From a virus: 41,830 nt of DNA. Positions within the stretch are counted from its first letter, which is position 1; every line of letters starts with the position of its first letter. Positions 1 through 41,830 of this stretch are shown one piece after another. The DNA lies in IMG/VR virus record IMGVR_UViG_3300044680_000165, positions 1 to 41,830 of that record; one strand, written 5' to 3'. The position numbers and the translations under genes are program-made. The notes under the pieces were generated by a model. That model was not told where the DNA came from and ran no database searches. It saw only the letters and a program-made list of their open reading frames with translations.

Positions 1-127
1 CCCCCCGCCGTGCCATCGCCCAGAGTTAAAGTCAAAGTGGTACCGCTATAGCCAAGAGCTACGAAGCTAGAAGTTGTGCCTCCAAAATCCAACCGGGTGA
101 AGCTCGTGGCCGCGCTATTCGAGACTA
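1..127. repeat. Terminal overlap, left copy (identical to 41704-41830)
   Basis: The first 127 bases equal the last 127 bases of the window without a mismatch. The overlap lies inside the long minus-strand fibre gene and keeps its frame. A repeat of exactly 127 is a common largest assembly k-mer, so this is best read as a circular-contig overlap, not a biological terminal repeat. The unit genome is then 41,703 bp, as expected for a circularly permuted, headful-packaged P22-like phage. Confidence 0.93.
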
Positions 128-2381
128 AGATGACACCGTCGGAAGGACTGGACATTTTTGAGCGCCCATTCCAGGTGTACAAAAGCCCCGCACCAGCCGT
201 AATCGATCCAGAGGCCGTAATACCCGTGACGCCGGTGATGTTCCCCGTGATGGCCGCGCCGCCAGAAGAGATAGTTAAACCGCCGTTTGAAGATAGGGTG
301 GTGAATGCGCCGATGTTCGGAGTCAAGACTCCAATCGCGTTCGGGGAAGCCCAAGTGAATCCCGCGAAAAGATCGGCGTTCGCGGCATGAAGATTGGTTA
401 CAACTGTGTTCGAAGCCACCACAAATGGGGCGGTGCCCGTCGTCACGGTGGATGTGATTTGTCCAGACGCACTCAGGGTGGCTAAATTGATAGAGCCGGA
501 TTCGTTCCCGGCAGTACCATTGCCCACATCGATGACCCCAGCGGAATCCCGAGAAAGTCCAGTATCCGCGTTCCAGTTGTAAACCGTGCCGCTCGGAATC
601 TGGAGCGAATTACTGATCGAAATCGGATTGGTTGCGGTTCCAGCAATGGCGGGCCAGGTCATAGTCGCCGTCCCACTGGTCGAGCCGTTTCCGGTAATCA
701 CGCAGGAAACCGAACTGGCGACTCCGCAGTTGATGGCACTAACTTTAAATCCGTTGGCTCCAGTAATCGCCGAAAAATCGACCAAGCCCGAAGCGTCACT
801 AGCCAAGGTGTGCGTGGTGTAAGTAAAATCCCCATTCCCCGTGGCTGTCGCCTGAGTTCCGGCTGTTCCATAAACGAGTTGATTGGTGCCCAGCCCCGCA
901 GCGCTGGTAACGCAAGTTCCGCAGGCAATGGTTCCCGTAGAAGTGATCGGGCCGCCGGTGATCGGGGGGGATGTGGCTATATTGGTTACCGTTCCAGCCC
1001 CAGTATTGGCAATCACATAGGCCGTGGTTGCCACCTTGGTTGTGTTGTCTCCCGGACTTTGCGTGGTCGCGGTAGTCCCGTTGGCCAAGGCGGTTGAAAC
1101 CGACCAGGTACCGGACAAAACCTGCGGCACGCCAGTTGCGGAGCTGGTATCCACGCCTGTCCCTCCGCCTTGCGGCGAGACTGTCCCGGTAATTTCGATT
1201 CTTTCACTGTTCGATGATGGGTTCGATGGAGTGGCGATCAATCCGATGGCATTGGTCGAACTGGTGATGTGGTTGATTCCCACCTGAGAAGTATTCGGAG
1301 TGGCGTTGGTTTGGAAAGGAATCGTGCCGTTTCCGCCGAGGGAAATTGTCTGGCCGTTGACGGTGATGCTGGAGTTGAGCAATCCTCCATTGCCGAGCTG
1401 CCCAGAAAATCCTAACTGAATATTCCCCGCCGATGGATTGGAAAACGTAGCAGTCAAGCCGTTGAACGCGGCGCTGTTTTCAAAGTTGATGGTTGTCGAA
1501 GAACTGAGTGGGGCCGTGTTGACCTCAAACGACGACCCAGCGCCAGTACACGTGGGACAGGTCAGATTGCCAGTGCTGGGATTCAGAACCAACGGCGAAG
1601 AAGCAGATACCGCCAGAGTGCCGGAGCCAGTGGGCCACAGAAGACTCGGGCTCGAGGCCGCAGCCTGGGCTTCAATGCATCCTGAACCGGTGGCCGAACC
1701 TTGCCAGCAATACGTTCCGCTTTTCGGCGTGATGAAACTGGCTTCTAGAGCCCCAAAGCCGACGTTGTAGCTGACTTGGGGAACACAATCAATCGCTCCG
1801 TTCGCCGCATCTCCGGCGACGGCTTGTAAAATACACCCACTCGCAAAAGACGGGATGGTGAGGTCGAATTCGACCGCTCCCCCACCATCATCGACGACAT
1901 TGATGCCGGCGCTATCGACCAAATTCAAAGTAGATTGTGAGGCGTTGGGCGTCGAATTGACTTGCAAAGAAAGCGTCGCGCCGGTCGTTGAAGATAATGT
2001 GACGGTATAAGGCCCGAAACAGGATGTAGTTCCCGAAATGCAAACCGTGTAATCGTATTTCCCTGGCGGTGCCCAGAATCCAATGTTGCCTTGCGCGTCT
2101 CCGGTCGATTGACAGTTCGAAGGTTGGGGTTGAGGGGTGTCTTGAGATCCGTTGACGCAGGCCACGCCCAGAGAATTATAAGTGGTCGCGTAATTGGTAC
2201 AGGGAACTTGATTGGCGGGAGAATGGCAGACTGAAAGCAGCGGGGAATTCGGCGGAACATTCGCCACTAGAAATGGTGTCGTCGTGGTCGAGGAAACGCT
2301 TGGGAATGGCTGGTCATAACGCACATTCTGTGCGATAACTGGGGCCGACAGCAGCGCGAAGATGAGAAGAAGCTTTTTCAT
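1..2381 (-). CDS. Tail fibre with Sec leader and S74 chaperone, 5' part (continues at 41703)
   Basis: Starts at 2381 with ATG in a TAATG overlap with the upstream adhesin gene. I translated it by hand to base 1 with no stop; it continues in frame from 41703 to the stop at 41250, giving 944 residues. It opens with a signal peptide (MKKLLLIFALLSAPVIAQ, likely cleaved after AQ). The body is Gly/Ser/Thr/Asn-rich beta repeat. It includes fibre motifs such as TVNGQTISLGGNGTIPF (about residues 350-367) and a KVATTAYV motif near residue 460, both frequent in phage fibres. The C-terminal 105 residues, on the other window edge, form an S74-type chaperone. The likely role is trimeric receptor-binding fibre. 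The gene sits last of three adhesin genes after the ejection proteins. Confidence 0.88.
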   Translation of the reverse strand, partial: MKKLLLIFALLSAPVIAQNVRYDQPFPSVSSTTTTPFLVANVPPNSPLLSVCHSPANQVPCTNYATTYNSLGVACVNGSQDTPQPQPSNCQSTGDAQGNIGFWAPPGKYDYTVCISGTTSCFGPYTVTLSSTTGATLSLQVNSTPNASQSTLNLVDSAGINVVDDGGGAVEFDLTIPSFASGCILQAVAGDAANGAIDCVPQVSYNVGFGALEASFITPKSGTYCWQGSATGSGCIEAQAAASSPSLLWPTGSGTLAVSASSPLVLNPSTGNLTCPTCTGAGSSFEVNTAPLSSSTTINFENSAAFNGLTATFSNPSAGNIQLGFSGQLGNGGLLNSSITVNGQTISLGGNGTIPFQTNATPNTSQVGINHITSSTNAIGLIATPSNPSSNSERIEITGTVSPQGGGTGVDTSSATGVPQVLSGTWSVSTALANGTTATTQSPGDNTTKVATTAYVIANTGAGTVTNIATSPPITGGPITSTGTIACGTCVTSAAGLGTNQLVYGTAGTQATATGNGDFTYTTHTLASDASGLVDFSAITGANGFKVSAINCGVASSVSCVITGNGSTSGTATMTWPAIAGTATNPISISNSLQIPSGTVYNWNADTGLSRDSAGVIDVGNGTAGNESGSINLATLSASGQITSTVTTGTAPFVVASNTVVTNLHAANADLFAGFTWASPNAIGVLTPNIGAFTTLSSNGGLTISSGGAAITGNITGVTGITASGSITAGAGLLYTWNGRSKMSSPSDGVILVSNSAATSFTRLDFGGTTSSFVALGYSGTTLTLTLGDGTAG

Positions 2382-3589
2382 TAGGTTCGCCCGGTGGCAA
2401 CCATATAACTCACGAAGTCAATGTTGATCTGCTTTGTGGCCGTGGTGCGGGTGAGCAATTGAATAAATGGTGCCATCTCCCCGGTGTCAACATGGGTCGC
2501 AATCGACGTGTCCGCGCTCCCGTCAATCGAAAACAAAATCGTGCCCGCCGTGATTGAGCGAATGCGGATATGGTGCCAATTGGTATCGCCCGCAACCGCC
2601 GACGCGGAGATCGTGCTAGTGCTTGCCGATCGCGTCTCGAAAGTGAAATCGGTGTCCGATGCGCCTGTATCGTAACGCACCCAAAAACCTGCCGTGGGGG
2701 GATCGGCGGTTTGACCGGAAGCGATTGTAAATCCGGCACGCATGGAAATATTCGCGGCAGAAGGAAGCCAAAAAACATAATTAAACTCCCAGCCCGCATT
2801 GGCTCCGAGTTTGCCAATCATCACGGCAGCGACGGTACCCCCAACTTTGGTGAGAACGACTCCTTGGCCCGTGGTCGCTCCCGAGTTGGTTTCTAACCCA
2901 TAAACTCCAGGGTGTATGAAGGTTGTGGAGGTTCCGTTTCCCCCGGCGGTGTTTGCCCCGGCGCTTCCAATCCCGAAGCCCCGCCATTCCGTGTCGCTGA
3001 TAATTTCCGTGCCCGTTGTTGCGATAGACGCGAGATTGCTGAAACTCATAAAATCGTCCCGGAACCCCGCTACCGAGACCCCCTTAAAATTGTTGTCAAC
3101 GTAGGCGGTGGTCGCCAGTTGGTTCGAATTGCTAAAAGCCGCTGCCGTAGGGCCAGTCGGAATTCCCGTAAATGCAGGACTGTTGACCGGCGCCCCGCCA
3201 CCAGATGTGACAATCCCATTTGCGCTGATGACTGGAGTCGCCGTCAGGTAAACGGTCGCTGTGCCGGAAGAATAAGCACTGACGCACAGAAGAAATGAAT
3301 CGTATCCGCCGACCCCCGCCGAATAGATGCCCGCCGTAGTGATAGTTGACTGCAAAGTGCTCGACGTCGAGGGAGTCACTTGGGAATTTTGCGGCGATTG
3401 GCCAGCAATCGACACTTCGGGTTGCAAAGTCGCCGAAAATGTTCCAGTAACTTGAATCCCCACGGTGGCATTTGCGGTCGCGCCGATAATCGCACACGGA
3501 CTGGTCGAGGCGTTCAGGGTGAACGGCCCCGCTTTCGATTGCGCGAAAAGCGAAGCCGAAAACAGTAAGAAAAACAGAAGTCGGCGCAT
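2381..3589 (-). CDS. Tail fibre / adhesin with Sec leader and jelly-roll C-terminus
   Basis: 402 residues. I chose ATG 3589 over a further upstream start because a good Shine-Dalgarno (GAAAGGAACCT) precedes it and it begins 10 bases after the previous stop. Residues 1-17 (MRRLLFFLLFSASLFAQ) look like a signal peptide. A Gly/Ser/Thr-rich stalk follows, with the fibre motif LATTAYVDNNF (about residue 160). The last ~200 residues alternate beta strands (for example WHHIRIRSITAGTILFSIDG), as in concanavalin/LamG-like carbohydrate-binding folds. The fold is inferred from pattern only. It probably binds a host surface glycan and is co-transcribed with the fibre genes on both sides. Confidence 0.78.
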   Translation of the reverse strand: MRRLLFFLLFSASLFAQSKAGPFTLNASTSPCAIIGATANATVGIQVTGTFSATLQPEVSIAGQSPQNSQVTPSTSSTLQSTITTAGIYSAGVGGYDSFLLCVSAYSSGTATVYLTATPVISANGIVTSGGGAPVNSPAFTGIPTGPTAAAFSNSNQLATTAYVDNNFKGVSVAGFRDDFMSFSNLASIATTGTEIISDTEWRGFGIGSAGANTAGGNGTSTTFIHPGVYGLETNSGATTGQGVVLTKVGGTVAAVMIGKLGANAGWEFNYVFWLPSAANISMRAGFTIASGQTADPPTAGFWVRYDTGASDTDFTFETRSASTSTISASAVAGDTNWHHIRIRSITAGTILFSIDGSADTSIATHVDTGEMAPFIQLLTRTTATKQINIDFVSYMVATGRT

Positions 3590-3599
3590 AGGTTCCTTT

Positions 3600-5078
3600 C
3601 TAATTACTTGGGAAGATCGTGACATCCAGCCAGGTATCGGTACCATTCGGAGTTCCGTCATTGCTCGATTTGTTGACCGTCACTCCGCCGGAATTCGAGG
3701 CGTTGATCCGGTTGGCGAAGGTGATGACAGCACTATTGGCATAAGTTCCGGGAGAAAATGCGCCTCCATTGGCACCGTACTGAGTGGCCGAGCCAGTCAC
3801 CAAGACTTGCGAGGTCGCAAATTGGTTCGTTCCATCGTCAATCCAGAGCACATCGACCCCGGAATTTGAGCTGGTGATGTAAGCCCCATAGCTCACCATC
3901 GCACGGCAAGGACACCCGGCAGAGGGCATGGTCACGGCATGCGAAAGATAAGTCGTTGCCGTGTTCGCTGAGATCGTCTGATTGCCGCTCAGAGTCGTGA
4001 GTGAGTGGGCTTGCACCGCAACCGGTGTCGCGCAGGTAATCGGCAAAGTTCCAGTGAAAGTGAAGAATGTTCCCGATCCGCAGGTCGGCAGAGTGGAAGC
4101 TACGGGATCGGCGCTCGTCTGGCCGACGGGAATTTGATTGACGCCCAATAAAAGTCCGGTGATTGCATTTCCATTGCCTTCGTTCAGGGCCAGAGAATGA
4201 GCAGCCGCGCCAGGATTGACATTCCCCGATCCACCCGGGCCGACCGTCTGGCCGTTATAAGTCACCTGGAAAACCGAAGTACACGATCCCGCCGAAGTCA
4301 GTTGTTGATTCGCATCGGTACAAACTGCGGAATTCGCCGTCAGAGCAAAATCGAAGAGACTGGGAACCGCCATGGCTCCGGTTGAGTAGGTTGCGGGGCC
4401 GGTGGCAATCGCTGTGGTTCCATTCCAGATGAAAGTTTGTTGGGTGACACAATTGGCCGTCGAGCAGATCGTCGCTCCGCCAACCGAATTGGCAGGCCAG
4501 GTGAAGGTGTGCCCGCCGGAACCATCCTGGGTGATTTCCCAAGTCACGATTCCGGGTGGGATAATTCCGACTGCCGTCAAAGGCTGGCTCGAAGCATTCC
4601 CAGTCAGAGTGATCTCGAAAAGTTGGTTCTGGGCCGAAATCTGAAAAACTGGTGTTGTGGAATAAGGAACAATCGTGGTCAGAGTGGAAGTGCCCCCGCC
4701 GATACCATTGACGGTGTACAGAGTGGCCCCGGAAAAGCAGTTCGTTCCGCCCGAGGATTTGACGCGGAAACTATAAGCAACTCCCGCCTGAATCCAGATG
4801 TTCGCCGAACCTCCGCCAGATAAAACGACTGGATTGGAGTTCGCGGTCGCTCCGGTGTAGTCGGTATAGGTTGTCAGGGGTGTGGTTGAATTGCTTTGGT
4901 AGGTAAAGATGCACCCAAAGGCTAAAGGCCTTCCCGATTGATCGAAAATCTGGAGTTGTGGGTAAGGCGAGATGATGACCGTGGTTTGCCCATTGCAAAC
5001 TGCTGAAAACACGAGCAGTAAAGCCAGAAGGTAACCGGCGATTTTGTTACTTACGTGATATTGTCGGAGTTTTGTCAT
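3600..5078 (-). CDS. Tail fibre / adhesin with head-binding-like N-domain and Sec leader
   Basis: 492 residues, first adhesin after the ejection proteins. A hydrophobic leader (IAGYLLALLLVFSAVCNGQ) is followed by a domain with the pattern PYPQLQIFDQSGRPLAFGC then TTPLTTYTDYTGATANSNP. This 'TTPL.TYTD..G...NPV.L...G.A.IW' signature is known from the N-terminal domains of many podovirus and siphovirus fibre proteins and probably anchors this one. The rest is Ser/Thr/Gly-rich beta repeat ending in a compact beta domain (HAVTMPSAGCPCRAMVSYGA onward). It may serve as the base to which the two following adhesins attach. A leader on such a fibre is odd. Confidence 0.8.
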   Translation of the reverse strand: MTKLRQYHVSNKIAGYLLALLLVFSAVCNGQTTVIISPYPQLQIFDQSGRPLAFGCIFTYQSNSTTPLTTYTDYTGATANSNPVVLSGGGSANIWIQAGVAYSFRVKSSGGTNCFSGATLYTVNGIGGGTSTLTTIVPYSTTPVFQISAQNQLFEITLTGNASSQPLTAVGIIPPGIVTWEITQDGSGGHTFTWPANSVGGATICSTANCVTQQTFIWNGTTAIATGPATYSTGAMAVPSLFDFALTANSAVCTDANQQLTSAGSCTSVFQVTYNGQTVGPGGSGNVNPGAAAHSLALNEGNGNAITGLLLGVNQIPVGQTSADPVASTLPTCGSGTFFTFTGTLPITCATPVAVQAHSLTTLSGNQTISANTATTYLSHAVTMPSAGCPCRAMVSYGAYITSSNSGVDVLWIDDGTNQFATSQVLVTGSATQYGANGGAFSPGTYANSAVITFANRINASNSGGVTVNKSSNDGTPNGTDTWLDVTIFPSN

Positions 5079-5095
5079 TGCCTTATTCTTGGTGC
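5061..5095 (+). promoter_or_regulatory. Sigma70-like promoter for the 5.1 kb plus-strand mini-operon (leaderless)
   Basis: TTGTCG (5061-5066), a 17-base spacer, TATTCT (5084-5089), then six bases to ATG 5096. The transcript would start at or next to the A of the start codon, so the first gene would be translated leaderless. No Shine-Dalgarno precedes it. It faces against the late operon. Confidence 0.55.
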
Positions 5096-5236
5096 ATGAG
5101 CAAACAGACCGAAATCGCCGTTTTATTGATTCTCGGGCCAGTCTTAATCGTCCACGGATATGTCGGGCTGGGGTTGATGCTCTTCATCGGCGGCGCGGTT
5201 ATGGAATGGAAATCAAATTCTCAGAGGTCAAAATGA
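5096..5236 (+). CDS. Small membrane protein, first gene of an antisense mini-operon
   Basis: 46 residues encoded against the late operon, in the gap between the 492-residue fibre and the 668-residue ejection protein. Residues 8-36 are two closely spaced hydrophobic segments (AVLLILGPVLIVHGYVGLGL then MLFIGGAV), followed by a short polar tail. Its TGA overlaps the next ATG (ATGA). A near-consensus promoter ends six bases before its start. The function is unknown; a small inner-membrane protein could act in superinfection exclusion or lysis timing. Confidence 0.65.
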   Translation: MSKQTEIAVLLILGPVLIVHGYVGLGLMLFIGGAVMEWKSNSQRSK

Positions 5237-5406
5237 AGAATCCAATGTGCTGTATCTGTGATCCTGAAATTCCGATCAATCCTTACGTGTGCTTCAAACA
5301 CAAGTCCGAAGGACTGAAAATCGCCAAGACCGAAAACATCCGCTATATCGACGCCGCTGACCGTCTGTATTGGCAGGCGGTCGATGCTCAGGGGGTGTCA
5401 CTGTGA
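5233..5406 (+). CDS. Cys-rich small protein, second gene of the mini-operon
   Basis: 57 residues with a Shine-Dalgarno (AGAGGT) 6 bases before ATG and start/stop overlaps on both sides (ATGA, GTGA). The N-terminus MKNPMCCICDPEIP plus a later Cys suggests a metal-binding knuckle. The rest is charged and soluble (KHKSEGLKIAKTENIRYIDA). I recognise no family. The overlaps argue for translational coupling with its neighbours. Confidence 0.65.
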   Translation: MKNPMCCICDPEIPINPYVCFKHKSEGLKIAKTENIRYIDAADRLYWQAVDAQGVSL

Positions 5407-5639
5407 ATTTTCCCGACGATTGTGTCGCGCTTGACCAAGCCCGTGTTCTTGGCGGCGGGAAACAGAAGTTCCCCCGCTACAACTATTCACTGGTTGACCT
5501 GATTGGAACCGACGTTTTGTTTTGCGCCAACGCCCTTACCGGCGAATGGGGTGACTTCACTTTCGCTCAAGGGCCGCTTGAACTGCACCCACTGCATGCC
5601 GTCCGGGTGCGGGTGGATAACGTAATCGGACGGCTTTAA
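5403..5639 (+). CDS. Hypothetical protein, third gene of the mini-operon, antisense-overlapping
   Basis: 78 residues starting with GTG in a GTGA overlap and preceded by AGGGGG. Its 3' half (5487-5639) lies antisense to the last 50 codons of the ejection protein gene, so only the first ~28 codons are free of that constraint. No family recognised. Overlap with a well-supported gene lowers confidence, but the operon-like coupling and Shine-Dalgarno support it. Confidence 0.45.
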   Translation: MNFPDDCVALDQARVLGGGKQKFPRYNYSLVDLIGTDVLFCANALTGEWGDFTFAQGPLELHPLHAVRVRVDNVIGRL

Positions 5640-7493
5640 TTTGTTGAGGTCGATCCTCACGACCTGACCCCAATCCCCGCTTCTTTGCCCTGGCTCTGCA
5701 AATCCCATTGCTTGTTGAAGATCGCTGGTAGCCTGCGCCCTCGAATTCGGTTGCAAGGGCACTCCAGTCTCATCTGCATCCCGCGCTCGATACACATAAT
5801 TCGGCTTCGAACTGGTAGCTTGGTCGAGGCTTCTCTGCAATAAATCGGTTAAATCGCCGCTTGCGGCTGGCTTTGGTTGCGATGCTGGCGCAGTTTCTCC
5901 CGGCGCTACATCTTCTGGCGTCGCTGAACGCGCCTCCATCGGAACCGCGCGCGGGGCTCCGTTCTTCGTCGAAATTGCCCCAGGCGAGTTCTTCAATACA
6001 CCCCAAGCCCGTCCTTTTGAGTCCGCACCTTCAAAAGCTCCTACCTGATCGGGAGTGATCCCCATTTTTCCGTATCGTCCGCCGGTGTTTGTAATGACTT
6101 CGAAGTGTTGGTTAGCAGGATCGTACTTGTAGCCCTGGATCGCGGACGATTTTACAGGAGTAAAGCCATCTGGCAGGTCTGATGAAGCAGCGGTCGATTT
6201 GGCGCTTGCCTGGTTCTTCAGCGGAACGTTCGGTTCTAATGGTTTCCCTCCAAGAGCATCATTGAGCAGATCGCCGAGTTTTTTAGGCTCGGCCGGGGCG
6301 GGTTGTGCAACCGTTGGTTTCGGGGGAGGGGCAACGCCAGTCGTATCGGACTCTGGAACGACCGAAGGGCCACCCTCAACACGATTTGGCAGACCGAAGC
6401 CTTCGCCAGGAATCTGAATCGGGGGCAGGGCTTGGCCAACAGCTTTGCCAACGGTGCGCCCAATCACTGCCCCGGCAATCCCCGCTTCCGGTAGCCCCAT
6501 GGCGTGCCCAGCGGCATATCCAGCGGCACTCCCAGCGGCTTCTGGCAACCTCGGTAGAACTTTATTTACCGTGCGAGTTCCAGCACGCACTGCGGATGCA
6601 CCGGCGTCCGCAGCATCCGCCGCTAGTGCTGGAACTTTCGGCGCAACTTTAATGACACCTTCCGTCGCCAAAGCCGCTAAGGCTTGCCCCGCTCCTTGTC
6701 CCGCAGTTTGCTGGGCAACTTTTGCGTAGGTTCCTTCGGGATCGGCAGAGTTGTTGATGTCATGCACCGCGCCGACGATTTGGGTGGCTTCCTGGGCGGT
6801 GTGTCCCGCTCCAACGAGCGTTCTGTACAGTGGGAGCATGGCCGGACTGAGCCCGGAGATTTCTTTTTCGGCAGTATTTTTTGGCGGAGTCGCAAGTGTG
6901 TCCCACATCCCTTTTGCCGCATCACGGAAACCCTGGACGATGGTTTGCAGTCCTTGTTTCCCGGCGGCTTCATCGGAGGCAAGAGGAATTTCTCTGGTAT
7001 CGCCCTTCAGGACATCCCATGTGCTCGGCACTGAACCAGGCTGGGCCGCTTCCTGTACCGGTTTCCATGCTGCGGCACTCTCATCGACTGGCGTCCATGC
7101 GGAGGCGGATGGTGGGGTGAAATTTGCGCCTACCGTCTGACCTGGCGCGGCAATGATCTGGGCCGCTGGTGGATTCGAAGTGTCCGAGGGCATTTTGCCG
7201 TTCGTGTTTTGATGCTGAAACGTTACCCCAGTCGGAAGTCTTGTAGCTCCCGGCTGATCGGTATCCAACGAAGATTGAATTGGGGTGGAACTGGAATATA
7301 CGCTTCCGCCGAAATCCGCCGGCGCACCTGAGACTTTCGGGGCGAAGCCGAGGTTTTGCAATTGCTCAGGAGTCAGTTGCGAAAATTCCGCATCCGACAG
7401 TGGTCTTTGATAGCCCAACCGCCGTTTTTCTTCATCGGACAGTTGCTGATACGCAGCTTCCGTGATCCCCGGGGGTGTTGCGGCAGCACTCAT
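5487..7493 (-). CDS. Large DNA-ejection (internal virion) protein, gp16-like by position
   Basis: 668 residues, last of three ejection-type genes, like P22 gp16 (609 residues) in place and size. The N-terminal 200 residues are low-complexity, with short helical repeats (LSDAEFSQLTPEQLQNLGF) and WTPV/WKPV repeats. Residues ~317-356 form a Gly/Ala zipper (AAGSAAGYAAGHAMGLPEAG) that could cross the host membrane. Residues ~445-505 (VKSSAIQGYKYDPANQHFEV, then DSKGRAWGVLKNS) resemble a KTSC domain. Residues ~565-650 (YVYRARDADETGVPL, VVRIDLNKLKPSDYV, WVQFKRPLSESEVTPF) form a second folded domain that recalls ADP-ribosyltransferase-like folds, though I see no firm catalytic triad. It is probably packaged in the head and injected with the DNA. 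Confidence 0.75.
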   Translation of the reverse strand: MSAAATPPGITEAAYQQLSDEEKRRLGYQRPLSDAEFSQLTPEQLQNLGFAPKVSGAPADFGGSVYSSSTPIQSSLDTDQPGATRLPTGVTFQHQNTNGKMPSDTSNPPAAQIIAAPGQTVGANFTPPSASAWTPVDESAAAWKPVQEAAQPGSVPSTWDVLKGDTREIPLASDEAAGKQGLQTIVQGFRDAAKGMWDTLATPPKNTAEKEISGLSPAMLPLYRTLVGAGHTAQEATQIVGAVHDINNSADPEGTYAKVAQQTAGQGAGQALAALATEGVIKVAPKVPALAADAADAGASAVRAGTRTVNKVLPRLPEAAGSAAGYAAGHAMGLPEAGIAGAVIGRTVGKAVGQALPPIQIPGEGFGLPNRVEGGPSVVPESDTTGVAPPPKPTVAQPAPAEPKKLGDLLNDALGGKPLEPNVPLKNQASAKSTAASSDLPDGFTPVKSSAIQGYKYDPANQHFEVITNTGGRYGKMGITPDQVGAFEGADSKGRAWGVLKNSPGAISTKNGAPRAVPMEARSATPEDVAPGETAPASQPKPAASGDLTDLLQRSLDQATSSKPNYVYRARDADETGVPLQPNSRAQATSDLQQAMGFAEPGQRSGDWGQVVRIDLNKLKPSDYVIHPHPDGMQWVQFKRPLSESEVTPFAGKGVGAKQNVGSNQVNQ

Positions 7494-9110
7494 TTATTGG
7501 GCCGTCCAGCCTTGCGGCAAGGGAGTTCCAGCGGGAGCTTCGTGTAACTTCCCCTGTGGATCGCGAGCCCGGATCATCGCTCCGCCACCGAAGTTCGGTT
7601 GCCCTTTCATGCCTTGCTCATATTGCTGTTGCAGGGCATCGCGTTTCGAGTTCATCAGATGAATGGCATTGTTGATCGCACCTTTCAACTGTGCCGGAGA
7701 ATTGGCGGCATCAAAGGGAGCCTGTACCGCTTTGATTTCCGCGTCCGTCGCTTCGCCACCCTTGAAGACTTTGGAAATCTCGCCGGAAAGGGCATTTTTG
7801 ATGACGTTGAAGTTGGTTGTCTTGTCGGAACCGAACTGATAGCCGAGAGAATTTCCCACGGCGTTCAGCGCATGAACGTCGCCATTGTCGAGAGCGTCGG
7901 CGGCCTGCGAAAGCTGTTGAGCGTGAGAAATCGCCGTGTTGTAGGCGGTGACGTTCTTCCCAATGTCGCCAGAAGTGGCGGACTTCTGCAATGCCGCGCG
8001 GGTCTGATAGACCTGCTGTTGATAATCGGGATAAGTCGCCGCCAGATTGGTGAGGAACTTGTCTTTCGCAGCCGGCGGCACACGCTGTAAAGCTGTGGCA
8101 AGGTCGATTCGGTTCTGACCGACCATGTCAATCATCGGATCGCCAGCTTCGCCAAAGTTTCCGGCCTGTGCTTGTTGTCTGGCGTTTGCCGTCGCCGCAG
8201 CCACTTGCACTTTTCCCTTTTGAATTTCGGGGTTGGTTGCGACTGCGACATCCTTCTGAATTCCGAGTTGGTTCTGGTAAGCCTGTTCCAAAGCTTTCTT
8301 TGCGGAATCGGGATCGCCGCGCTGGAGAAAAGAATTTACCTGGGCTTTGACGAACTGGTTTTGCCCCTGATTATCTGCTGTCGTTGGCGGGAACATCGCA
8401 TCCACTTGTTTATCGAAGTCTCCCGGTTGCGAGTTCTGGGTAAGCTTGTTGAGAAATTCCTGATGAGCGGCTTGCGCATTTTCATTGCGAGCTTTGGCGG
8501 CGTTCTGGTCGGCTTCCCGTTGTTTTGCGGCATCGGCCACAATCGCGGAGTGAAGTTGGATCGGCGCTAAGTGCTGAGAAAACGCATCGTCGCCCGGATA
8601 CTGCGGTGGTTCTTTTGAAACATCGACTCCGGCGGCTCCGAGACGCTGTAATCCCTGCGTGTAAACCGATTGCTTTTCTTCTGGCTTCGCACTGGTGACT
8701 TCATCGTGCACGCCCTGGATGAGATCGGCTTGTTTCTGCTGCTGGGCGAACTGGTCGTCGGTCAGTTGAAGGAGTTTTTGTTTCTGCGACAGAAGACCTT
8801 GCTGGGCCTGCAATGCGGCTTGCCCCGATCCTCCATTCTGTGTAACGAGTTTCGGAACGTCGGCCAAGGTGTTTTTGCTGGGGTCATATTGCGTGATCGC
8901 TTTGGTAAGCGCGTCTTGATCCGCGAACTGTCTCTGCTGGGCCTGAATCTGTTGTTGAGCTTGTTGTTGTTGAAGCGGAGCCATTGCCGCCGATTGCTGG
9001 GTTTGTTGTTTCAAGGCCGCGACACGCGCGTACTCCGCCATAGCGTTTTGCGGCGCTTGGGCAATCTGCATGGCATCTTGCGCGATATTCGGTGCTGGTA
9101 TGGTTCCCAT
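7494..9110 (-). CDS. Gln-rich DNA-ejection protein, gp20-like by position
   Basis: 538 residues, very rich in Gln and Ala and predicted almost wholly alpha-helical. Residues 30-65 are nearly pure Gln/Ala coiled coil (LKQQTQQSAAMAPLQQQQAQ). The middle has long amphipathic helices; the end reads MIRARDPQGKLHEAPAGTPL, a short domain often found at the end of phage internal virion proteins. Position and size match P22 gp20 (471 residues), an ejected protein that helps build the periplasmic DNA conduit. Stop and start are adjacent to the neighbouring ejection genes. Confidence 0.72.
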   Translation of the reverse strand: MGTIPAPNIAQDAMQIAQAPQNAMAEYARVAALKQQTQQSAAMAPLQQQQAQQQIQAQQRQFADQDALTKAITQYDPSKNTLADVPKLVTQNGGSGQAALQAQQGLLSQKQKLLQLTDDQFAQQQKQADLIQGVHDEVTSAKPEEKQSVYTQGLQRLGAAGVDVSKEPPQYPGDDAFSQHLAPIQLHSAIVADAAKQREADQNAAKARNENAQAAHQEFLNKLTQNSQPGDFDKQVDAMFPPTTADNQGQNQFVKAQVNSFLQRGDPDSAKKALEQAYQNQLGIQKDVAVATNPEIQKGKVQVAAATANARQQAQAGNFGEAGDPMIDMVGQNRIDLATALQRVPPAAKDKFLTNLAATYPDYQQQVYQTRAALQKSATSGDIGKNVTAYNTAISHAQQLSQAADALDNGDVHALNAVGNSLGYQFGSDKTTNFNVIKNALSGEISKVFKGGEATDAEIKAVQAPFDAANSPAQLKGAINNAIHLMNSKRDALQQQYEQGMKGQPNFGGGAMIRARDPQGKLHEAPAGTPLPQGWTAQ

Positions 9111-9111
9111 T

Positions 9112-9837
9112 TTAGGCGAAGGCGAAGTTCTGTAGATTTTCTCCGAGCGAGGAATCGGAACTCATGTTCCCAAATCCTGATGCAACTCCGCCGACGGCAT
9201 TCGAGATCGCCCCGGCTTGACCTAAGTACCCGGAAGCTCTCGCCGCCGCCGCGTTGTTGATCTGCTGGGCCTGTTGTTGAGCGGACGTGAGATCAATATT
9301 TCCTGTGTTCTGGGCTGAAGCTTGATTCGCGCTGGCTAATTGGCCAGTCGATGAGAGTCCTAGATTTGCTCCGCCTTGCAAACTCTGAGTATTCGCCATG
9401 TATTGATTCAGGGCATTTTGATAAGTCTGCTGGTAGGCCGATTGCCCGAGTCCCTGGCCAAATTGTTGAAGAGCCGTTCCTGTGGTACCGGACATGAGGT
9501 TTCCGGTCGCCGCCGCGCCTTCGTCAATGGCGTTGGTTCCTTGTTGTAATTGAAACTGATAGCCAGGGGTCTGCTGGGCTTGTTGAAGAGTCGGAGCCTG
9601 GAAACCCTGCTGAAGAAGATTGGCTAAAGAATTCGCCGAAGTGGAACCGAGTGACTGGTAAGGTTGCTCTGCGGCGGTGGTGCTCGACAACGCTCCTGTC
9701 TGAGCACTTAGCGCCGCCGTCTGGTTCTGCTTTTCGAGGTTCTGGGCCTGCTGCGCCGCTGCGGATTCGGTGGATGCAGCCTGCCCCGCAGCGTTGGAGC
9801 CGAGAATCCCTCCGACCAGCGATCCGATGACGCTCAT
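9112..9837 (-). CDS. Small DNA-ejection protein, gp7-like by position
   Basis: 241 residues (P22 gp7 is 229). It opens with a Gly-rich hydrophobic stretch (MSVIGSLVGGILGSNAAGQA), as is usual for podovirus ejection proteins. A Gln/Ala helix follows, then the core motif TPGYQFQLQQGTNAIDEGAA, which recurs in ejection-type proteins of podoviruses that infect Gram-negative bacteria. The C-terminus is again Gly/Ala-rich. It probably forms the pore part of the ejectosome. Confidence 0.72.
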   Translation of the reverse strand: MSVIGSLVGGILGSNAAGQAASTESAAAQQAQNLEKQNQTAALSAQTGALSSTTAAEQPYQSLGSTSANSLANLLQQGFQAPTLQQAQQTPGYQFQLQQGTNAIDEGAAATGNLMSGTTGTALQQFGQGLGQSAYQQTYQNALNQYMANTQSLQGGANLGLSSTGQLASANQASAQNTGNIDLTSAQQQAQQINNAAAARASGYLGQAGAISNAVGGVASGFGNMSSDSSLGENLQNFAFA

Positions 9838-9851
9838 GGTAGAATCCTCGG
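9837..9851 (+). promoter_or_regulatory. Extended -10 promoter element, leaderless spacing
   Basis: TG-G-TAGAAT (9837-9845) is an extended -10 element placed exactly six bases before ATG 9852. No good -35 is visible at 16-18 bases. The same -10/N6/ATG geometry occurs before other plus-strand genes in this genome. Confidence 0.4.
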
Positions 9852-10118
9852 ATGAATTCTGCCGAACTGATTACCTACCGTCACAAATACCTGAAAATGC
9901 GTATCCCGATCAATCAAATCCCGGACATTGAACTGCCCCCCGCTGAATATGACGCGACCGTCAGAAGCCTGATGGAAATGCGGAAACCGCTCGATATTGG
10001 ACGTACTATGAATGCCGAATGGGAATCGGAACTGGAAGACTGCCTCCGTCAGGGACGTATCCGGGCATGCGGCATTAATATTCTGCGTCATGGCTTCGAA
10101 ATCCCCAAACATACCTGA
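9852..10118 (+). CDS. Small plus-strand protein in the neck/ejection gene gap
   Basis: 88 residues, antisense to the late operon in the gap between the gp7-like gene and the acetyltransferase-like gene; its last 31 bases overlap the end of the latter. The translation is acidic and balanced (IELPPAEYDATVRSLMEMRK) and looks like a real soluble protein, more so than the opposite-frame ORF. No Shine-Dalgarno; a -10 element lies six bases upstream. Function unknown. Confidence 0.55.
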   Translation: MNSAELITYRHKYLKMRIPINQIPDIELPPAEYDATVRSLMEMRKPLDIGRTMNAEWESELEDCLRQGRIRACGINILRHGFEIPKHT

Positions 10119-10606
10119 TCCCGCAGAATCCCGCGGCGAAGAACCGATTTTTCATTGAATCCGTAGCGAGTAAATCCAGCTCGAAGCGCAAACTGGATCG
10201 CACGCCTATTTTCGACGCAGACTTCTCCAACTAACCGGGCGGCTAAGGTGTGATCCCACATCCATTGAATCATTGCTTTGAAAGATTCGAGTGCTTTTGG
10301 GCCGTAAGATCGCGGTAGAAACCCGATGTGCGATTTGTAACAAGTATGGGTGTCAGGGATGAAAATGCCAAAACCGAAATCATCTTTCCAGTCGGTCGCG
10401 ATTAAATTCACCACAAAATCCTGCATGTTCGGGTGCCAGCCCATCGGACTCGGAAAGAAATCATCCGCGATGTAACGAAAAATTGCCGGATCGACAGCGA
10501 GCCTTCTTACGCGCTCAGGCTCAAAGGTTCGGTCGATGGCATAGCTCTCGTCATCCTGCGGCAAAACCTTCGGGAAATCGGCGATGCACAGTGTGCGTGA
10601 GGTCAT
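10088..10606 (-). CDS. GNAT-like acetyltransferase in the position of P22 gp14
   Basis: 172 residues from ATG 10606, which overlaps the previous stop as ATGA; a start five codons upstream is less likely. Features of the GNAT fold are visible: the central strand region SHIGFLPRSYGPKALESFKA, and the conserved end VCVENRRAIQFALRAGFTRY ('N..A..F....GF'). P22 gp14, at the same place and the same size, is a minor head/ejection-related protein. This gene may be its counterpart with a GNAT-like fold. Whether it acetylates anything is unknown; the acetyl-CoA loop (Q/RxxGxG/A) is not obvious. Confidence 0.65.
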   Translation of the reverse strand: MTSRTLCIADFPKVLPQDDESYAIDRTFEPERVRRLAVDPAIFRYIADDFFPSPMGWHPNMQDFVVNLIATDWKDDFGFGIFIPDTHTCYKSHIGFLPRSYGPKALESFKAMIQWMWDHTLAARLVGEVCVENRRAIQFALRAGFTRYGFNEKSVLRRGILRDQVCLGISKP

Positions 10607-10968
10607 CCAACCACCCACCACTGTGTACCATCCGACTTGATCCGAACTTTGGAATATTGCGCGGTCAAAACAATCGGGCCTTCCGGTAAAGGTGCCATTG
10701 GAGTGCCAGCTAAAGTGAATGAATTCCCATCGGCGGAAGTCTTTTTGTAGATGATCTCTTGGTTCTGGTTCGACTGTCCCGTATTTGCGTGTAACCCGGG
10801 TGCCGGGGGATTCTGGGTAAAGCTTCCCGCCGCGGTGTTTACTAAAATCAGCGGCAGAAGATATTGCAGCGTGAAAAGATACTGTTGGTAAGGCTTGGAG
10901 AGATAGCCCTTGCTGTCAACCGCCGGTGTCCGGGTCGGGGGAACGAAAAGAACCGTCTGCGTGCTCAT
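10603..10968 (-). CDS. Hypothetical tail protein in the position of the P22 tail needle
   Basis: 121 residues, coupled by ATGA overlaps to the gp10-like gene before it and the GNAT-like gene after it. The middle is hydrophobic (YLFTLQYLLPLILVNTAAGS) and the C-terminus is a short beta domain ending KSDGTQWWVVG. It lacks the long coiled coil of the gp26 needle, so position is the only link to that role. It is likely a minor tail component. Confidence 0.6.
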   Translation of the reverse strand: MSTQTVLFVPPTRTPAVDSKGYLSKPYQQYLFTLQYLLPLILVNTAAGSFTQNPPAPGLHANTGQSNQNQEIIYKKTSADGNSFTLAGTPMAPLPEGPIVLTAQYSKVRIKSDGTQWWVVG

Positions 10969-12674
10969 TGAGTCGCCGGAGTTGCCTTCACGTAAGCATC
11001 ATTGAACCGGAACGGATAAGGATCAGTCCAACTCACATCGAACAATCGTTTCCGGCCTCTCCCCAGCATTCTCTTGATGACTCGCTTTCGATAATTGCCG
11101 AGTTCTCCGACGCTGAGATAATAAGTATTCGACCAGGTTTTTCCACCATCATCTGACCAGCGAAGCATGATCTGGGGAGGTCTTTGGTTGCCGTCACCAT
11201 CTGTCAACGGACTTGCCGGGGCGATTCCTGTTTCCATGACAAACTCGATCTGGTCGTAATACATCCAATGGTTTTCCTCGACGATGGGGGGACTTCGTCG
11301 ATTGCCTCGGATGGGATTTCCAGCATCATCCAGGTAAGCTGGGCTGAGGTCGTAAATGTTCCCTGAAGCCCAATCACCCACCAAGTGCTTGCCGAAGTTG
11401 AAAGTGTGGGACATTCCCCGGTCGGCAATGTAGTTGCCGGTTGGAGTGACGGAATAGCCGCGCTGGTGCCAGAGATTTTGCGAAACATCATAGACCCAAG
11501 TCGCATTTGCGGTCGGAAAGTAGAGCACCCAGAAAGAATGACCTCCCTCTTGGTACGTCCAGCCAACCGCGTCCGAAGCGACGGAATAAGCCTGCCATGC
11601 CAACTCTACCGCATGGGTCGAAATCCGATCCCCTGCATAGCCATTCAGACGTCTCGCGACCATATAGCCGCGTTCATCTCGATCGAGCCAGAAAACCGAG
11701 TTGTCGAGTTGCACCGTGGCGAAGGTCGCACCGGCCCCGGATTCCATGAATGCGCCTTGGATGGGGATAAAGGCCGGGAAGCCGGTTCCAGCATTGTAGT
11801 AGCCGATGGCTTTTTTCGCGCCCCAAAACCAGATTTCCCGGTGATCGCAGATCATGGAAACGATGTTGTCTGGGAAGTAAGAGATGGTCGAAATATTCAA
11901 TCCACTCCAGACAGTTGCATCCTCGAGATTCGATTGCTGCCAGGTGTGCGAGTTCTGCAGAGTCGCAATGATGTAGCCGTCAACGAAGCCAATCTGTGAA
12001 ATCAGCCCATTGAACTGCGTCATATCGACAGCGAACAGATAATTGTTCTTGACCGTTGTGACATCGACTTTCAAGTTTCCGTCCGGCGTGCCGCTGGTGA
12101 AAATGACCGTGGTCGAATAATCATTCCCCACGGAATACTTTGACCCTGGGGTGAATTTGAAGGTCAACACCGCGCCCGAACCATCGACTGTTAAAACGGT
12201 ACCAGTAGCTCCTGATCCGCCGGGAACTCCGTTGATAGAAAATGTATCTCCGACGGAATATCCGGTTCCCCCAGATCCGGCGTGAACGTTTGCGGCGGTG
12301 ATCGCGCCGAGAAAGACGAAGACGAACAGATTACCGTTGTTGAGAATGACAAGCTGGGTTTCATTGGCCGTCAACATCGTCGGTCGAAGCGGCGCAACTC
12401 CAAGACTTCCCCAATTTGTAACTAGGCCCGAGGCGTTGACTTCATAAAGATTCGAGCAGGCAAAAAAACTTCGTCCATTGACCGTAAATGATCCGGGAAC
12501 GCTGGCTTCGGGAAGAGAAGCGAAAACTTTTCGTCCTGGAACTGTTAGTAAAGCTTTTTTGGTGGCCGCGCCTTCCGATTCTGATATCTCAACAAAGCAG
12601 TTCATTGCCAGCTCATCGTCGATGATGGGCGAAGCGGCGGTGTACGTCGGCCCTACAAAACCAAACTCAGGCAT
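10965..12674 (-). CDS. Packaged-DNA stabilisation protein, P22 gp10-like tail hub
   Basis: 569 residues (P22 gp10 is 472). It begins with a gp10-type N-terminus (GFVGPTYTAASPIIDDELAM, then NCFVEISESEG and LLTVPGRKVF). A long beta-propeller-like middle follows (GYIIATLQNSHTWQQSNLED, WLDRDERGYMVARRLNGYAG). The C-terminus has the pattern LRWSDDGGKTWSNTYYLSVG, then KRVIKRMLGRGRKRLFDVSW, typical of the family. gp10 hexamers close the portal channel and hold the tailspikes or fibres. Residues ~130-190 look like an inserted Gly-rich repeat that would account for the extra length. Confidence 0.85.
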   Translation of the reverse strand: MPEFGFVGPTYTAASPIIDDELAMNCFVEISESEGAATKKALLTVPGRKVFASLPEASVPGSFTVNGRSFFACSNLYEVNASGLVTNWGSLGVAPLRPTMLTANETQLVILNNGNLFVFVFLGAITAANVHAGSGGTGYSVGDTFSINGVPGGSGATGTVLTVDGSGAVLTFKFTPGSKYSVGNDYSTTVIFTSGTPDGNLKVDVTTVKNNYLFAVDMTQFNGLISQIGFVDGYIIATLQNSHTWQQSNLEDATVWSGLNISTISYFPDNIVSMICDHREIWFWGAKKAIGYYNAGTGFPAFIPIQGAFMESGAGATFATVQLDNSVFWLDRDERGYMVARRLNGYAGDRISTHAVELAWQAYSVASDAVGWTYQEGGHSFWVLYFPTANATWVYDVSQNLWHQRGYSVTPTGNYIADRGMSHTFNFGKHLVGDWASGNIYDLSPAYLDDAGNPIRGNRRSPPIVEENHWMYYDQIEFVMETGIAPASPLTDGDGNQRPPQIMLRWSDDGGKTWSNTYYLSVGELGNYRKRVIKRMLGRGRKRLFDVSWTDPYPFRFNDAYVKATPATQ

Positions 12675-12677
12675 GGT

Positions 12678-13499
12678 TTACTGCGGTCTTCCGCCCGGAT
12701 AGTTGCCGATTGCCCAATTGAAATCCTGTCTCTGCCCCGGACTCTTCGAAGTGGGCATGCCGAAATCCGCTGTGGCAATTCTTGGACTCTTGGCATTATT
12801 GCCGAAGACTGCGGCACGCGCCTCTAAAGCGGCCTTCGCGAGTTGTTGCGATACTGGCCGATTGGCTCCTGGACACAGCATCTCCGCCAGAGTCAGCTTT
12901 AAGGCTGTGCGATAGCCTTGCGGTAAAGTTCCCGGCCCACCTGGGCCGCCGATGGGATCTGTGATCGAAGTGAACTGAGAAACTGTCGTCCAAAGTTGTA
13001 ATCGGACTTGCCTTTGAATGTTCGAAACCGGCCAGAAGAAAATCGACCCGTCTTCAAATGTGGGATCGTAGAACAAGTCAGTCGGCACGTTGGTCTGGAT
13101 ATCTTTGACGGTTTGCAGCGCCCACCACATGCGATCCTGAACGTTGATCCAGAGATCGACTGTATTTGATTGCTGCAAAAGCAGCGCCGCCGATTCGATC
13201 CTCACGGGACGTGGCTTGTTCCCCGTCGAAAAGTCAGCCAGTCCGCTCGGCCCGATAGTTTGCGGGTTTTTGTTGACGACAAGTGTGTAAACCGCGAAGT
13301 CGTAGCTATAGACGTAGGCTTGTTTTGCCTGCCACACGTCGATGAGATCGTTCAGCTTTCGCAATCCCCACTGCTGTTCTTCGGGACTCGGATTTTCCCC
13401 AGGCGCACATGCACCGATTTCAATGAAGGAATCGGTGATGATGTCCAAAACCGCGTAAGTCAGCGGCGCCGGGGGCGTGACGGGAGGAGTAACGGGCAT
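12678..13499 (-). CDS. Tail accessory factor, P22 gp4-like
   Basis: 273 residues against 166 in P22. It shows the gp4 family layout: AVLDIITDSFIEIGACAPGE, then EEQQWGLRKLNDLIDVWQAK, a middle with WFP-like strands (SIFFWPVSNIQRQVRLQLWT) and a helical end (ALKLTLAEMLCPGANRPVSQ). gp4 is the first neck protein to bind the portal after packaging. In P22 it also has muramidase activity; I see no clear catalytic motif here. TAATG overlap with the preceding gene. Confidence 0.8.
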   Translation of the reverse strand: MPVTPPVTPPAPLTYAVLDIITDSFIEIGACAPGENPSPEEQQWGLRKLNDLIDVWQAKQAYVYSYDFAVYTLVVNKNPQTIGPSGLADFSTGNKPRPVRIESAALLLQQSNTVDLWINVQDRMWWALQTVKDIQTNVPTDLFYDPTFEDGSIFFWPVSNIQRQVRLQLWTTVSQFTSITDPIGGPGGPGTLPQGYRTALKLTLAEMLCPGANRPVSQQLAKAALEARAAVFGNNAKSPRIATADFGMPTSKSPGQRQDFNWAIGNYPGGRPQ

Positions 13500-13966
13500 T
13501 AGCCAGCGTCCGCTTCATCCAGAGCTGCCAGTTCTTCCGCAGACATTTCCTCTTCGCGTTTTGGGCCGGTTTCGGCGACCGGAGCAATTCCGGCGCGGCT
13601 GATCTTCGAATAATCATGCCCCGGGGAGGGTTTCAGATCAAAACCACGCTTCAAGGCCGCTTTTTGTTCTTTGGCGTCCGCGACTTTCAACACTCGGCCT
13701 GAGCTGTGATGATAGACCAGTTTCGGAAATTCATTTTTCGGGTCATACGGGTTGTAATTGACGTGCGGGGGATTATTGATGTCGTTGATGACCGGGCCTG
13801 CTGGTTTATCGACCGTGAAACTGTTTGTGACTTGGGCCATTTTTCCCTCCTGAATTCTTTGCTGTAAGAGTGCGGTGCGAATCTGCGTGTCGCGGGGAAT
13901 GCCTTCAATATCGAATGAAGCGGGCCAGCGTTCGCGGGTTTTGCGGGTGGCTTCGTTTAAGGGCAT
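13499..13966 (-). CDS. Hypothetical protein between coat and gp4-like genes
   Basis: 155 residues from ATG 13966. A second in-frame ATG at 13840 has a much stronger Shine-Dalgarno (AGGAGGGAAAA) and would give 112 residues, so either that is the true start or two products are made. The common part begins MAQVTNSFTVDKPAGPVIND and holds PYDPKNEFPKLVYHHSSGRV. It ends in an acidic tail (EEEMSAEELAALDEADAG) like that of head-completion adaptors. Function unknown. Confidence 0.6.
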   Translation of the reverse strand: MPLNEATRKTRERWPASFDIEGIPRDTQIRTALLQQRIQEGKMAQVTNSFTVDKPAGPVINDINNPPHVNYNPYDPKNEFPKLVYHHSSGRVLKVADAKEQKAALKRGFDLKPSPGHDYSKISRAGIAPVAETGPKREEEMSAEELAALDEADAG

Positions 13967-14004
13967 GAAAAAGCGGGGCCAGCTTGCGGCCGGCCCCAAG
14001 TTCC

Positions 14005-14808
14005 CTACTTCGATTGGATCGAGACGTACTTTTTGGCAGTACCATCGAAAACCCAACAAATAAGCAGGTTGGCGACGGCTGTCCCGGACGTAGCGATATT
14101 GTTAGTCGCTGTCCAAGTCCAGGCAGCATCGGGGATGGTACAGAACGGAGCACCATACGGCTGAGTCGCCGAACCCCCACCAGCTCCGAGGCCCACGGTA
14201 GTCGAAGACCCCCAAGCGGTGATTGCGTTTGTCCCGTTGACGTGAAATAGCGGGCCCGTCGGATTGGTCGCTCCGGCGACAGAAGCGACCAATGTGGTCA
14301 CTCCCGCTGGGCGTTGGGTATTAAAGTACCCAGGTACCCAGGAAGCCGTGATGCTTGAGCAAATCCATTGGTTCCCGCCCTTCAAGCCATTGGCTCCGCC
14401 GGTCACATTGATAGTCGGAGTGTAGGCTGCGGCTGCGGTACAGGATCCCGAGGGATCTCTTGAAACAAACGCCGCTGGCGCACCAATCAGAACGGGCGAA
14501 CCAGACAGGTGTTTGTCGGCAAAAGAACCTCCGTAGCCCCGAGTCACTCCCACTTGGCCGCCAGCACCGACAGAATTGACGAAGACGGCTTCGCCATTCC
14601 CGCCTGTCCCATCTTCAATCCAGAGTACGGTGCTGTTGGCCGTGACTCCGGTCGAAGAAACTAGGGTGATGGTTGTGGTTCCACTGGAAAGCACCGCTGC
14701 ATTCAGCGAGGTCGCGGTGAGGATGAGGTTGGTGGCGGTGGCTTGGCCGAGCGCGAATGGTGCGGTCAGTAAAGCCAACACTACTGCGAAGAGAATGAGC
14801 TTTCTCAT
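14005..14808 (-). CDS. Secreted-type beta protein next to the coat gene; possible decoration protein
   Basis: 267 residues. It has a textbook leader (MRKLILFAVVLALLTAPFALGQ). The next part contains GTTTITLVSSTGVTANSTVL and VGVTRGYGGSFADKHLSGSP; the 'VTRG..G..A..H..G..V' pattern is common in phage minor head or decoration proteins. The C-terminal half is Gly/Thr/Ala-rich beta. It lies immediately downstream of the coat gene, the usual place of decoration proteins, but a Sec leader on a capsid protein would be unusual. It could instead act in the envelope. Confidence 0.65.
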   Translation of the reverse strand: MRKLILFAVVLALLTAPFALGQATATNLILTATSLNAAVLSSGTTTITLVSSTGVTANSTVLWIEDGTGGNGEAVFVNSVGAGGQVGVTRGYGGSFADKHLSGSPVLIGAPAAFVSRDPSGSCTAAAAYTPTINVTGGANGLKGGNQWICSSITASWVPGYFNTQRPAGVTTLVASVAGATNPTGPLFHVNGTNAITAWGSSTTVGLGAGGGSATQPYGAPFCTIPDAAWTWTATNNIATSGTAVANLLICWVFDGTAKKYVSIQSK

Positions 14809-14809
14809 G

Positions 14810-16063
14810 TTAGGCTCCCAGCAACGCGACTGCGGCGTTGTCCTGATAGAGGTTCCCGAATCCGCCTACGGTGTCGAATCTCTGAATCTGTAGGGAATGG
14901 TAAGCGTCCCAGGCGTGAACCCAGCGCACCGGAATGCCAGTGGCTTTGTCTTCTGCCTGTGAACGGGCTTCGACGGCTTTCGGCAAGTAGAACCGCATGC
15001 CGACAATGGCAAAAGCCATGTTGGTCAGCGCGAGTCCCACCGTGCCGACAGCCCCGTTCGGATTGGGGGTTCCCGGCCAGAGAGTCAATGCCGCGCCATT
15101 AACAGGCAGAGCATCGACGTTCTGATATTGGCTCGGGCCAGAGGGGCCTGGGCCGTAAATCGCCGGAAGGATGGTGATGGTGTCCGCTCCGCCAGTCAGG
15201 GTGAAGTTTTGCGTCACGGTGAAAGTCTGCGGAGTCAATGGCCCAGGAGTGCGGCGGCTTCGGGGGTTGACGAAGTTCACATTGGCGATGGAGAATTTAT
15301 CTCCCTGATTCAACGTGTCGCCCAAAGTGCCGGTGATGATGAGCGATGTCCCACTCTGTCCAGCTCCCGTCACGGTCACTGCTGCGGCCCAAGTTCCGGC
15401 GGTGTGTGAGTAGAGATTTTGCTCTTCAAACACATCGAAGGTCTTGAGTTTTCCCATCGAGCCTTCGCGGAAAGCTTCCGTGATGGCATCGGCAGGTTGA
15501 AACAGCGAGGTTACAGGGGTGTTGATGGAATTGTTCTGCATCGAAGAGGAAATCAATGCAGCCCGTTTCTTCGCTACTGATGCTCCAGCCTTTTGCAGCA
15601 AGCGAGCGCGTGCGGTATCCAAATAGCCGATCGAAGTTGGATCGACTCCCAAAGTACCGACAATCTGGCTGACATTGTTTTTGGCGAACAGGATGGCTCG
15701 AGAGTCCCACTCATTCGCAATCTGGACACCCGCGGGAGCTAGGTATTCAGACTTGAGTTCTTCTTCCGAACGCTCGGCTTTGACCGCAGCTTCATAATCA
15801 TCCCACTGGAAATCCACGCCGAAGGGTTGATCGAGGGAAATCGTGGTGGAAATGCGGTTGATGCCTTGCGGATCGTAGTCCATGCCATCGCGGATGGTGA
15901 ACTGTTGAGGGTATTTGACTTGGATGGTCGTGCCGACTGCCCACGCCTTCGTATAGTCCTTTTCCCAGTCGTGGTTGAAGTATTCAACCGCCTTGATCGC
16001 GTTTTTGAGGTTCCGCAACACTTCCATGGAAATCCAGGAAGTGTTTAAAAATTGGTTTGCCAT
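14810..16063 (-). CDS. Major capsid protein, P22 coat type
   Basis: 417 residues (P22 gp5 is 430). The N-terminus (MANQFLNTSWISMEVLRNLK) and the segment FGVDFQWDDYEAAVKAERSE match the P22-coat family pattern. That is followed by the A-domain-like region AGVQIANEWDSRAILFAKNN. Residues ~225-330 hold the beta-rich inserted domain (AVTVTGAGQSGTSLIITGTL). The C-terminus ends in the conserved region MRFYLPKAVEARSQAEDKAT, then GIPVRWVHAWDAYHSLQIQR. It forms the icosahedral shell with the scaffold encoded just upstream. Confidence 0.9.
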   Translation of the reverse strand: MANQFLNTSWISMEVLRNLKNAIKAVEYFNHDWEKDYTKAWAVGTTIQVKYPQQFTIRDGMDYDPQGINRISTTISLDQPFGVDFQWDDYEAAVKAERSEEELKSEYLAPAGVQIANEWDSRAILFAKNNVSQIVGTLGVDPTSIGYLDTARARLLQKAGASVAKKRAALISSSMQNNSINTPVTSLFQPADAITEAFREGSMGKLKTFDVFEEQNLYSHTAGTWAAAVTVTGAGQSGTSLIITGTLGDTLNQGDKFSIANVNFVNPRSRRTPGPLTPQTFTVTQNFTLTGGADTITILPAIYGPGPSGPSQYQNVDALPVNGAALTLWPGTPNPNGAVGTVGLALTNMAFAIVGMRFYLPKAVEARSQAEDKATGIPVRWVHAWDAYHSLQIQRFDTVGGFGNLYQDNAAVALLGA

Positions 16064-16066
16064 GAG

Positions 16067-17083
16067 TTATTTCCTTTTGAGGCGGGCGAGATCCTTGGCG
16101 TTTTGCGCCTTTTGATAAGTCTCGAAATCGCCATCTTCAACGGCCTGATCGACGGCATCTTTGGCGACGGTTCCTTTACCAGAAACCTGATGCGGTGGTC
16201 GAGCGGCCTGGGTCACGGGTTTGGCAGGAGGGGTTTGAGTGCCGGAGAATGTGCCTTCGATCTGCGCCAGTTTGCGAAACTGCTGGGCTGGATTGATCTT
16301 ATTGACAAATCGTCCGGCCTTTGGATCGTGCTCACCGTAAAATCCTTGCAGAATTTCCGGGTGTTGGCCGAGATAATAAAGAACCTCACCAGCATGCTCG
16401 GAATCCAAAAGAAAAATATCGGTTGCCGATCCCCGCGGAATCACCAGGTCGGGATTCAATGCGACCGAAACAAAATCCTGATATTTCTCGCGTACGGGCT
16501 CAAGTTTTTTGGCGAAACCTTCGGCTACAGTCCGTTCCGCTTGCGTGCGCTGTTGCTCGGCCGCGGTTTTTGCTGATATTTCCTGAAATTCCCGAACGGC
16601 TTCGGAGCGATTCCATTTGTCATGCGCTTTTTGCCATTCGCGCCAGTCTGCATAAACTGGCTTTCCGGTTTTCGGGTCAACATCATCAACCATCGGCTCT
16701 GCATTGGCTTTTGCCTTCTCAGGAGCAGGTTGCGAGGTCTGCTGGGGGTCACGCTTAGGTTGAGAAGTTTCCAGCTTGAGCAGGCGCTCTTTTAAGTCCT
16801 TGTTTTCGCGGGTGATTTTCTGCCAGCGAGATTCAGAAGTTCGCGTCGTGCGGGTTTGTGCCGGGGTTTCTTCCTGCGGTGGAGCGGCTTCCGAGGCCGC
16901 AGCGATTTCGTCACCCTTGTCGCCGGGTGTGGCGGGTGCTTCAACTTCTTCTTTCTTTTCGGGCTTCTCGTCCTTGAATTCGCCTGTCAACCGATAGTGC
17001 GGGTCGTCTGGGAGGAATCCAGTTTCGAGAGCGTCTTCCAAATTGGAAGCTACCGGGGCTTCCGAAGTAACGGTGGTACTCAT
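16067..17083 (-). CDS. Scaffolding protein
   Basis: 338 residues from ATG 17083 (GAAAGG nine bases before it; a TTG five codons upstream is less likely). P22 gp8 is 303 residues. It is highly charged and Pro/Glu/Lys-rich (EFKDEKPEKKEEVEAPATPG), with a coiled coil at ~100-120 (ENKDLKERLLKLETSQPKRD). The basic helix at the C-terminus (KAQNAKDLARLKRK) matches the coat-binding end expected of scaffolds. Its position between portal and coat genes is the P22 arrangement. Confidence 0.82.
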   Translation of the reverse strand: MSTTVTSEAPVASNLEDALETGFLPDDPHYRLTGEFKDEKPEKKEEVEAPATPGDKGDEIAAASEAAPPQEETPAQTRTTRTSESRWQKITRENKDLKERLLKLETSQPKRDPQQTSQPAPEKAKANAEPMVDDVDPKTGKPVYADWREWQKAHDKWNRSEAVREFQEISAKTAAEQQRTQAERTVAEGFAKKLEPVREKYQDFVSVALNPDLVIPRGSATDIFLLDSEHAGEVLYYLGQHPEILQGFYGEHDPKAGRFVNKINPAQQFRKLAQIEGTFSGTQTPPAKPVTQAARPPHQVSGKGTVAKDAVDQAVEDGDFETYQKAQNAKDLARLKRK

Positions 17084-17106
17084 GGTTTGGCCTTTCAATT
17101 TTCCCC

Positions 17107-17135
17107 TTAACGCCGGGGCGCGGAAGTGCTAAAGT
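17107..17135 (+). promoter_or_regulatory. Candidate promoter for the 17.1 kb plus-strand gene
   Basis: TTAACG (17107-17112), 17-base spacer, TAAAGT (17130-17135), eight bases to ATG 17144. Near-leaderless geometry; no Shine-Dalgarno. Confidence 0.4.
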
Positions 17136-17143
17136 CTTGGGCT

Positions 17144-17311
17144 ATGAAATACAAGGTTCGGCTGCATTGCGTGAGCGAAAACTATTTTTACGATTTTATG
17201 AAGCAGTGCTTCGAGATCCGGGCTTGGTTTTACGCACAAGATAATCGGCGCGTTTTCGTGGTCATTGGCCGCCGGAACTTTGCTGAGCAGGCTGTGGATT
17301 CTGGGGAGTAG
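17144..17311 (+). CDS. Small plus-strand protein between scaffold and portal genes
   Basis: 55 residues: MKYKVRLHCVSENYFYDFMK, then an Arg/aromatic-rich part (RVFVVIGRRN). It fills the 178-base gap between the portal stop and the scaffold start and overlaps the last 50 bases of the portal gene on the other strand. Codon choice resembles the phage's real genes. The sequence suggests a small alpha/beta fold. Function unknown. Confidence 0.5.
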   Translation: MKYKVRLHCVSENYFYDFMKQCFEIRAWFYAQDNRRVFVVIGRRNFAEQAVDSGE

Positions 17312-19457
17312 GTGTCATCTGCTGGGCCTGCAAAGCTTGCTGTTGTTGGGCTAGAGCTTGCTCATGCGCCTGTTCCGATGCTTGCAAACCAGCTTCATGC
17401 GCTGCACCGTGGTTCTCCAAATAGAATTGCTTGTACATTTCCATTTCCTGCGAAGCCACGGACTGTTTGCTCGCTAAAAGCTCACCCAGCACCTTGATGT
17501 CATTCGCCAGTTGAGCCCGGAAATTTTCTCCGTCTTCCTTCATTTGCTGCTGGATGAGTTTCGTCTGCTGTTCCAACACTTTCCCGGCCCGCTCCATGTG
17601 CAAAGCCGCGAGTTCCTGCTGAGTCTGTTGCAATTGAGTTTGTAATTGAGAAACCACTGCCTGCGCTTGCGGAGGAAGATTATCGGGACTCGGCGGATCG
17701 AAAACTTCCGCGATCTGTTGACCGATAGGCCCGAGCGTGGGTCTCATGCGGATGGTCATGGCTAGAACTTTTGCGCCAGGAGTTCCGGGTTGCGGAAGGT
17801 TGGCGATATTGTCCACCATCGTGTCCGCGAAATCGTCCTGCTCTTCGCGTTCCGAGGCGTAGCTCGGCCCTGTTGAAATGGTGACATCGAAATCGCCCTT
17901 ACCGGTGTGCATGTGGTCTTCTTCCAAGCCTTGCACGTCGTAAGCATCGTCTTCATCCAAGGGATGAGAAGTGTTTCCGACTAACTGCATGGTTGACCGG
18001 GTTCCATCGGGTTTCGCAATCGGCATTTCTCGTTGGGTATCGATGATGGGAGTAATCAGGTCATTGATCTGCCATCCCATGTTGTAGAGAAAACCGTTTT
18101 CGTAGCGATCCACAAACTGGGTCGCGCCCAACTGCTCCATGTCATCGATCTTTGAAAGGGCCACGCCGGATTTTTGATTCCGTCTCTGGGCCGCGTCGGG
18201 CATGGGAGAAATCCCCATTGCGGCCTGAATTGAGCGGGTTCTGGCATCGATCGCCGTCTCCCACTCGCCAAAGTTCGGAGTCAGAGAAGTCATCGTCGGC
18301 AATGGCAAAACTTCGCCACTGGCAGCGTCGATATTCACATCCACTTCGACGTAGGGATGAGCCACTTTCGTAATCTCATCCCACGTTTCTTTGTCCGATT
18401 CGAATTGCCCTTTGTAACCAACGTAGGGAGTCTTTGGAATCAGTCCAGCGGTCTCGCATTCTCCACTCGCCAGGTAATCTAAAAGCATCTGCGGATCGCG
18501 GGCGAACCTGACCATCGAAAGCAACTGTCTTTTTGCCGTTCCGCCTTCGGTCGTCCAACGCTCGGGCCCGAAACAAGAGATGATCGGAATGCGCTTTCCA
18601 GCCCAAGGGATCTCGTCCAAAATCTCGATGCCGTTGGTCATGTATTGCGTGACTTTGGGGGTTTCAACGGCGCGTTCGCGCTTCACTTCGCCGCGCAGGT
18701 TCGTGGCTTTGGCCTCTTTCCATTCGTCTTCGGTGAAAACGATTGGCCCTTGGGCAGTTTGCACCAGCAGGAGTTTTGAGAGAGTGTTTTCTACCTTCCA
18801 GAACTCGGCAATCTGGACATATTTTTCTTTGATCCAATCGGACACACTGACATCGGTCGAATCGAGATCGTCGAAATCTGTGACTCGCGCTTTCGGATAG
18901 TCATGCTTGAATTTTTTCTTTGAAAGGAGGTCGAGAAAAAAAGCATCGGGAATATCGCTCGCGTCCGGCTGCTTGTAGTACGGGGAAATCAGAACCGTGT
19001 CTGGATTCTGTACTGGCTTAATGAGAATTTCCTGATCGAAGCTCTCCTCGTCTTTATATTCCGTGCGGATGACGGCGAATCCATAACTGCGTTCGGTCAT
19101 GGACTGGAAAGCCCCTAAGTAAATCGGCTGGGCCTGCGAACGATCTTCAATCCCCATGATGCAGGCGGAACGCTTCTTCGCGTCTTCGTCGTTGGCGCCG
19201 TTCCCTTTGGGAATCGCTTTGATGGCCCGCTTCGATTTGCGGACATTCCCGTTGACTTGAGCGAGAAACTGGTTTAGTTGATCGAGATGGATACAAGGTC
19301 TTCCTGCATCTCGACGCGCATCACGGTCTTTGTCCGACCACGGCCCGCCAGGGGAGAGCGCCCGCATGTCTTCCGCAGCTTCTTCGCGGATCTCCCGCCA
19401 AGCCTCGCGGTAGTCGGCAAAAGCATCGCGAATTTCTTTGGGTTCGGGGGCGGCCAT
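17262..19457 (-). CDS. Portal protein, P22 type
   Basis: 731 residues (P22 gp1 is 725). Family features: the N-terminal helical region with DYREAWREIREEAAEDMRAL and GRPCIHLDQLNQFLAQVNGN; the clip/wing segment AFQSMTERSYGFAVIRTEYK; DPQMLLDYLASGECETAGLI; and RRNQKSGVALSKIDDMEQLG. The end is a long Gln-rich helical barrel (ALAQQQQALQAQQMTPTPQN) like the P22 portal barrel. Twelve copies form the head vertex through which DNA is packaged and ejected. Confidence 0.9.
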   Translation of the reverse strand: MAAPEPKEIRDAFADYREAWREIREEAAEDMRALSPGGPWSDKDRDARRDAGRPCIHLDQLNQFLAQVNGNVRKSKRAIKAIPKGNGANDEDAKKRSACIMGIEDRSQAQPIYLGAFQSMTERSYGFAVIRTEYKDEESFDQEILIKPVQNPDTVLISPYYKQPDASDIPDAFFLDLLSKKKFKHDYPKARVTDFDDLDSTDVSVSDWIKEKYVQIAEFWKVENTLSKLLLVQTAQGPIVFTEDEWKEAKATNLRGEVKRERAVETPKVTQYMTNGIEILDEIPWAGKRIPIISCFGPERWTTEGGTAKRQLLSMVRFARDPQMLLDYLASGECETAGLIPKTPYVGYKGQFESDKETWDEITKVAHPYVEVDVNIDAASGEVLPLPTMTSLTPNFGEWETAIDARTRSIQAAMGISPMPDAAQRRNQKSGVALSKIDDMEQLGATQFVDRYENGFLYNMGWQINDLITPIIDTQREMPIAKPDGTRSTMQLVGNTSHPLDEDDAYDVQGLEEDHMHTGKGDFDVTISTGPSYASEREEQDDFADTMVDNIANLPQPGTPGAKVLAMTIRMRPTLGPIGQQIAEVFDPPSPDNLPPQAQAVVSQLQTQLQQTQQELAALHMERAGKVLEQQTKLIQQQMKEDGENFRAQLANDIKVLGELLASKQSVASQEMEMYKQFYLENHGAAHEAGLQASEQAHEQALAQQQQALQAQQMTPTPQNPQPAQQSSGGQ

Positions 19458-19460
19458 AAA

Positions 19461-20156
19461 CTATTGCAGAAGGACTTTCGGAGTGGAGCACTTCGGACAC
19501 CTCGCGGAATCGCCAATGACCCAGCCGGACAATCGCGCTTTCACGTAACCATCTTGCGGCTCCCAGCAACGGAACTTTTCTTCCCTGGGACATTCAGAAC
19601 AAGTCAAGGTCATGGTGCAGCGGTTGGGAATGTGTTGCGGGCACCAGTTTTTCTTTCCATCCGAGCGCCAGCCGGTGGCTCGAGCATCTTTTTCAGCTTG
19701 CTTTCTGTCCGGCGCGCGGAAGACTTCAGAGGCAGTGCATTTCGCGCACACCATCTCTAGTCCGCCGTGCTTTTCATGTGCAACCTGCGCGATGGCTTCC
19801 TGCGCCAATCGATTCAACCGGTATTCCGGGGATTCAACTTCGCCAACTTTGAAAGCTTCGGGATATTGAGTTGCAGAGTTCCAGGTGTCCCACTGTTCGC
19901 GTTCCGCCCGTTCTTTGGTCTCAGACTCGTAAACGTCCAGAGGCTTGGCAATGAAGCAGAGATGCGGTTTCAGGGCTTCGTAAGCGATTCTTCGCTGGTC
20001 AGGCCGCGTGGACATCAGTAGGCCACGAAAGGAATTGTGGGTTCGATACATACACGCCATTTGCGCGAACAGATTGGCATCGTCAATCCCACCGAAGCCC
20101 ATGGTCTTGAGCTGGTGATTGATTTTCTGCCGTTCTTCTAAAGTGACGTGGGCCAT
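19461..20156 (-). CDS. Zinc-ribbon protein upstream of portal
   Basis: 231 residues. The N-terminal half is helical (EERQKINHQLKTMGFGGIDD, EAIAQVAHEKHGG). The C-terminal 100 residues carry four Cys/His knuckles: CAKC (137-140), CPQH (172-175), CSEC (186-189) and CPKC (220-223), which would hold two zinc ions as two ribbons. No known P22 counterpart. It may be a nucleic-acid-binding head-assembly or packaging accessory. Stop and start abut the 140-residue gene before it. Confidence 0.62.
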   Translation of the reverse strand: MAHVTLEERQKINHQLKTMGFGGIDDANLFAQMACMYRTHNSFRGLLMSTRPDQRRIAYEALKPHLCFIAKPLDVYESETKERAEREQWDTWNSATQYPEAFKVGEVESPEYRLNRLAQEAIAQVAHEKHGGLEMVCAKCTASEVFRAPDRKQAEKDARATGWRSDGKKNWCPQHIPNRCTMTLTCSECPREEKFRCWEPQDGYVKARLSGWVIGDSARCPKCSTPKVLLQ

Positions 20157-20579
20157 TTATTCGGGCACTTCCTTGTTGTCGTTTTCGGCTTCATCACTCC
20201 CGTGGCCCATGCCCAGGTGTTCCGCAATGTGGTCGAGCATGTCGCCATGAGTCGAGCTTTGGCCATTCGCGTCGAATGGATAAGAGTGGTTAGTCTCTTC
20301 CATGAACGCGCCACCGGGGGACTTCGCCATCTTCGTCGGCATCATTTCGTGATGGACAGTGTGTCCGGTGACTGCCATGCCGGGGCCGTGATGGATTTCG
20401 ATGCGCATGCTGCGTATTTTTGGCGCGTTCATTTTTGCCTCGTGTTTTTCTTCCATCGCGCGGCCTTTGGCGGTCTCTTTATTGCCCCGCATGGCCCCAA
20501 TGGAGTTCATCACTTTGTAAGGTACAGCGGACTTTTCGCCGTACTCTTTTTTCAGCTTGGTTTCGAGAAATTTGGGCAT
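20157..20579 (-). CDS. Hypothetical His/Met-rich protein in the packaging region
   Basis: 140 residues, hydrophilic. The N-terminal part is basic (FLETKLKKEYGEKSAVPYKV). The middle and end are rich in His and Met (GPGMAVTGHTVHHEMMPTKM, THGDMLDHIAEHLGMGHGSD), which suggests metal binding. Abuts both neighbours in the operon. No family assigned. Confidence 0.58.
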   Translation of the reverse strand: MPKFLETKLKKEYGEKSAVPYKVMNSIGAMRGNKETAKGRAMEEKHEAKMNAPKIRSMRIEIHHGPGMAVTGHTVHHEMMPTKMAKSPGGAFMEETNHSYPFDANGQSSTHGDMLDHIAEHLGMGHGSDEAENDNKEVPE

Positions 20580-20882
20580 TTAGTTCTCGACTGTTTTGGT
20601 GGCAGGTTTCACGGCCGCGACTGGGGCTGCCGGTAAAGCGGCCTTGACCTGAGCGTCCAAAGCGTTGACGTTGGCCACGACGGGTTCAATCGCGGAGTCC
20701 GGGGTGCCTTGGGCTGCGATCAAAGCATCGACATCGGTGGTGAGTTGGGTGACTGCTGCGTTCAGATCGTCAATGGCTGCCATTTGTTTCTCCTGGTTTG
20801 AAATGATGAGTTTCTGGTTAGTTAAGATTTCGGCGAAGGCGTGTCGAATGATGCGCTCGAGTTCCCAGTGTTTCGGAAACAT
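20580..20882 (-). CDS. Small helical protein
   Basis: 100 residues. One long helix with heptad-like spacing (AIDDLNAAVTQLTTDVDALI), then an Ala/Pro/Val tail (AALPAAPVAAVKPATKTVEN). An internal ATG at codon 34, MAAIDDLNAAV, preceded by AGGAGAAACAA, is a likely alternative start that would give 67 residues. Probably a structural accessory protein. Confidence 0.55.
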   Translation of the reverse strand: MFPKHWELERIIRHAFAEILTNQKLIISNQEKQMAAIDDLNAAVTQLTTDVDALIAAQGTPDSAIEPVVANVNALDAQVKAALPAAPVAAVKPATKTVEN

Positions 20883-20993
20883 TCAGTCTTCCTCGTCGTC
20901 TTCGTCTCCGCCAGCCAGTACAATTCCGACGACGATTAGAAGCATGAGAAAAGCGGCACCGAAAATGACAGCGAGCACTTTTAAAGTGTCCAT
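20883..20993 (-). CDS. Single-span membrane miniprotein
   Basis: 36 residues: MDTLKVLAVIFGAAFLMLLI plus IVVGIVLAGG form one transmembrane helix, followed by an acidic tail DEDDEED. Its TGA lies just ahead of the next ATG (TGAATG). The acidic tail would face the cytoplasm or periplasm. Role unknown. Small membrane proteins within structural operons can act as accessory holins. Confidence 0.6.
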   Translation of the reverse strand: MDTLKVLAVIFGAAFLMLLIVVGIVLAGGDEDDEED

Positions 20994-21147
20994 AAATGTG
21001 CGGTTCCTTGTCTCCCTATGCTGCCATCTGGCCCCGAAGGGTTAGGTAAGAACCGGCCAGCCACCGGTTGCGGTACGATTTCCGCGTCCGCTGCCCCAGG
21101 AACCGCATGCTACGAGGCAGTTCTTCGCATAGGCAGATAAGGTGGGA

Positions 21148-21192
21148 GGGGCGGAACCGCGAAGTCGGCAAACTTCGGTGCACGTCCGCCCC
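21148..21192. other. Nested stem-loop immediately left of the insertion element
   Basis: Outer arms GGGGCGGA (21148-21155) and TCCGCCCC (21185-21192) pair perfectly; inner arms CGAAGT (21160-21165) and ACTTCG (21172-21177) also pair. No T-run follows on either strand, so it is not a classical terminator. It lies in a ~200-base region without a convincing gene. The target duplication of the insertion element starts at the next base, 21193. Confidence 0.65.
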
Positions 21193-21200
21193 CAATTTGG
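21193..21200. repeat. Target-site duplication, left copy
   Basis: CAATTTGG directly precedes the left inverted end and recurs perfectly at 23321-23328 after the right end. Eight bases is the duplication length known for IS1595-family transposition. Confidence 0.85.
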
Positions 21201-21224
21201 GGTAATAATATACTTGACTAACCA
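21201..21224 (+). repeat. Left terminal inverted repeat
   Basis: Begins GGTAATAATATAC and ends CTAACCA. It pairs with the reverse complement of 23297-23320 at 20 of 24 positions; mismatches at positions 5, 14, 15 and 17. Confidence 0.85.
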
Positions 21225-21242
21225 TGATTTCCTTGCTATTGT
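21214..21242 (+). promoter_or_regulatory. Strong promoter in the left IS end, leaderless spacing
   Basis: TTGACT (21214-21219), 17-base spacer, TATTGT (21237-21242), then GTGGTC and ATG 21249. Transcription should begin at or beside the start codon. The -35 lies inside the inverted repeat, so transposase binding could repress it. Confidence 0.65.
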
Positions 21243-21248
21243 GTGGTC

Positions 21249-21518
21249 ATGGGCGAAACCGACGATCTACGCGATCAACTCTTTGGCATCCTCGAAGATT
21301 TACTTAGCGAGAATCTTGTCCTGATTTCTGCGATGCGGATAGCGAAAGACTATCTTCCCTTGGAAGCCCGACAGGAGATAGACCGCTTTGTTCAGGGCGC
21401 ATTATCCGATCCAGAGCGGCTCGAAGCTGCGGAGCGTGCCGTCGTTCAATATAAGAGTCAACCTCTCGCGCAAACTCTCGCAGAACTCCGGCAACAGAAT
21501 TGGAAGAAAGGGAATTAA
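21249..21518 (+). CDS. First passenger gene of the IS element, unknown function
   Basis: 89 residues from ATG 21249, chosen because it lies six bases after the -10; a GTG two codons upstream overlaps the -10 spacing. Mostly helical and acidic (GETDDLRDQLFGILEDLLSE, LPLEARQEIDRFVQGALSDP). It stops two bases before the transposase-fragment ATG, whose Shine-Dalgarno it contains. No family recognised. It may be a regulator of the element. Confidence 0.65.
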   Translation: MGETDDLRDQLFGILEDLLSENLVLISAMRIAKDYLPLEARQEIDRFVQGALSDPERLEAAERAVVQYKSQPLAQTLAELRQQNWKKGN

Positions 21519-21520
21519 GC

Positions 21521-21976
21521 ATGGGCAATACTCCTAAAACATTGCAAGCGGCGATTCGACATTTCAGCGATGAGCAGGTCTGCATCGACACAGTAGCCGC
21601 ACTCCGATGGAAGAATGGCCCTGAGTGCCCTGCTTGCGGCCATAAGGAACACTACTACCTGAAAACCCAAAAACGCTGGAAGTGCAAAGAGTGCTACAAG
21701 CAGTTCACTGTAAAGCTTGGCACCATCTTTGAGGCCTCGCCCATCTCGCTCGACAAATGGTTGCTCGCGCTCTGGATGCTGGTCAATTGCAAGAATGGTG
21801 TGAGCAGCTATGAAGTAGCTCGCGCTTTGGGAATCACTCAGAAATCCGCATGGTTTGTCATGCACCGCCTGAGATTCGCTTTGCAGCGCGGTTCGCTGGT
21901 CAAGATGGGCGGTGGTGGCGGGAAGCGCGGGCCGAAGCCCGCTTCTTCCGTTTCCGCTTCTCGGAATCAAGCATAG
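21521..21976 (+). CDS. Truncated IS1595-family transposase (zinc ribbon + HTH only)
   Basis: 151 residues with AAAGGGA before ATG 21521. Residues ~34-70 form the IS1595 zinc ribbon: CPACG (about 38-42), then CKEC (about 59-62) followed by YKQFTVKLGTIFEASPISLD. An HTH segment follows (WLLALWMLVNCKNGVSSYEV, ALGITQKSAWFVMHRLRFAL). A complete family member then continues into a DDE(H)-type catalytic domain with a VDET(F/Y)IGG motif. Here the frame ends in unrelated residues (GGGGGKRGPKPASSVSASRN) that lie antisense to the 59-residue gene. The catalytic domain is absent, so the protein may only bind the element's ends. Confidence 0.85.
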   Translation: MGNTPKTLQAAIRHFSDEQVCIDTVAALRWKNGPECPACGHKEHYYLKTQKRWKCKECYKQFTVKLGTIFEASPISLDKWLLALWMLVNCKNGVSSYEVARALGITQKSAWFVMHRLRFALQRGSLVKMGGGGGKRGPKPASSVSASRNQA

Positions 21977-22079
21977 CTTTGAGTTCCGAGTGCGGGACAG
22001 ACAATACTTTTTTAAGGGCATTTTCAAAATTCGCGTACTCGCCCGTCTCATTCTTGGCGGAAGGTTTTGGGTGAGCCAC
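21900..22079 (-). CDS. Small basic protein of the IS cargo, possible antitoxin-like partner
   Basis: 59 residues on the opposite strand from GTG 22079, with GAGGG upstream and its own promoter at 22102-22131. The core ETGEYANFENALKKVLSVPH SELKAML matches the look of small proteins frequent in acidobacteria and cyanobacteria ('F..AL..VLSVPHSE.K..L..E'), often near PIN-type toxins. A Lys/Arg-rich tail follows (EKRKRKKRASARASRHH). Its 3' end overlaps the transposase fragment's end by 77 bases, marking where the catalytic part was lost. The antitoxin role is a guess. Confidence 0.6.
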   Translation of the reverse strand: MAHPKPSAKNETGEYANFENALKKVLSVPHSELKAMLDSEKRKRKKRASARASRHHRPS

Positions 22080-22095
22080 TTCTGTAAGCCCTCTG

Positions 22096-22926
22096 ATGGA
22101 GGGTATAGCAGTGGTGTGCTCACAAAGTCAACTCGGTAATACTGAACGGATACTGGAAATGCTCCGTATTGATGCGCGACGGTTTGCGGCTATGGTCGAC
22201 GTCCTTCTCGATTTAGCTCCCGGATTCAACATGGAGGGGGAAGGTGCGGTAGCAAAGGATGAAGCCGAAAATAAATTCGGGGCGCTCATTGCCTCTTGGA
22301 ATGAACTCGGCTGGCCAGAATTAGCCGCCCAAGCCGAACGTTTGCAGCGCCGTGCTCTTGCTGGAGAAATAGGCAAGCACATGCAAGAGATGACAAGCGA
22401 CCTACGCGAGGCATTTCTGGAGAGAGTGGAAAGAGATGCACTTTTAGTGATTCCTTCTCTGCAACGCAAATATTACGATCAAACTGAGCCGCTTTTCGGC
22501 AAGGTAGTGGCCGATGCGCTTCCTGAATCCGCCCAAGAAATCTCCGAAGCTGGAAAATGTTTTGCTCTGGATCGCTGGACAGCCTGCGTGTTTCATCTGA
22601 TGCGTGCCCTAGAATTGAGCTTACATCGTATCGCCAAACAACTTGGAACATCTTTCCCAGCCCCAATAGAACTCCAGGATTGGGGAACTATTGTCAAGAA
22701 AATCGACGCTCGCATTCGAGAGCTAGAGCAACAATCTCGCGGTCAACAAAAAGCCGAGGACTTACGGTTCTACTCATCACTCAATCTAGAATTTGAATGG
22801 TTCAAGAATGCATGGAGGAACAGCATTTCTCACGCTAGGGAATCTTACAATGAACAAGAGGCAGCAAACATTCTGAACCATGTCGAGAAATTTCTAAATG
22901 AAATAGCCAATCGCCCGACGATATAG
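22096..22926 (+). CDS. HEPN-like protein, candidate abortive-infection RNase, IS passenger
   Basis: 276 residues, helical throughout. The C-terminal third shows KCFALDRWTACVFHLMRALE (about 154-173), then W-RNSISH (241-246) and EAANILNHVEKFLNEIA. RNSISH fits the R(N/D/H)xxxH signature of HEPN ribonucleases, with the Arg and His in the place where HEPN toxins keep their active site. The 'fall in the number of residents'-type N-terminal region (15-140) is unassigned helical sequence. Proteins of this look occur as standalone defence genes. The true start could be a later ATG (codon 22), since no strong Shine-Dalgarno precedes 22096. It may guard the cell against competing phages; this is untested inference. 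Confidence 0.6.
   Translation: MEGIAVVCSQSQLGNTERILEMLRIDARRFAAMVDVLLDLAPGFNMEGEGAVAKDEAENKFGALIASWNELGWPELAAQAERLQRRALAGEIGKHMQEMTSDLREAFLERVERDALLVIPSLQRKYYDQTEPLFGKVVADALPESAQEISEAGKCFALDRWTACVFHLMRALELSLHRIAKQLGTSFPAPIELQDWGTIVKKIDARIRELEQQSRGQQKAEDLRFYSSLNLEFEWFKNAWRNSISHARESYNEQEAANILNHVEKFLNEIANRPTI
22102..22131 (-). promoter_or_regulatory. Promoter for the 59-residue minus-strand gene
   Basis: On the minus strand TTGACT (22126-22131), 18-base spacer, TATACC (22102-22107), 23 bases before GTG 22079. It lies inside the first codons of the HEPN-like gene, so the two would interfere. Confidence 0.5.
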
Positions 22927-22941
22927 AAAGAGAGCACGGAA

Positions 22942-23259
22942 TTGGAAATCGACAAGTACGTACTCATTAAGTTATTGGAGGCATTCGTTGACAACTCGGA
23001 AGTCTTGCAGCGCAGGTTGATGCTCTACCAGACACTTTTTGCCGCTGCTTGCAAGTCTAAGGGTCTCGACGAAGCGCAAATGCACAAAGTTGTGGAACGG
23101 GGTCGGGCGGAAATGGCTCCGAAGATAAGTGCTGCGTGTCGAGAAGATTATCTAGGCCTTCTGGCCAAACTTCCGCAGATAGTCGAATTGCTTGACGCAA
23201 ATCGAGACGAGGCCTTTCGACTTCTGAAAGAATGGACTCCAAAAGGCCCACCAAATTAG
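22942..23259 (+). CDS. Small helical protein downstream of the HEPN-like gene
   Basis: 105 residues from TTG 22942, 15 bases after the previous stop, with GAGAG upstream. Alpha-helical and charged (DKYVLIKLLEAFVDNSEVLQ, RAEMAPKISAACREDYLGLL), ending DANRDEAFRLLKEWTPKGPPN. It is probably co-transcribed with the HEPN-like gene and could be its partner or an immunity protein. No family recognised. Confidence 0.55.
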   Translation: MEIDKYVLIKLLEAFVDNSEVLQRRLMLYQTLFAAACKSKGLDEAQMHKVVERGRAEMAPKISAACREDYLGLLAKLPQIVELLDANRDEAFRLLKEWTPKGPPN

Positions 23260-23296
23260 GCTGCCCTGTCACGGTAATTCCTTTCATATCACAGTT

Positions 23297-23320
23297 TGGT
23301 TAGCCGTGTATATTAGTACC
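23297..23320 (-). repeat. Right terminal inverted repeat
   Basis: Read on the minus strand it begins GGTACTAATATAC and ends CTAACCA, matching 20 of the 24 bases of the left end. The target duplication follows at 23321. Confidence 0.85.
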
Positions 23321-23328
23321 CAATTTGG
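23321..23328. repeat. Target-site duplication, right copy
   Basis: CAATTTGG, identical to 21193-21200. Confidence 0.85.
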
Positions 23329-23345
23329 CTTGTCAGGCCGGAAGC

Positions 23346-24371
23346 TTAAGAAGCAACAATCATCTTGCCGCCGGTCGCCACCCCTGCCACTCCGCCCATA
23401 TAGACCTGAGCTTTCGTAGCCGTGTCACCAATCGCGGTAGCGATCCAGTTGCAGGTGATATCGAGCAACACGATTCCACCCGAAGAAGCCACGATGTGAA
23501 ACAGCGCTGCGAGAATCGTCGAACCGGATCCCAAGGCGTTCATAAACATGCAACCCTTGAAATAGGTGTAGCGATCCAAGGCGGAAGCGTTCGCGGCCAA
23601 TAGAATGTATTGCAGGCCGTCAGAGGAATCAATCGGGAAAGTGCACTGCTCGAAAATGTTCCGCGCCGTACCGCCGCTGATCTCGACCGAGGAATTGGCA
23701 TTGGTTCGTTGAATCGTGTCGATGCCGATGTTGCAGTGCGAGAAAAGGTTCTCCCCGGCGCTGATGAGCAAATTCCGGGAACCGGCATCTGCGGAAGCTG
23801 TGGTATCGCCCATGCCTTCGAAATCGCAATTGACAAAGGCATTGCGCTGCCCGGAAACCGTCATACAGATCGCCGCGGCGATACCCGTCTGTCCCGCGCC
23901 GGCACCTTGGAACCAACTGAGATTCGAGAACAAGCAGCCATTGCCAGAGACCGTAAAGAAATTTGCGGTGACGGTCAATCCAGCTGTCGTGGGGAATGCA
24001 ATTCTGGCACGTTGGGAAACTGCCGAAGGCGCGCAAATCCCGAATAAGTGCGCGGCATTTTTCGACCAGGTAAAGCTCGTGATACGAGCCGAGCCGGAAG
24101 CCTGCCCATTGCCGATTAGAACCAGAGCGTCATTGTATCCCGAACGCAGGAGGTTATAGCCTGCAAGCAAGGTTTGCACCGGCCCTTGCCCCGCGACTCC
24201 AACGGAGGCTGGGAGTTGACCGTTATTGGTATCCAGTCCGTTGACCGGATCGCAATAGAACACATTGCCGGTGACTCCGAATCCGCGTTGGTTGATGGCA
24301 TTCTGGATCAGTTGCGCGGCGGGAATGGTGAAAGCTCCGAACTGGGTGATGCCCATTGGCGTGCTGCTCAT
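23346..24371 (-). CDS. Beta-helix (pectate-lyase-like) virion protein
   Basis: 341 residues. It reads as parallel beta-helix rungs: GNGCLFSNLSWFQGAGAGQT, GQRNAFVNCDFEGMGDTTAS, GENLFSHCNIGIDTIQRTNA, RNIFEQCTFPIDSSDGLQYI, with 'N/F..C.F' turns. The N-terminal part (FYCDPVNGLDTNNGQLPASV) is a metal-binding-like cap found in similar phage proteins. This type occurs on virions as spike, decoration or head-fibre protein. Its place between terminase and portal, not with the other adhesins, suggests a head-associated role. I see no obvious catalytic residue set. Confidence 0.75.
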   Translation of the reverse strand: MSSTPMGITQFGAFTIPAAQLIQNAINQRGFGVTGNVFYCDPVNGLDTNNGQLPASVGVAGQGPVQTLLAGYNLLRSGYNDALVLIGNGQASGSARITSFTWSKNAAHLFGICAPSAVSQRARIAFPTTAGLTVTANFFTVSGNGCLFSNLSWFQGAGAGQTGIAAAICMTVSGQRNAFVNCDFEGMGDTTASADAGSRNLLISAGENLFSHCNIGIDTIQRTNANSSVEISGGTARNIFEQCTFPIDSSDGLQYILLAANASALDRYTYFKGCMFMNALGSGSTILAALFHIVASSGGIVLLDITCNWIATAIGDTATKAQVYMGGVAGVATGGKMIVAS

Positions 24372-24434
24372 GGTTTTACTTTCTTACTACAAGGGTCTGG
24401 GGGTAAGACGGTAGATTCCGCTGTACCTTGTCCA

Positions 24435-24641
24435 TTAACCCTTTCCTAAAACTCGATTGGCTTTCGCCCTGATCTTGGCCGCCGAACTCGCGGATAGATT
24501 TCCTTTGGCGACTTGCTGAGTCGCTCTGGCTTTCGCGTTCGCAGCGTGAGATTTATCCGGCATGGGATACTTTCGCTCACCCGGAAGCCCGAATACCCGA
24601 TCCGCCAGAGCGTTACGAGATTTGGCTTTGAGAACAGCCAT
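24435..24641 (-). CDS. Small basic protein with 'FGLPGERKYPMPDKSHA' motif
   Basis: 68 residues: FGLPGERKYPMPDKSHAANA followed by ATQQVAKGNLSASSAAKIRA and KANRVLGKG. The 'R.FGLP..RKYP..D..HA.NA..RA.Q....G.LS......I...A' pattern recurs in small head-region phage proteins and as domains within larger ones; function unknown. Start/stop overlap with the preceding gene. Confidence 0.7.
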   Translation of the reverse strand: MAVLKAKSRNALADRVFGLPGERKYPMPDKSHAANAKARATQQVAKGNLSASSAAKIRAKANRVLGKG

Positions 24642-24952
24642 CAGTAAGCCATCATCCTTCCCCGCAAGGCGTTCTGCGGCTGCATCGCGTTCTGGGGTTG
24701 CCCCATCGGTACTTGTCCCGGCATCATGCCGCTAGGAGGCGTTTGAGGCATAGCGGGGGTTCCACGAAAGGGCATGGCCCCAGAAGTCGGTTGCATCGGT
24801 TGTGACTGCCCAGGCATCATCGTGCCGTGAGCAGGCATCGCACCCATTGGTTGCTGTCCGCCCATCATCACGCCGTTCTGCGCCATGCCGGGAGCTTGCA
24901 TGCGCTGGGCGAAGATGTTTTGCGGAGGTTGCGGAATTGGATAAGCGCTCAT
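24641..24952 (-). CDS. Met/Pro/Gln-rich low-complexity protein
   Basis: 103 residues, nearly all Met, Pro, Gln, Gly and Ala in degenerate repeats (MGAMPAHGTMMPGQSQPMQP, MGQPQNAMQPQNAL). It is likely disordered. It lies in the packaging region between terminase and portal. Codon pattern and ATGA coupling to the gene before it support it as real. Confidence 0.6.
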   Translation of the reverse strand: MSAYPIPQPPQNIFAQRMQAPGMAQNGVMMGGQQPMGAMPAHGTMMPGQSQPMQPTSGAMPFRGTPAMPQTPPSGMMPGQVPMGQPQNAMQPQNALRGRMMAY

Positions 24953-25053
24953 GCGAATTTAGCCTTTGGATACCAACGGCGAAAAGTCAGGCGGTAAAGC
25001 AGGCGGCACCAGAACGGGCCGCAAACCACGCAGTGAAGATTGTCACAAGTCAT
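24949..25053 (-). CDS. Cys/aromatic-rich miniprotein
   Basis: 34 residues: MTCDNLHCVVCGPFWCRLLY then RLTFRRWYPKAKFA. It begins right after the terminase stop (TAACATG) and ends in an ATGA overlap. Four Cys in 16 residues could bind a metal. Small and without a strong Shine-Dalgarno, but exactly fitted in the operon. Confidence 0.45.
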   Translation of the reverse strand: MTCDNLHCVVCGPFWCRLLYRLTFRRWYPKAKFA

Positions 25054-25054
25054 G

Positions 25055-26578
25055 TTAACCCCACGCCGAATAAGTCTTCGGCTTCGATCTTTGCATGCTC
25101 GAGGGTTTCGGCGGCGCCACCGCCTGCGCCCAGGTCAGAACAAACGCATCCGCATCATCCGGGCTGGCTTCGCCGCGCTTCTGAATTTCCTGTTTGGATT
25201 CGATGACCAGCTTGCCAGAATTATTGCTGTGATAGCCCGGAATCGCCAACTGGGTTCCCACGCGATATTGCTCTGGTAAATGATCGTCTTTCGGTAAAGC
25301 TCCTAACAGCAGCCATTCTTTCGCTTTCATGTACATATAGGCCCGCATGTTGAGGCAGTGAAGATCGGGGCTTGCGCCGCCGAAGTTCACTTCATAAACA
25401 TTGGTGAAGCCCAAAGCTCTGAGTCTTGAAACAATCACAGCACCGAAAGCCGAGTCCACGAACATCGCCGCGATCTTGCGACCGGGCCGCTGGTCTCTCA
25501 AAAGCTCTGCCGCAATCCCGACCCGTTGCGAACGATCAGGATCATGCTCCCCCGGGATGCGAATCGGTTTCAGCTCAGGCAAATTCCCATTCAACCCTTG
25601 CCGAAAGCGAATGACGTTCCAAGCTTTTCCTCCACCGGATACATCGAAGCCTGCAATGATTGGTTCATCCGGCATCGCAATTTGAATTCTCGTTCTGGCC
25701 GCATCAATCCGGCCTTTGTCGATGTATTGGAGTTCAGAAGCTGACGGCGGATAGCCGAGAACGCGGACTTTGAAAGTATCGCTATCCTGTCCATAATCCG
25801 CTTCGATTTGCCGGATGTATTCCTTGTTTGTGAAACGGCTGGTGCGGGAATCGACTCTGCGGTGGTTCCACCGTTCCGCGAGATCGCCGAAGCAGATTTT
25901 GTAAAACTCGCCAGTATTTCTAATCATCTGGCCCCAGGCAAACATCATGGGCTCGCCGTCGGTCAGCCCTCCATAGGCTGTGGCGTAGATCTTGTCCGGC
26001 ACGTCGCTGGCTTCATCGAACAAGTACCAGGAAGTCGAAGTCCGCGCATGCTGACCGGCGAAACTCTGGGCATTCTCGGCCTTACAAGATTGGGCCTGGA
26101 CTTTCCAAGTGTCGGGGAATTGCTTGTGATAAATGCCGCGCGATTGGATGTCAAACCAGTGCCCCGCGATGGAAAGTTTCGTCCAGTATTGAATCGCGGC
26201 CCAAGTTCGTTCTTCGAGTTGCTGGAAACTGCCGGCGGTTACGGTGCCGATGGAATGAGGTCTTGTGGAGAGTATCCAGTCGGTGATCCACGCTCCCATT
26301 GCCGACTTCCCGGTACCGTGACCACTCGATTCGGCCATGCGAATCGGCATAACGGGATTGCTGCCATCGAACTTACGTGCCCGGACTTCCGCGCCCAAAG
26401 ATTTGAGGAATTCGATCTGGTTTTCGTCGGGGCCAGGTTCATTCTCAAGCGGGCCCGGTTCGCCCCAAGGATATGCGAATTTTACGAAACCGAACGGATC
26501 GGCGTAGAAGTTTGAGAGTTCTTCCGCCAGTTGCAAATCAACGCTAACGGGCCGCTCTAAGAGACTAGCCACGGGCAC
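25055..26578 (-). CDS. terL: Terminase large subunit
   Basis: 507 residues (P22 gp2 is 499). ATPase: Walker A SSGHGTGKS (84-92) and Walker B WYLFDEASD (184-192), with the catalytic Glu after the Asp. RNase H-like nuclease: GFDVSG (Asp312), MFVDSAFG (Asp375) and SPDDADAFVLTW (about 472-483), which supply the metal-binding acids. It translocates DNA into the procapsid through the portal and cuts at headful. It overlaps the small subunit gene by 14 bases. Confidence 0.93.
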   Translation of the reverse strand: MPVASLLERPVSVDLQLAEELSNFYADPFGFVKFAYPWGEPGPLENEPGPDENQIEFLKSLGAEVRARKFDGSNPVMPIRMAESSGHGTGKSAMGAWITDWILSTRPHSIGTVTAGSFQQLEERTWAAIQYWTKLSIAGHWFDIQSRGIYHKQFPDTWKVQAQSCKAENAQSFAGQHARTSTSWYLFDEASDVPDKIYATAYGGLTDGEPMMFAWGQMIRNTGEFYKICFGDLAERWNHRRVDSRTSRFTNKEYIRQIEADYGQDSDTFKVRVLGYPPSASELQYIDKGRIDAARTRIQIAMPDEPIIAGFDVSGGGKAWNVIRFRQGLNGNLPELKPIRIPGEHDPDRSQRVGIAAELLRDQRPGRKIAAMFVDSAFGAVIVSRLRALGFTNVYEVNFGGASPDLHCLNMRAYMYMKAKEWLLLGALPKDDHLPEQYRVGTQLAIPGYHSNNSGKLVIESKQEIQKRGEASPDDADAFVLTWAQAVAPPKPSSMQRSKPKTYSAWG

Positions 26579-27098
26579 GGGCTCTTCCCGCTTGTAGTTT
26601 CTTTACCAGTTGATCCGCGTCGGCAATTTCGATCTTGTCCGTAAACAGCTTCAGATGTCGTCCCAATCGTTCCAGATTGATGCCTTTATCGAGCAACTTT
26701 ACTTTGGTGACGGTACCGACGTTCTTGGCGCCGCCTTTCGAGAAATGCTCATAAAGCTTTTCAATGTCCATCCCGGCAATTGCAGCAGCCGTATCATCGT
26801 CGAGATCCGTGACCGGCTTAAGCGATCCATCAGGGTTGAACAGCTTGCGGGGATCGAGGAAGGCCAGTTTCGCCAGTTCATTGAGCACGCGCTCGGCTGT
26901 GATCTCGAGCTTTTGCAGTGTCTTAGCAGTTTTCTCGGCAATTCTAGTCGCGATCTTAGCAGACTTTAATAAGCGGTGACCGGTGACACCAGCGCCGTTT
27001 TTGCTGTAACCTGCTGCAATCGCGGCCCTTGAGGCGTTATGGTCAACCAAAAACTCCGCGACAAAGATTTCATGCTTTTTGCTAAGATGTACTGACAT
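26565..27098 (-). CDS. terS: Terminase small subunit
   Basis: 177 residues. The N-terminal HTH reads LSKKHEIFVAEFLVDHNASR AAIAAGYSKNGAGVTGHRLL ('Y......A...AGYS.......G..LL'), the terminase_2 signature. Then ATRIAEKTAKTLQKLEITAE and RVLNELAKLAFLDPRKLFNP, a common C-terminal continuation in this family. The central helices form the oligomerisation core in known members. It recognises the packaging site and recruits the large subunit. Confidence 0.88.
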   Translation of the reverse strand: MSVHLSKKHEIFVAEFLVDHNASRAAIAAGYSKNGAGVTGHRLLKSAKIATRIAEKTAKTLQKLEITAERVLNELAKLAFLDPRKLFNPDGSLKPVTDLDDDTAAAIAGMDIEKLYEHFSKGGAKNVGTVTKVKLLDKGINLERLGRHLKLFTDKIEIADADQLVKKLQAGRARARG

Positions 27099-27429
27099 TT
27101 TGCTGAGAACTTGCTAATTGCTGCATGAGTCCGCAAATTGGCGCTGTGCGCCGTCGTCGATTAGGCTCTTCAAACTTCAATCCCGGTAGTTCGGCGCTGG
27201 GGAGGGCCGTAAACTCTTCCTGCTTGGTCGCATACCCTTGAAGCTGCTGGAGGTTTTTAAATGTTCCGCGAACTTTCCAGCCATTTTCGATCTTTGCCGG
27301 CTGCTTCTCTCTGGCCAAAGTACCGCGAATCACCCATTCCGCCAGATCTCGGGCGATCAGGCAGAGCACGACCCGCTTAGTTTCATAGCGAGTGACTGAA
27401 TTAAGCTCTTGTAGTCTGACTTGAGACAC
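27082..27429 (-). CDS. Hypothetical protein, first gene of the late operon
   Basis: 115 residues from GTG 27429 (the ATG-less start VSQVRLQELNSVTRY). Basic, with RRRRTAP near the end and a short helix EWVIRGTLAREKQPAKIENG. It lies between the late promoter and the small terminase gene, which it overlaps by 17 bases. No family recognised. Confidence 0.55.
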   Translation of the reverse strand: MSQVRLQELNSVTRYETKRVVLCLIARDLAEWVIRGTLAREKQPAKIENGWKVRGTFKNLQQLQGYATKQEEFTALPSAELPGLKFEEPNRRRRTAPICGLMQQLASSQQNVSTS

Positions 27430-27508
27430 GAGGGGTTATTGAGTTGCGATCCAGGTATCAGCCTGGTCTGTTGGGCACAGAATTTTACGGCTGGCTGGGT
27501 GAAAGCAA

Positions 27509-27538
27509 GATGTACTCTTGATGGGCTGTGAATGTCAA
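27509..27538 (-). promoter_or_regulatory. Candidate late-operon promoter
   Basis: On the minus strand a perfect TTGACA (27533-27538), 18-base spacer, TACATC (27509-27514). It lies at the end of the last early gene and about 80 bases before the first late gene. The 105-base gap 27430-27534 contains nothing else I can support. Confidence 0.5.
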
Positions 27539-27903
27539 GGGGTTTGTTTCTGAATTCTCTCTGAGATACGAGAGGCCACTTCCTCTAAGGTGGGGCCAAA
27601 GTCATAGCAGATCAATGTTTCCTCGGCGGCGATCCGCATGGCACGGGCCAGCAGGTCAGGCATGTCAATTTGCTTCTTGGCCGCATAACACTTTCGCGCT
27701 TCGGCCAAATAAAACTTTTCGGCAGGCTCCCGGAATGGGTCAGCTTCGCTCATTTGATTTCTCTCTAGTTCCTTCAAGGCGTAGCGACAATAAATGCAGC
27801 GAGGATCGTAAGCCGGGAAGTCGTGTATGTCGCCAAGCGGGTGAGCCTTGGCGTAGGCCATCGCCCGTATGCGAATCTCTTGCGGGTCAGCTTCGTTCGG
27901 CAT
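27535..27903 (-). CDS. Hypothetical early protein with CIYC knuckle
   Basis: 122 residues; last gene of the early operon. Residues 28-50 read HDFPAYDPRCIYCRYALKEL, a single CxxC. The rest is helical and charged (AEKFYLAEARKCYAAKKQID). AGGGGC precedes the ATG. No family recognised. Confidence 0.58.
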   Translation of the reverse strand: MPNEADPQEIRIRAMAYAKAHPLGDIHDFPAYDPRCIYCRYALKELERNQMSEADPFREPAEKFYLAEARKCYAAKKQIDMPDLLARAMRIAAEETLICYDFGPTLEEVASRISERIQKQTP

Positions 27904-28084
27904 GGGTGCCCCTTGCTAGATATTTCAGGATTTTTTCGGTTGCTTTCTCGCAGGCCTTGCGGGCGGAGCTATCGGGGATCGCCCAGCCATTGAAGAAACT
28001 AACTTCGCGCCGGATCAATTCTGCTATGTGCTTCCTGACGCGCTCATTCTCTACTTCGTATAGTCCTTTTTCAGCTTTTGGCAT
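27887..28084 (-). CDS. Small charged early protein
   Basis: 65 residues with GGAGGACACCC before the ATG. Helical, Glu/Lys/Arg-rich: EVENERVRKHIAELIRREVS, then a C-terminal helix KACEKATEKILKYL. It overlaps the genes on both sides. Function unknown. Confidence 0.58.
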   Translation of the reverse strand: MPKAEKGLYEVENERVRKHIAELIRREVSFFNGWAIPDSSARKACEKATEKILKYLARGTHAERS

Positions 28085-28436
28085 GGGTGTCCTCCCCGCT
28101 TGACGTTGGCGTAGCTTGAGGCGGACTCGGCTTGTTAGCTTCCGAGGGTGGCACGATTTGGATTGTCAGGTCGCGCCCGCCAGCGAAGCCGACTGCGCCG
28201 CGATTCCGGCTCTGCACCTGCCACGCGATTTCTTCCATCTGATAGAGGGCCGGAACTCTTTTGTCATCATAGCCAGAACAGGTTTCGACTGGAAATGTGA
28301 TTCGAGCCGATGGGTTGAGTTTCTGACAGTACACTACATGTTGCAAATTTAAGCCGCTTACATGGTGAGCTGCGCGGCACGTCAAACAAAGCGATTTCGT
28401 TCCCTTCGGCGTACCACCAATTACCCTATCGGCCAT
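28071..28436 (-). CDS. Zinc-ribbon-like early protein
   Basis: 121 residues from ATG 28436, chosen for its strong Shine-Dalgarno (AAGGAGG); a longer frame to 28508 is not needed. It opens MADRVIGGTPKGTKSLCLTC RAAHHVSGLNL and has a further Cys pair (VYCQKLN, VETCSGY), as in small metal-binding phage proteins. The C-terminus is Pro/Ser-rich and disordered. Confidence 0.62.
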   Translation of the reverse strand: MADRVIGGTPKGTKSLCLTCRAAHHVSGLNLQHVVYCQKLNPSARITFPVETCSGYDDKRVPALYQMEEIAWQVQSRNRGAVGFAGGRDLTIQIVPPSEANKPSPPQATPTSSGEDTHAKS

Positions 28437-28605
28437 CTGTAACCTCCTTCGTGGCTCCCCTGAGATCAAAGTTAAATGCCGAGGCGGTGAAGTAGAACTG
28501 CTGGCCAATCTCGTCTTCTACAACCACTTTTGCGTAAACGGCATGTGGACGAAGCTTGATGCTCTCCGCACCGACAACCTTGCAGATTCCTTTCGGTTGC
28601 TTCAT
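28426..28605 (-). CDS. Small early protein
   Basis: 59 residues: MKQPKGICKVVGAESIKLRP, then VYAKVVVEDEIGQQFYFTAS AFNFDLRGATKEVTDGR. The strand-rich pattern suggests a small beta domain. Start overlaps the previous gene (ATGA), end overlaps the next by 11 bases. No family recognised. Confidence 0.6.
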   Translation of the reverse strand: MKQPKGICKVVGAESIKLRPHAVYAKVVVEDEIGQQFYFTASAFNFDLRGATKEVTDGR

Positions 28606-28901
28606 CGCGGCTCCTTCGTGGCTTCTGGGATCAGAGCCAGCAATTCTTCGGCGATTTCCTGCACACGATTCGCATCGACAACCCTGCCGCTATCCCAGGA
28701 TTTCATTACGTCCAGTCTATTCAGTTGTCCGGCGAGTTCCCGCAGCCCAGAGGTTAGCCCGGATCGCGATGCTTGCCATGCTCGCCATGCAGCATGTGGC
28801 TCAGAAATGGCGTAGGAATCTTCTTCGTCGCGGGCAAGCGATTGAATCCCAGCTTCTTCCGTCTCACGCGCCCACTTCTCGAATTCTTCGCGTTCCGTCA
28901 T
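28602..28901 (-). CDS. Small early protein with EEFEKWAR motif
   Basis: 99 residues beginning MTEREEFEKWARETEEAGIQ. It continues EPHAAWRAWQASRSG and ends VVDANRVQEIAEELLALIPE. The 'FE.W........W.AWQA' pattern is widespread in small early proteins of phages of Gram-negative bacteria, function unknown. Coupled to the next gene by ATGA. Confidence 0.68.
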   Translation of the reverse strand: MTEREEFEKWARETEEAGIQSLARDEEDSYAISEPHAAWRAWQASRSGLTSGLRELAGQLNRLDVMKSWDSGRVVDANRVQEIAEELLALIPEATKEPR

Positions 28902-28931
28902 GCTTGCTTCCCTCCGCCTTAGTAAAGTGAA

Positions 28932-29078
28932 TCAACACTTCTTCTGCTTAGGCTTTGTCTCCATTGCCTCTAATCGGTGCACCAGTTGTTGCATCAAAGC
29001 AATGGACTTCGCCATGTGCTCCAAGATGCCCCGCAGGGAACTCAATCGGATGCGCCGAAGATCACGTTTGGCTGTCAT
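28932..29078 (-). CDS. Small basic helical early protein
   Basis: 48 residues with GAGGAGCAA before ATG. Basic and amphipathic: TAKRDLRRIRLSSLRGILEH, then ALMQQLVHRLEAMETKPKQK. Coupled by ATGA to the preceding gene. Likely a coiled-coil or nucleic-acid-binding peptide. Confidence 0.58.
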   Translation of the reverse strand: MTAKRDLRRIRLSSLRGILEHMAKSIALMQQLVHRLEAMETKPKQKKC

Positions 29079-29623
29079 TTGCTCCTCAGTTCCGCTAGTT
29101 GGCGCTCCGCTCTCTCAATTTGCAAATCTAATTCCCCATGCCCATGCCCGAGGAATTCCATGCGGACTACTGTATGCCGTAGAGTTCCAAGGTTAGACTC
29201 CAGCCTATTCTCCAGCTTCTCTATGGTGGAGCGGAGTTCCGCATTTTCTTCCCACGCCTTATCCCTTTGATCTCGGATATCTTCCTTGATGAATTTTTGC
29301 CGCGCTGACTCGGCGGTTAGCTCACGGAGTTGGGACTCGGCGGTCTTCTCCGCCACGCAAACGTGCTTGTATCTGTATGATTCAGCCACGTCCGATCCGC
29401 AAATTGGGCAGGTGAATCTCGGCTCGTTGACAGAAACCAATTCGTCCTTCCGTGGACTCGATGCTGGGGAGGGAGCCACCGAGACAAATTCGTGATTGTC
29501 CCAGTCATCGCGGCCTTCGGGCAAATTGTGAATGTAGTCGCCAAAAGTCTTGCCGCAGCTCGCACAAATAGCGTCCTGTGCTGGCTTGGTCTCTCCGGCG
29601 GCGGGCTTGGGATCGGGGGTCAT
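29075..29623 (-). CDS. Two zinc ribbons plus coiled coil, early protein
   Basis: 182 residues from ATG 29623 (ATGA overlap). N-terminal ICASCGKTFGDYIHNL and a second knuckle TCPICGSDVAESYRYKHVC (C2HC type). Residues ~95-180 are a coiled coil (AWEENAELRSTIEKLENRLE, ELDLQIERAERQLAELRSK). Possibly a DNA-binding dimer. No family recognised. Confidence 0.62.
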   Translation of the reverse strand: MTPDPKPAAGETKPAQDAICASCGKTFGDYIHNLPEGRDDWDNHEFVSVAPSPASSPRKDELVSVNEPRFTCPICGSDVAESYRYKHVCVAEKTAESQLRELTAESARQKFIKEDIRDQRDKAWEENAELRSTIEKLENRLESNLGTLRHTVVRMEFLGHGHGELDLQIERAERQLAELRSK

Positions 29624-29811
29624 AACGGTTGGCCTTCCCACGGATTCTCGCCCGTAGCATCGACATAGGTTGCCTTGAAGTCCTTCACTAGCTCCGCAAG
29701 ATTCGACTTGAGATGCTTAACATGCACGGCGGGCGGCAGCGCCAACTCCATCGCGTGCACCAAGTTATCCAGTGTGTCTATCAGTTCGCCAAACTTCTTC
29801 GTTTCGCTCAC
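29620..29811 (-). CDS. Small helical early protein
   Basis: 63 residues: helical MSETKKFGELIDTLDNLVHA, then AVHVKHLKSNLAELVKDFKA and TYVDATGENPWEGQPL. Coupled by ATGA to the next gene. Function unknown. Confidence 0.6.
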   Translation of the reverse strand: MSETKKFGELIDTLDNLVHAMELALPPAVHVKHLKSNLAELVKDFKATYVDATGENPWEGQPL

Positions 29812-29842
29812 GATTCCTCTTCCTTCTCTCCCGGGATGGGAG

Positions 29843-30013
29843 TTAGCGGCCCATCAGCCAAACGAGAATTGCCCTGAGACTTTCCGCGCTCGGCATCCGG
29901 CCCTGCTCGATTCGATGGAGCGTGGCATGATCCAGCCCCATCTCAGCGGCGGCTGAGCGGAGGTCTAGCTCCGACATCAGCCGCCATTTGCGGAGAACGG
30001 TGCCGAGTCTCAA
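29843..30013 (-). CDS. XRE-family HTH regulator (minimal)
   Basis: 56 residues from TTG 30013 with AGGTGA upstream, and a start that overlaps the previous stop. It is a bare Cro/CI-like HTH: LGTVLRKWRLMSELDLRSAA, AEMGLDHATLHRIEQGRMPS, AESLRAILVWLMG. Helix 2/3 has the expected 'SxAAxxMGxxxxTLxRIExG' layout. It is likely a repressor or activator of early genes and lacks any oligomerisation domain. Confidence 0.78.
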   Translation of the reverse strand: MRLGTVLRKWRLMSELDLRSAAAEMGLDHATLHRIEQGRMPSAESLRAILVWLMGR

Positions 30014-30153
30014 GCGGTCACCTGCCTCTCATAAGTGTCCTCGTATAGCTCCCGCAATGCCTCGACCGCCTTCTTGATGGCTTCTTCGTTCTCGGTGTCA
30101 ACCGCTACTAATAAATCGCGGACCGCATTTTCGTATTTCGCCAGATTGCCCAT
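30010..30153 (-). CDS. Small acidic helical protein upstream of the XRE regulator
   Basis: 47 residues with a strong Shine-Dalgarno (AGGAGGCAAC). Acidic helices: MGNLAKYENAVRDLLVAVDT, ENEEAIKKAVEALRELYEDT. It overlaps the XRE-type gene by four bases and may be translated with it. No family recognised. Confidence 0.62.
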   Translation of the reverse strand: MGNLAKYENAVRDLLVAVDTENEEAIKKAVEALRELYEDTYERQVTA

Positions 30154-30194
30154 GTGTGTTGCCTCCTGTGTCTACTGTATCACGCATGAAACAC

Positions 30195-30221
30195 AGAATA
30201 CCAATGTTTATCGACTTTCAA
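30195..30221 (-). promoter_or_regulatory. Possible internal early promoter (extended -10)
   Basis: In an AT-rich 111-base gap on the minus strand: TTGAAA (30216-30221), a short 15-base spacer, then TG-G-TATTCT (-10 at 30195-30200). The TGn extension could offset the short spacer. It would give the XRE-like gene its own transcript. Nothing else is visible in 30154-30264. Confidence 0.3.
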
Positions 30222-30264
30222 CGACTTACGAGAAATCCGGCGTTGACAATAAAAGAAATATAAA

Positions 30265-30393
30265 TTACTTGACATCGGATTCCCCACCTCCAGACTCAGG
30301 AGCCGATGCCTCGACCGATACGGGATGATGCTTCCCGCCGTACAGAGCTGAGAAGAAATCTTCTGCCGCTTCGCGTGTCATTTCAGTGCTCAT
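30265..30393 (-). CDS. Small early protein
   Basis: 42 residues with AAAGGGGAGAG before the ATG: MSTEMTREAAEDFFSALYGG, then a His/Pro/Ser/Gly tail (KHHPVSVEASAPESGGGES). Overlaps the preceding gene by ATGA. Function unknown. Confidence 0.55.
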   Translation of the reverse strand: MSTEMTREAAEDFFSALYGGKHHPVSVEASAPESGGGESDVK

Positions 30394-30629
30394 CTCTCCC
30401 CTTTCCCAGCCGCCGCGCTGGTCACCCATTGAGTTTGATTCCAGTGTTTTACTTCCTCGTCCGTGGCGCAGCGCGAGAATCTAAACTGCGAGCATTCGTC
30501 CCAAGGAGCGCGGCCTCCAAAGCAGATTCGACAGTGCCCATCTCGTTCGTGTTGGCTTCGATAATCGCCGCAATGACACACGTCCGAGCCGATGGGCTGA
30601 TCGCCGAAACTCTGCTTCTTCTTGCTCAA
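30390..30629 (-). CDS. Cys-rich early protein
   Basis: 79 residues from TTG 30629, which has GGAGGGAG upstream; another TTG at 30677 in the same frame overlaps the previous gene's end and is the alternative. Knuckles: VCHCGDYRSQHERDGHCRIC, then W-D-ECSQF. A C-H-C-C set suggests one zinc site. Function unknown. Confidence 0.58.
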   Translation of the reverse strand: MSKKKQSFGDQPIGSDVCHCGDYRSQHERDGHCRICFGGRAPWDECSQFRFSRCATDEEVKHWNQTQWVTSAAAGKGER

Positions 30630-30673
30630 GGCTCCCTCCCCTCCGCCGCATGACGGGCGATAATTTCCTCGAT

Positions 30674-31336
30674 TCAAAACGCAGCGATTCGATCCGCGAG
30701 CACGTCCGAATATTCCTTCATAATGCGCGCCTGAGTAGTGAGCCGCTCTCTTTCTTCCGTTACAAGTGTCGAGTAAATAGCTCCTTTGCCACAGTCGATA
30801 AAGGCGAGCAATTTCTCTAGTTTGCCATCCAGTTCACTTTTTTCTGCTACAACACGTTCCTGATGTGGTTGCATGGTAGTTTCTCCTTTTGAATTTAAAT
30901 ATTCCTTGATGATTTCCTCCGCTTCATTGGCACAGCTACTCAGTATCCTGCATTCCCTTGAATCTTCCATTTTGGCAAAACCAACGGATAATTTTTCGGC
31001 ACGCTCTCGCCACTTAGCTACTAATTCTGCCAGCGTCTTGATCCACTCCCGCGAGGGCGCAGATGCCAGTTGTTCGCGCTGTTCTCGGGCCGTTTTCAGT
31101 AGCAGTTCGCACATCTCGGCAACCGTTAGTTTGGGCTGTTCGACCGAGTCAATCATCGTTGCGTACATCTCTTGAAGGAATTGCTGGACATGCTCAAGGT
31201 GTCCTTCTAGCGTTAGCTTCTTCGGCAGTTTCGGCCACGGCGGTAAGCGATTCGGGCCACCAACCTCATGCGGACAGATAGCTCCCTGCGTCTCTTGATC
31301 GTAATCTCGGTTACAGTTCAAACACTTGGCGATCAT
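30674..31336 (-). CDS. Zinc knuckle / helical protein fused to a widespread small phage domain
   Basis: 220 residues. N-terminus CLNCNRDYDQETQGAICPHE is a zinc knuckle. The middle is helical (EMCELLLKTAREQREQLASA). The last 66 residues (MQPHQERVVAEKSELDGKLE, KLLAFI, then YSDVLADRIAAF) match a small domain usually encoded as an independent phage protein. A strong internal Shine-Dalgarno (AAAGGAGAAACTACC) before that Met at 30874 suggests that the domain is also made alone. Confidence 0.7.
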   Translation of the reverse strand: MIAKCLNCNRDYDQETQGAICPHEVGGPNRLPPWPKLPKKLTLEGHLEHVQQFLQEMYATMIDSVEQPKLTVAEMCELLLKTAREQREQLASAPSREWIKTLAELVAKWRERAEKLSVGFAKMEDSRECRILSSCANEAEEIIKEYLNSKGETTMQPHQERVVAEKSELDGKLEKLLAFIDCGKGAIYSTLVTEERERLTTQARIMKEYSDVLADRIAAF

Positions 31337-31470
31337 GGTTTATTCGTCCGATCCGGCGAAAGATTTTCCTGCTGATTCCCTCCAAGAACATCTGCTGCCG
31401 AGGGCTCCCGCGAGGGCGCAGCCGGAACTTTCTTATCGTGCAATGGGCAACCAGCGGGATTATTTTCCAT
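31333..31470 (-). CDS. Small Pro/Ser-rich early protein
   Basis: 45 residues from ATG 31470, which overlaps the end of the zinc-finger gene before it. MENNPAGCPLHDKKVPAAPS and NLSPDRTNKP are hydrophilic and probably disordered. Chosen over a longer frame starting at 31626 because that frame is antisense-like over the zinc-finger gene. Function unknown. Confidence 0.45.
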   Translation of the reverse strand: MENNPAGCPLHDKKVPAAPSREPSAADVLGGNQQENLSPDRTNKP

Positions 31471-31633
31471 AACGTCGCTGAAAGTCGTCTTCCTCCGCTT
31501 TACGCATGAGATGAAACCGAGCTGCATGATGGCCAGATTTGATCGTATTCGCGTAAGTGATACAAGGCTTGCCGATATTGGCCTTGCAGGTCGGGCAAAC
31601 AAACTCACGTTCTTTACGCTGGCCATAGCTCAT
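31460..31633 (-). CDS. Phage-type CPxC...C...H zinc-finger protein
   Basis: 57 residues. FVCPTCKANIGKPC (residues 11-24) and SGHHAARFHLM (33-43) form the compact 'CPxC....G.PC.......HxxR' zinc finger well known in small actinophage and proteobacterial-phage proteins. Starts right at the end of the preceding gene (ATATGAGC, ATGA overlap). A paralogue with the same motif is at 38951-39136. Probably nucleic-acid binding. Confidence 0.72.
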   Translation of the reverse strand: MSYGQRKEREFVCPTCKANIGKPCITYANTIKSGHHAARFHLMRKAEEDDFQRRYGK

Positions 31634-31818
31634 ATTTTTGTCTCCGGTACTCCCACAGGTTCATTCTTCATCGCCGAATTTTTACCCATTTTTGGCTTGG
31701 CAACCTGGCACCGTTGGCACAGATGCTCGTCTCGTTCAAAAACTCTCTGACGGGCATGATCGTCCAAAGCCTTGATCCATCGCCGGCGCCGCTGCGTTTT
31801 CTTTGAGCTGCGGATCAC
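31630..31818 (-). CDS. HNH-like fragment or small basic protein
   Basis: 62 residues: basic N-terminus (SSKKTQRRRRWIKALDDHAR) and QRVFERDEHLCQRCQVAKPK. 'R.RVF.RD...C..C' is how many HNH nucleases begin, but the second half with the HNH His/Asn is absent, so it may be a truncated remnant or a small zinc-binding protein. Coupled to the genes on both sides. Confidence 0.55.
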   Translation of the reverse strand: MIRSSKKTQRRRRWIKALDDHARQRVFERDEHLCQRCQVAKPKMGKNSAMKNEPVGVPETKI

Positions 31819-31970
31819 TTCAATTCTTTCGCGGCGAATTCCAGAAACCGCTCTTCAAACTCCACTGGGGAATACACACCCTTGTGAACCAGCAGAGTGT
31901 TGATCGCATACACCGTAGCTCGGAAGCGGTCATCGCGGGACATCTTTTCCATTGCCTCTTCAAAAGTCAT
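31815..31970 (-). CDS. Small early protein
   Basis: 51 residues: MTFEEAMEKMSRDDRFRATV then YAINTLLVHKGVYSPVEFEE and RFLEFAAKEL. Helical; 'F...F.....' C-terminal packing is typical of a small folded domain. Overlaps both neighbours by four bases. No family recognised. Confidence 0.6.
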   Translation of the reverse strand: MTFEEAMEKMSRDDRFRATVYAINTLLVHKGVYSPVEFEERFLEFAAKELK

Positions 31971-32212
31971 TTAGTTCCCTCCGGCCAGTGCTGATCCAGC
32001 CCTGAATCTTCCATGCGAAACTTTAAATTCTGTACGCCGATCTGCAATAAGTTCGCAGTTTCGATCCGGTCTCCCTGGCAGTGCTCTAAAGCGTACAAAA
32101 TTACTGAATGCTCGAAGCGGTTCAGGATCTCCGCCAAGCCTTGCCCTTTACTCAGGGCACTGGAGATTAGGTCGCGGACTGCCGGCGGTTTAACTACTAA
32201 GTTTGCGCTCAT
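31967..32212 (-). CDS. Fis-type HTH DNA-binding protein (1)
   Basis: 81 residues from ATG 32212 with GAGGAAT upstream. The C-terminal half is a Fis/NtrC-tail HTH: FEHSVILYALEHCQGDRIET, ANLLQIGVQNLKFRMEDSGL, in the expected 'E...I..AL....G....A..LLGI....L...'. A second protein of this kind lies at 34459-34692. Fis-type proteins bend DNA and tune transcription or replication. Confidence 0.72.
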   Translation of the reverse strand: MSANLVVKPPAVRDLISSALSKGQGLAEILNRFEHSVILYALEHCQGDRIETANLLQIGVQNLKFRMEDSGLDQHWPEGTK

Positions 32213-32393
32213 GCAAATTCCTCGATTTCTTTGACCACCGCTCCATCTCTGTATCATGGGCCACGGTCTGCATCGGATGGTCCAAGTACAACTGTGGCGC
32301 TTCTGTAAGCGTCCAACACACAAATAGCGGCTTCCAGGTTTCGGGATCAATGACTGGCTGGCCATTCTCCTGCAAAAGAGGCTGGTAACTCAT
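32190..32393 (-). CDS. Hypothetical early protein
   Basis: 67 residues from ATG 32393, coupled by ATGA. It reads MSYQPLLQENGQPVIDPETW, KPLFVCWTLTEAPQLYLDHP; the end is basic (KKSRNLHERKLSS). No family recognised. Confidence 0.55.
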   Translation of the reverse strand: MSYQPLLQENGQPVIDPETWKPLFVCWTLTEAPQLYLDHPMQTVAHDTEMERWSKKSRNLHERKLSS

Positions 32394-32608
32394 TCGCCGA
32401 TCGCAGCCGCCTTTCCGTCGTGATAAACCTTTTTGGGCTTCGGTTCTTTGTTGAAATTTACAACTTTCGCGCAATGACACCGCTCTACACACCACATCGG
32501 AGCCCCTGTCAGTTGCGATGTTCCCATAATCCGTTTCCAACCTTCGCCGCCGCAGTCCGAACATGCCGGATTGAGTACCAGACGGAGCCAAGGCTTATGA
32601 CGCTTCAC
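32390..32608 (-). CDS. Zinc-knuckle early protein, DnaJ-like spacing
   Basis: 72 residues from GTG 32608. CSDCGGEGWKRI and CVERCHC give a CxxCxGxG-type knuckle like the central repeat of DnaJ and of phage replication-accessory proteins. N-terminus basic, C-terminus Lys-rich. It could bind ssDNA or RNA, or be structural; unproven. Confidence 0.6.
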   Translation of the reverse strand: MKRHKPWLRLVLNPACSDCGGEGWKRIMGTSQLTGAPMWCVERCHCAKVVNFNKEPKPKKVYHDGKAAAIGE

Positions 32609-32787
32609 TTTACACCCAACTGGCGGGCCTGCTCACGTAATACTTTTCGGCGGTCATCCCACTCTCTATCCGATAGAGGTTGCGGCATCTTATGTAGGTT
32701 TTGCACATTTTCCACAGAAATAGTAAGAGTTTTTCCCCTTGACTTCCCCCTTTCTCCCCCCTTATGATCCCCGCTCTTAACCCCCAT
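32605..32787 (-). CDS. Small charged early protein
   Basis: 60 residues; AAAAGGGGATGCG upstream of ATG. MGVKSGDHKGGERGKSRGKT then PLSDREWDDRRKVLREQARQ LGVK. A competing 104-codon frame spans the same region; this one has the better Shine-Dalgarno and couples to the next GTG. Moderate confidence only. Confidence 0.42.
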   Translation of the reverse strand: MGVKSGDHKGGERGKSRGKTLTISVENVQNLHKMPQPLSDREWDDRRKVLREQARQLGVK

Positions 32788-32832
32788 CGCATCCCCTTTT
32801 CAGAATCTACTACTACTCCGGGCTTCACAAAA

Positions 32833-33126
32833 TCAAACGTCATAATCAAAACCGGGCAGCCCGTGAAGGTATGGCCTAGGTTTCGGCGTCGCTGATACCT
32901 CGCGCACACTGTGCATTTGCTCACCCTTGGCCGATTTACTCCGCTTGACCCATCCGGTCGCCAAAATCTGCTGACGCCGTAGAATCCGCTTTAAACGCAT
33001 ATATCCGAGACGGTCCAATCGCTGGCAAACTACCGAGCACGTGATGCCCTTTTTCTTGAGCCGATCCAAGGGCACTAAATTGTCACATTCAGGGCGAACG
33101 CAGCGCCGTTGAAAGTCAGTTTCCAT
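32833..33126 (-). CDS. Early protein with two Cys pairs and basic helix
   Basis: 97 residues: RRCVRPECDNLVPLDRLKKK then GITCSVVCQRLDRLGYMRLK, so four Cys as a zinc-like set followed by a basic recognition-type helix (RLKRILRRQQILATGW). Likely nucleic-acid binding. It follows the stem-loop region after the ATPase gene. Confidence 0.6.
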   Translation of the reverse strand: METDFQRRCVRPECDNLVPLDRLKKKGITCSVVCQRLDRLGYMRLKRILRRQQILATGWVKRSKSAKGEQMHSVREVSATPKPRPYLHGLPGFDYDV

Positions 33127-33176
33127 GAGCTTGATAGAGGGACTCGGAAAATTGGAATAAACCGAATCCCCCTACC

Positions 33177-33220
33177 AAGCTGCCCACCGGGGGAAAGCGC
33201 CGTGGGGAGTGGGCAAGCTT
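33177..33220 (-). other. Stem-loop after the ATPase gene
   Basis: Arms AAGCTGCCCAC (33177-33187) and GTGGGCAAGCTT (33209-33220) pair over 11 bases with one bulge and enclose a GC-rich 21-base loop. It lies just past the ATPase stop. No T-run follows on the minus strand, so it is either an attenuating or RNA-stabilising hairpin, not a classical terminator. Confidence 0.55.
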
Positions 33221-33223
33221 AAA

Positions 33224-34450
33224 CTAGAACGCTTCTTCCAAAACCTCCTGACCTTTACCGTTGACCTGGGCCAAAGTCTGCTCGGCTCGGGCTTGCAACA
33301 ACGTCATGCTTTTGCCAGGATTCACGCAATCCTCTTTTGCCATCTCGACTTGAGCCAACAGATCAGCATCCGTCGAAGCTGGTTCCAACTTCAGCCGCTT
33401 TTCGAGGGCCATCAAGACCCGAACGCATTCCTGGATCTGCACTAACGGCTTGTTCTCAAATGCTGTCTTGCTTCGCAGTCCGGTGATGGCTTCTCCCACA
33501 ACGCGACGCGCCGATTTCATAGCCGCCGACGATCCAGAGAAGAGAATTTCCATTGTGGCATCCCATTCCTCGACCGCCTGGATGCGAAGTTGCTGGTTGT
33601 GGTAGTAATCGCCCCGACCATCATCTGGGATCAGGCATTCACTGGTGCCAGGTTCGATTGTGGCTTGCTCCCCGGTCTGCTGAACAAAATCAAAATGCGG
33701 TTTCAGGTCGGCCCAAACCACGCGATAGCCGCCAGGCTCATACTTCGGCTTGTCGGCCCAGCGGAATACCCGGCCATTCAGAGCCCAAGTGCGATCTTTC
33801 AGCACGTCGGCCCGGTGGATCATGCGCCCTTCGCCTTCGCGCTCTTCGCCGCGGACTTTCTTGGCTTTCCGCTCAAGACTCAACTCGAAAAGCAGATCAG
33901 GCTCATAGCCGAACGATTCCGAACCGCCCGCCTTAAATGCTGTCCCAGTCTTAACCAGTTTCGTTTTGCCTTCCTTCTCTTCGTCTTGGATCTCTTCCAT
34001 GACGTTGCCGAGGCGTCCAATAGCAATGCAGTGCATCTTCGAGTTGCGAAATGCGGTTACGTACTCATTCCACTGTTGGCGAATATCACCCCAAACGTTG
34101 ATTGGGATGTAACCGCGATTCTTGGCCTTGAATGCCTGCATGATCTCCATCCACATAGTGGTGAGCTGGTCCACTACGTACACGCAAGCGCCGGCGCGTT
34201 CAGCATCCCGGATGTCGCGGAGCATCCCTACAAAGGTCGGAACCTTGCGCTGAATCAGTTCAATCTTCTCCGGGATGAAAATGCGCGGCTTTACGAACTG
34301 CCATGCTGGTTCGGTATCCGTTACCCAGACGGGCGCACCGGAATGGATTTCCTTCGAAAGGGATGCTGCAATCAAAGCTGCGGTGGTCGATTTACCGGAG
34401 CCCTGACCGCCGAAAATGCCGATCTTTAACGGGATCACTGTCTTATTCAT
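33224..34450 (-). CDS. P-loop ATPase, Sak4/RecA-like phage recombination type
   Basis: 408 residues with AGGAGGG before ATG. Walker A GGQGSGKST (14-22), Walker B CVYVVDQLT (89-97), and a sensor-like HCIAIGRLGN (about 140-150). The single-domain RecA core with GIFGGQGSGK at the extreme N-terminus is the layout of phage AAA_24/Sak4-type proteins, which in other phages anneal or load ssDNA. The C-terminal ~130 residues (helical, ending LAQVNGKGQEVLEEAF) are less conserved. It is the only plausible DNA-metabolism gene in this genome. No SSB is recognisable beside it. Confidence 0.78.
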   Translation of the reverse strand: MNKTVIPLKIGIFGGQGSGKSTTAALIAASLSKEIHSGAPVWVTDTEPAWQFVKPRIFIPEKIELIQRKVPTFVGMLRDIRDAERAGACVYVVDQLTTMWMEIMQAFKAKNRGYIPINVWGDIRQQWNEYVTAFRNSKMHCIAIGRLGNVMEEIQDEEKEGKTKLVKTGTAFKAGGSESFGYEPDLLFELSLERKAKKVRGEEREGEGRMIHRADVLKDRTWALNGRVFRWADKPKYEPGGYRVVWADLKPHFDFVQQTGEQATIEPGTSECLIPDDGRGDYYHNQQLRIQAVEEWDATMEILFSGSSAAMKSARRVVGEAITGLRSKTAFENKPLVQIQECVRVLMALEKRLKLEPASTDADLLAQVEMAKEDCVNPGKSMTLLQARAEQTLAQVNGKGQEVLEEAF

Positions 34451-34458
34451 AAGCCCTC

Positions 34459-34692
34459 CTAGGCTGGTTTTGGGGGTCTTTTGCCCCGGCTGTCCGGGAA
34501 AACTTTATCCAATCCTAATGCCTGCATGTGGCGTGCCAAAGTATTGCGATGGACACCCAGAATCCGCGCGGCGCGGCTGCGGTTGCCTCCCGTTTTTTTC
34601 AGGGCCAGTTGGATGATGCAAGTTCTTGCATTCATCATGGCTTCGTCGAAGCTCAAGGAGGTCAGCGGGATTTGTAAAGTAGCCACATCCAT
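34459..34692 (-). CDS. Fis-type HTH DNA-binding protein (2)
   Basis: 77 residues. FDEAMMNARTCIIQLALKKT GGNRSRAARILGVHRNTLAR HMQALGLDKV is the Fis/NtrC-tail HTH signature, with 'GGN.S.AAR.LG..RNTL..'. The start overlaps the preceding stop (TTTAGATG). It precedes the ATPase gene in the operon. Confidence 0.8.
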   Translation of the reverse strand: MDVATLQIPLTSLSFDEAMMNARTCIIQLALKKTGGNRSRAARILGVHRNTLARHMQALGLDKVFPDSRGKRPPKPA

Positions 34693-34902
34693 CTAAAGTT
34701 TGTCCAGGCTTACAGTCTCAAAGAACCGTCTTCGTCGCGGCGGGGTCAGAACGTAAGCCACTCCTCCCAATTCGGGATTCGGGCTCAGAATTCTCGCCAA
34801 ATCCAGCAGCGCCCGACCGGCGCACTTGGGGCAAACGTCCGTGGCCGACTCCACTACATGCTCGCAATCGAGACAGAGCTTGGCCCTCAGCAGAGGGATC
34901 AC
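34693..34902 (-). CDS. Zinc-ribbon early protein
   Basis: 69 residues from GTG 34902, a GTGA overlap with the preceding membrane gene. CLDCEHVVESATDVCPKCAG (10-29) is a four-Cys zinc ribbon. The rest is beta-like and basic (YVLTPPRRRRFFETVSLDKL). Chosen over a longer frame from 35181, which merges this gene with shadow sequence. Function unknown. Confidence 0.66.
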   Translation of the reverse strand: MIPLLRAKLCLDCEHVVESATDVCPKCAGRALLDLARILSPNPELGGVAYVLTPPRRRRFFETVSLDKL

Positions 34903-35009
34903 TGATGAACCAACTTTCCAAGAAACTGACTGAGCGCCCAGGCCGCACAATACAATGCCACCACGACAATCACGATGCAGGCCAATAGGATCCAGAGCGT
35001 GTCTTTCAT
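34899..35009 (-). CDS. Single-span membrane miniprotein
   Basis: 36 residues: MKDTLWILLACIVIVVVALY then CAAWALSQFLGKLVHQ. One transmembrane helix with a short N-terminus and a polar tail. TAATG and GTGA overlaps couple it on both sides. Possibly an envelope or superinfection-exclusion peptide. Confidence 0.62.
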   Translation of the reverse strand: MKDTLWILLACIVIVVVALYCAAWALSQFLGKLVHQ

Positions 35010-35188
35010 TACAGTTCGGTCTCCGGCTCGAAAATTTCCGTGCTCCAGATAGGCTCTCCGATTTTCTCCGGCTGCGGGCAGTAGTTGCCTTTGTAGGAGT
35101 GTTCGCCTTCGGTTTTGTGGCACTTCCGGCAGACACGTTCCAGCGGTTCCAATTGCAATTCGAGGGAGAGCTTGCGATCACTGCCCAT
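35009..35188 (-). CDS. Small Cys/His early protein
   Basis: 59 residues: MGSDRKLSLELQLEPLERVC, RKCHKTEGEHSYKGNYCPQP EKIGEPIW. CxxCH plus H and C ligands could bind zinc. Overlaps the secreted gene before it by 11 bases and the membrane gene after it by TAATG. Confidence 0.6.
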   Translation of the reverse strand: MGSDRKLSLELQLEPLERVCRKCHKTEGEHSYKGNYCPQPEKIGEPIWSTEIFEPETEL

Positions 35189-35507
35189 ATTTCACCCGAT
35201 TCTTCCGCGCCGTCCGCTTTTCGAGCTTCACCAAGCCGTAAGAAACCAGGGATCCGGCGGAGATGTAGAGCAAATGCGTCTTGTTGAAGTTCTGACCGTA
35301 CCGCGCTTCATTGGCGATTCCCGCAGCTTCTCCAGCCAGCAGGCCGATCCAGGGCTTCGTTGCCACCCCTACGGGCATCGAAACCAAGGCTCCGAAGGCG
35401 AAATCCTCGCCCCGGTGAAACGAATAACTGTCCTGAGCCGGTGCGTTCGGCAGTTCCGCCGCCGAAGCCGTCAAACTGAGCGCCAAAATCAAAGCAAAAA
35501 CCCTCAT
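35178..35507 (-). CDS. Secreted-type early protein
   Basis: 109 residues with GGGAGACAC before ATG. Signal peptide MRVFALILALSLTASAAELP (cleavage probably after ASA). The mature part has small-residue hydrophobic stretches (FAFGALVSMPVGVATKPWIG, AGSLVSYGLVK) and a basic end. It could be an envelope protein that blocks superinfection. No family recognised. Confidence 0.6.
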   Translation of the reverse strand: MRVFALILALSLTASAAELPNAPAQDSYSFHRGEDFAFGALVSMPVGVATKPWIGLLAGEAAGIANEARYGQNFNKTHLLYISAGSLVSYGLVKLEKRTARKNRVKYGQ

Positions 35508-35546
35508 AAAGTGTCTCCCGAATCAGAATTCCTACCAAGAACCTGA

Positions 35547-35732
35547 TTAACGGGCGTTCGCCATTGCATTCCGGTTGGCCGCGTCCTGATTGGCCTTGCG
35601 GCGTGCACATTCCGGGGTGTGGCAGCGGTGTTTGTAAAAATCACAGGTACAGACTGGGTTGAGATTCCGCTCCGAAACAGCGATCATACGCTCGGTAAAG
35701 GAGTCAAACGGGATAATCAGTTCGTTTTCCAT
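35547..35732 (-). CDS. First gene of the early operon, Cys-rich
   Basis: 61 residues from ATG 35732. This start is chosen because it lies exactly six bases after the -10 of a near-consensus promoter; the transcript would be leaderless. MENELIIPFDSFTERMIAVS then NPVCTCDFYKHRCHTPECAR, a C-C-C-C/H set that could bind zinc. Codons beyond are hydrophilic. Function unknown; the first early product is often a host-takeover factor. Confidence 0.65.
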   Translation of the reverse strand: MENELIIPFDSFTERMIAVSERNLNPVCTCDFYKHRCHTPECARRKANQDAANRNAMANAR

Positions 35733-35738
35733 TGCCCC

Positions 35739-35767
35739 AATATAGGGCATGCCCACTTTTGAGTCAA
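35739..35767 (-). promoter_or_regulatory. Early leftward promoter, near-consensus sigma70, leaderless spacing
   Basis: On the minus strand TTGACT (35762-35767), exactly 17-base spacer, TATATT (35739-35744), GGGGCA, then ATG 35732. It follows the late-operon terminator and opens the early operon. The geometry matches the plus-strand promoters at 5061, 21214 and 40295. Confidence 0.75.
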
Positions 35768-35822
35768 CCTAAAAATGGTGCAAAATTAGCACAGAAGTCA
35801 CAGCTTTCGCACAGACTTTGGT

Positions 35823-35853
35823 AACAAAAATGCCCCAGCTTTGGGCCGGGGCA
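35823..35853 (-). terminator. Rho-independent terminator of the late operon
   Basis: On the minus strand, arms TGCCCC and GGGGCA (35831-35836 with 35848-35853) form a short GC stem and are followed by TTTTTGTT. It lies just after the stop of the last late gene (35871) and before the early promoter. Confidence 0.6.
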
Positions 35854-35870
35854 AAATCAGCGATTGGGTT

Positions 35871-36032
35871 TCAGGCAGCTTTATGGAGGGTTTCGCGGTC
35901 GATCCGCTGTTCTAGTTCATCGAGTAGCTTCTCGTCTTGTTTCTGGCATTCCGGGGAACGCCGTTTGCCGCGTTCGATCTGGTCTTGCAGGTGTAAGTAC
36001 AGCTCTCCGTACCGCTTTTCCAGGATGTTCAT
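35871..36032 (-). CDS. Small charged coiled-coil protein
   Basis: 53 residues from ATG 36032, which has GGGAGGCGG upstream. Charged helix: MNILEKRYGELYLHLQDQIE then RGKRRSPECQKQDEKLLDEL and EQRIDRETLHKAA. Last gene before the terminator. Function unknown. Confidence 0.58.
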   Translation of the reverse strand: MNILEKRYGELYLHLQDQIERGKRRSPECQKQDEKLLDELEQRIDRETLHKAA

Positions 36033-36111
36033 AGTGTCCGCCTCCCAGCGGCAAGGGCACATTGAACACTTTTGTCACGAATCGTGTCTGAGCAAAATTG
36101 CACATTTTCGT

Positions 36112-36330
36112 TTATTCGAGCAAGCCCTTTTGCCGCAGGAACCACAAAACAAATTCTACCCGGGTGGACATGCCGGAAAGATCGTAAAGCTTCTTCACGG
36201 TGATTTTTACCATGTTCTCCGACACGCCCAGGGCTTCTCCGATTGCCCGATTCCGCAGGCCTTGAGCCACGAGTTCAGCTATTTCTCTCTGTCGCGGCGT
36301 GAATTCAGCGTAAGGGGACAATGAACACAT
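36112..36330 (-). CDS. LuxR-type HTH regulator (DNA-binding domain only)
   Basis: 72 residues. FTPRQREIAELVAQGLRNRA IGEALGVSENMVKITVKKLY DLSGMSTRVEFVLWFL is the LuxR/GerE HTH ('LTxREREVAxLVAxGLxNKxIAxxLxxSxxTVKxHxxxIxxKLGVxxRxELV'). It lacks any receiver or signal domain. The gene starts inside the last 26 bases of the preceding propeller gene, at the end of the late operon just upstream of the early promoter region. It may sense or drive a switch. Confidence 0.82.
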   Translation of the reverse strand: MCSLSPYAEFTPRQREIAELVAQGLRNRAIGEALGVSENMVKITVKKLYDLSGMSTRVEFVLWFLRQKGLLE

Positions 36331-37555
36331 CTCCCTGGGTTTGTCCCTGCCAATCCGAGCAGAACAACATAAATTTGCCGTCCTGAGAGACCGAACCTAT
36401 CGCATTCTGGATCGAGAACAGCGGCGATTTCCCGGTGTTGAAGGTGTGACAGAAGCGCATGACCTTCGATTGTTCGAAGCCTAGTATTTCATTTTCCCAC
36501 GGCTGGGTAATCGGGTTCGGAGTGTGGGAAGTGGAAAAGAACGCTTCCTGATCGGCATCGCTCACATTGTTCCAACTGGGATGCTGGTCGAGTGGTGGCT
36601 TTATGGTTGGAACTGGGATAATTTCGGGTACCGGGTTCCCTGGCTGGGTAAAGAGACGTGATTGATATTGACCAAAGGGGGTTCCGCCATTATTGATCCA
36701 GAGGTCGAAACCTTCCGTGAAATGCCCATCGGTGAAATTCGAGACAACCGACATTTCGAGGGTATCGAGGTTCCAGAAGTGCTTGTCTTTGACGGTGTTT
36801 CCATCAACCGAGCCCACGGCAATAATCAGCCAATCGCCGCCCGGGGAAATCTTCACATTGTGAATTGTGAATCGGTCGGAACTTTGGATGGTTCCGGTTT
36901 TCCCCCACTGCCCGGAAACTTGACCGGTTTGCGTATCAAATTTGCGCCAGCCCTTGCCAGTGCGATAAAGCATGATCGTGGTTCCTGTGCCTTGCGCGCC
37001 GGCGTTCGAGAGAGCAATGGCGAAAGTCTTCCCATTGGCCGAGCATCCGCCCACGGATTGCCAAGTGGGACTGAAACCAGGCAATGCTGTCGAAAAATCG
37101 CACAGCAGAATTGGACTGGGAGGAATGGTGGCGGTGAAGGAATACATCCAGATTTTCAGACCGTCATAGCGGAAAAGCACGTCGGCGGCTTTTGAGAACT
37201 CACACGCTCCCCCACCTTCGATGCAGAACGTCCCTTGGGGAAACGCTGCCGGATAAAGCGGAAATGTCCGGAAATTCACCGGATCAAAACCCATGACAAA
37301 CTGCCGCGTCCCTTGGTCTTCAAAGCAGAACTTGGTCGAAGTCCGGTTCCACACATTCACATCTGCGGATCCTCCGATACCTGCGAAGTAGGCAAAATTC
37401 GGATGCTGGGGATTGAAGTTCGGGCCGGTCACGCGCAGAATCGGGCAGTTGAAATCGAGATCGATAGCGATTGACCCTACCGGAGGGATCGGCGGGACTT
37501 TTGAGATCGGGATGACGGCGAAGTCGGTTCGCGCGGAGTAAGCTGCTGGCTTCAT
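36305..37555 (-). CDS. Beta-propeller-like protein of the late operon
   Basis: 416 residues with TAGGATCAA before ATG. The sequence reads as repeated strand blocks typical of WD40/TolB-like propellers: CNGKTFAIALSNAGAQGTGT-type turns (GCSANGKTFAIALSNAGAQG), ISPGGDWLIIAVGSVDGNTV, SVSQDGKFMLFCSDWQGQTQ ('S.DGK......W'). No Sec leader is present. It could be a tail or fibre accessory, or an envelope protein. The sequence style is closer to soil-bacterial surface proteins than to known phage proteins. Confidence 0.6.
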   Translation of the reverse strand: MKPAAYSARTDFAVIPISKVPPIPPVGSIAIDLDFNCPILRVTGPNFNPQHPNFAYFAGIGGSADVNVWNRTSTKFCFEDQGTRQFVMGFDPVNFRTFPLYPAAFPQGTFCIEGGGACEFSKAADVLFRYDGLKIWMYSFTATIPPSPILLCDFSTALPGFSPTWQSVGGCSANGKTFAIALSNAGAQGTGTTIMLYRTGKGWRKFDTQTGQVSGQWGKTGTIQSSDRFTIHNVKISPGGDWLIIAVGSVDGNTVKDKHFWNLDTLEMSVVSNFTDGHFTEGFDLWINNGGTPFGQYQSRLFTQPGNPVPEIIPVPTIKPPLDQHPSWNNVSDADQEAFFSTSHTPNPITQPWENEILGFEQSKVMRFCHTFNTGKSPLFSIQNAIGSVSQDGKFMLFCSDWQGQTQGDVFIVPLR

Positions 37556-37561
37556 TTGATC

Positions 37562-37921
37562 CTACTGCACTGAAATTTGTGGGTTTTGGGGTTGACTGGG
37601 TGGCACTGGTATCTGTGCGCCAACCTCCGAAGAGGGAGCGCTTGATAGACCCCCGGCTATCTGAACAGCCGTGTAGTAGTAAGACGTGGATGGAAGCACG
37701 GTTGAATCGATGTAAGGCGAGGCTGTGGGCGCAGCATTCAATGGAGGCAGGATATAGTTCTCCGTTCCGGGCAGCACCGCCCGATAGATATTTGCGAGCG
37801 GAGCTGCTGTCCATCGGATGCAGACTTGCGGATGGCCAGGATTCGGATTGGCCGGACAGACCCCTTGAGCAAAGGCGATTGGAACTGAGAGCCAGACAGC
37901 AAGAAGAGCGAGATATTTCAT
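37562..37921 (-). CDS. Secreted fibronectin-III-like protein
   Basis: 119 residues from ATG 37921 with GAGGAATCC upstream. Leader MKYLALLAVWLSVPIAFAQG. The mature part (HPQVCIRWTAAPLANIYRAV, SPYIDSTVLPSTSYYYTAVQ, SSAPSSEVGAQIP) has the 'W....-.Y.V.R......Y.D..v.....Y.Y.V.A.......S..S..V' layout of an Fn3 domain. It is probably surface-exposed or periplasmic and may bind sugars or host protein. Confidence 0.68.
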   Translation of the reverse strand: MKYLALLAVWLSVPIAFAQGVCPANPNPGHPQVCIRWTAAPLANIYRAVLPGTENYILPPLNAAPTASPYIDSTVLPSTSYYYTAVQIAGGLSSAPSSEVGAQIPVPPSQPQNPQISVQ

Positions 37922-37963
37922 GGATTCCTCGATCCCAAAAGTGAGGCATGGTACCATAGAGCC

Positions 37964-38431
37964 ATGCCACCACGCAAGCAAACCCTAAGTGAACGTTTTT
38001 GGCGCTTCGTTAAGAAAACTGATGGCTGCTGGTTGTGGACTGGTGATCTCACTAACAATGGACATGGGGTCATAGGCCATTGGCCCACGAGGAAGGCAAA
38101 AATTATCGCTTCCCGCGCCTCTTGGATTCTGCATTTCGGTGATATTCCCGAGGGTCTTTTTGTTTGCCATAAGTGCGATGTTCGCGCTTGCGTCCGACCG
38201 GATCATCTTTTTCTCGGCACCCAGAAACAGAATTTAGAAGATGCTGCGCAAAAAGGTCGGATGGGGCGTGGAACCAAAGTAAACACCAATAAACTTACCG
38301 AAGCTGACGTTCGGCATATCCGCACTCTTTATCCACATCGAAGCCAACAAAGCATCGCCATCGAATATGGTGTATCTCAAGTCCTAATCAGCACTATTGT
38401 GCTGCGCAAAACTTGGGCATGGCTGGATTAG
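37964..38431 (+). CDS. HNH homing-type endonuclease with C-terminal HTH
   Basis: 155 residues on the plus strand between late genes. HNH core: CWLWTGDLTNNGHG, ASRASWILHFGDIP, VCHKCDVRACVRPDHLFLGT and QKQNLEDAAQKGR, with the His/Asn/His-type set and four Cys. The last 45 residues are an HTH (LTEADVRHIRTLYPHRSQQS, IAIEYGVSQVLISTIVLRKT). This build is common in free-standing phage homing endonucleases. A -10-like TACCAT lies six bases before ATG. Its 3' end overlaps the beta-barrel gene by four bases. Confidence 0.85.
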   Translation: MPPRKQTLSERFWRFVKKTDGCWLWTGDLTNNGHGVIGHWPTRKAKIIASRASWILHFGDIPEGLFVCHKCDVRACVRPDHLFLGTQKQNLEDAAQKGRMGRGTKVNTNKLTEADVRHIRTLYPHRSQQSIAIEYGVSQVLISTIVLRKTWAWLD

Positions 38432-38940
38432 AAGTGGAAGTCAGGCCCAAAGCCTAGCGTCCAGGTATTATGCACGATCCCTGGGAAGTTTCCCCACTCC
38501 GCATCCACTCCCATACCCCACTGCCCGTTGATCGCATAGTTCAGGAACACTCCGGCCCGTTCACCCCAATGGGACGTCCCAGCGATATCCACGGGCTTCA
38601 CCACTCCCGCGCTTCCAGTCAGGCCGAACTGGAACTGATAGCCATTGAGATTCGGGCTGTGATTCTGGATGAAGGTCGAAACCGGCTTGACGATGTATTG
38701 CACCCGCCCGCCAGCGAAGAGCATGGAAGATCCCGTGACGGTTGTCTCACCCAATTGAAAACTGTTCGAGGGCGCAATAAGGATATCGGTTTCCGCACCC
38801 GCGATGGTTGATTTCACCCCGGGAAGCGTGACTGGCGATAGATTGAAAGTGACAGTCGTTTCTGGGAATGCCCCAGGGGTCGGTGCGGTTTGTGCGAAGC
38901 TTGCGATGGAGAGAATCAAAAGAGTCAATAATGTTTTCAT
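38428..38940 (-). CDS. Outer-membrane beta-barrel-like protein
   Basis: 170 residues with AAGGAAAACC before ATG. Leader MKTLLTLLILSIASFAQ. The mature protein alternates strands (SSMLFAGGRVQYIVKPVSTF, LNGYQFQFGLTGSAGVVKPV, HWGERAGVFLNYAINGQWGM, HNTWTLGFGPDFHF). It ends in a C-terminal Phe after an alternating pattern, the BAM-recognition signature of outer-membrane proteins. It is probably a small porin-like or Lom-like barrel that changes the host surface. No family name is certain. Confidence 0.68.
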   Translation of the reverse strand: MKTLLTLLILSIASFAQTAPTPGAFPETTVTFNLSPVTLPGVKSTIAGAETDILIAPSNSFQLGETTVTGSSMLFAGGRVQYIVKPVSTFIQNHSPNLNGYQFQFGLTGSAGVVKPVDIAGTSHWGERAGVFLNYAINGQWGMGVDAEWGNFPGIVHNTWTLGFGPDFHF

Positions 38941-38950
38941 GGTTTTCCTT

Positions 38951-39136
38951 TCAGAGATGCAGCATTTCTACCCAGCGAGCCAGTCTTCCGCGTTCGACAT
39001 GCGGAGCCCCAGTTTCGTTTTCGCAATTCACTCCCGCCGCCATTTCGCAGCGCGGACAATCAACATCGCGAGCGCGGCCTACGGCTTTCGTCGAAAATCC
39101 CAGCCCAAAAGAATCCGTCGCGACGATGTCTCCCAT
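38951..39136 (-). CDS. Phage-type zinc-finger protein (paralogue)
   Basis: 61 residues: DCPRCEMAAGVNCENETGAP then HVERGRLARWVEMLHL. 'CPRC....GV.C....G..H..R' is the same compact finger as in 31460-31633, placed here in the lysis/late region. Start overlaps the previous stop (TAATG). Probably binds nucleic acid; role unknown. Confidence 0.65.
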   Translation of the reverse strand: MGDIVATDSFGLGFSTKAVGRARDVDCPRCEMAAGVNCENETGAPHVERGRLARWVEMLHL

Positions 39137-39561
39137 TACGGCTTGACCTCGGGAGTTGGAATCGCAGGCAACGTCGGATTGGTCACGGTGACCGTGGAGC
39201 TTACCGTATCGTTCGATTTTACGTTTTCTCCGGTCATGGTCTTCAGTAAAGCACCCTGGGTTCCTCCGAATGCCGTGCCGGTCACAAAGGTAATGGCCAG
39301 CATCATAACGGCGTTGTCGGTGGAAACCTTACCATCAATCGAGAGCGAGAGACAATAATAAATCAGCCGCAGTCCGGCGAAAAAGAACACGAAGCCCATG
39401 CCGGTCAGAATCAGGATGTTTCCCCCCTTGGTGGCCATGACGGTCGCCAAGCTCTGAATCGATTCCGCCGAGGGCAGTTTCCCATGCCACTGCAAAAAGG
39501 CCCAGAGAATGATGATTGACGCAATCGGCGCGTAGATCGTGATTTCGTGGATGAGGGTCAT
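39136..39561 (-). CDS. Holin-like membrane protein
   Basis: 141 residues. Three hydrophobic segments: IYAPIASIIILWAFLQW (about 9-25), ILILTGMGFVFFFAGLRLIY (about 49-68) and AVMMLAITFVTGTAFGG (about 84-100). The C-terminal tail is polar (KSNDTVSSTVTVTNPTLPAI). Located directly after the endolysin gene, as expected of holin/antiholin pairs. It would release endolysin across the inner membrane; assignment by context. Confidence 0.62.
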   Translation of the reverse strand: MTLIHEITIYAPIASIIILWAFLQWHGKLPSAESIQSLATVMATKGGNILILTGMGFVFFFAGLRLIYYCLSLSIDGKVSTDNAVMMLAITFVTGTAFGGTQGALLKTMTGENVKSNDTVSSTVTVTNPTLPAIPTPEVKP

Positions 39562-39562
39562 C

Positions 39563-39997
39563 TCAGGCCTTTCTGTAAAAATGCAGCCGTCCGATGTCTG
39601 CCGTTTTCACAAAGCTTCCGTCTGTGGCCCAGCTCGGCGGATTGAGATCGAGGCTCATATCGAAATAGCTGGTCGCACCATTAGTGGGATCCGCTATGGC
39701 TGGAGCTGTGGCTGGATCGGAGGAATAAACTTGCTGCGCCGCGATCAAGGAATCCTGCCAGCTCGGATCGGTTTGCATGGGAAGTTTTGTCGCGTTCGGG
39801 TCGGATCGATTGAAACTCGAATACTGGAAGGGCTGCAAAATAATCCCTGACCAGCCTGTTCCCCACCAGCCAGGGTTCAGTACCCGATTGCGAATCGACC
39901 AGGCGACGGCGTTTTTGGTATTGAGAGCTTCGCCGCGTGCTTCACGCCAGATACAAAGAGCCAAAAGAATGAAATCGTAAGCTTGGACGGGGGTCAT
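39563..39997 (-). CDS. Endolysin, SleB-type cell-wall hydrolase
   Basis: 144 residues. Signature of the Hydrolase_2/SleB family: LLALCIWREARGEALNTKNA VAWSIRNRVLNPGWWG, with the presumed catalytic Glu19 in WREARGE; then IILQPFQYSSFN and DPTNGATSYFDMS. It cleaves peptidoglycan. No signal peptide, so it relies on the holin-like proteins around it. The ATG overlaps the previous stop (ATGA). Confidence 0.86.
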   Translation of the reverse strand: MTPVQAYDFILLALCIWREARGEALNTKNAVAWSIRNRVLNPGWWGTGWSGIILQPFQYSSFNRSDPNATKLPMQTDPSWQDSLIAAQQVYSSDPATAPAIADPTNGATSYFDMSLDLNPPSWATDGSFVKTADIGRLHFYRKA

Positions 39998-40125
39998 GGG
40001 TTGTTGGGATCCTGTTTAAATTGAGTCCTGGTTCGCAGCGTCATCACCGCCAAATAAGTTGCGGACAGCGAGCAGATCGTCGCCGAAACCGCCGCCACAA
40101 TGCCTAAGATGACGCAGTCAGACAT
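39994..40125 (-). CDS. Small membrane protein of the lysis cassette (1)
   Basis: 43 residues: MSDCVILGIVAAVSATICSL SATYLAVMTLRTRTQFKQDP NNP. One transmembrane helix (about 4-28) and a basic tail. TGATG coupling with the previous membrane gene and ATGA with the endolysin. Possible holin or antiholin. Confidence 0.62.
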   Translation of the reverse strand: MSDCVILGIVAAVSATICSLSATYLAVMTLRTRTQFKQDPNNP

Positions 40126-40292
40126 CAGTCACCGGCGGTCGTGGTCTTCCCGTTGTAAGGGATGCCTTTCCGCTCGCAGTAATCTCTCCACATGAGCGAA
40201 AACTGGAAGTTCATCAGGTACAGCCTGCCCCACAGCCCCAAGACTGCGAGAAGCGTTGCCAGCGAGATGTAGCCAGTCAGTTCCAAGTGCAT
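40125..40292 (-). CDS. Small membrane protein of the lysis cassette (2)
   Basis: 55 residues: MHLELTGYISLATLLAVLGL WGRLYLMNFQFSLMWRDYC ERKGIPYNGKTTTAGD. One transmembrane helix (about 6-28), then a polar end. TGATG coupling to the next gene. Likely holin-type. Confidence 0.62.
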   Translation of the reverse strand: MHLELTGYISLATLLAVLGLWGRLYLMNFQFSLMWRDYCERKGIPYNGKTTTAGD

Positions 40293-40294
40293 GA

Positions 40295-40323
40295 TTGACT
40301 TTCGATACGAAACGTTCTATATC
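40295..40323 (+). promoter_or_regulatory. Sigma70-like promoter, leaderless spacing
   Basis: TTGACT (40295-40300), 17-base spacer, TATATC (40318-40323), TAAACC, then ATG 40330: again exactly six bases between -10 and start codon. Confidence 0.62.
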
Positions 40324-40329
40324 TAAACC

Positions 40330-40572
40330 ATGATCTGGAAACACAATCCGGTGCCTGTGTTCGTGGAGCGGAAATCTGACGCGGCGCTGATCCTACTCGA
40401 ATGGCGCTGCGTCAATTGCGAGGAAGTCATTCATTTTGCCGCTGCGGTCGGAGCCGAGGCGGGAGCCGTAGGTTTCGGGATGAACGTCGAGGATTTGATG
40501 TCTGGATTACAATCGGGTTTCCCCAGACCGGCTTCCTTGCATGCGGAGTCCTTGGCGACTTCTAACGCCTGA
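40330..40572 (+). CDS. Plus-strand antisense gene in the lysis region
   Basis: 80 residues: MIWKHNPVPVFVERKSDAAL ILLEWRCVNCEEVIHFAAAV then a Gly/Ala/Ser-rich tail. CVNC could be half a zinc site. The 3' 142 bases are antisense to the end of the 122-residue secreted gene, where composition is less convincing, so the real product may be chiefly the first 45 residues. A near-consensus leaderless promoter supports expression. Confidence 0.5.
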   Translation: MIWKHNPVPVFVERKSDAALILLEWRCVNCEEVIHFAAAVGAEAGAVGFGMNVEDLMSGLQSGFPRPASLHAESLATSNA

Positions 40573-40799
40573 AGCGCGTTTTTTTCCTCTTCCTGAAGAG
40601 CCGGGAAATCCAACTGAATTTTCTGCACGGCCTGGGTGTAGCGATCCAACAAGATTTGCTGTTCGCGTTCGCGGGTTTGCACTTCATTCAAGGCTTGCTG
40701 GGCCTTCAAGAGTTTGACCTCGGTTGCGTCTGGGATCGGTTTCGCATCCCCCGCGAACAAGGGCGAGGAGAGTAACAAGAGACAGAGCAGTTTCTTCAT
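40431..40799 (-). CDS. Secreted coiled-coil protein, possibly spanin-like
   Basis: 122 residues with AGGAGGAATTT before ATG. Signal peptide MKKLLCLLLLSSPLFAGDAK (cleavage after FAG or AGD). A long heptad region follows (LLKAQQALNEVQTREREQQI, LLDRYTQAVQKIQLDFPAL, EEEKNALQALEVA), then a Pro/Ala tail (TFIPKPTAPASAPTAAAK). Periplasmic coiled coil next to the lysis cassette suggests a spanin component, but it lacks a lipobox and no inner-membrane partner with the same architecture is seen. Confidence 0.6.
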   Translation of the reverse strand: MKKLLCLLLLSSPLFAGDAKPIPDATEVKLLKAQQALNEVQTREREQQILLDRYTQAVQKIQLDFPALQEEEKNALQALEVAKDSACKEAGLGKPDCNPDIKSSTFIPKPTAPASAPTAAAK

Positions 40800-40836
40800 A
40801 AATTCCTCCGCAGATATCTTAGCATGCGCTCATAAT

Positions 40837-41253
40837 CTAGACTTTGGCCGCGCTGAAACTTTGCGCCGTCCAGGGAACTTGCTGGCCTGCGATCACATTG
40901 TAGGCGATTGCCAAAACTTCCCCGGCATTGCGAACCGGAATCAGCCCGTTCAAAAGTGTGACGAGATCTTGGGCAGAGAGAGTTCCAGAAAGCCCGTTAC
41001 TGGTCGCCCACGCGCCGGTGATGAGATTCACTGACATCTGGATTTCGGTATTTCCCGTAATCGAGCCCGGAACTAGAGTGGCCCCATTGACCGTTCCATT
41101 CTGAAAAGTGAAGACCACGGTCTGAAAAGTGAAGACCACGGTAGGAGCGGAACTGAAATCGACATCACTGGCCATCACCGCTGCGGACATCGAATTTTCA
41201 AGAGATTTTCCGCCTTCGTTTACCGTGATCGGATTGGTCAGCGTAATGCTCAT
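40837..41253 (-). CDS. Hypothetical virion/tail protein
   Basis: 138 residues; ATGA overlap with the fibre stop. Opens MSITLTNPITVNEGGKSLEN and has a small beta/alpha pattern (EIQMSVNLITGAWATSNGLS, LSAQDLVTLLNGLIPVRNAG). A 21-base tandem repeat adds seven residues (TVVFTFQ twice). It may be a fibre-associated or tail-tip accessory protein, since it directly follows the fibre gene. Confidence 0.6.
   Translation of the reverse strand: MSITLTNPITVNEGGKSLENSMSAAVMASDVDFSSAPTVVFTFQTVVFTFQNGTVNGATLVPGSITGNTEIQMSVNLITGAWATSNGLSGTLSAQDLVTLLNGLIPVRNAGEVLAIAYNVIAGQQVPWTAQSFSAAKV
41100..41141 (-). repeat. 21-bp tandem duplication inside a CDS
   Basis: Two adjacent identical 21-base copies (41100-41120 and 41121-41141). 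In frame; adds TVVFTFQ twice in the 138-residue protein. Recent slippage or assembly duplication. Confidence 0.9.
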
Positions 41254-41830
41254 GGCCGCGCCTCCAACTCAGATTTCAGTTGCTCGATCTCGGCTTGTTG
41301 CTCATGGATCGCGTTCACCAGGGCTGCAATGATCGGGCGGTCTTTCACCGTCAGGTAATCCGTGCCATCTTCGGTCTCAATTCCCACTGCCGCTGGGATC
41401 GCCTGCCTCACATCCTGCGCGATGAAGCCTGCTTGCTCGACGTTGGCATCGAGGCCTGTGATCTTCTGTCCTTCCGGGTTCATGTGATAGAGCGAGGGAT
41501 GCAATTGCAAAATCGCGGCGAGTCCTGATCGAAAAGGCTTGATTTGTGTCTTCAATCGCGCGTCGGAAACCGCTGTACAGGCCGTGACGAGTCCTTCCAC
41601 CGAAGTGAACGTTCCCGAGCAGATAACCCCCGAAGAAGAGAGACCCGCCGTGCCATTGGCATTGTATCCGGTGATGGCGTTGATGGTGCTTGCGGCCAAG
41701 GTTCCCCCCGCCGTGCCATCGCCCAGAGTTAAAGTCAAAGTGGTACCGCTATAGCCAAGAGCTACGAAGCTAGAAGTTGTGCCTCCAAAATCCAACCGGG
41801 TGAAGCTCGTGGCCGCGCTATTCGAGACTA
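41250..41830 (-). CDS. Tail fibre C-terminal part with S74-type autoprocessing chaperone (continues from 2381-1)
   Basis: This is the 3' end of the fibre gene that starts at 2381, reads through base 1 and continues at 41703; the duplicated end 41704-41830 is the overlap. The final 105 residues show the peptidase S74 / intramolecular chaperone pattern: SDARLKTQIKPFRSGLAAIL then AGFIAQDVRQAIPAAVGIET, LTVKDRPIIAALVNAIHEQQ AEIEQLKSELEARP, with the presumed catalytic Ser of the SDxRxK start and a C-terminal coiled coil. In known fibres this part trimerises the shaft and then cuts itself off. Confidence 0.88.
   Translation of the reverse strand, partial: VSNSAATSFTRLDFGGTTSSFVALGYSGTTLTLTLGDGTAGGTLAASTINAITGYNANGTAGLSSSGVICSGTFTSVEGLVTACTAVSDARLKTQIKPFRSGLAAILQLHPSLYHMNPEGQKITGLDANVEQAGFIAQDVRQAIPAAVGIETEDGTDYLTVKDRPIIAALVNAIHEQQAEIEQLKSELEARP
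41704..41830. repeat. Terminal overlap, right copy (identical to 1-127)
   Basis: Exact copy of bases 1-127; see the left copy. Confidence 0.93.

Follow-up and report, generated by a model that had tools for sequence, protein, structure and literature searches.

Sec-type leaders on the tailspike, fibers and a coat-adjacent protein of an uncultured P22-like phage clade suggest a split assembly route

The prevailing view is that every assembly step of a tailed phage takes place in the cytoplasm. The coat proteins of filamentous phages have cleavable signal peptides, and virions assemble after membrane insertion or export; filamentous phages are not tailed, however, whereas the phage described here has a leaderless coat protein and a P22-like head. 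The tailspikes of PBR31 (orf034; Xanthomonas), BA3 (Thalassomonas), X14 (Shewanella) and Vibrio phages, together with PDB entries 7eeq and 9vyg, share a head-binding domain with the tailspike described here. In leaderless P22-like tailspikes, the domain starts within approximately the first 14 residues and is accompanied by neither a leader nor the C56/C114 cysteine pair that we report below. Two second fiber-like genes, gp19 of BcepC6B (Burkholderia) and orf035 of PBR31, do resemble our fibers in combining a Sec-type leader with a cysteine pair, and they lie directly after a leaderless tailspike or fiber gene and before the lysis genes. In those phages, unlike here, the leader is on the second fiber only and the tailspike has none, the sequence is unrelated, and the residue at +1 is A rather than Q. 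Prophages of P. gingivalis (proposed Nixviridae) encode proteins with Sec leaders that expose an N-terminal Gln, as here (PMC10367356). These Q-rule proteins, whose function is not known, have been proposed to modify the outer membrane and, unlike the proteins studied here, are not tailspikes or fibers; leaders on the coat proteins of these prophages have been ascribed to prohead protease (PMC10367356). A full-text literature search, which covered few subscription papers, turned up no account of a Sec leader attached to the head-binding domain of a tailspike.

Leader-bearing proteins of the window

We analyzed a 41,830-nucleotide viral stretch, IMG/VR record IMGVR_UViG_3300044680_000165 (the window), using a rule-based scorer that looks for a charged n-region, a hydrophobic h-region and small residues at -3 and -1. 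In calibration, 16 known E. coli signal peptides scored 2.93-4.91, with 15 of the 16 at or above 3.5. Sec-type leaders were detected on exactly 8 of the 35 window proteins (scores 3.73-4.71; next best 2.79), which are the eight that an earlier note had named, with starts at 2381, 3589, 5078, 14808, 35507, 37921, 38940 and 40799. When the first 40 residues of these proteins were shuffled, the score was equalled in 0.2-9% of trials, depending on the protein. The same liberal scan found a leader in 0 of 43 ORFs of BA3, 1 of 50 of ctNMl277 and 5 of 54 of PBR31. All leader genes, and the control genes given below, are on the minus strand.

The window contains a P22-like virion module, comprising a P22-type major coat protein (14810..16063; PF11651, E 1.5e-21), a P22-type portal (17262..19457; PF16510, E 1.8e-87), a gp10-like head-closure/DNA stabilization protein (10965..12674; PHROG Hc3, E 2.1e-82) and a tailspike head-binding domain. 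The first three are leaderless and served as controls. Four of the eight leader proteins are candidates for outer virion components of a P22-like podovirus: the tailspike (fiber 3, start 5078), fiber 2 (start 3589), fiber 1 (start 2381) and a coat-adjacent protein (start 14808). We infer their presence in the virion from sequence homology and gene position.

Fiber 2 (2381..3589, 402 aa, leader 3542-3589) has PHROG tail fiber matches. The N-terminal part of fiber 1 (3..2381) consists of a leader (2331-2381) and a six-cysteine domain (approximately 2007-2330), followed by the remainder of this part. Its gene does not end at base 1 and runs on across the contig ends, which carry a 127-bp terminal direct repeat, into a C-terminal part at 41250..41828, for a total of approximately 944 aa. 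This part has PHROG tail fiber matches and contains a C-terminal Peptidase_S74 chaperone domain (approximately 41385-41567; PF13884, E 6.9e-15), which was found in fiber 1 only. The coat-adjacent protein (14005..14808, 267 aa, leader 14746-14808), whose gene follows the coat gene, weakly resembles phage capsid and tail-fiber proteins in both fold and PHROG comparisons. Foldseek returned weak PDB matches (best E 1.7e-3) and unspecific ones among viral models. Neither fiber 1 nor the coat-adjacent protein has useful relatives among annotated phages, and the latter has none among plasmids.

The other four resemble common accessory or lysis proteins that are exported, and leaders on them are unsurprising. 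They are a small exported protein for which no family match was found (35178..35507, leader 35460-35507, score 4.46); a 119-aa exported protein with two cysteines in its mature part (37562..37921, leader 37868-37921, score 4.01); an outer-membrane-barrel-like protein ending in F (38428..38940, leader 38893-38940, score 4.04; sub-threshold OMP_b-brl match, E 0.059); and a coiled-coil-looking protein near the lysis genes (40431..40799, leader 40752-40799, score 3.73; sub-threshold DUF3450 match). The earlier observation that "virion adhesins and other late proteins" carry leaders is upheld for all eight proteins; the products at 35507, 37921, 38940 and 40799 are not virion adhesins.

Conservation of the leaders and of their predicted cleavage junction

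The leader was kept in 14 of 15 homologs of fiber 1 (30 of 30 in a separate scan), 19 of 20 of fiber 2 and 39 of 40 of the coat-adjacent protein. For the tailspike it was present in all 27 homologs of the leader lineage, 24 of them above threshold and three at 2.9-3.4 with a visible leader. No leader was detected in homologs of the major coat protein (0/47), portal (0/33), head closure (0/34), gp4-like protein (0/41) and scaffold (0/35).

Since the window is one metagenomic contig of an uncultured phage, the leaders could have been attached to these genes by wrong starts or assembly errors. The relatives largely refute this explanation, which is almost certainly wrong: the same leader-gene joins are repeated in dozens of independent contigs. 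In addition, the starts have SD-like purine-rich stretches (3589, 14808, 38940 and 40799 genes) or overlap the upstream stop (TAATG, 2381 gene), and 22 of 39 leader changes between close pairs, a count from 4 pairs only, fall at third codon positions.

The leaders have the hallmarks of Sec export and signal peptidase I processing, namely an n-region, an h-region and a small-x-small cleavage motif. Across the four families, the A/G/S|Q junction hardly varies, and small-x-small|Gln is the best-conserved part near the leader. Among distinct leaders, [AGSTC]Q was found near the junction in 12 of 12 for fiber 1, 18 of 18 for fiber 2, 18 of 20 for the tailspike and 29 of 29 for the coat-adjacent protein. 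The hydrophobic leader sequences, in contrast, diverge freely among homologs. This pattern disfavors the earlier proposal that the leaders are retained as uncleaved hydrophobic anchors, which would bind the particle or a membrane during assembly. Short hydrophobic N-termini can indeed anchor in a membrane, and cleavage here is a prediction; nevertheless, the head-binding domain of cultured relatives needs no such segment, and we regard retention as very improbable.

Other leader types were also considered. A Tat reading is not supported: the h-region has a Sec-like mean KD of 2.8-3.0 in the leader families versus 1.2-2.2 in three Tat examples, and the RRxPhiPhi motif is mostly absent (fiber 1, 0/12; fiber 2, 9/18; tailspike, 3/19; coat-adjacent protein, 0/30), although fiber 2 alone may be a Tat substrate. 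A lipoprotein (SPase II) reading is likewise not supported, as the aligned junction has Gln where a lipobox would have Cys. Because the coat protein is leaderless and the junction is of the signal-peptidase type, cleavage by prohead protease is not favored.

Gln at +1 after the leader, a feature of Bacteroidetes Q-rule substrates, whose hosts are Bacteroidota with a glutaminyl cyclase, is shared by the four families. It was also present in 8 of 25 predicted leaders of an Acidobacteriota plasmid versus 0 of 23 in an E. coli sample. The only genome match was one contig in a Betaproteobacteria MAG.

The tailspike head-binding domain and the cysteine pairs

The tailspike-type fiber 3 (3600..5078, 492 aa, leader score 3.90) consists of a 30-residue leader (4989..5078), a head-binding domain (residues 34-116, 4731..4979) and a variable C-terminal part. 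Cleavage is predicted at CNG|Q31, and the Q is aligned in nearly all lineage homologs. The domain is homologous to the tailspike N-termini of PBR31, BA3, X14 and Vibrio phages and matches PDB 7eeq (E 4.7e-5); the AlphaFold model of this N-terminal domain was poor (pLDDT 39). The gene occupies the position of the PBR31 tailspike gene, after the internal proteins. The leader stands directly before the head-binding domain, whereas in cultured relatives the same domain opens the protein without a leader. P22-like podoviruses are expected to need no export leader for making or attaching the tailspike; throughout one clade, however, a leader precedes the head-binding domain.

One alternative is that the four proteins are exported but never return to virions. 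As decoys or surface proteins, they would coat the host or be released, either masking receptors from superinfecting phage or keeping progeny from attaching again to debris. The export signals are real, the P. gingivalis Q-rule proteins offer a proposed precedent as outer-membrane modifiers (PMC10367356), and the window encodes the possible outer-membrane-barrel protein at 38428-38940 (a weak match). However, the anchor of the tailspike is a domain used for mounting tailspikes on heads. Furthermore, no leaderless tailspike or S74 fiber gene was recognized in the window, so that decoys would leave the virion without a receptor-binding protein. We therefore consider a decoy role unlikely.

The domain contains two invariant cysteines, C56 (4911-4913) and C114 (4737-4739), which were both present in 18 of 18 leader-bearing phages versus 0 of 6 leaderless tailspikes. 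Across 78 untruncated tailspike domains, 39 had the leader and both cysteines (two of these counted by a visible leader, with scores of 2.9 and 3.38), 37 had neither and 2 had the leader only. The leader-bearing tailspikes form one clade, and truly leaderless homologs exist, all outside it; the association therefore represents approximately one event, not 39. In fiber 2, the C32/C102 pair is present in 17 of 18 homologs, and both residues are shifted together in L056. Six cysteines of fiber 1, presumed to pair as C52/C61, C75/C90 and C114/C121, are invariant in 12 of 12 homologs, and C114 and C121 of this protein are lost together in L117. The fiber cysteines are thus lost or moved in pairs. 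Cysteine content is 1.4-3.0% in the leader families versus mostly 0-0.6% elsewhere, but conserved cysteines are not diagnostic alone, as a leaderless protein (23346-24371) has six and gp10-like homologs reach 1.3%.

If the leaders were only partly effective, a cytoplasmic precursor could enter virions with its leader on while the exported fraction plays a second role. This dual targeting would explain assembly without docking after lysis, and the long n-regions of many tailspike leaders (15-25 residues) could lower export efficiency. It is nonetheless quite improbable, given that all four proteins retain both the leader and the Gln junction and that the invariant cysteine pairs suggest an oxidized, folded form. 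The alternative downstream start in homologs that the earlier note had named as a refutation was not found as a conserved feature either: such a start with an SD was seen in 0/12, 3/18, 0/19 and 0/30 homologs of the four leader families.

A possible split assembly route

The sequence itself shows the leaders and how well they are conserved, the motif for cleavage, the position of the head-binding domain after the leader, and the cysteines linked in pairs. Sec export of the four exterior proteins is well supported on this basis; actual cleavage, disulfides and docking at lysis are inferred. The best fit is the earlier suggestion that assembly departs from that of known podoviruses, as the leader precedes the head-binding domain, the window has no recognized leaderless substitute and cysteine pairs accompany the leaders. 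We somewhat favor a model in which the four exterior proteins are cleaved Sec substrates with periplasmic disulfides that join the particle late. Tailspike, both fibers and the coat-adjacent protein would be exported via Sec and cut by signal peptidase I at A/G/S|Q, leaving Gln as the new N-terminus, and would then fold in the periplasm with disulfide bonds. Heads and the tail tube, which are leaderless, would be made in the cytoplasm as in P22. At lysis, holin and endolysin would merge cytoplasm and periplasm, and the exported parts would mount last via N-terminal head-binding domains, at that moment or just outside the cell.

Conserved export signals and cysteine pairs on the outer parts suggest that these parts are probably finished and fitted outside the cytoplasm. 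That an entire P22-like clade follows such a split route, with filled heads made in the cytoplasm and a secreted, disulfide-bonded tailspike, fibers and capsid-surface protein mounted at or after lysis, has in our judgment an even chance of being correct. A conserved Sec leader directly before the domain that joins tailspike to head breaks the rule of cytoplasmic assembly for a widespread, large, uncultured environmental group. If the model is true, these phages gain oxidative folding of their adhesins, final assembly is placed at lysis, and the presence of a signal peptide must not exclude a phage protein from the virion.

Leader-bearing proteins and their genomic setting

The virus is a P22-like podovirus, with coat (PF11651), portal (PF16510), head-closure and terminase genes. 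Its contig carries a 127-bp terminal direct repeat (1-127 and 41704-41830) and so closes to 41,703 bp, being either circular or terminally redundant. The genes run portal, scaffold, coat, two tail-tube-like genes, a GNAT acetyltransferase, three internal proteins and tailspike, the same portal-to-tailspike order as in Xanthomonas phage PBR31; the GNAT acetyltransferase-like gene (10088-10621), amid the structural module, takes the position of PBR31 orf028. By eye, the products of 34459-34692 and 31967-32365 have Fis-like helix-turn-helix ends and are possibly host-derived regulators.

The earlier note had read Sec signal peptides on eight proteins. A simple scoring scheme (not SignalP), with 16 known E. 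coli signal peptides as its calibration set, recovered exactly those eight, with every other protein in the window at or below 2.79, and there is a high likelihood that the leaders are genuine. Four of the proteins (starts 35507, 37921, 38940 and 40799) are encoded in or near the region that contains a possible holin (39136) and a cell-wall hydrolase (39563). All four resemble exported accessory proteins, on which leaders are ordinary. One of these (38428-38940) is outer-membrane-barrel-like and ends in F, a possible superinfection exclusion or surface protein. The real finding is the leaders on the exterior virion candidates: the tailspike-type fibre 3 (3600-5078, minus strand), fibre 2 (start 3589), fibre 1 (start 2381, crossing the contig end to 41828-41250, with an S74 domain at its end) and the coat-adjacent protein (start 14808).

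Conservation of the leaders and their junction

Relatives were gathered through the head-closure protein, coat protein and fibre regions, and later through fibre domains; leaders were counted at scores of at least 3.5. Homologues carried leaders in 14/15 (fibre 1; 30/30 in a separate scan), 19/20 (fibre 2), 39/40 (coat-adjacent protein) and 24/33 cases (fibre 3), counts that overstate independent cases because some records are near-copies. The nine fibre 3 homologues below threshold comprise six leaderless tailspikes from cultured or annotated phages and three visible leaders at 2.9-3.4. Under the same scoring, no leader was found in coat, portal, scaffold, head-closure or gp4-like homologues; two apparent matches in each of two internal-protein families were taken as chance starts. 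Fibre 3 relatives (L118, L121, L130, L131 and others) often have long, Arg/His-rich n-regions of 15-25 residues, in contrast to the majority of leaders in fibres 1 and 2 and the coat-adjacent protein.

The leader sequences are very divergent, yet end in A/G/S|Q. An alternative downstream start in homologues, which the earlier note had named as evidence against its reading, was not seen as a conserved feature: beyond the leader, the homologues share no start that has a Shine-Dalgarno site. Neither lipobox nor Tat features supported a lipoprotein or Tat reading. Gln at +1 occurred in 8/25 leaders of one Acidobacteriota plasmid sample and 0/23 of an E. coli sample; Bacteroidetes have it as a rule, and there it is converted to pyroglutamate (PMC5837995). 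This hints at a host of such a kind. The only genome match is a contig assigned to a Betaproteobacteria MAG, an assignment that may reflect binning.

A tailspike head-binding domain and linked cysteines

The domain directly behind the fibre 3 leader resembles the extreme N-termini of leaderless tailspikes and matches the structure 7eeq (E 4.7e-5), which is a tailspike head-binding domain. The fibre 3 domain is thus the anchor of a tailspike, preceded here by an added leader. Its C56 and C114 are invariant in 18/18 leader-bearing rows and present in 0/6 leaderless rows, from which the insertion containing C114 is absent. Among 80 head-binding domains from viral contigs, two of them truncated, 37 had leader and Cys pair, 37 had neither, two had the pair with a low-scoring visible leader, and two had a leader without the first Cys. 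On the tree, leader-bearing tailspikes grouped into a single clade (94/92), apart from one row on a long branch, so the association is mainly one event kept by all descendants rather than 39 independent cases. A P22-type coat was present in 16/18 tested records (13.9-62 kb).

Leader families are rich in Cys compared with other virion families. Fibre 1 has six invariant Cys, two of which (C114 and C121) are jointly lost from relative L117; the fibre 2 pair is kept in 17/18, with both positions shifted in L056. Cys alone prove nothing, because conserved Cys also occur in a zinc-finger-like protein and in a leaderless, by eye beta-helix-like protein near terminase (23346-24371; six conserved Cys; 99 columns invariant among 11 phages; no match in PHROG). 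Conserved CxxC pairs in 19461-20156, adjoining the portal gene, suggest a zinc-binding protein.

Precedents and a proposed assembly route

Second fibres with leaders occur in BcepC6B (gp19, NC_005887 20959-22032), PBR31 (orf035, MT119766 24674-25483) and one proteobacterial genome. In the two cultured phages, the fibre-like gene, with a Sec-type leader and Cys pair, directly follows a tailspike or fibre gene. P. gingivalis prophages are reported to encode phage proteins with Q-rule leaders (PMC10367356). Our literature search, which missed most subscription papers, turned up no tailspike head-binding domain described as carrying a leader.

All four leader-bearing virion candidates are of the late, exterior kind, whereas interior or early proteins lack leaders. 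Export with cleavage is a well-supported prediction from these sequences. We infer that the four proteins would be exported via Sec, cut to an N-terminal Gln, folded under oxidation and docked onto heads at lysis. In P22, tailspikes are added last, to heads that are otherwise complete, a step that can also take place in vitro, and decoration proteins can attach to finished capsids; docking after lysis is therefore feasible. Assembly of this virus from exported exterior parts that dock at lysis is a testable proposal, which we hold to be somewhat probable.

Follow-up and report, generated by a model that had tools for sequence, protein, structure and literature searches.

A non-autonomous IS1595-family element with a HEPN-type cargo gene among the late genes of a P22-like phage

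The window analysed here, the whole 41,830 bp of an IMG/VR virus record, carries the minus-strand late genes of a P22-like phage and, among them, a 2,120-bp insert of the IS1595 family. Judged from its sequence, the insert is a defective member of this family by descent and is not autonomous. It is very probably a cargo-bearing transposon, similar to a mobile insertion cassette, which reached this soil phage from the mobilome of an acidobacterial host. Comparison with relatives establishes its ends, its target duplication, its family membership, an internal deletion, a small companion gene (SM) and a HEPN-type cargo gene (P3). Most likely, the element can be mobilised solely in trans and would have brought a host defence-type RNase gene into the phage. 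Its features are listed below by position in the window, with the strand where one applies.

21193..21200: target duplication, left copy CAATTTGG, 8 bp, a length typical of the IS1595 family (PMC8101967)
21201..21224, plus: left terminal inverted repeat GGTAATAATATACTTGACTAACCA, 24 bp, 20/24 against the right end; consensus of 57 elements
21214..21242, plus: putative promoter TTGACT-17-TATTGT; its -35 falls within the left end and its -10 is of the extended type
21249..21518, plus: P2, orphan ORF of 89 aa between left end and transposase, extra cargo (probable)
21521..21976, plus: truncated IS1595 transposase, 151 aa, with the zinc-ribbon and helix-turn-helix half but not the DDE half
21900..22079, minus: SM, companion gene for a small basic protein of 59 aa, starting at GTG, homologue in 51/57 elements
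21905..21922: deletion junction, about 580 bp lost, G-rich (GGCGGG-like) stretch common to both sides
22096..22926, plus: P3, the main cargo gene, for a HEPN-domain protein of 276 aa and predicted ribonuclease, homologues in elements and plasmids
22429..22926, plus: HEPN domain of P3 (predicted), from motif and Foldseek matches
22816-22833, plus: catalytic-type motif of P3, R241-N-S-I-S-H246, R and H invariant in 9/9 homologues
22942..23259, plus: P4, second cargo gene, starting at TTG, 105 aa, one homologue
23297..23320, minus: right terminal inverted repeat GGTACTAATATACACGGCTAACCA, 24 bp, TTGAC changed to ACGGC
23321..23328: target duplication, right copy CAATTTGG, 8/8 identical to the left copy

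The initial annotation had described two 24-base ends with 20 matches in inverted orientation, flanked by the same octamer on each side, and this was borne out. Both ends start with GG. Within 20800-23800 there is one case of an 8/8 duplication combined with inverted ends matching at 19/24 or better, and 100 dinucleotide shuffles gave none, so the combination is not due to chance, and kindred ends are found in 56 other loci. The octamer by itself is unremarkable, with 4 copies in the window against 3.0 expected. As for the boundaries first proposed, 21193-23328, the duplications included in them are real, but the element proper is narrower (21201-23320) and the duplications lie outside it. The right-most 61 bp are 88.5% identical to the right end of a related element in an Acidobacteriaceae MAG (PLKR01000132.1), referred to as L009.

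Assignment to IS1595 was confirmed by the zinc ribbon of the 151-aa protein (PF12760, Zn_Tnp_IS1595, E=3.6e-14, above the cut-off), an N-terminal domain of every IS1595 group but IS1016, together with the GG ends and the 8-bp duplication that is among the traits of the family (PMC8101967). The transposase model NF033547 gave 3e-11, under its cut-off, because just the start of the transposase is present. The reported absence of the catalytic DDE half was also correct: in the alignment, the protein stops right before the first catalytic motif, where relatives read EVEVDE, and past about residue 135 its sequence is an antisense reading of the neighbouring SM gene. Residues 5-131 are 89% identical to L009. 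By blastn, window 21533-21886 corresponds to L009 99-452 and window 21918-22074 to L009 1067-1232, which gives a net loss of about 580 bp relative to L009, comprising the catalytic half (the DDE_Tnp_IS1595 domain) and the last codons of SM. The idea that cargo had taken the place of the DDE half had to be abandoned, since the deletion is mapped against L009 and in relatives the transposase is complete, at about 320 aa, and followed by the cargo; the cargo sits in its usual place. The 24-mer spanning the junction was not found a second time in the viral contigs searched, and short transposases also occur in other phage copies of the element (L071, L075, L107 and L121). The deletion may postdate insertion into the phage.

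Relatives were collected by searching genome and viral collections with the window transposase, giving 52 genome loci and 65 viral loci; seeded in this way, the counts are not a survey of IS1595 overall. With ends matching at 17/24 or more and a duplication of at least 7/8, a group of 57 loci was obtained, window included, from soil bacteria (mostly Acidobacteria) and viral contigs, with extra genes between the ends. G at end position 1 was a requirement of the search, while a G at position 2 was found in all 57 right ends and in 56 of the 57 left ends. The commonest end is near GGCAATAATATACTTGACTAACCA, and the duplications are AT-rich (70% vs 43% in the flanks). Since the elements measure 1.0-5.9 kb, nearly all of them 1.5 kb or more, and the transposase, usually 305-345 aa, takes up about 1 kb, passenger DNA is the rule in the group. 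The sequences thus compared show a family with a recurring plan of transposase, SM and cargo, and not an isolated capture of cargo.

Besides the transposase, the window element holds four further reading frames (P2, SM, P3 and P4). The space up to the right end had been taken as filled with unrelated genes, which stands for P3, P4 and probably P2 but not for SM, the conserved companion. This gene is convergent with the transposase gene, tail to tail, and in the elements most closely related to that of the window, the stop codon of one gene overlaps or abuts that of the other (CTAA). Its product is short, with a basic C-terminus and a core resembling FxxALKKVLSVPHSEI, and it has no convincing Pfam family match; in the window, its native last codons (AKD) were replaced through the deletion. 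An SM profile found 51 segments in 145 kb of element DNA, against a single one in 525 kb of flanking sequence; shuffled DNA gave none. Since this profile was built from the elements themselves, an independent test was made on 120 genomes of one acidobacterial family, where 27 of the best 30 SM loci adjoin a transposase of this group and SM was found in 45/120 genomes. SM therefore appears, by its distribution, to be a core part of this transposon group. It stays while the cargo varies, and so may have a role in transposition or its control. No description of an SM-type companion gene, or of IS1595 passengers in phages, was found in the openly accessible literature searched.

HEPN RNases are marked by an Rx4-6H motif, usually with a polar residue after R (PMC3710099). 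In P3, this motif reads R-N-S-I-S-H, with a polar residue following the arginine, and R241 and H246 are kept in 9/9 sequences. The full-length model of P3 had no meaningful match in the PDB; the C-terminal domain alone (model pLDDT 79) was informative, with HEPN structures at Foldseek ranks 1, 3, 6, 7 and 8. The probabilities were 1.00 for 2hsb (top), 0.97 for 1wol and 0.94 for 2q00, and 4nqf and 1o3u were also matched; AbiA, Csm6 and a toxin-antitoxin complex appeared at lower ranks. The Foldseek E-values are weak (0.2-0.9), as are the matches of Pfam HEPN to two P3-family members (best 0.013) and of DUF4145, from the same clan, to the window protein (0.1). Because the single E-values are weak, the assignment draws on the combination of motif, sequence and fold. 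On this basis the C-terminal domain is predicted to adopt the HEPN fold, and P3 would act as an RNase. No PADLOC defence model matched it.

Homologues of P3 are cargo in four other elements (L009, L010, L023 and L060) and also lie on alphaproteobacterial plasmids, while no close relative was found in the viral contigs and phages searched. In 120 genomes of one acidobacterial family, the P3 family is present at 22 loci, 11 of them beside an IS1595-group transposase and 8 with complete ends and 8/8 duplications. HEPN genes are thus a recurrent cargo of this IS1595 group. In other elements, most cargo proteins belong to no family; those assigned include DUF3800 (8), Panacea antitoxin (2) and PIN (2), and there are further an AAA/AbiEii-like ATPase, a DNA methylase and an AlbA_2/HATPase protein. 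PADLOC matched AbiL, BstA and candidate systems among this cargo. Its pAgo match in L073 (1.8e-38) was rejected as an Argonaute, Pfam giving AlbA_2 and HATPase_c_4 for the same protein.

P3 and P4 are unrelated to transposition and hence passenger genes, and P2 is probably the same. P2 matches no Pfam, NCBIfam or PADLOC family and has no homologue in the relatives or in 398 genomes of the acidobacterial family; it does not align with P4, so the two are not paralogues. P4 has a sole homologue in these 398 genomes (65% identity), which in genome G075 is preceded by an IS1595-type transposase (PF12762, 3e-37) and by SieB, a gene for superinfection exclusion (PF14163, 6.8e-06). This P4-SieB pair was rejected as a bounded IS1595 element, because a transposase adjoins it but no ends with duplication were found there. 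Against this homologue P4 shows a dN/dS of 0.39, a value that also covers the lineage before arrival in the phage.

A promoter was said to have been retained, and a promoter-like site is indeed present in the left end. It is the only sigma-70-like match in 20800-23700, which is weak alone given 2.1 expected in shuffles. Of the 57 elements in the group, 44 retain TTGAC in the left end and only 20 in the right end, and mismatches between left and right ends are highest at the A of TTGAC (22/57); the right end in the window has ACGGC at this position. Since TTGAC is retained chiefly in left ends, the left end may double as a promoter for the genes behind it.

The phage itself has the P22-type portal (PF16510, 1.8e-87, 17262-19457), large terminase (phrog_2, 25055-26578), major head protein (phrog_283) and scaffold (phrog_8865), which together identify it as P22-like. 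The insert lies in the terminase-portal interval, with genes of 341 aa (23346-24371) and 100 aa (20580-20882) on its two sides, in agreement with the late-gene position first reported. Searches with portal, capsid and terminase brought together about 55 related phage loci, and none has the transposase, SM or cargo in the corresponding interval, so the insertion is specific to the lineage of the window phage among those sampled. In L128, one of these loci, the right-hand gene is 79% identical and kept to within 8 bp of the insertion site, and about 610 bp separate it from the next conserved gene, vs 638 bp in the window minus the element. An exact empty site was not found among the related phages, since the left flank has diverged and cannot be aligned. 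The earlier suggestion of a recent insertion therefore holds relative to the sampled relatives and not beyond them. Five of the 398 genomes of the acidobacterial family contain capsid homologues, in one case on a contig of more than 660 kb, which supports Acidobacteria as likely hosts of this phage group.

The nearest elements to that of the window are acidobacterial. In a tree built from the N-terminal halves of 56 transposases, that of the window is sister to L009 (support 98/78), and both group with L018 (96/81). Virus and genome labels switch 14 times on this tree, at least 9 of the switches being forced by well-supported branches. About 25 other viral contigs carry members of the group with complete ends, and terminase or portal models match at least 13/25 of these records. 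The label switches and the phage genes together indicate that phages acquire this transposon group repeatedly, and the statement that mobile elements are rarely tolerated in phage late operons needs tempering in view of these other contigs.

Passenger-carrying "transporter IS" of the IS1595 family were described by Siguier, Gagnevin & Chandler 2009, according to their citation in PMC3129680. The window element is like them in its zinc-ribbon transposase, GG-starting ends, 8-bp duplication and passenger genes, and unlike them in the deleted catalytic half, the tail-to-tail SM (a subgroup trait), the HEPN cargo and the location in a phage. Passenger-bearing IS elements and IS-derived cassettes (MICs) are both known kinds (PMC3129680). 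Like MICs, which are presumed to move in trans, it has IS ends and cargo without a working transposase; unlike them it retains half a transposase gene and SM, and its own movement in trans is putative. It has in common with L009 the order transposase, SM (minus), HEPN gene (plus), as well as matching ends and an 8/8 duplication, but L009 has a complete transposase, a HEPN protein about 32% identical and no P2 or P4. P3 resembles DUF4145-like HEPN RNases (PMC3710099) in its R-x4-H motif with polar residue, all-helical domain and structural matches; it differs in falling under the Pfam cut-offs, in its own N-terminal helical region and in being carried by an IS1595 element. By raw family counts, the cargo of the other elements resembles the defence-rich cargo of Tn7-like transposons (PMC8649781). 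The new parts are this variant, the core small gene SM and the association of HEPN gene and phage.

As a mechanism, the intact ends would be cut and joined in trans by the transposase of a full-length relative in the host, the residual 151-aa protein binding the ends at most. The left-end promoter may drive P2 and the truncated transposase, perhaps also the cargo behind, against the direction of the late genes. Acting as an RNase, the HEPN protein would most likely serve in abortive-infection or toxin-type defence against competitors, or be a neutral stowaway.

Whether the cargo is of use to the phage divides the explanations that have to be weighed. It is a real possibility, somewhat short of an even chance, that the element inserted intact, lost half its transposase and is now drifting, with cargo useless to the phage and bound to be lost. 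The catalytically dead transposase, the single derivative copy in the viral contigs, the short transposases of the four other phage copies and the little harm done by an intergenic insertion all agree with this, whereas SM and every cargo frame are still open after the deletion, the target duplication is perfect, and P4 has the dN/dS given above, though partly from the lineage before arrival. It is also conceivable, if doubtful, that P3, alone or together with P4, works by superinfection exclusion or abortive infection to shield the infected or lysogenic host from competing phages, and that selection keeps the element. HEPN proteins function in defence (PMC3710099) and are known as cargo of Tn7-like transposons (PMC8649781), which fits the predicted fold and motif of P3, the SieB gene next to the P4 homologue and the defence-like cargo of several other elements (DUF3800, Panacea antitoxin, PIN, AbiL-like, BstA-like). 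Against it, P3 lacks a PADLOC defence match, most cargo has no family at all, and neutral spread explains capture by this route equally well.

A retained regulator, in which the end-binding half competes for the ends, suppresses full-length relatives and stabilises the cargo, is improbable: the zinc ribbon and HTH region are intact and as close to L009 as stated, with a promoter-like site upstream, but one copy alone was seen, and the junction looks accidental (microhomology), the protein tail being antisense readthrough of SM. That phage and element were wrongly joined in assembly is barely credible, although the contig is metagenome-derived, because the target duplication is perfect at both junctions and the gene order on either side matches that of relatives, with a gap close in length to that of L128.

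More broadly, a two-gene-core IS1595 group (transposase and SM) might carry defence-type cargo of a single gene, HEPN RNases prominent among it, back and forth between Acidobacteria and their phages, with transposase-dead derivatives persisting through use of the cargo in phage-phage or phage-host conflict; this is advanced tentatively, as rather unlikely in its full extent. Large cargo transposons of the Tn7-like type are known carriers of defence genes, while small passenger IS with one or two genes are usually overlooked. The group described here is a compact and easily delimited carrier with an extra core gene. Judged by SM, it occurs in over a third of the genomes sampled from one acidobacterial family, and many soil phages have it as well. 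It would offer host defence genes a route into phages and back, with a HEPN gene as repeated cargo, and looking between such ends may be a way to find new defence candidates.

Across the 57 elements, window included, with ends matching at 17 or more of 24 positions and a target duplication of at least 7 of 8 bp, the left and right ends differ mainly in the A of TTGAC, as if the transposase promoter's -35 box had been kept in the left end only. Perfect duplications accompany short transposase reading frames (83-191 aa) in four viral elements (L071, L075, L107 and L121) and in one from a genome (L046); therefore, the window element is not alone in having a defective transposase. A single element with the same duplication, TTCTGGAA, was also present in two viral contigs of different assemblies (L097 and L098).

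In related phages, the interval corresponding to that of the window element is occupied by a small conserved cysteine-containing gene (MAE...GWC), which was not recognisable beside the element in the window:

L128, 4293-4481
L138, 4746-4934
L143, 1985-2176
L131, 4603-4794
L168, 2066-2260

The commonest recognisable cargo, in phage and bacterial elements alike, was DUF3800 proteins or their relatives (L061, L066, L079, L081, L028, L053 and L097). Two further loci were as follows:

L073, 7173-8780, IS1595 element with an AlbA_2/Schlafen + HATPase_c_4 protein as cargo, in a viral contig of 63 kb
L201 (G075:C9, an acidobacterial genome), about 2747-4660, IS1595-type transposase followed by homologues of the SieB superinfection-exclusion protein and of P4, the second cargo gene of the window element, all on a single strand

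The PADLOC label of pAgo for the L073 cargo was rejected, having no support from Pfam, which gave the domains listed. Element ends were looked for around the L201 locus and not found; its SieB and P4 homologues are probably the defence cargo of another IS1595 element.

A small gene (SM) with a conserved, basic product was found in 51 elements, and lies as follows in the window and in the nearest relative, an acidobacterial element:

Window, 21900-22079 (-), SM
L009, 1055-1240, SM

It is mostly convergent with the transposase gene, the stop codons of both overlapping or adjoining. SM is apparently an undescribed core gene of the IS1595 group to which the window element belongs.
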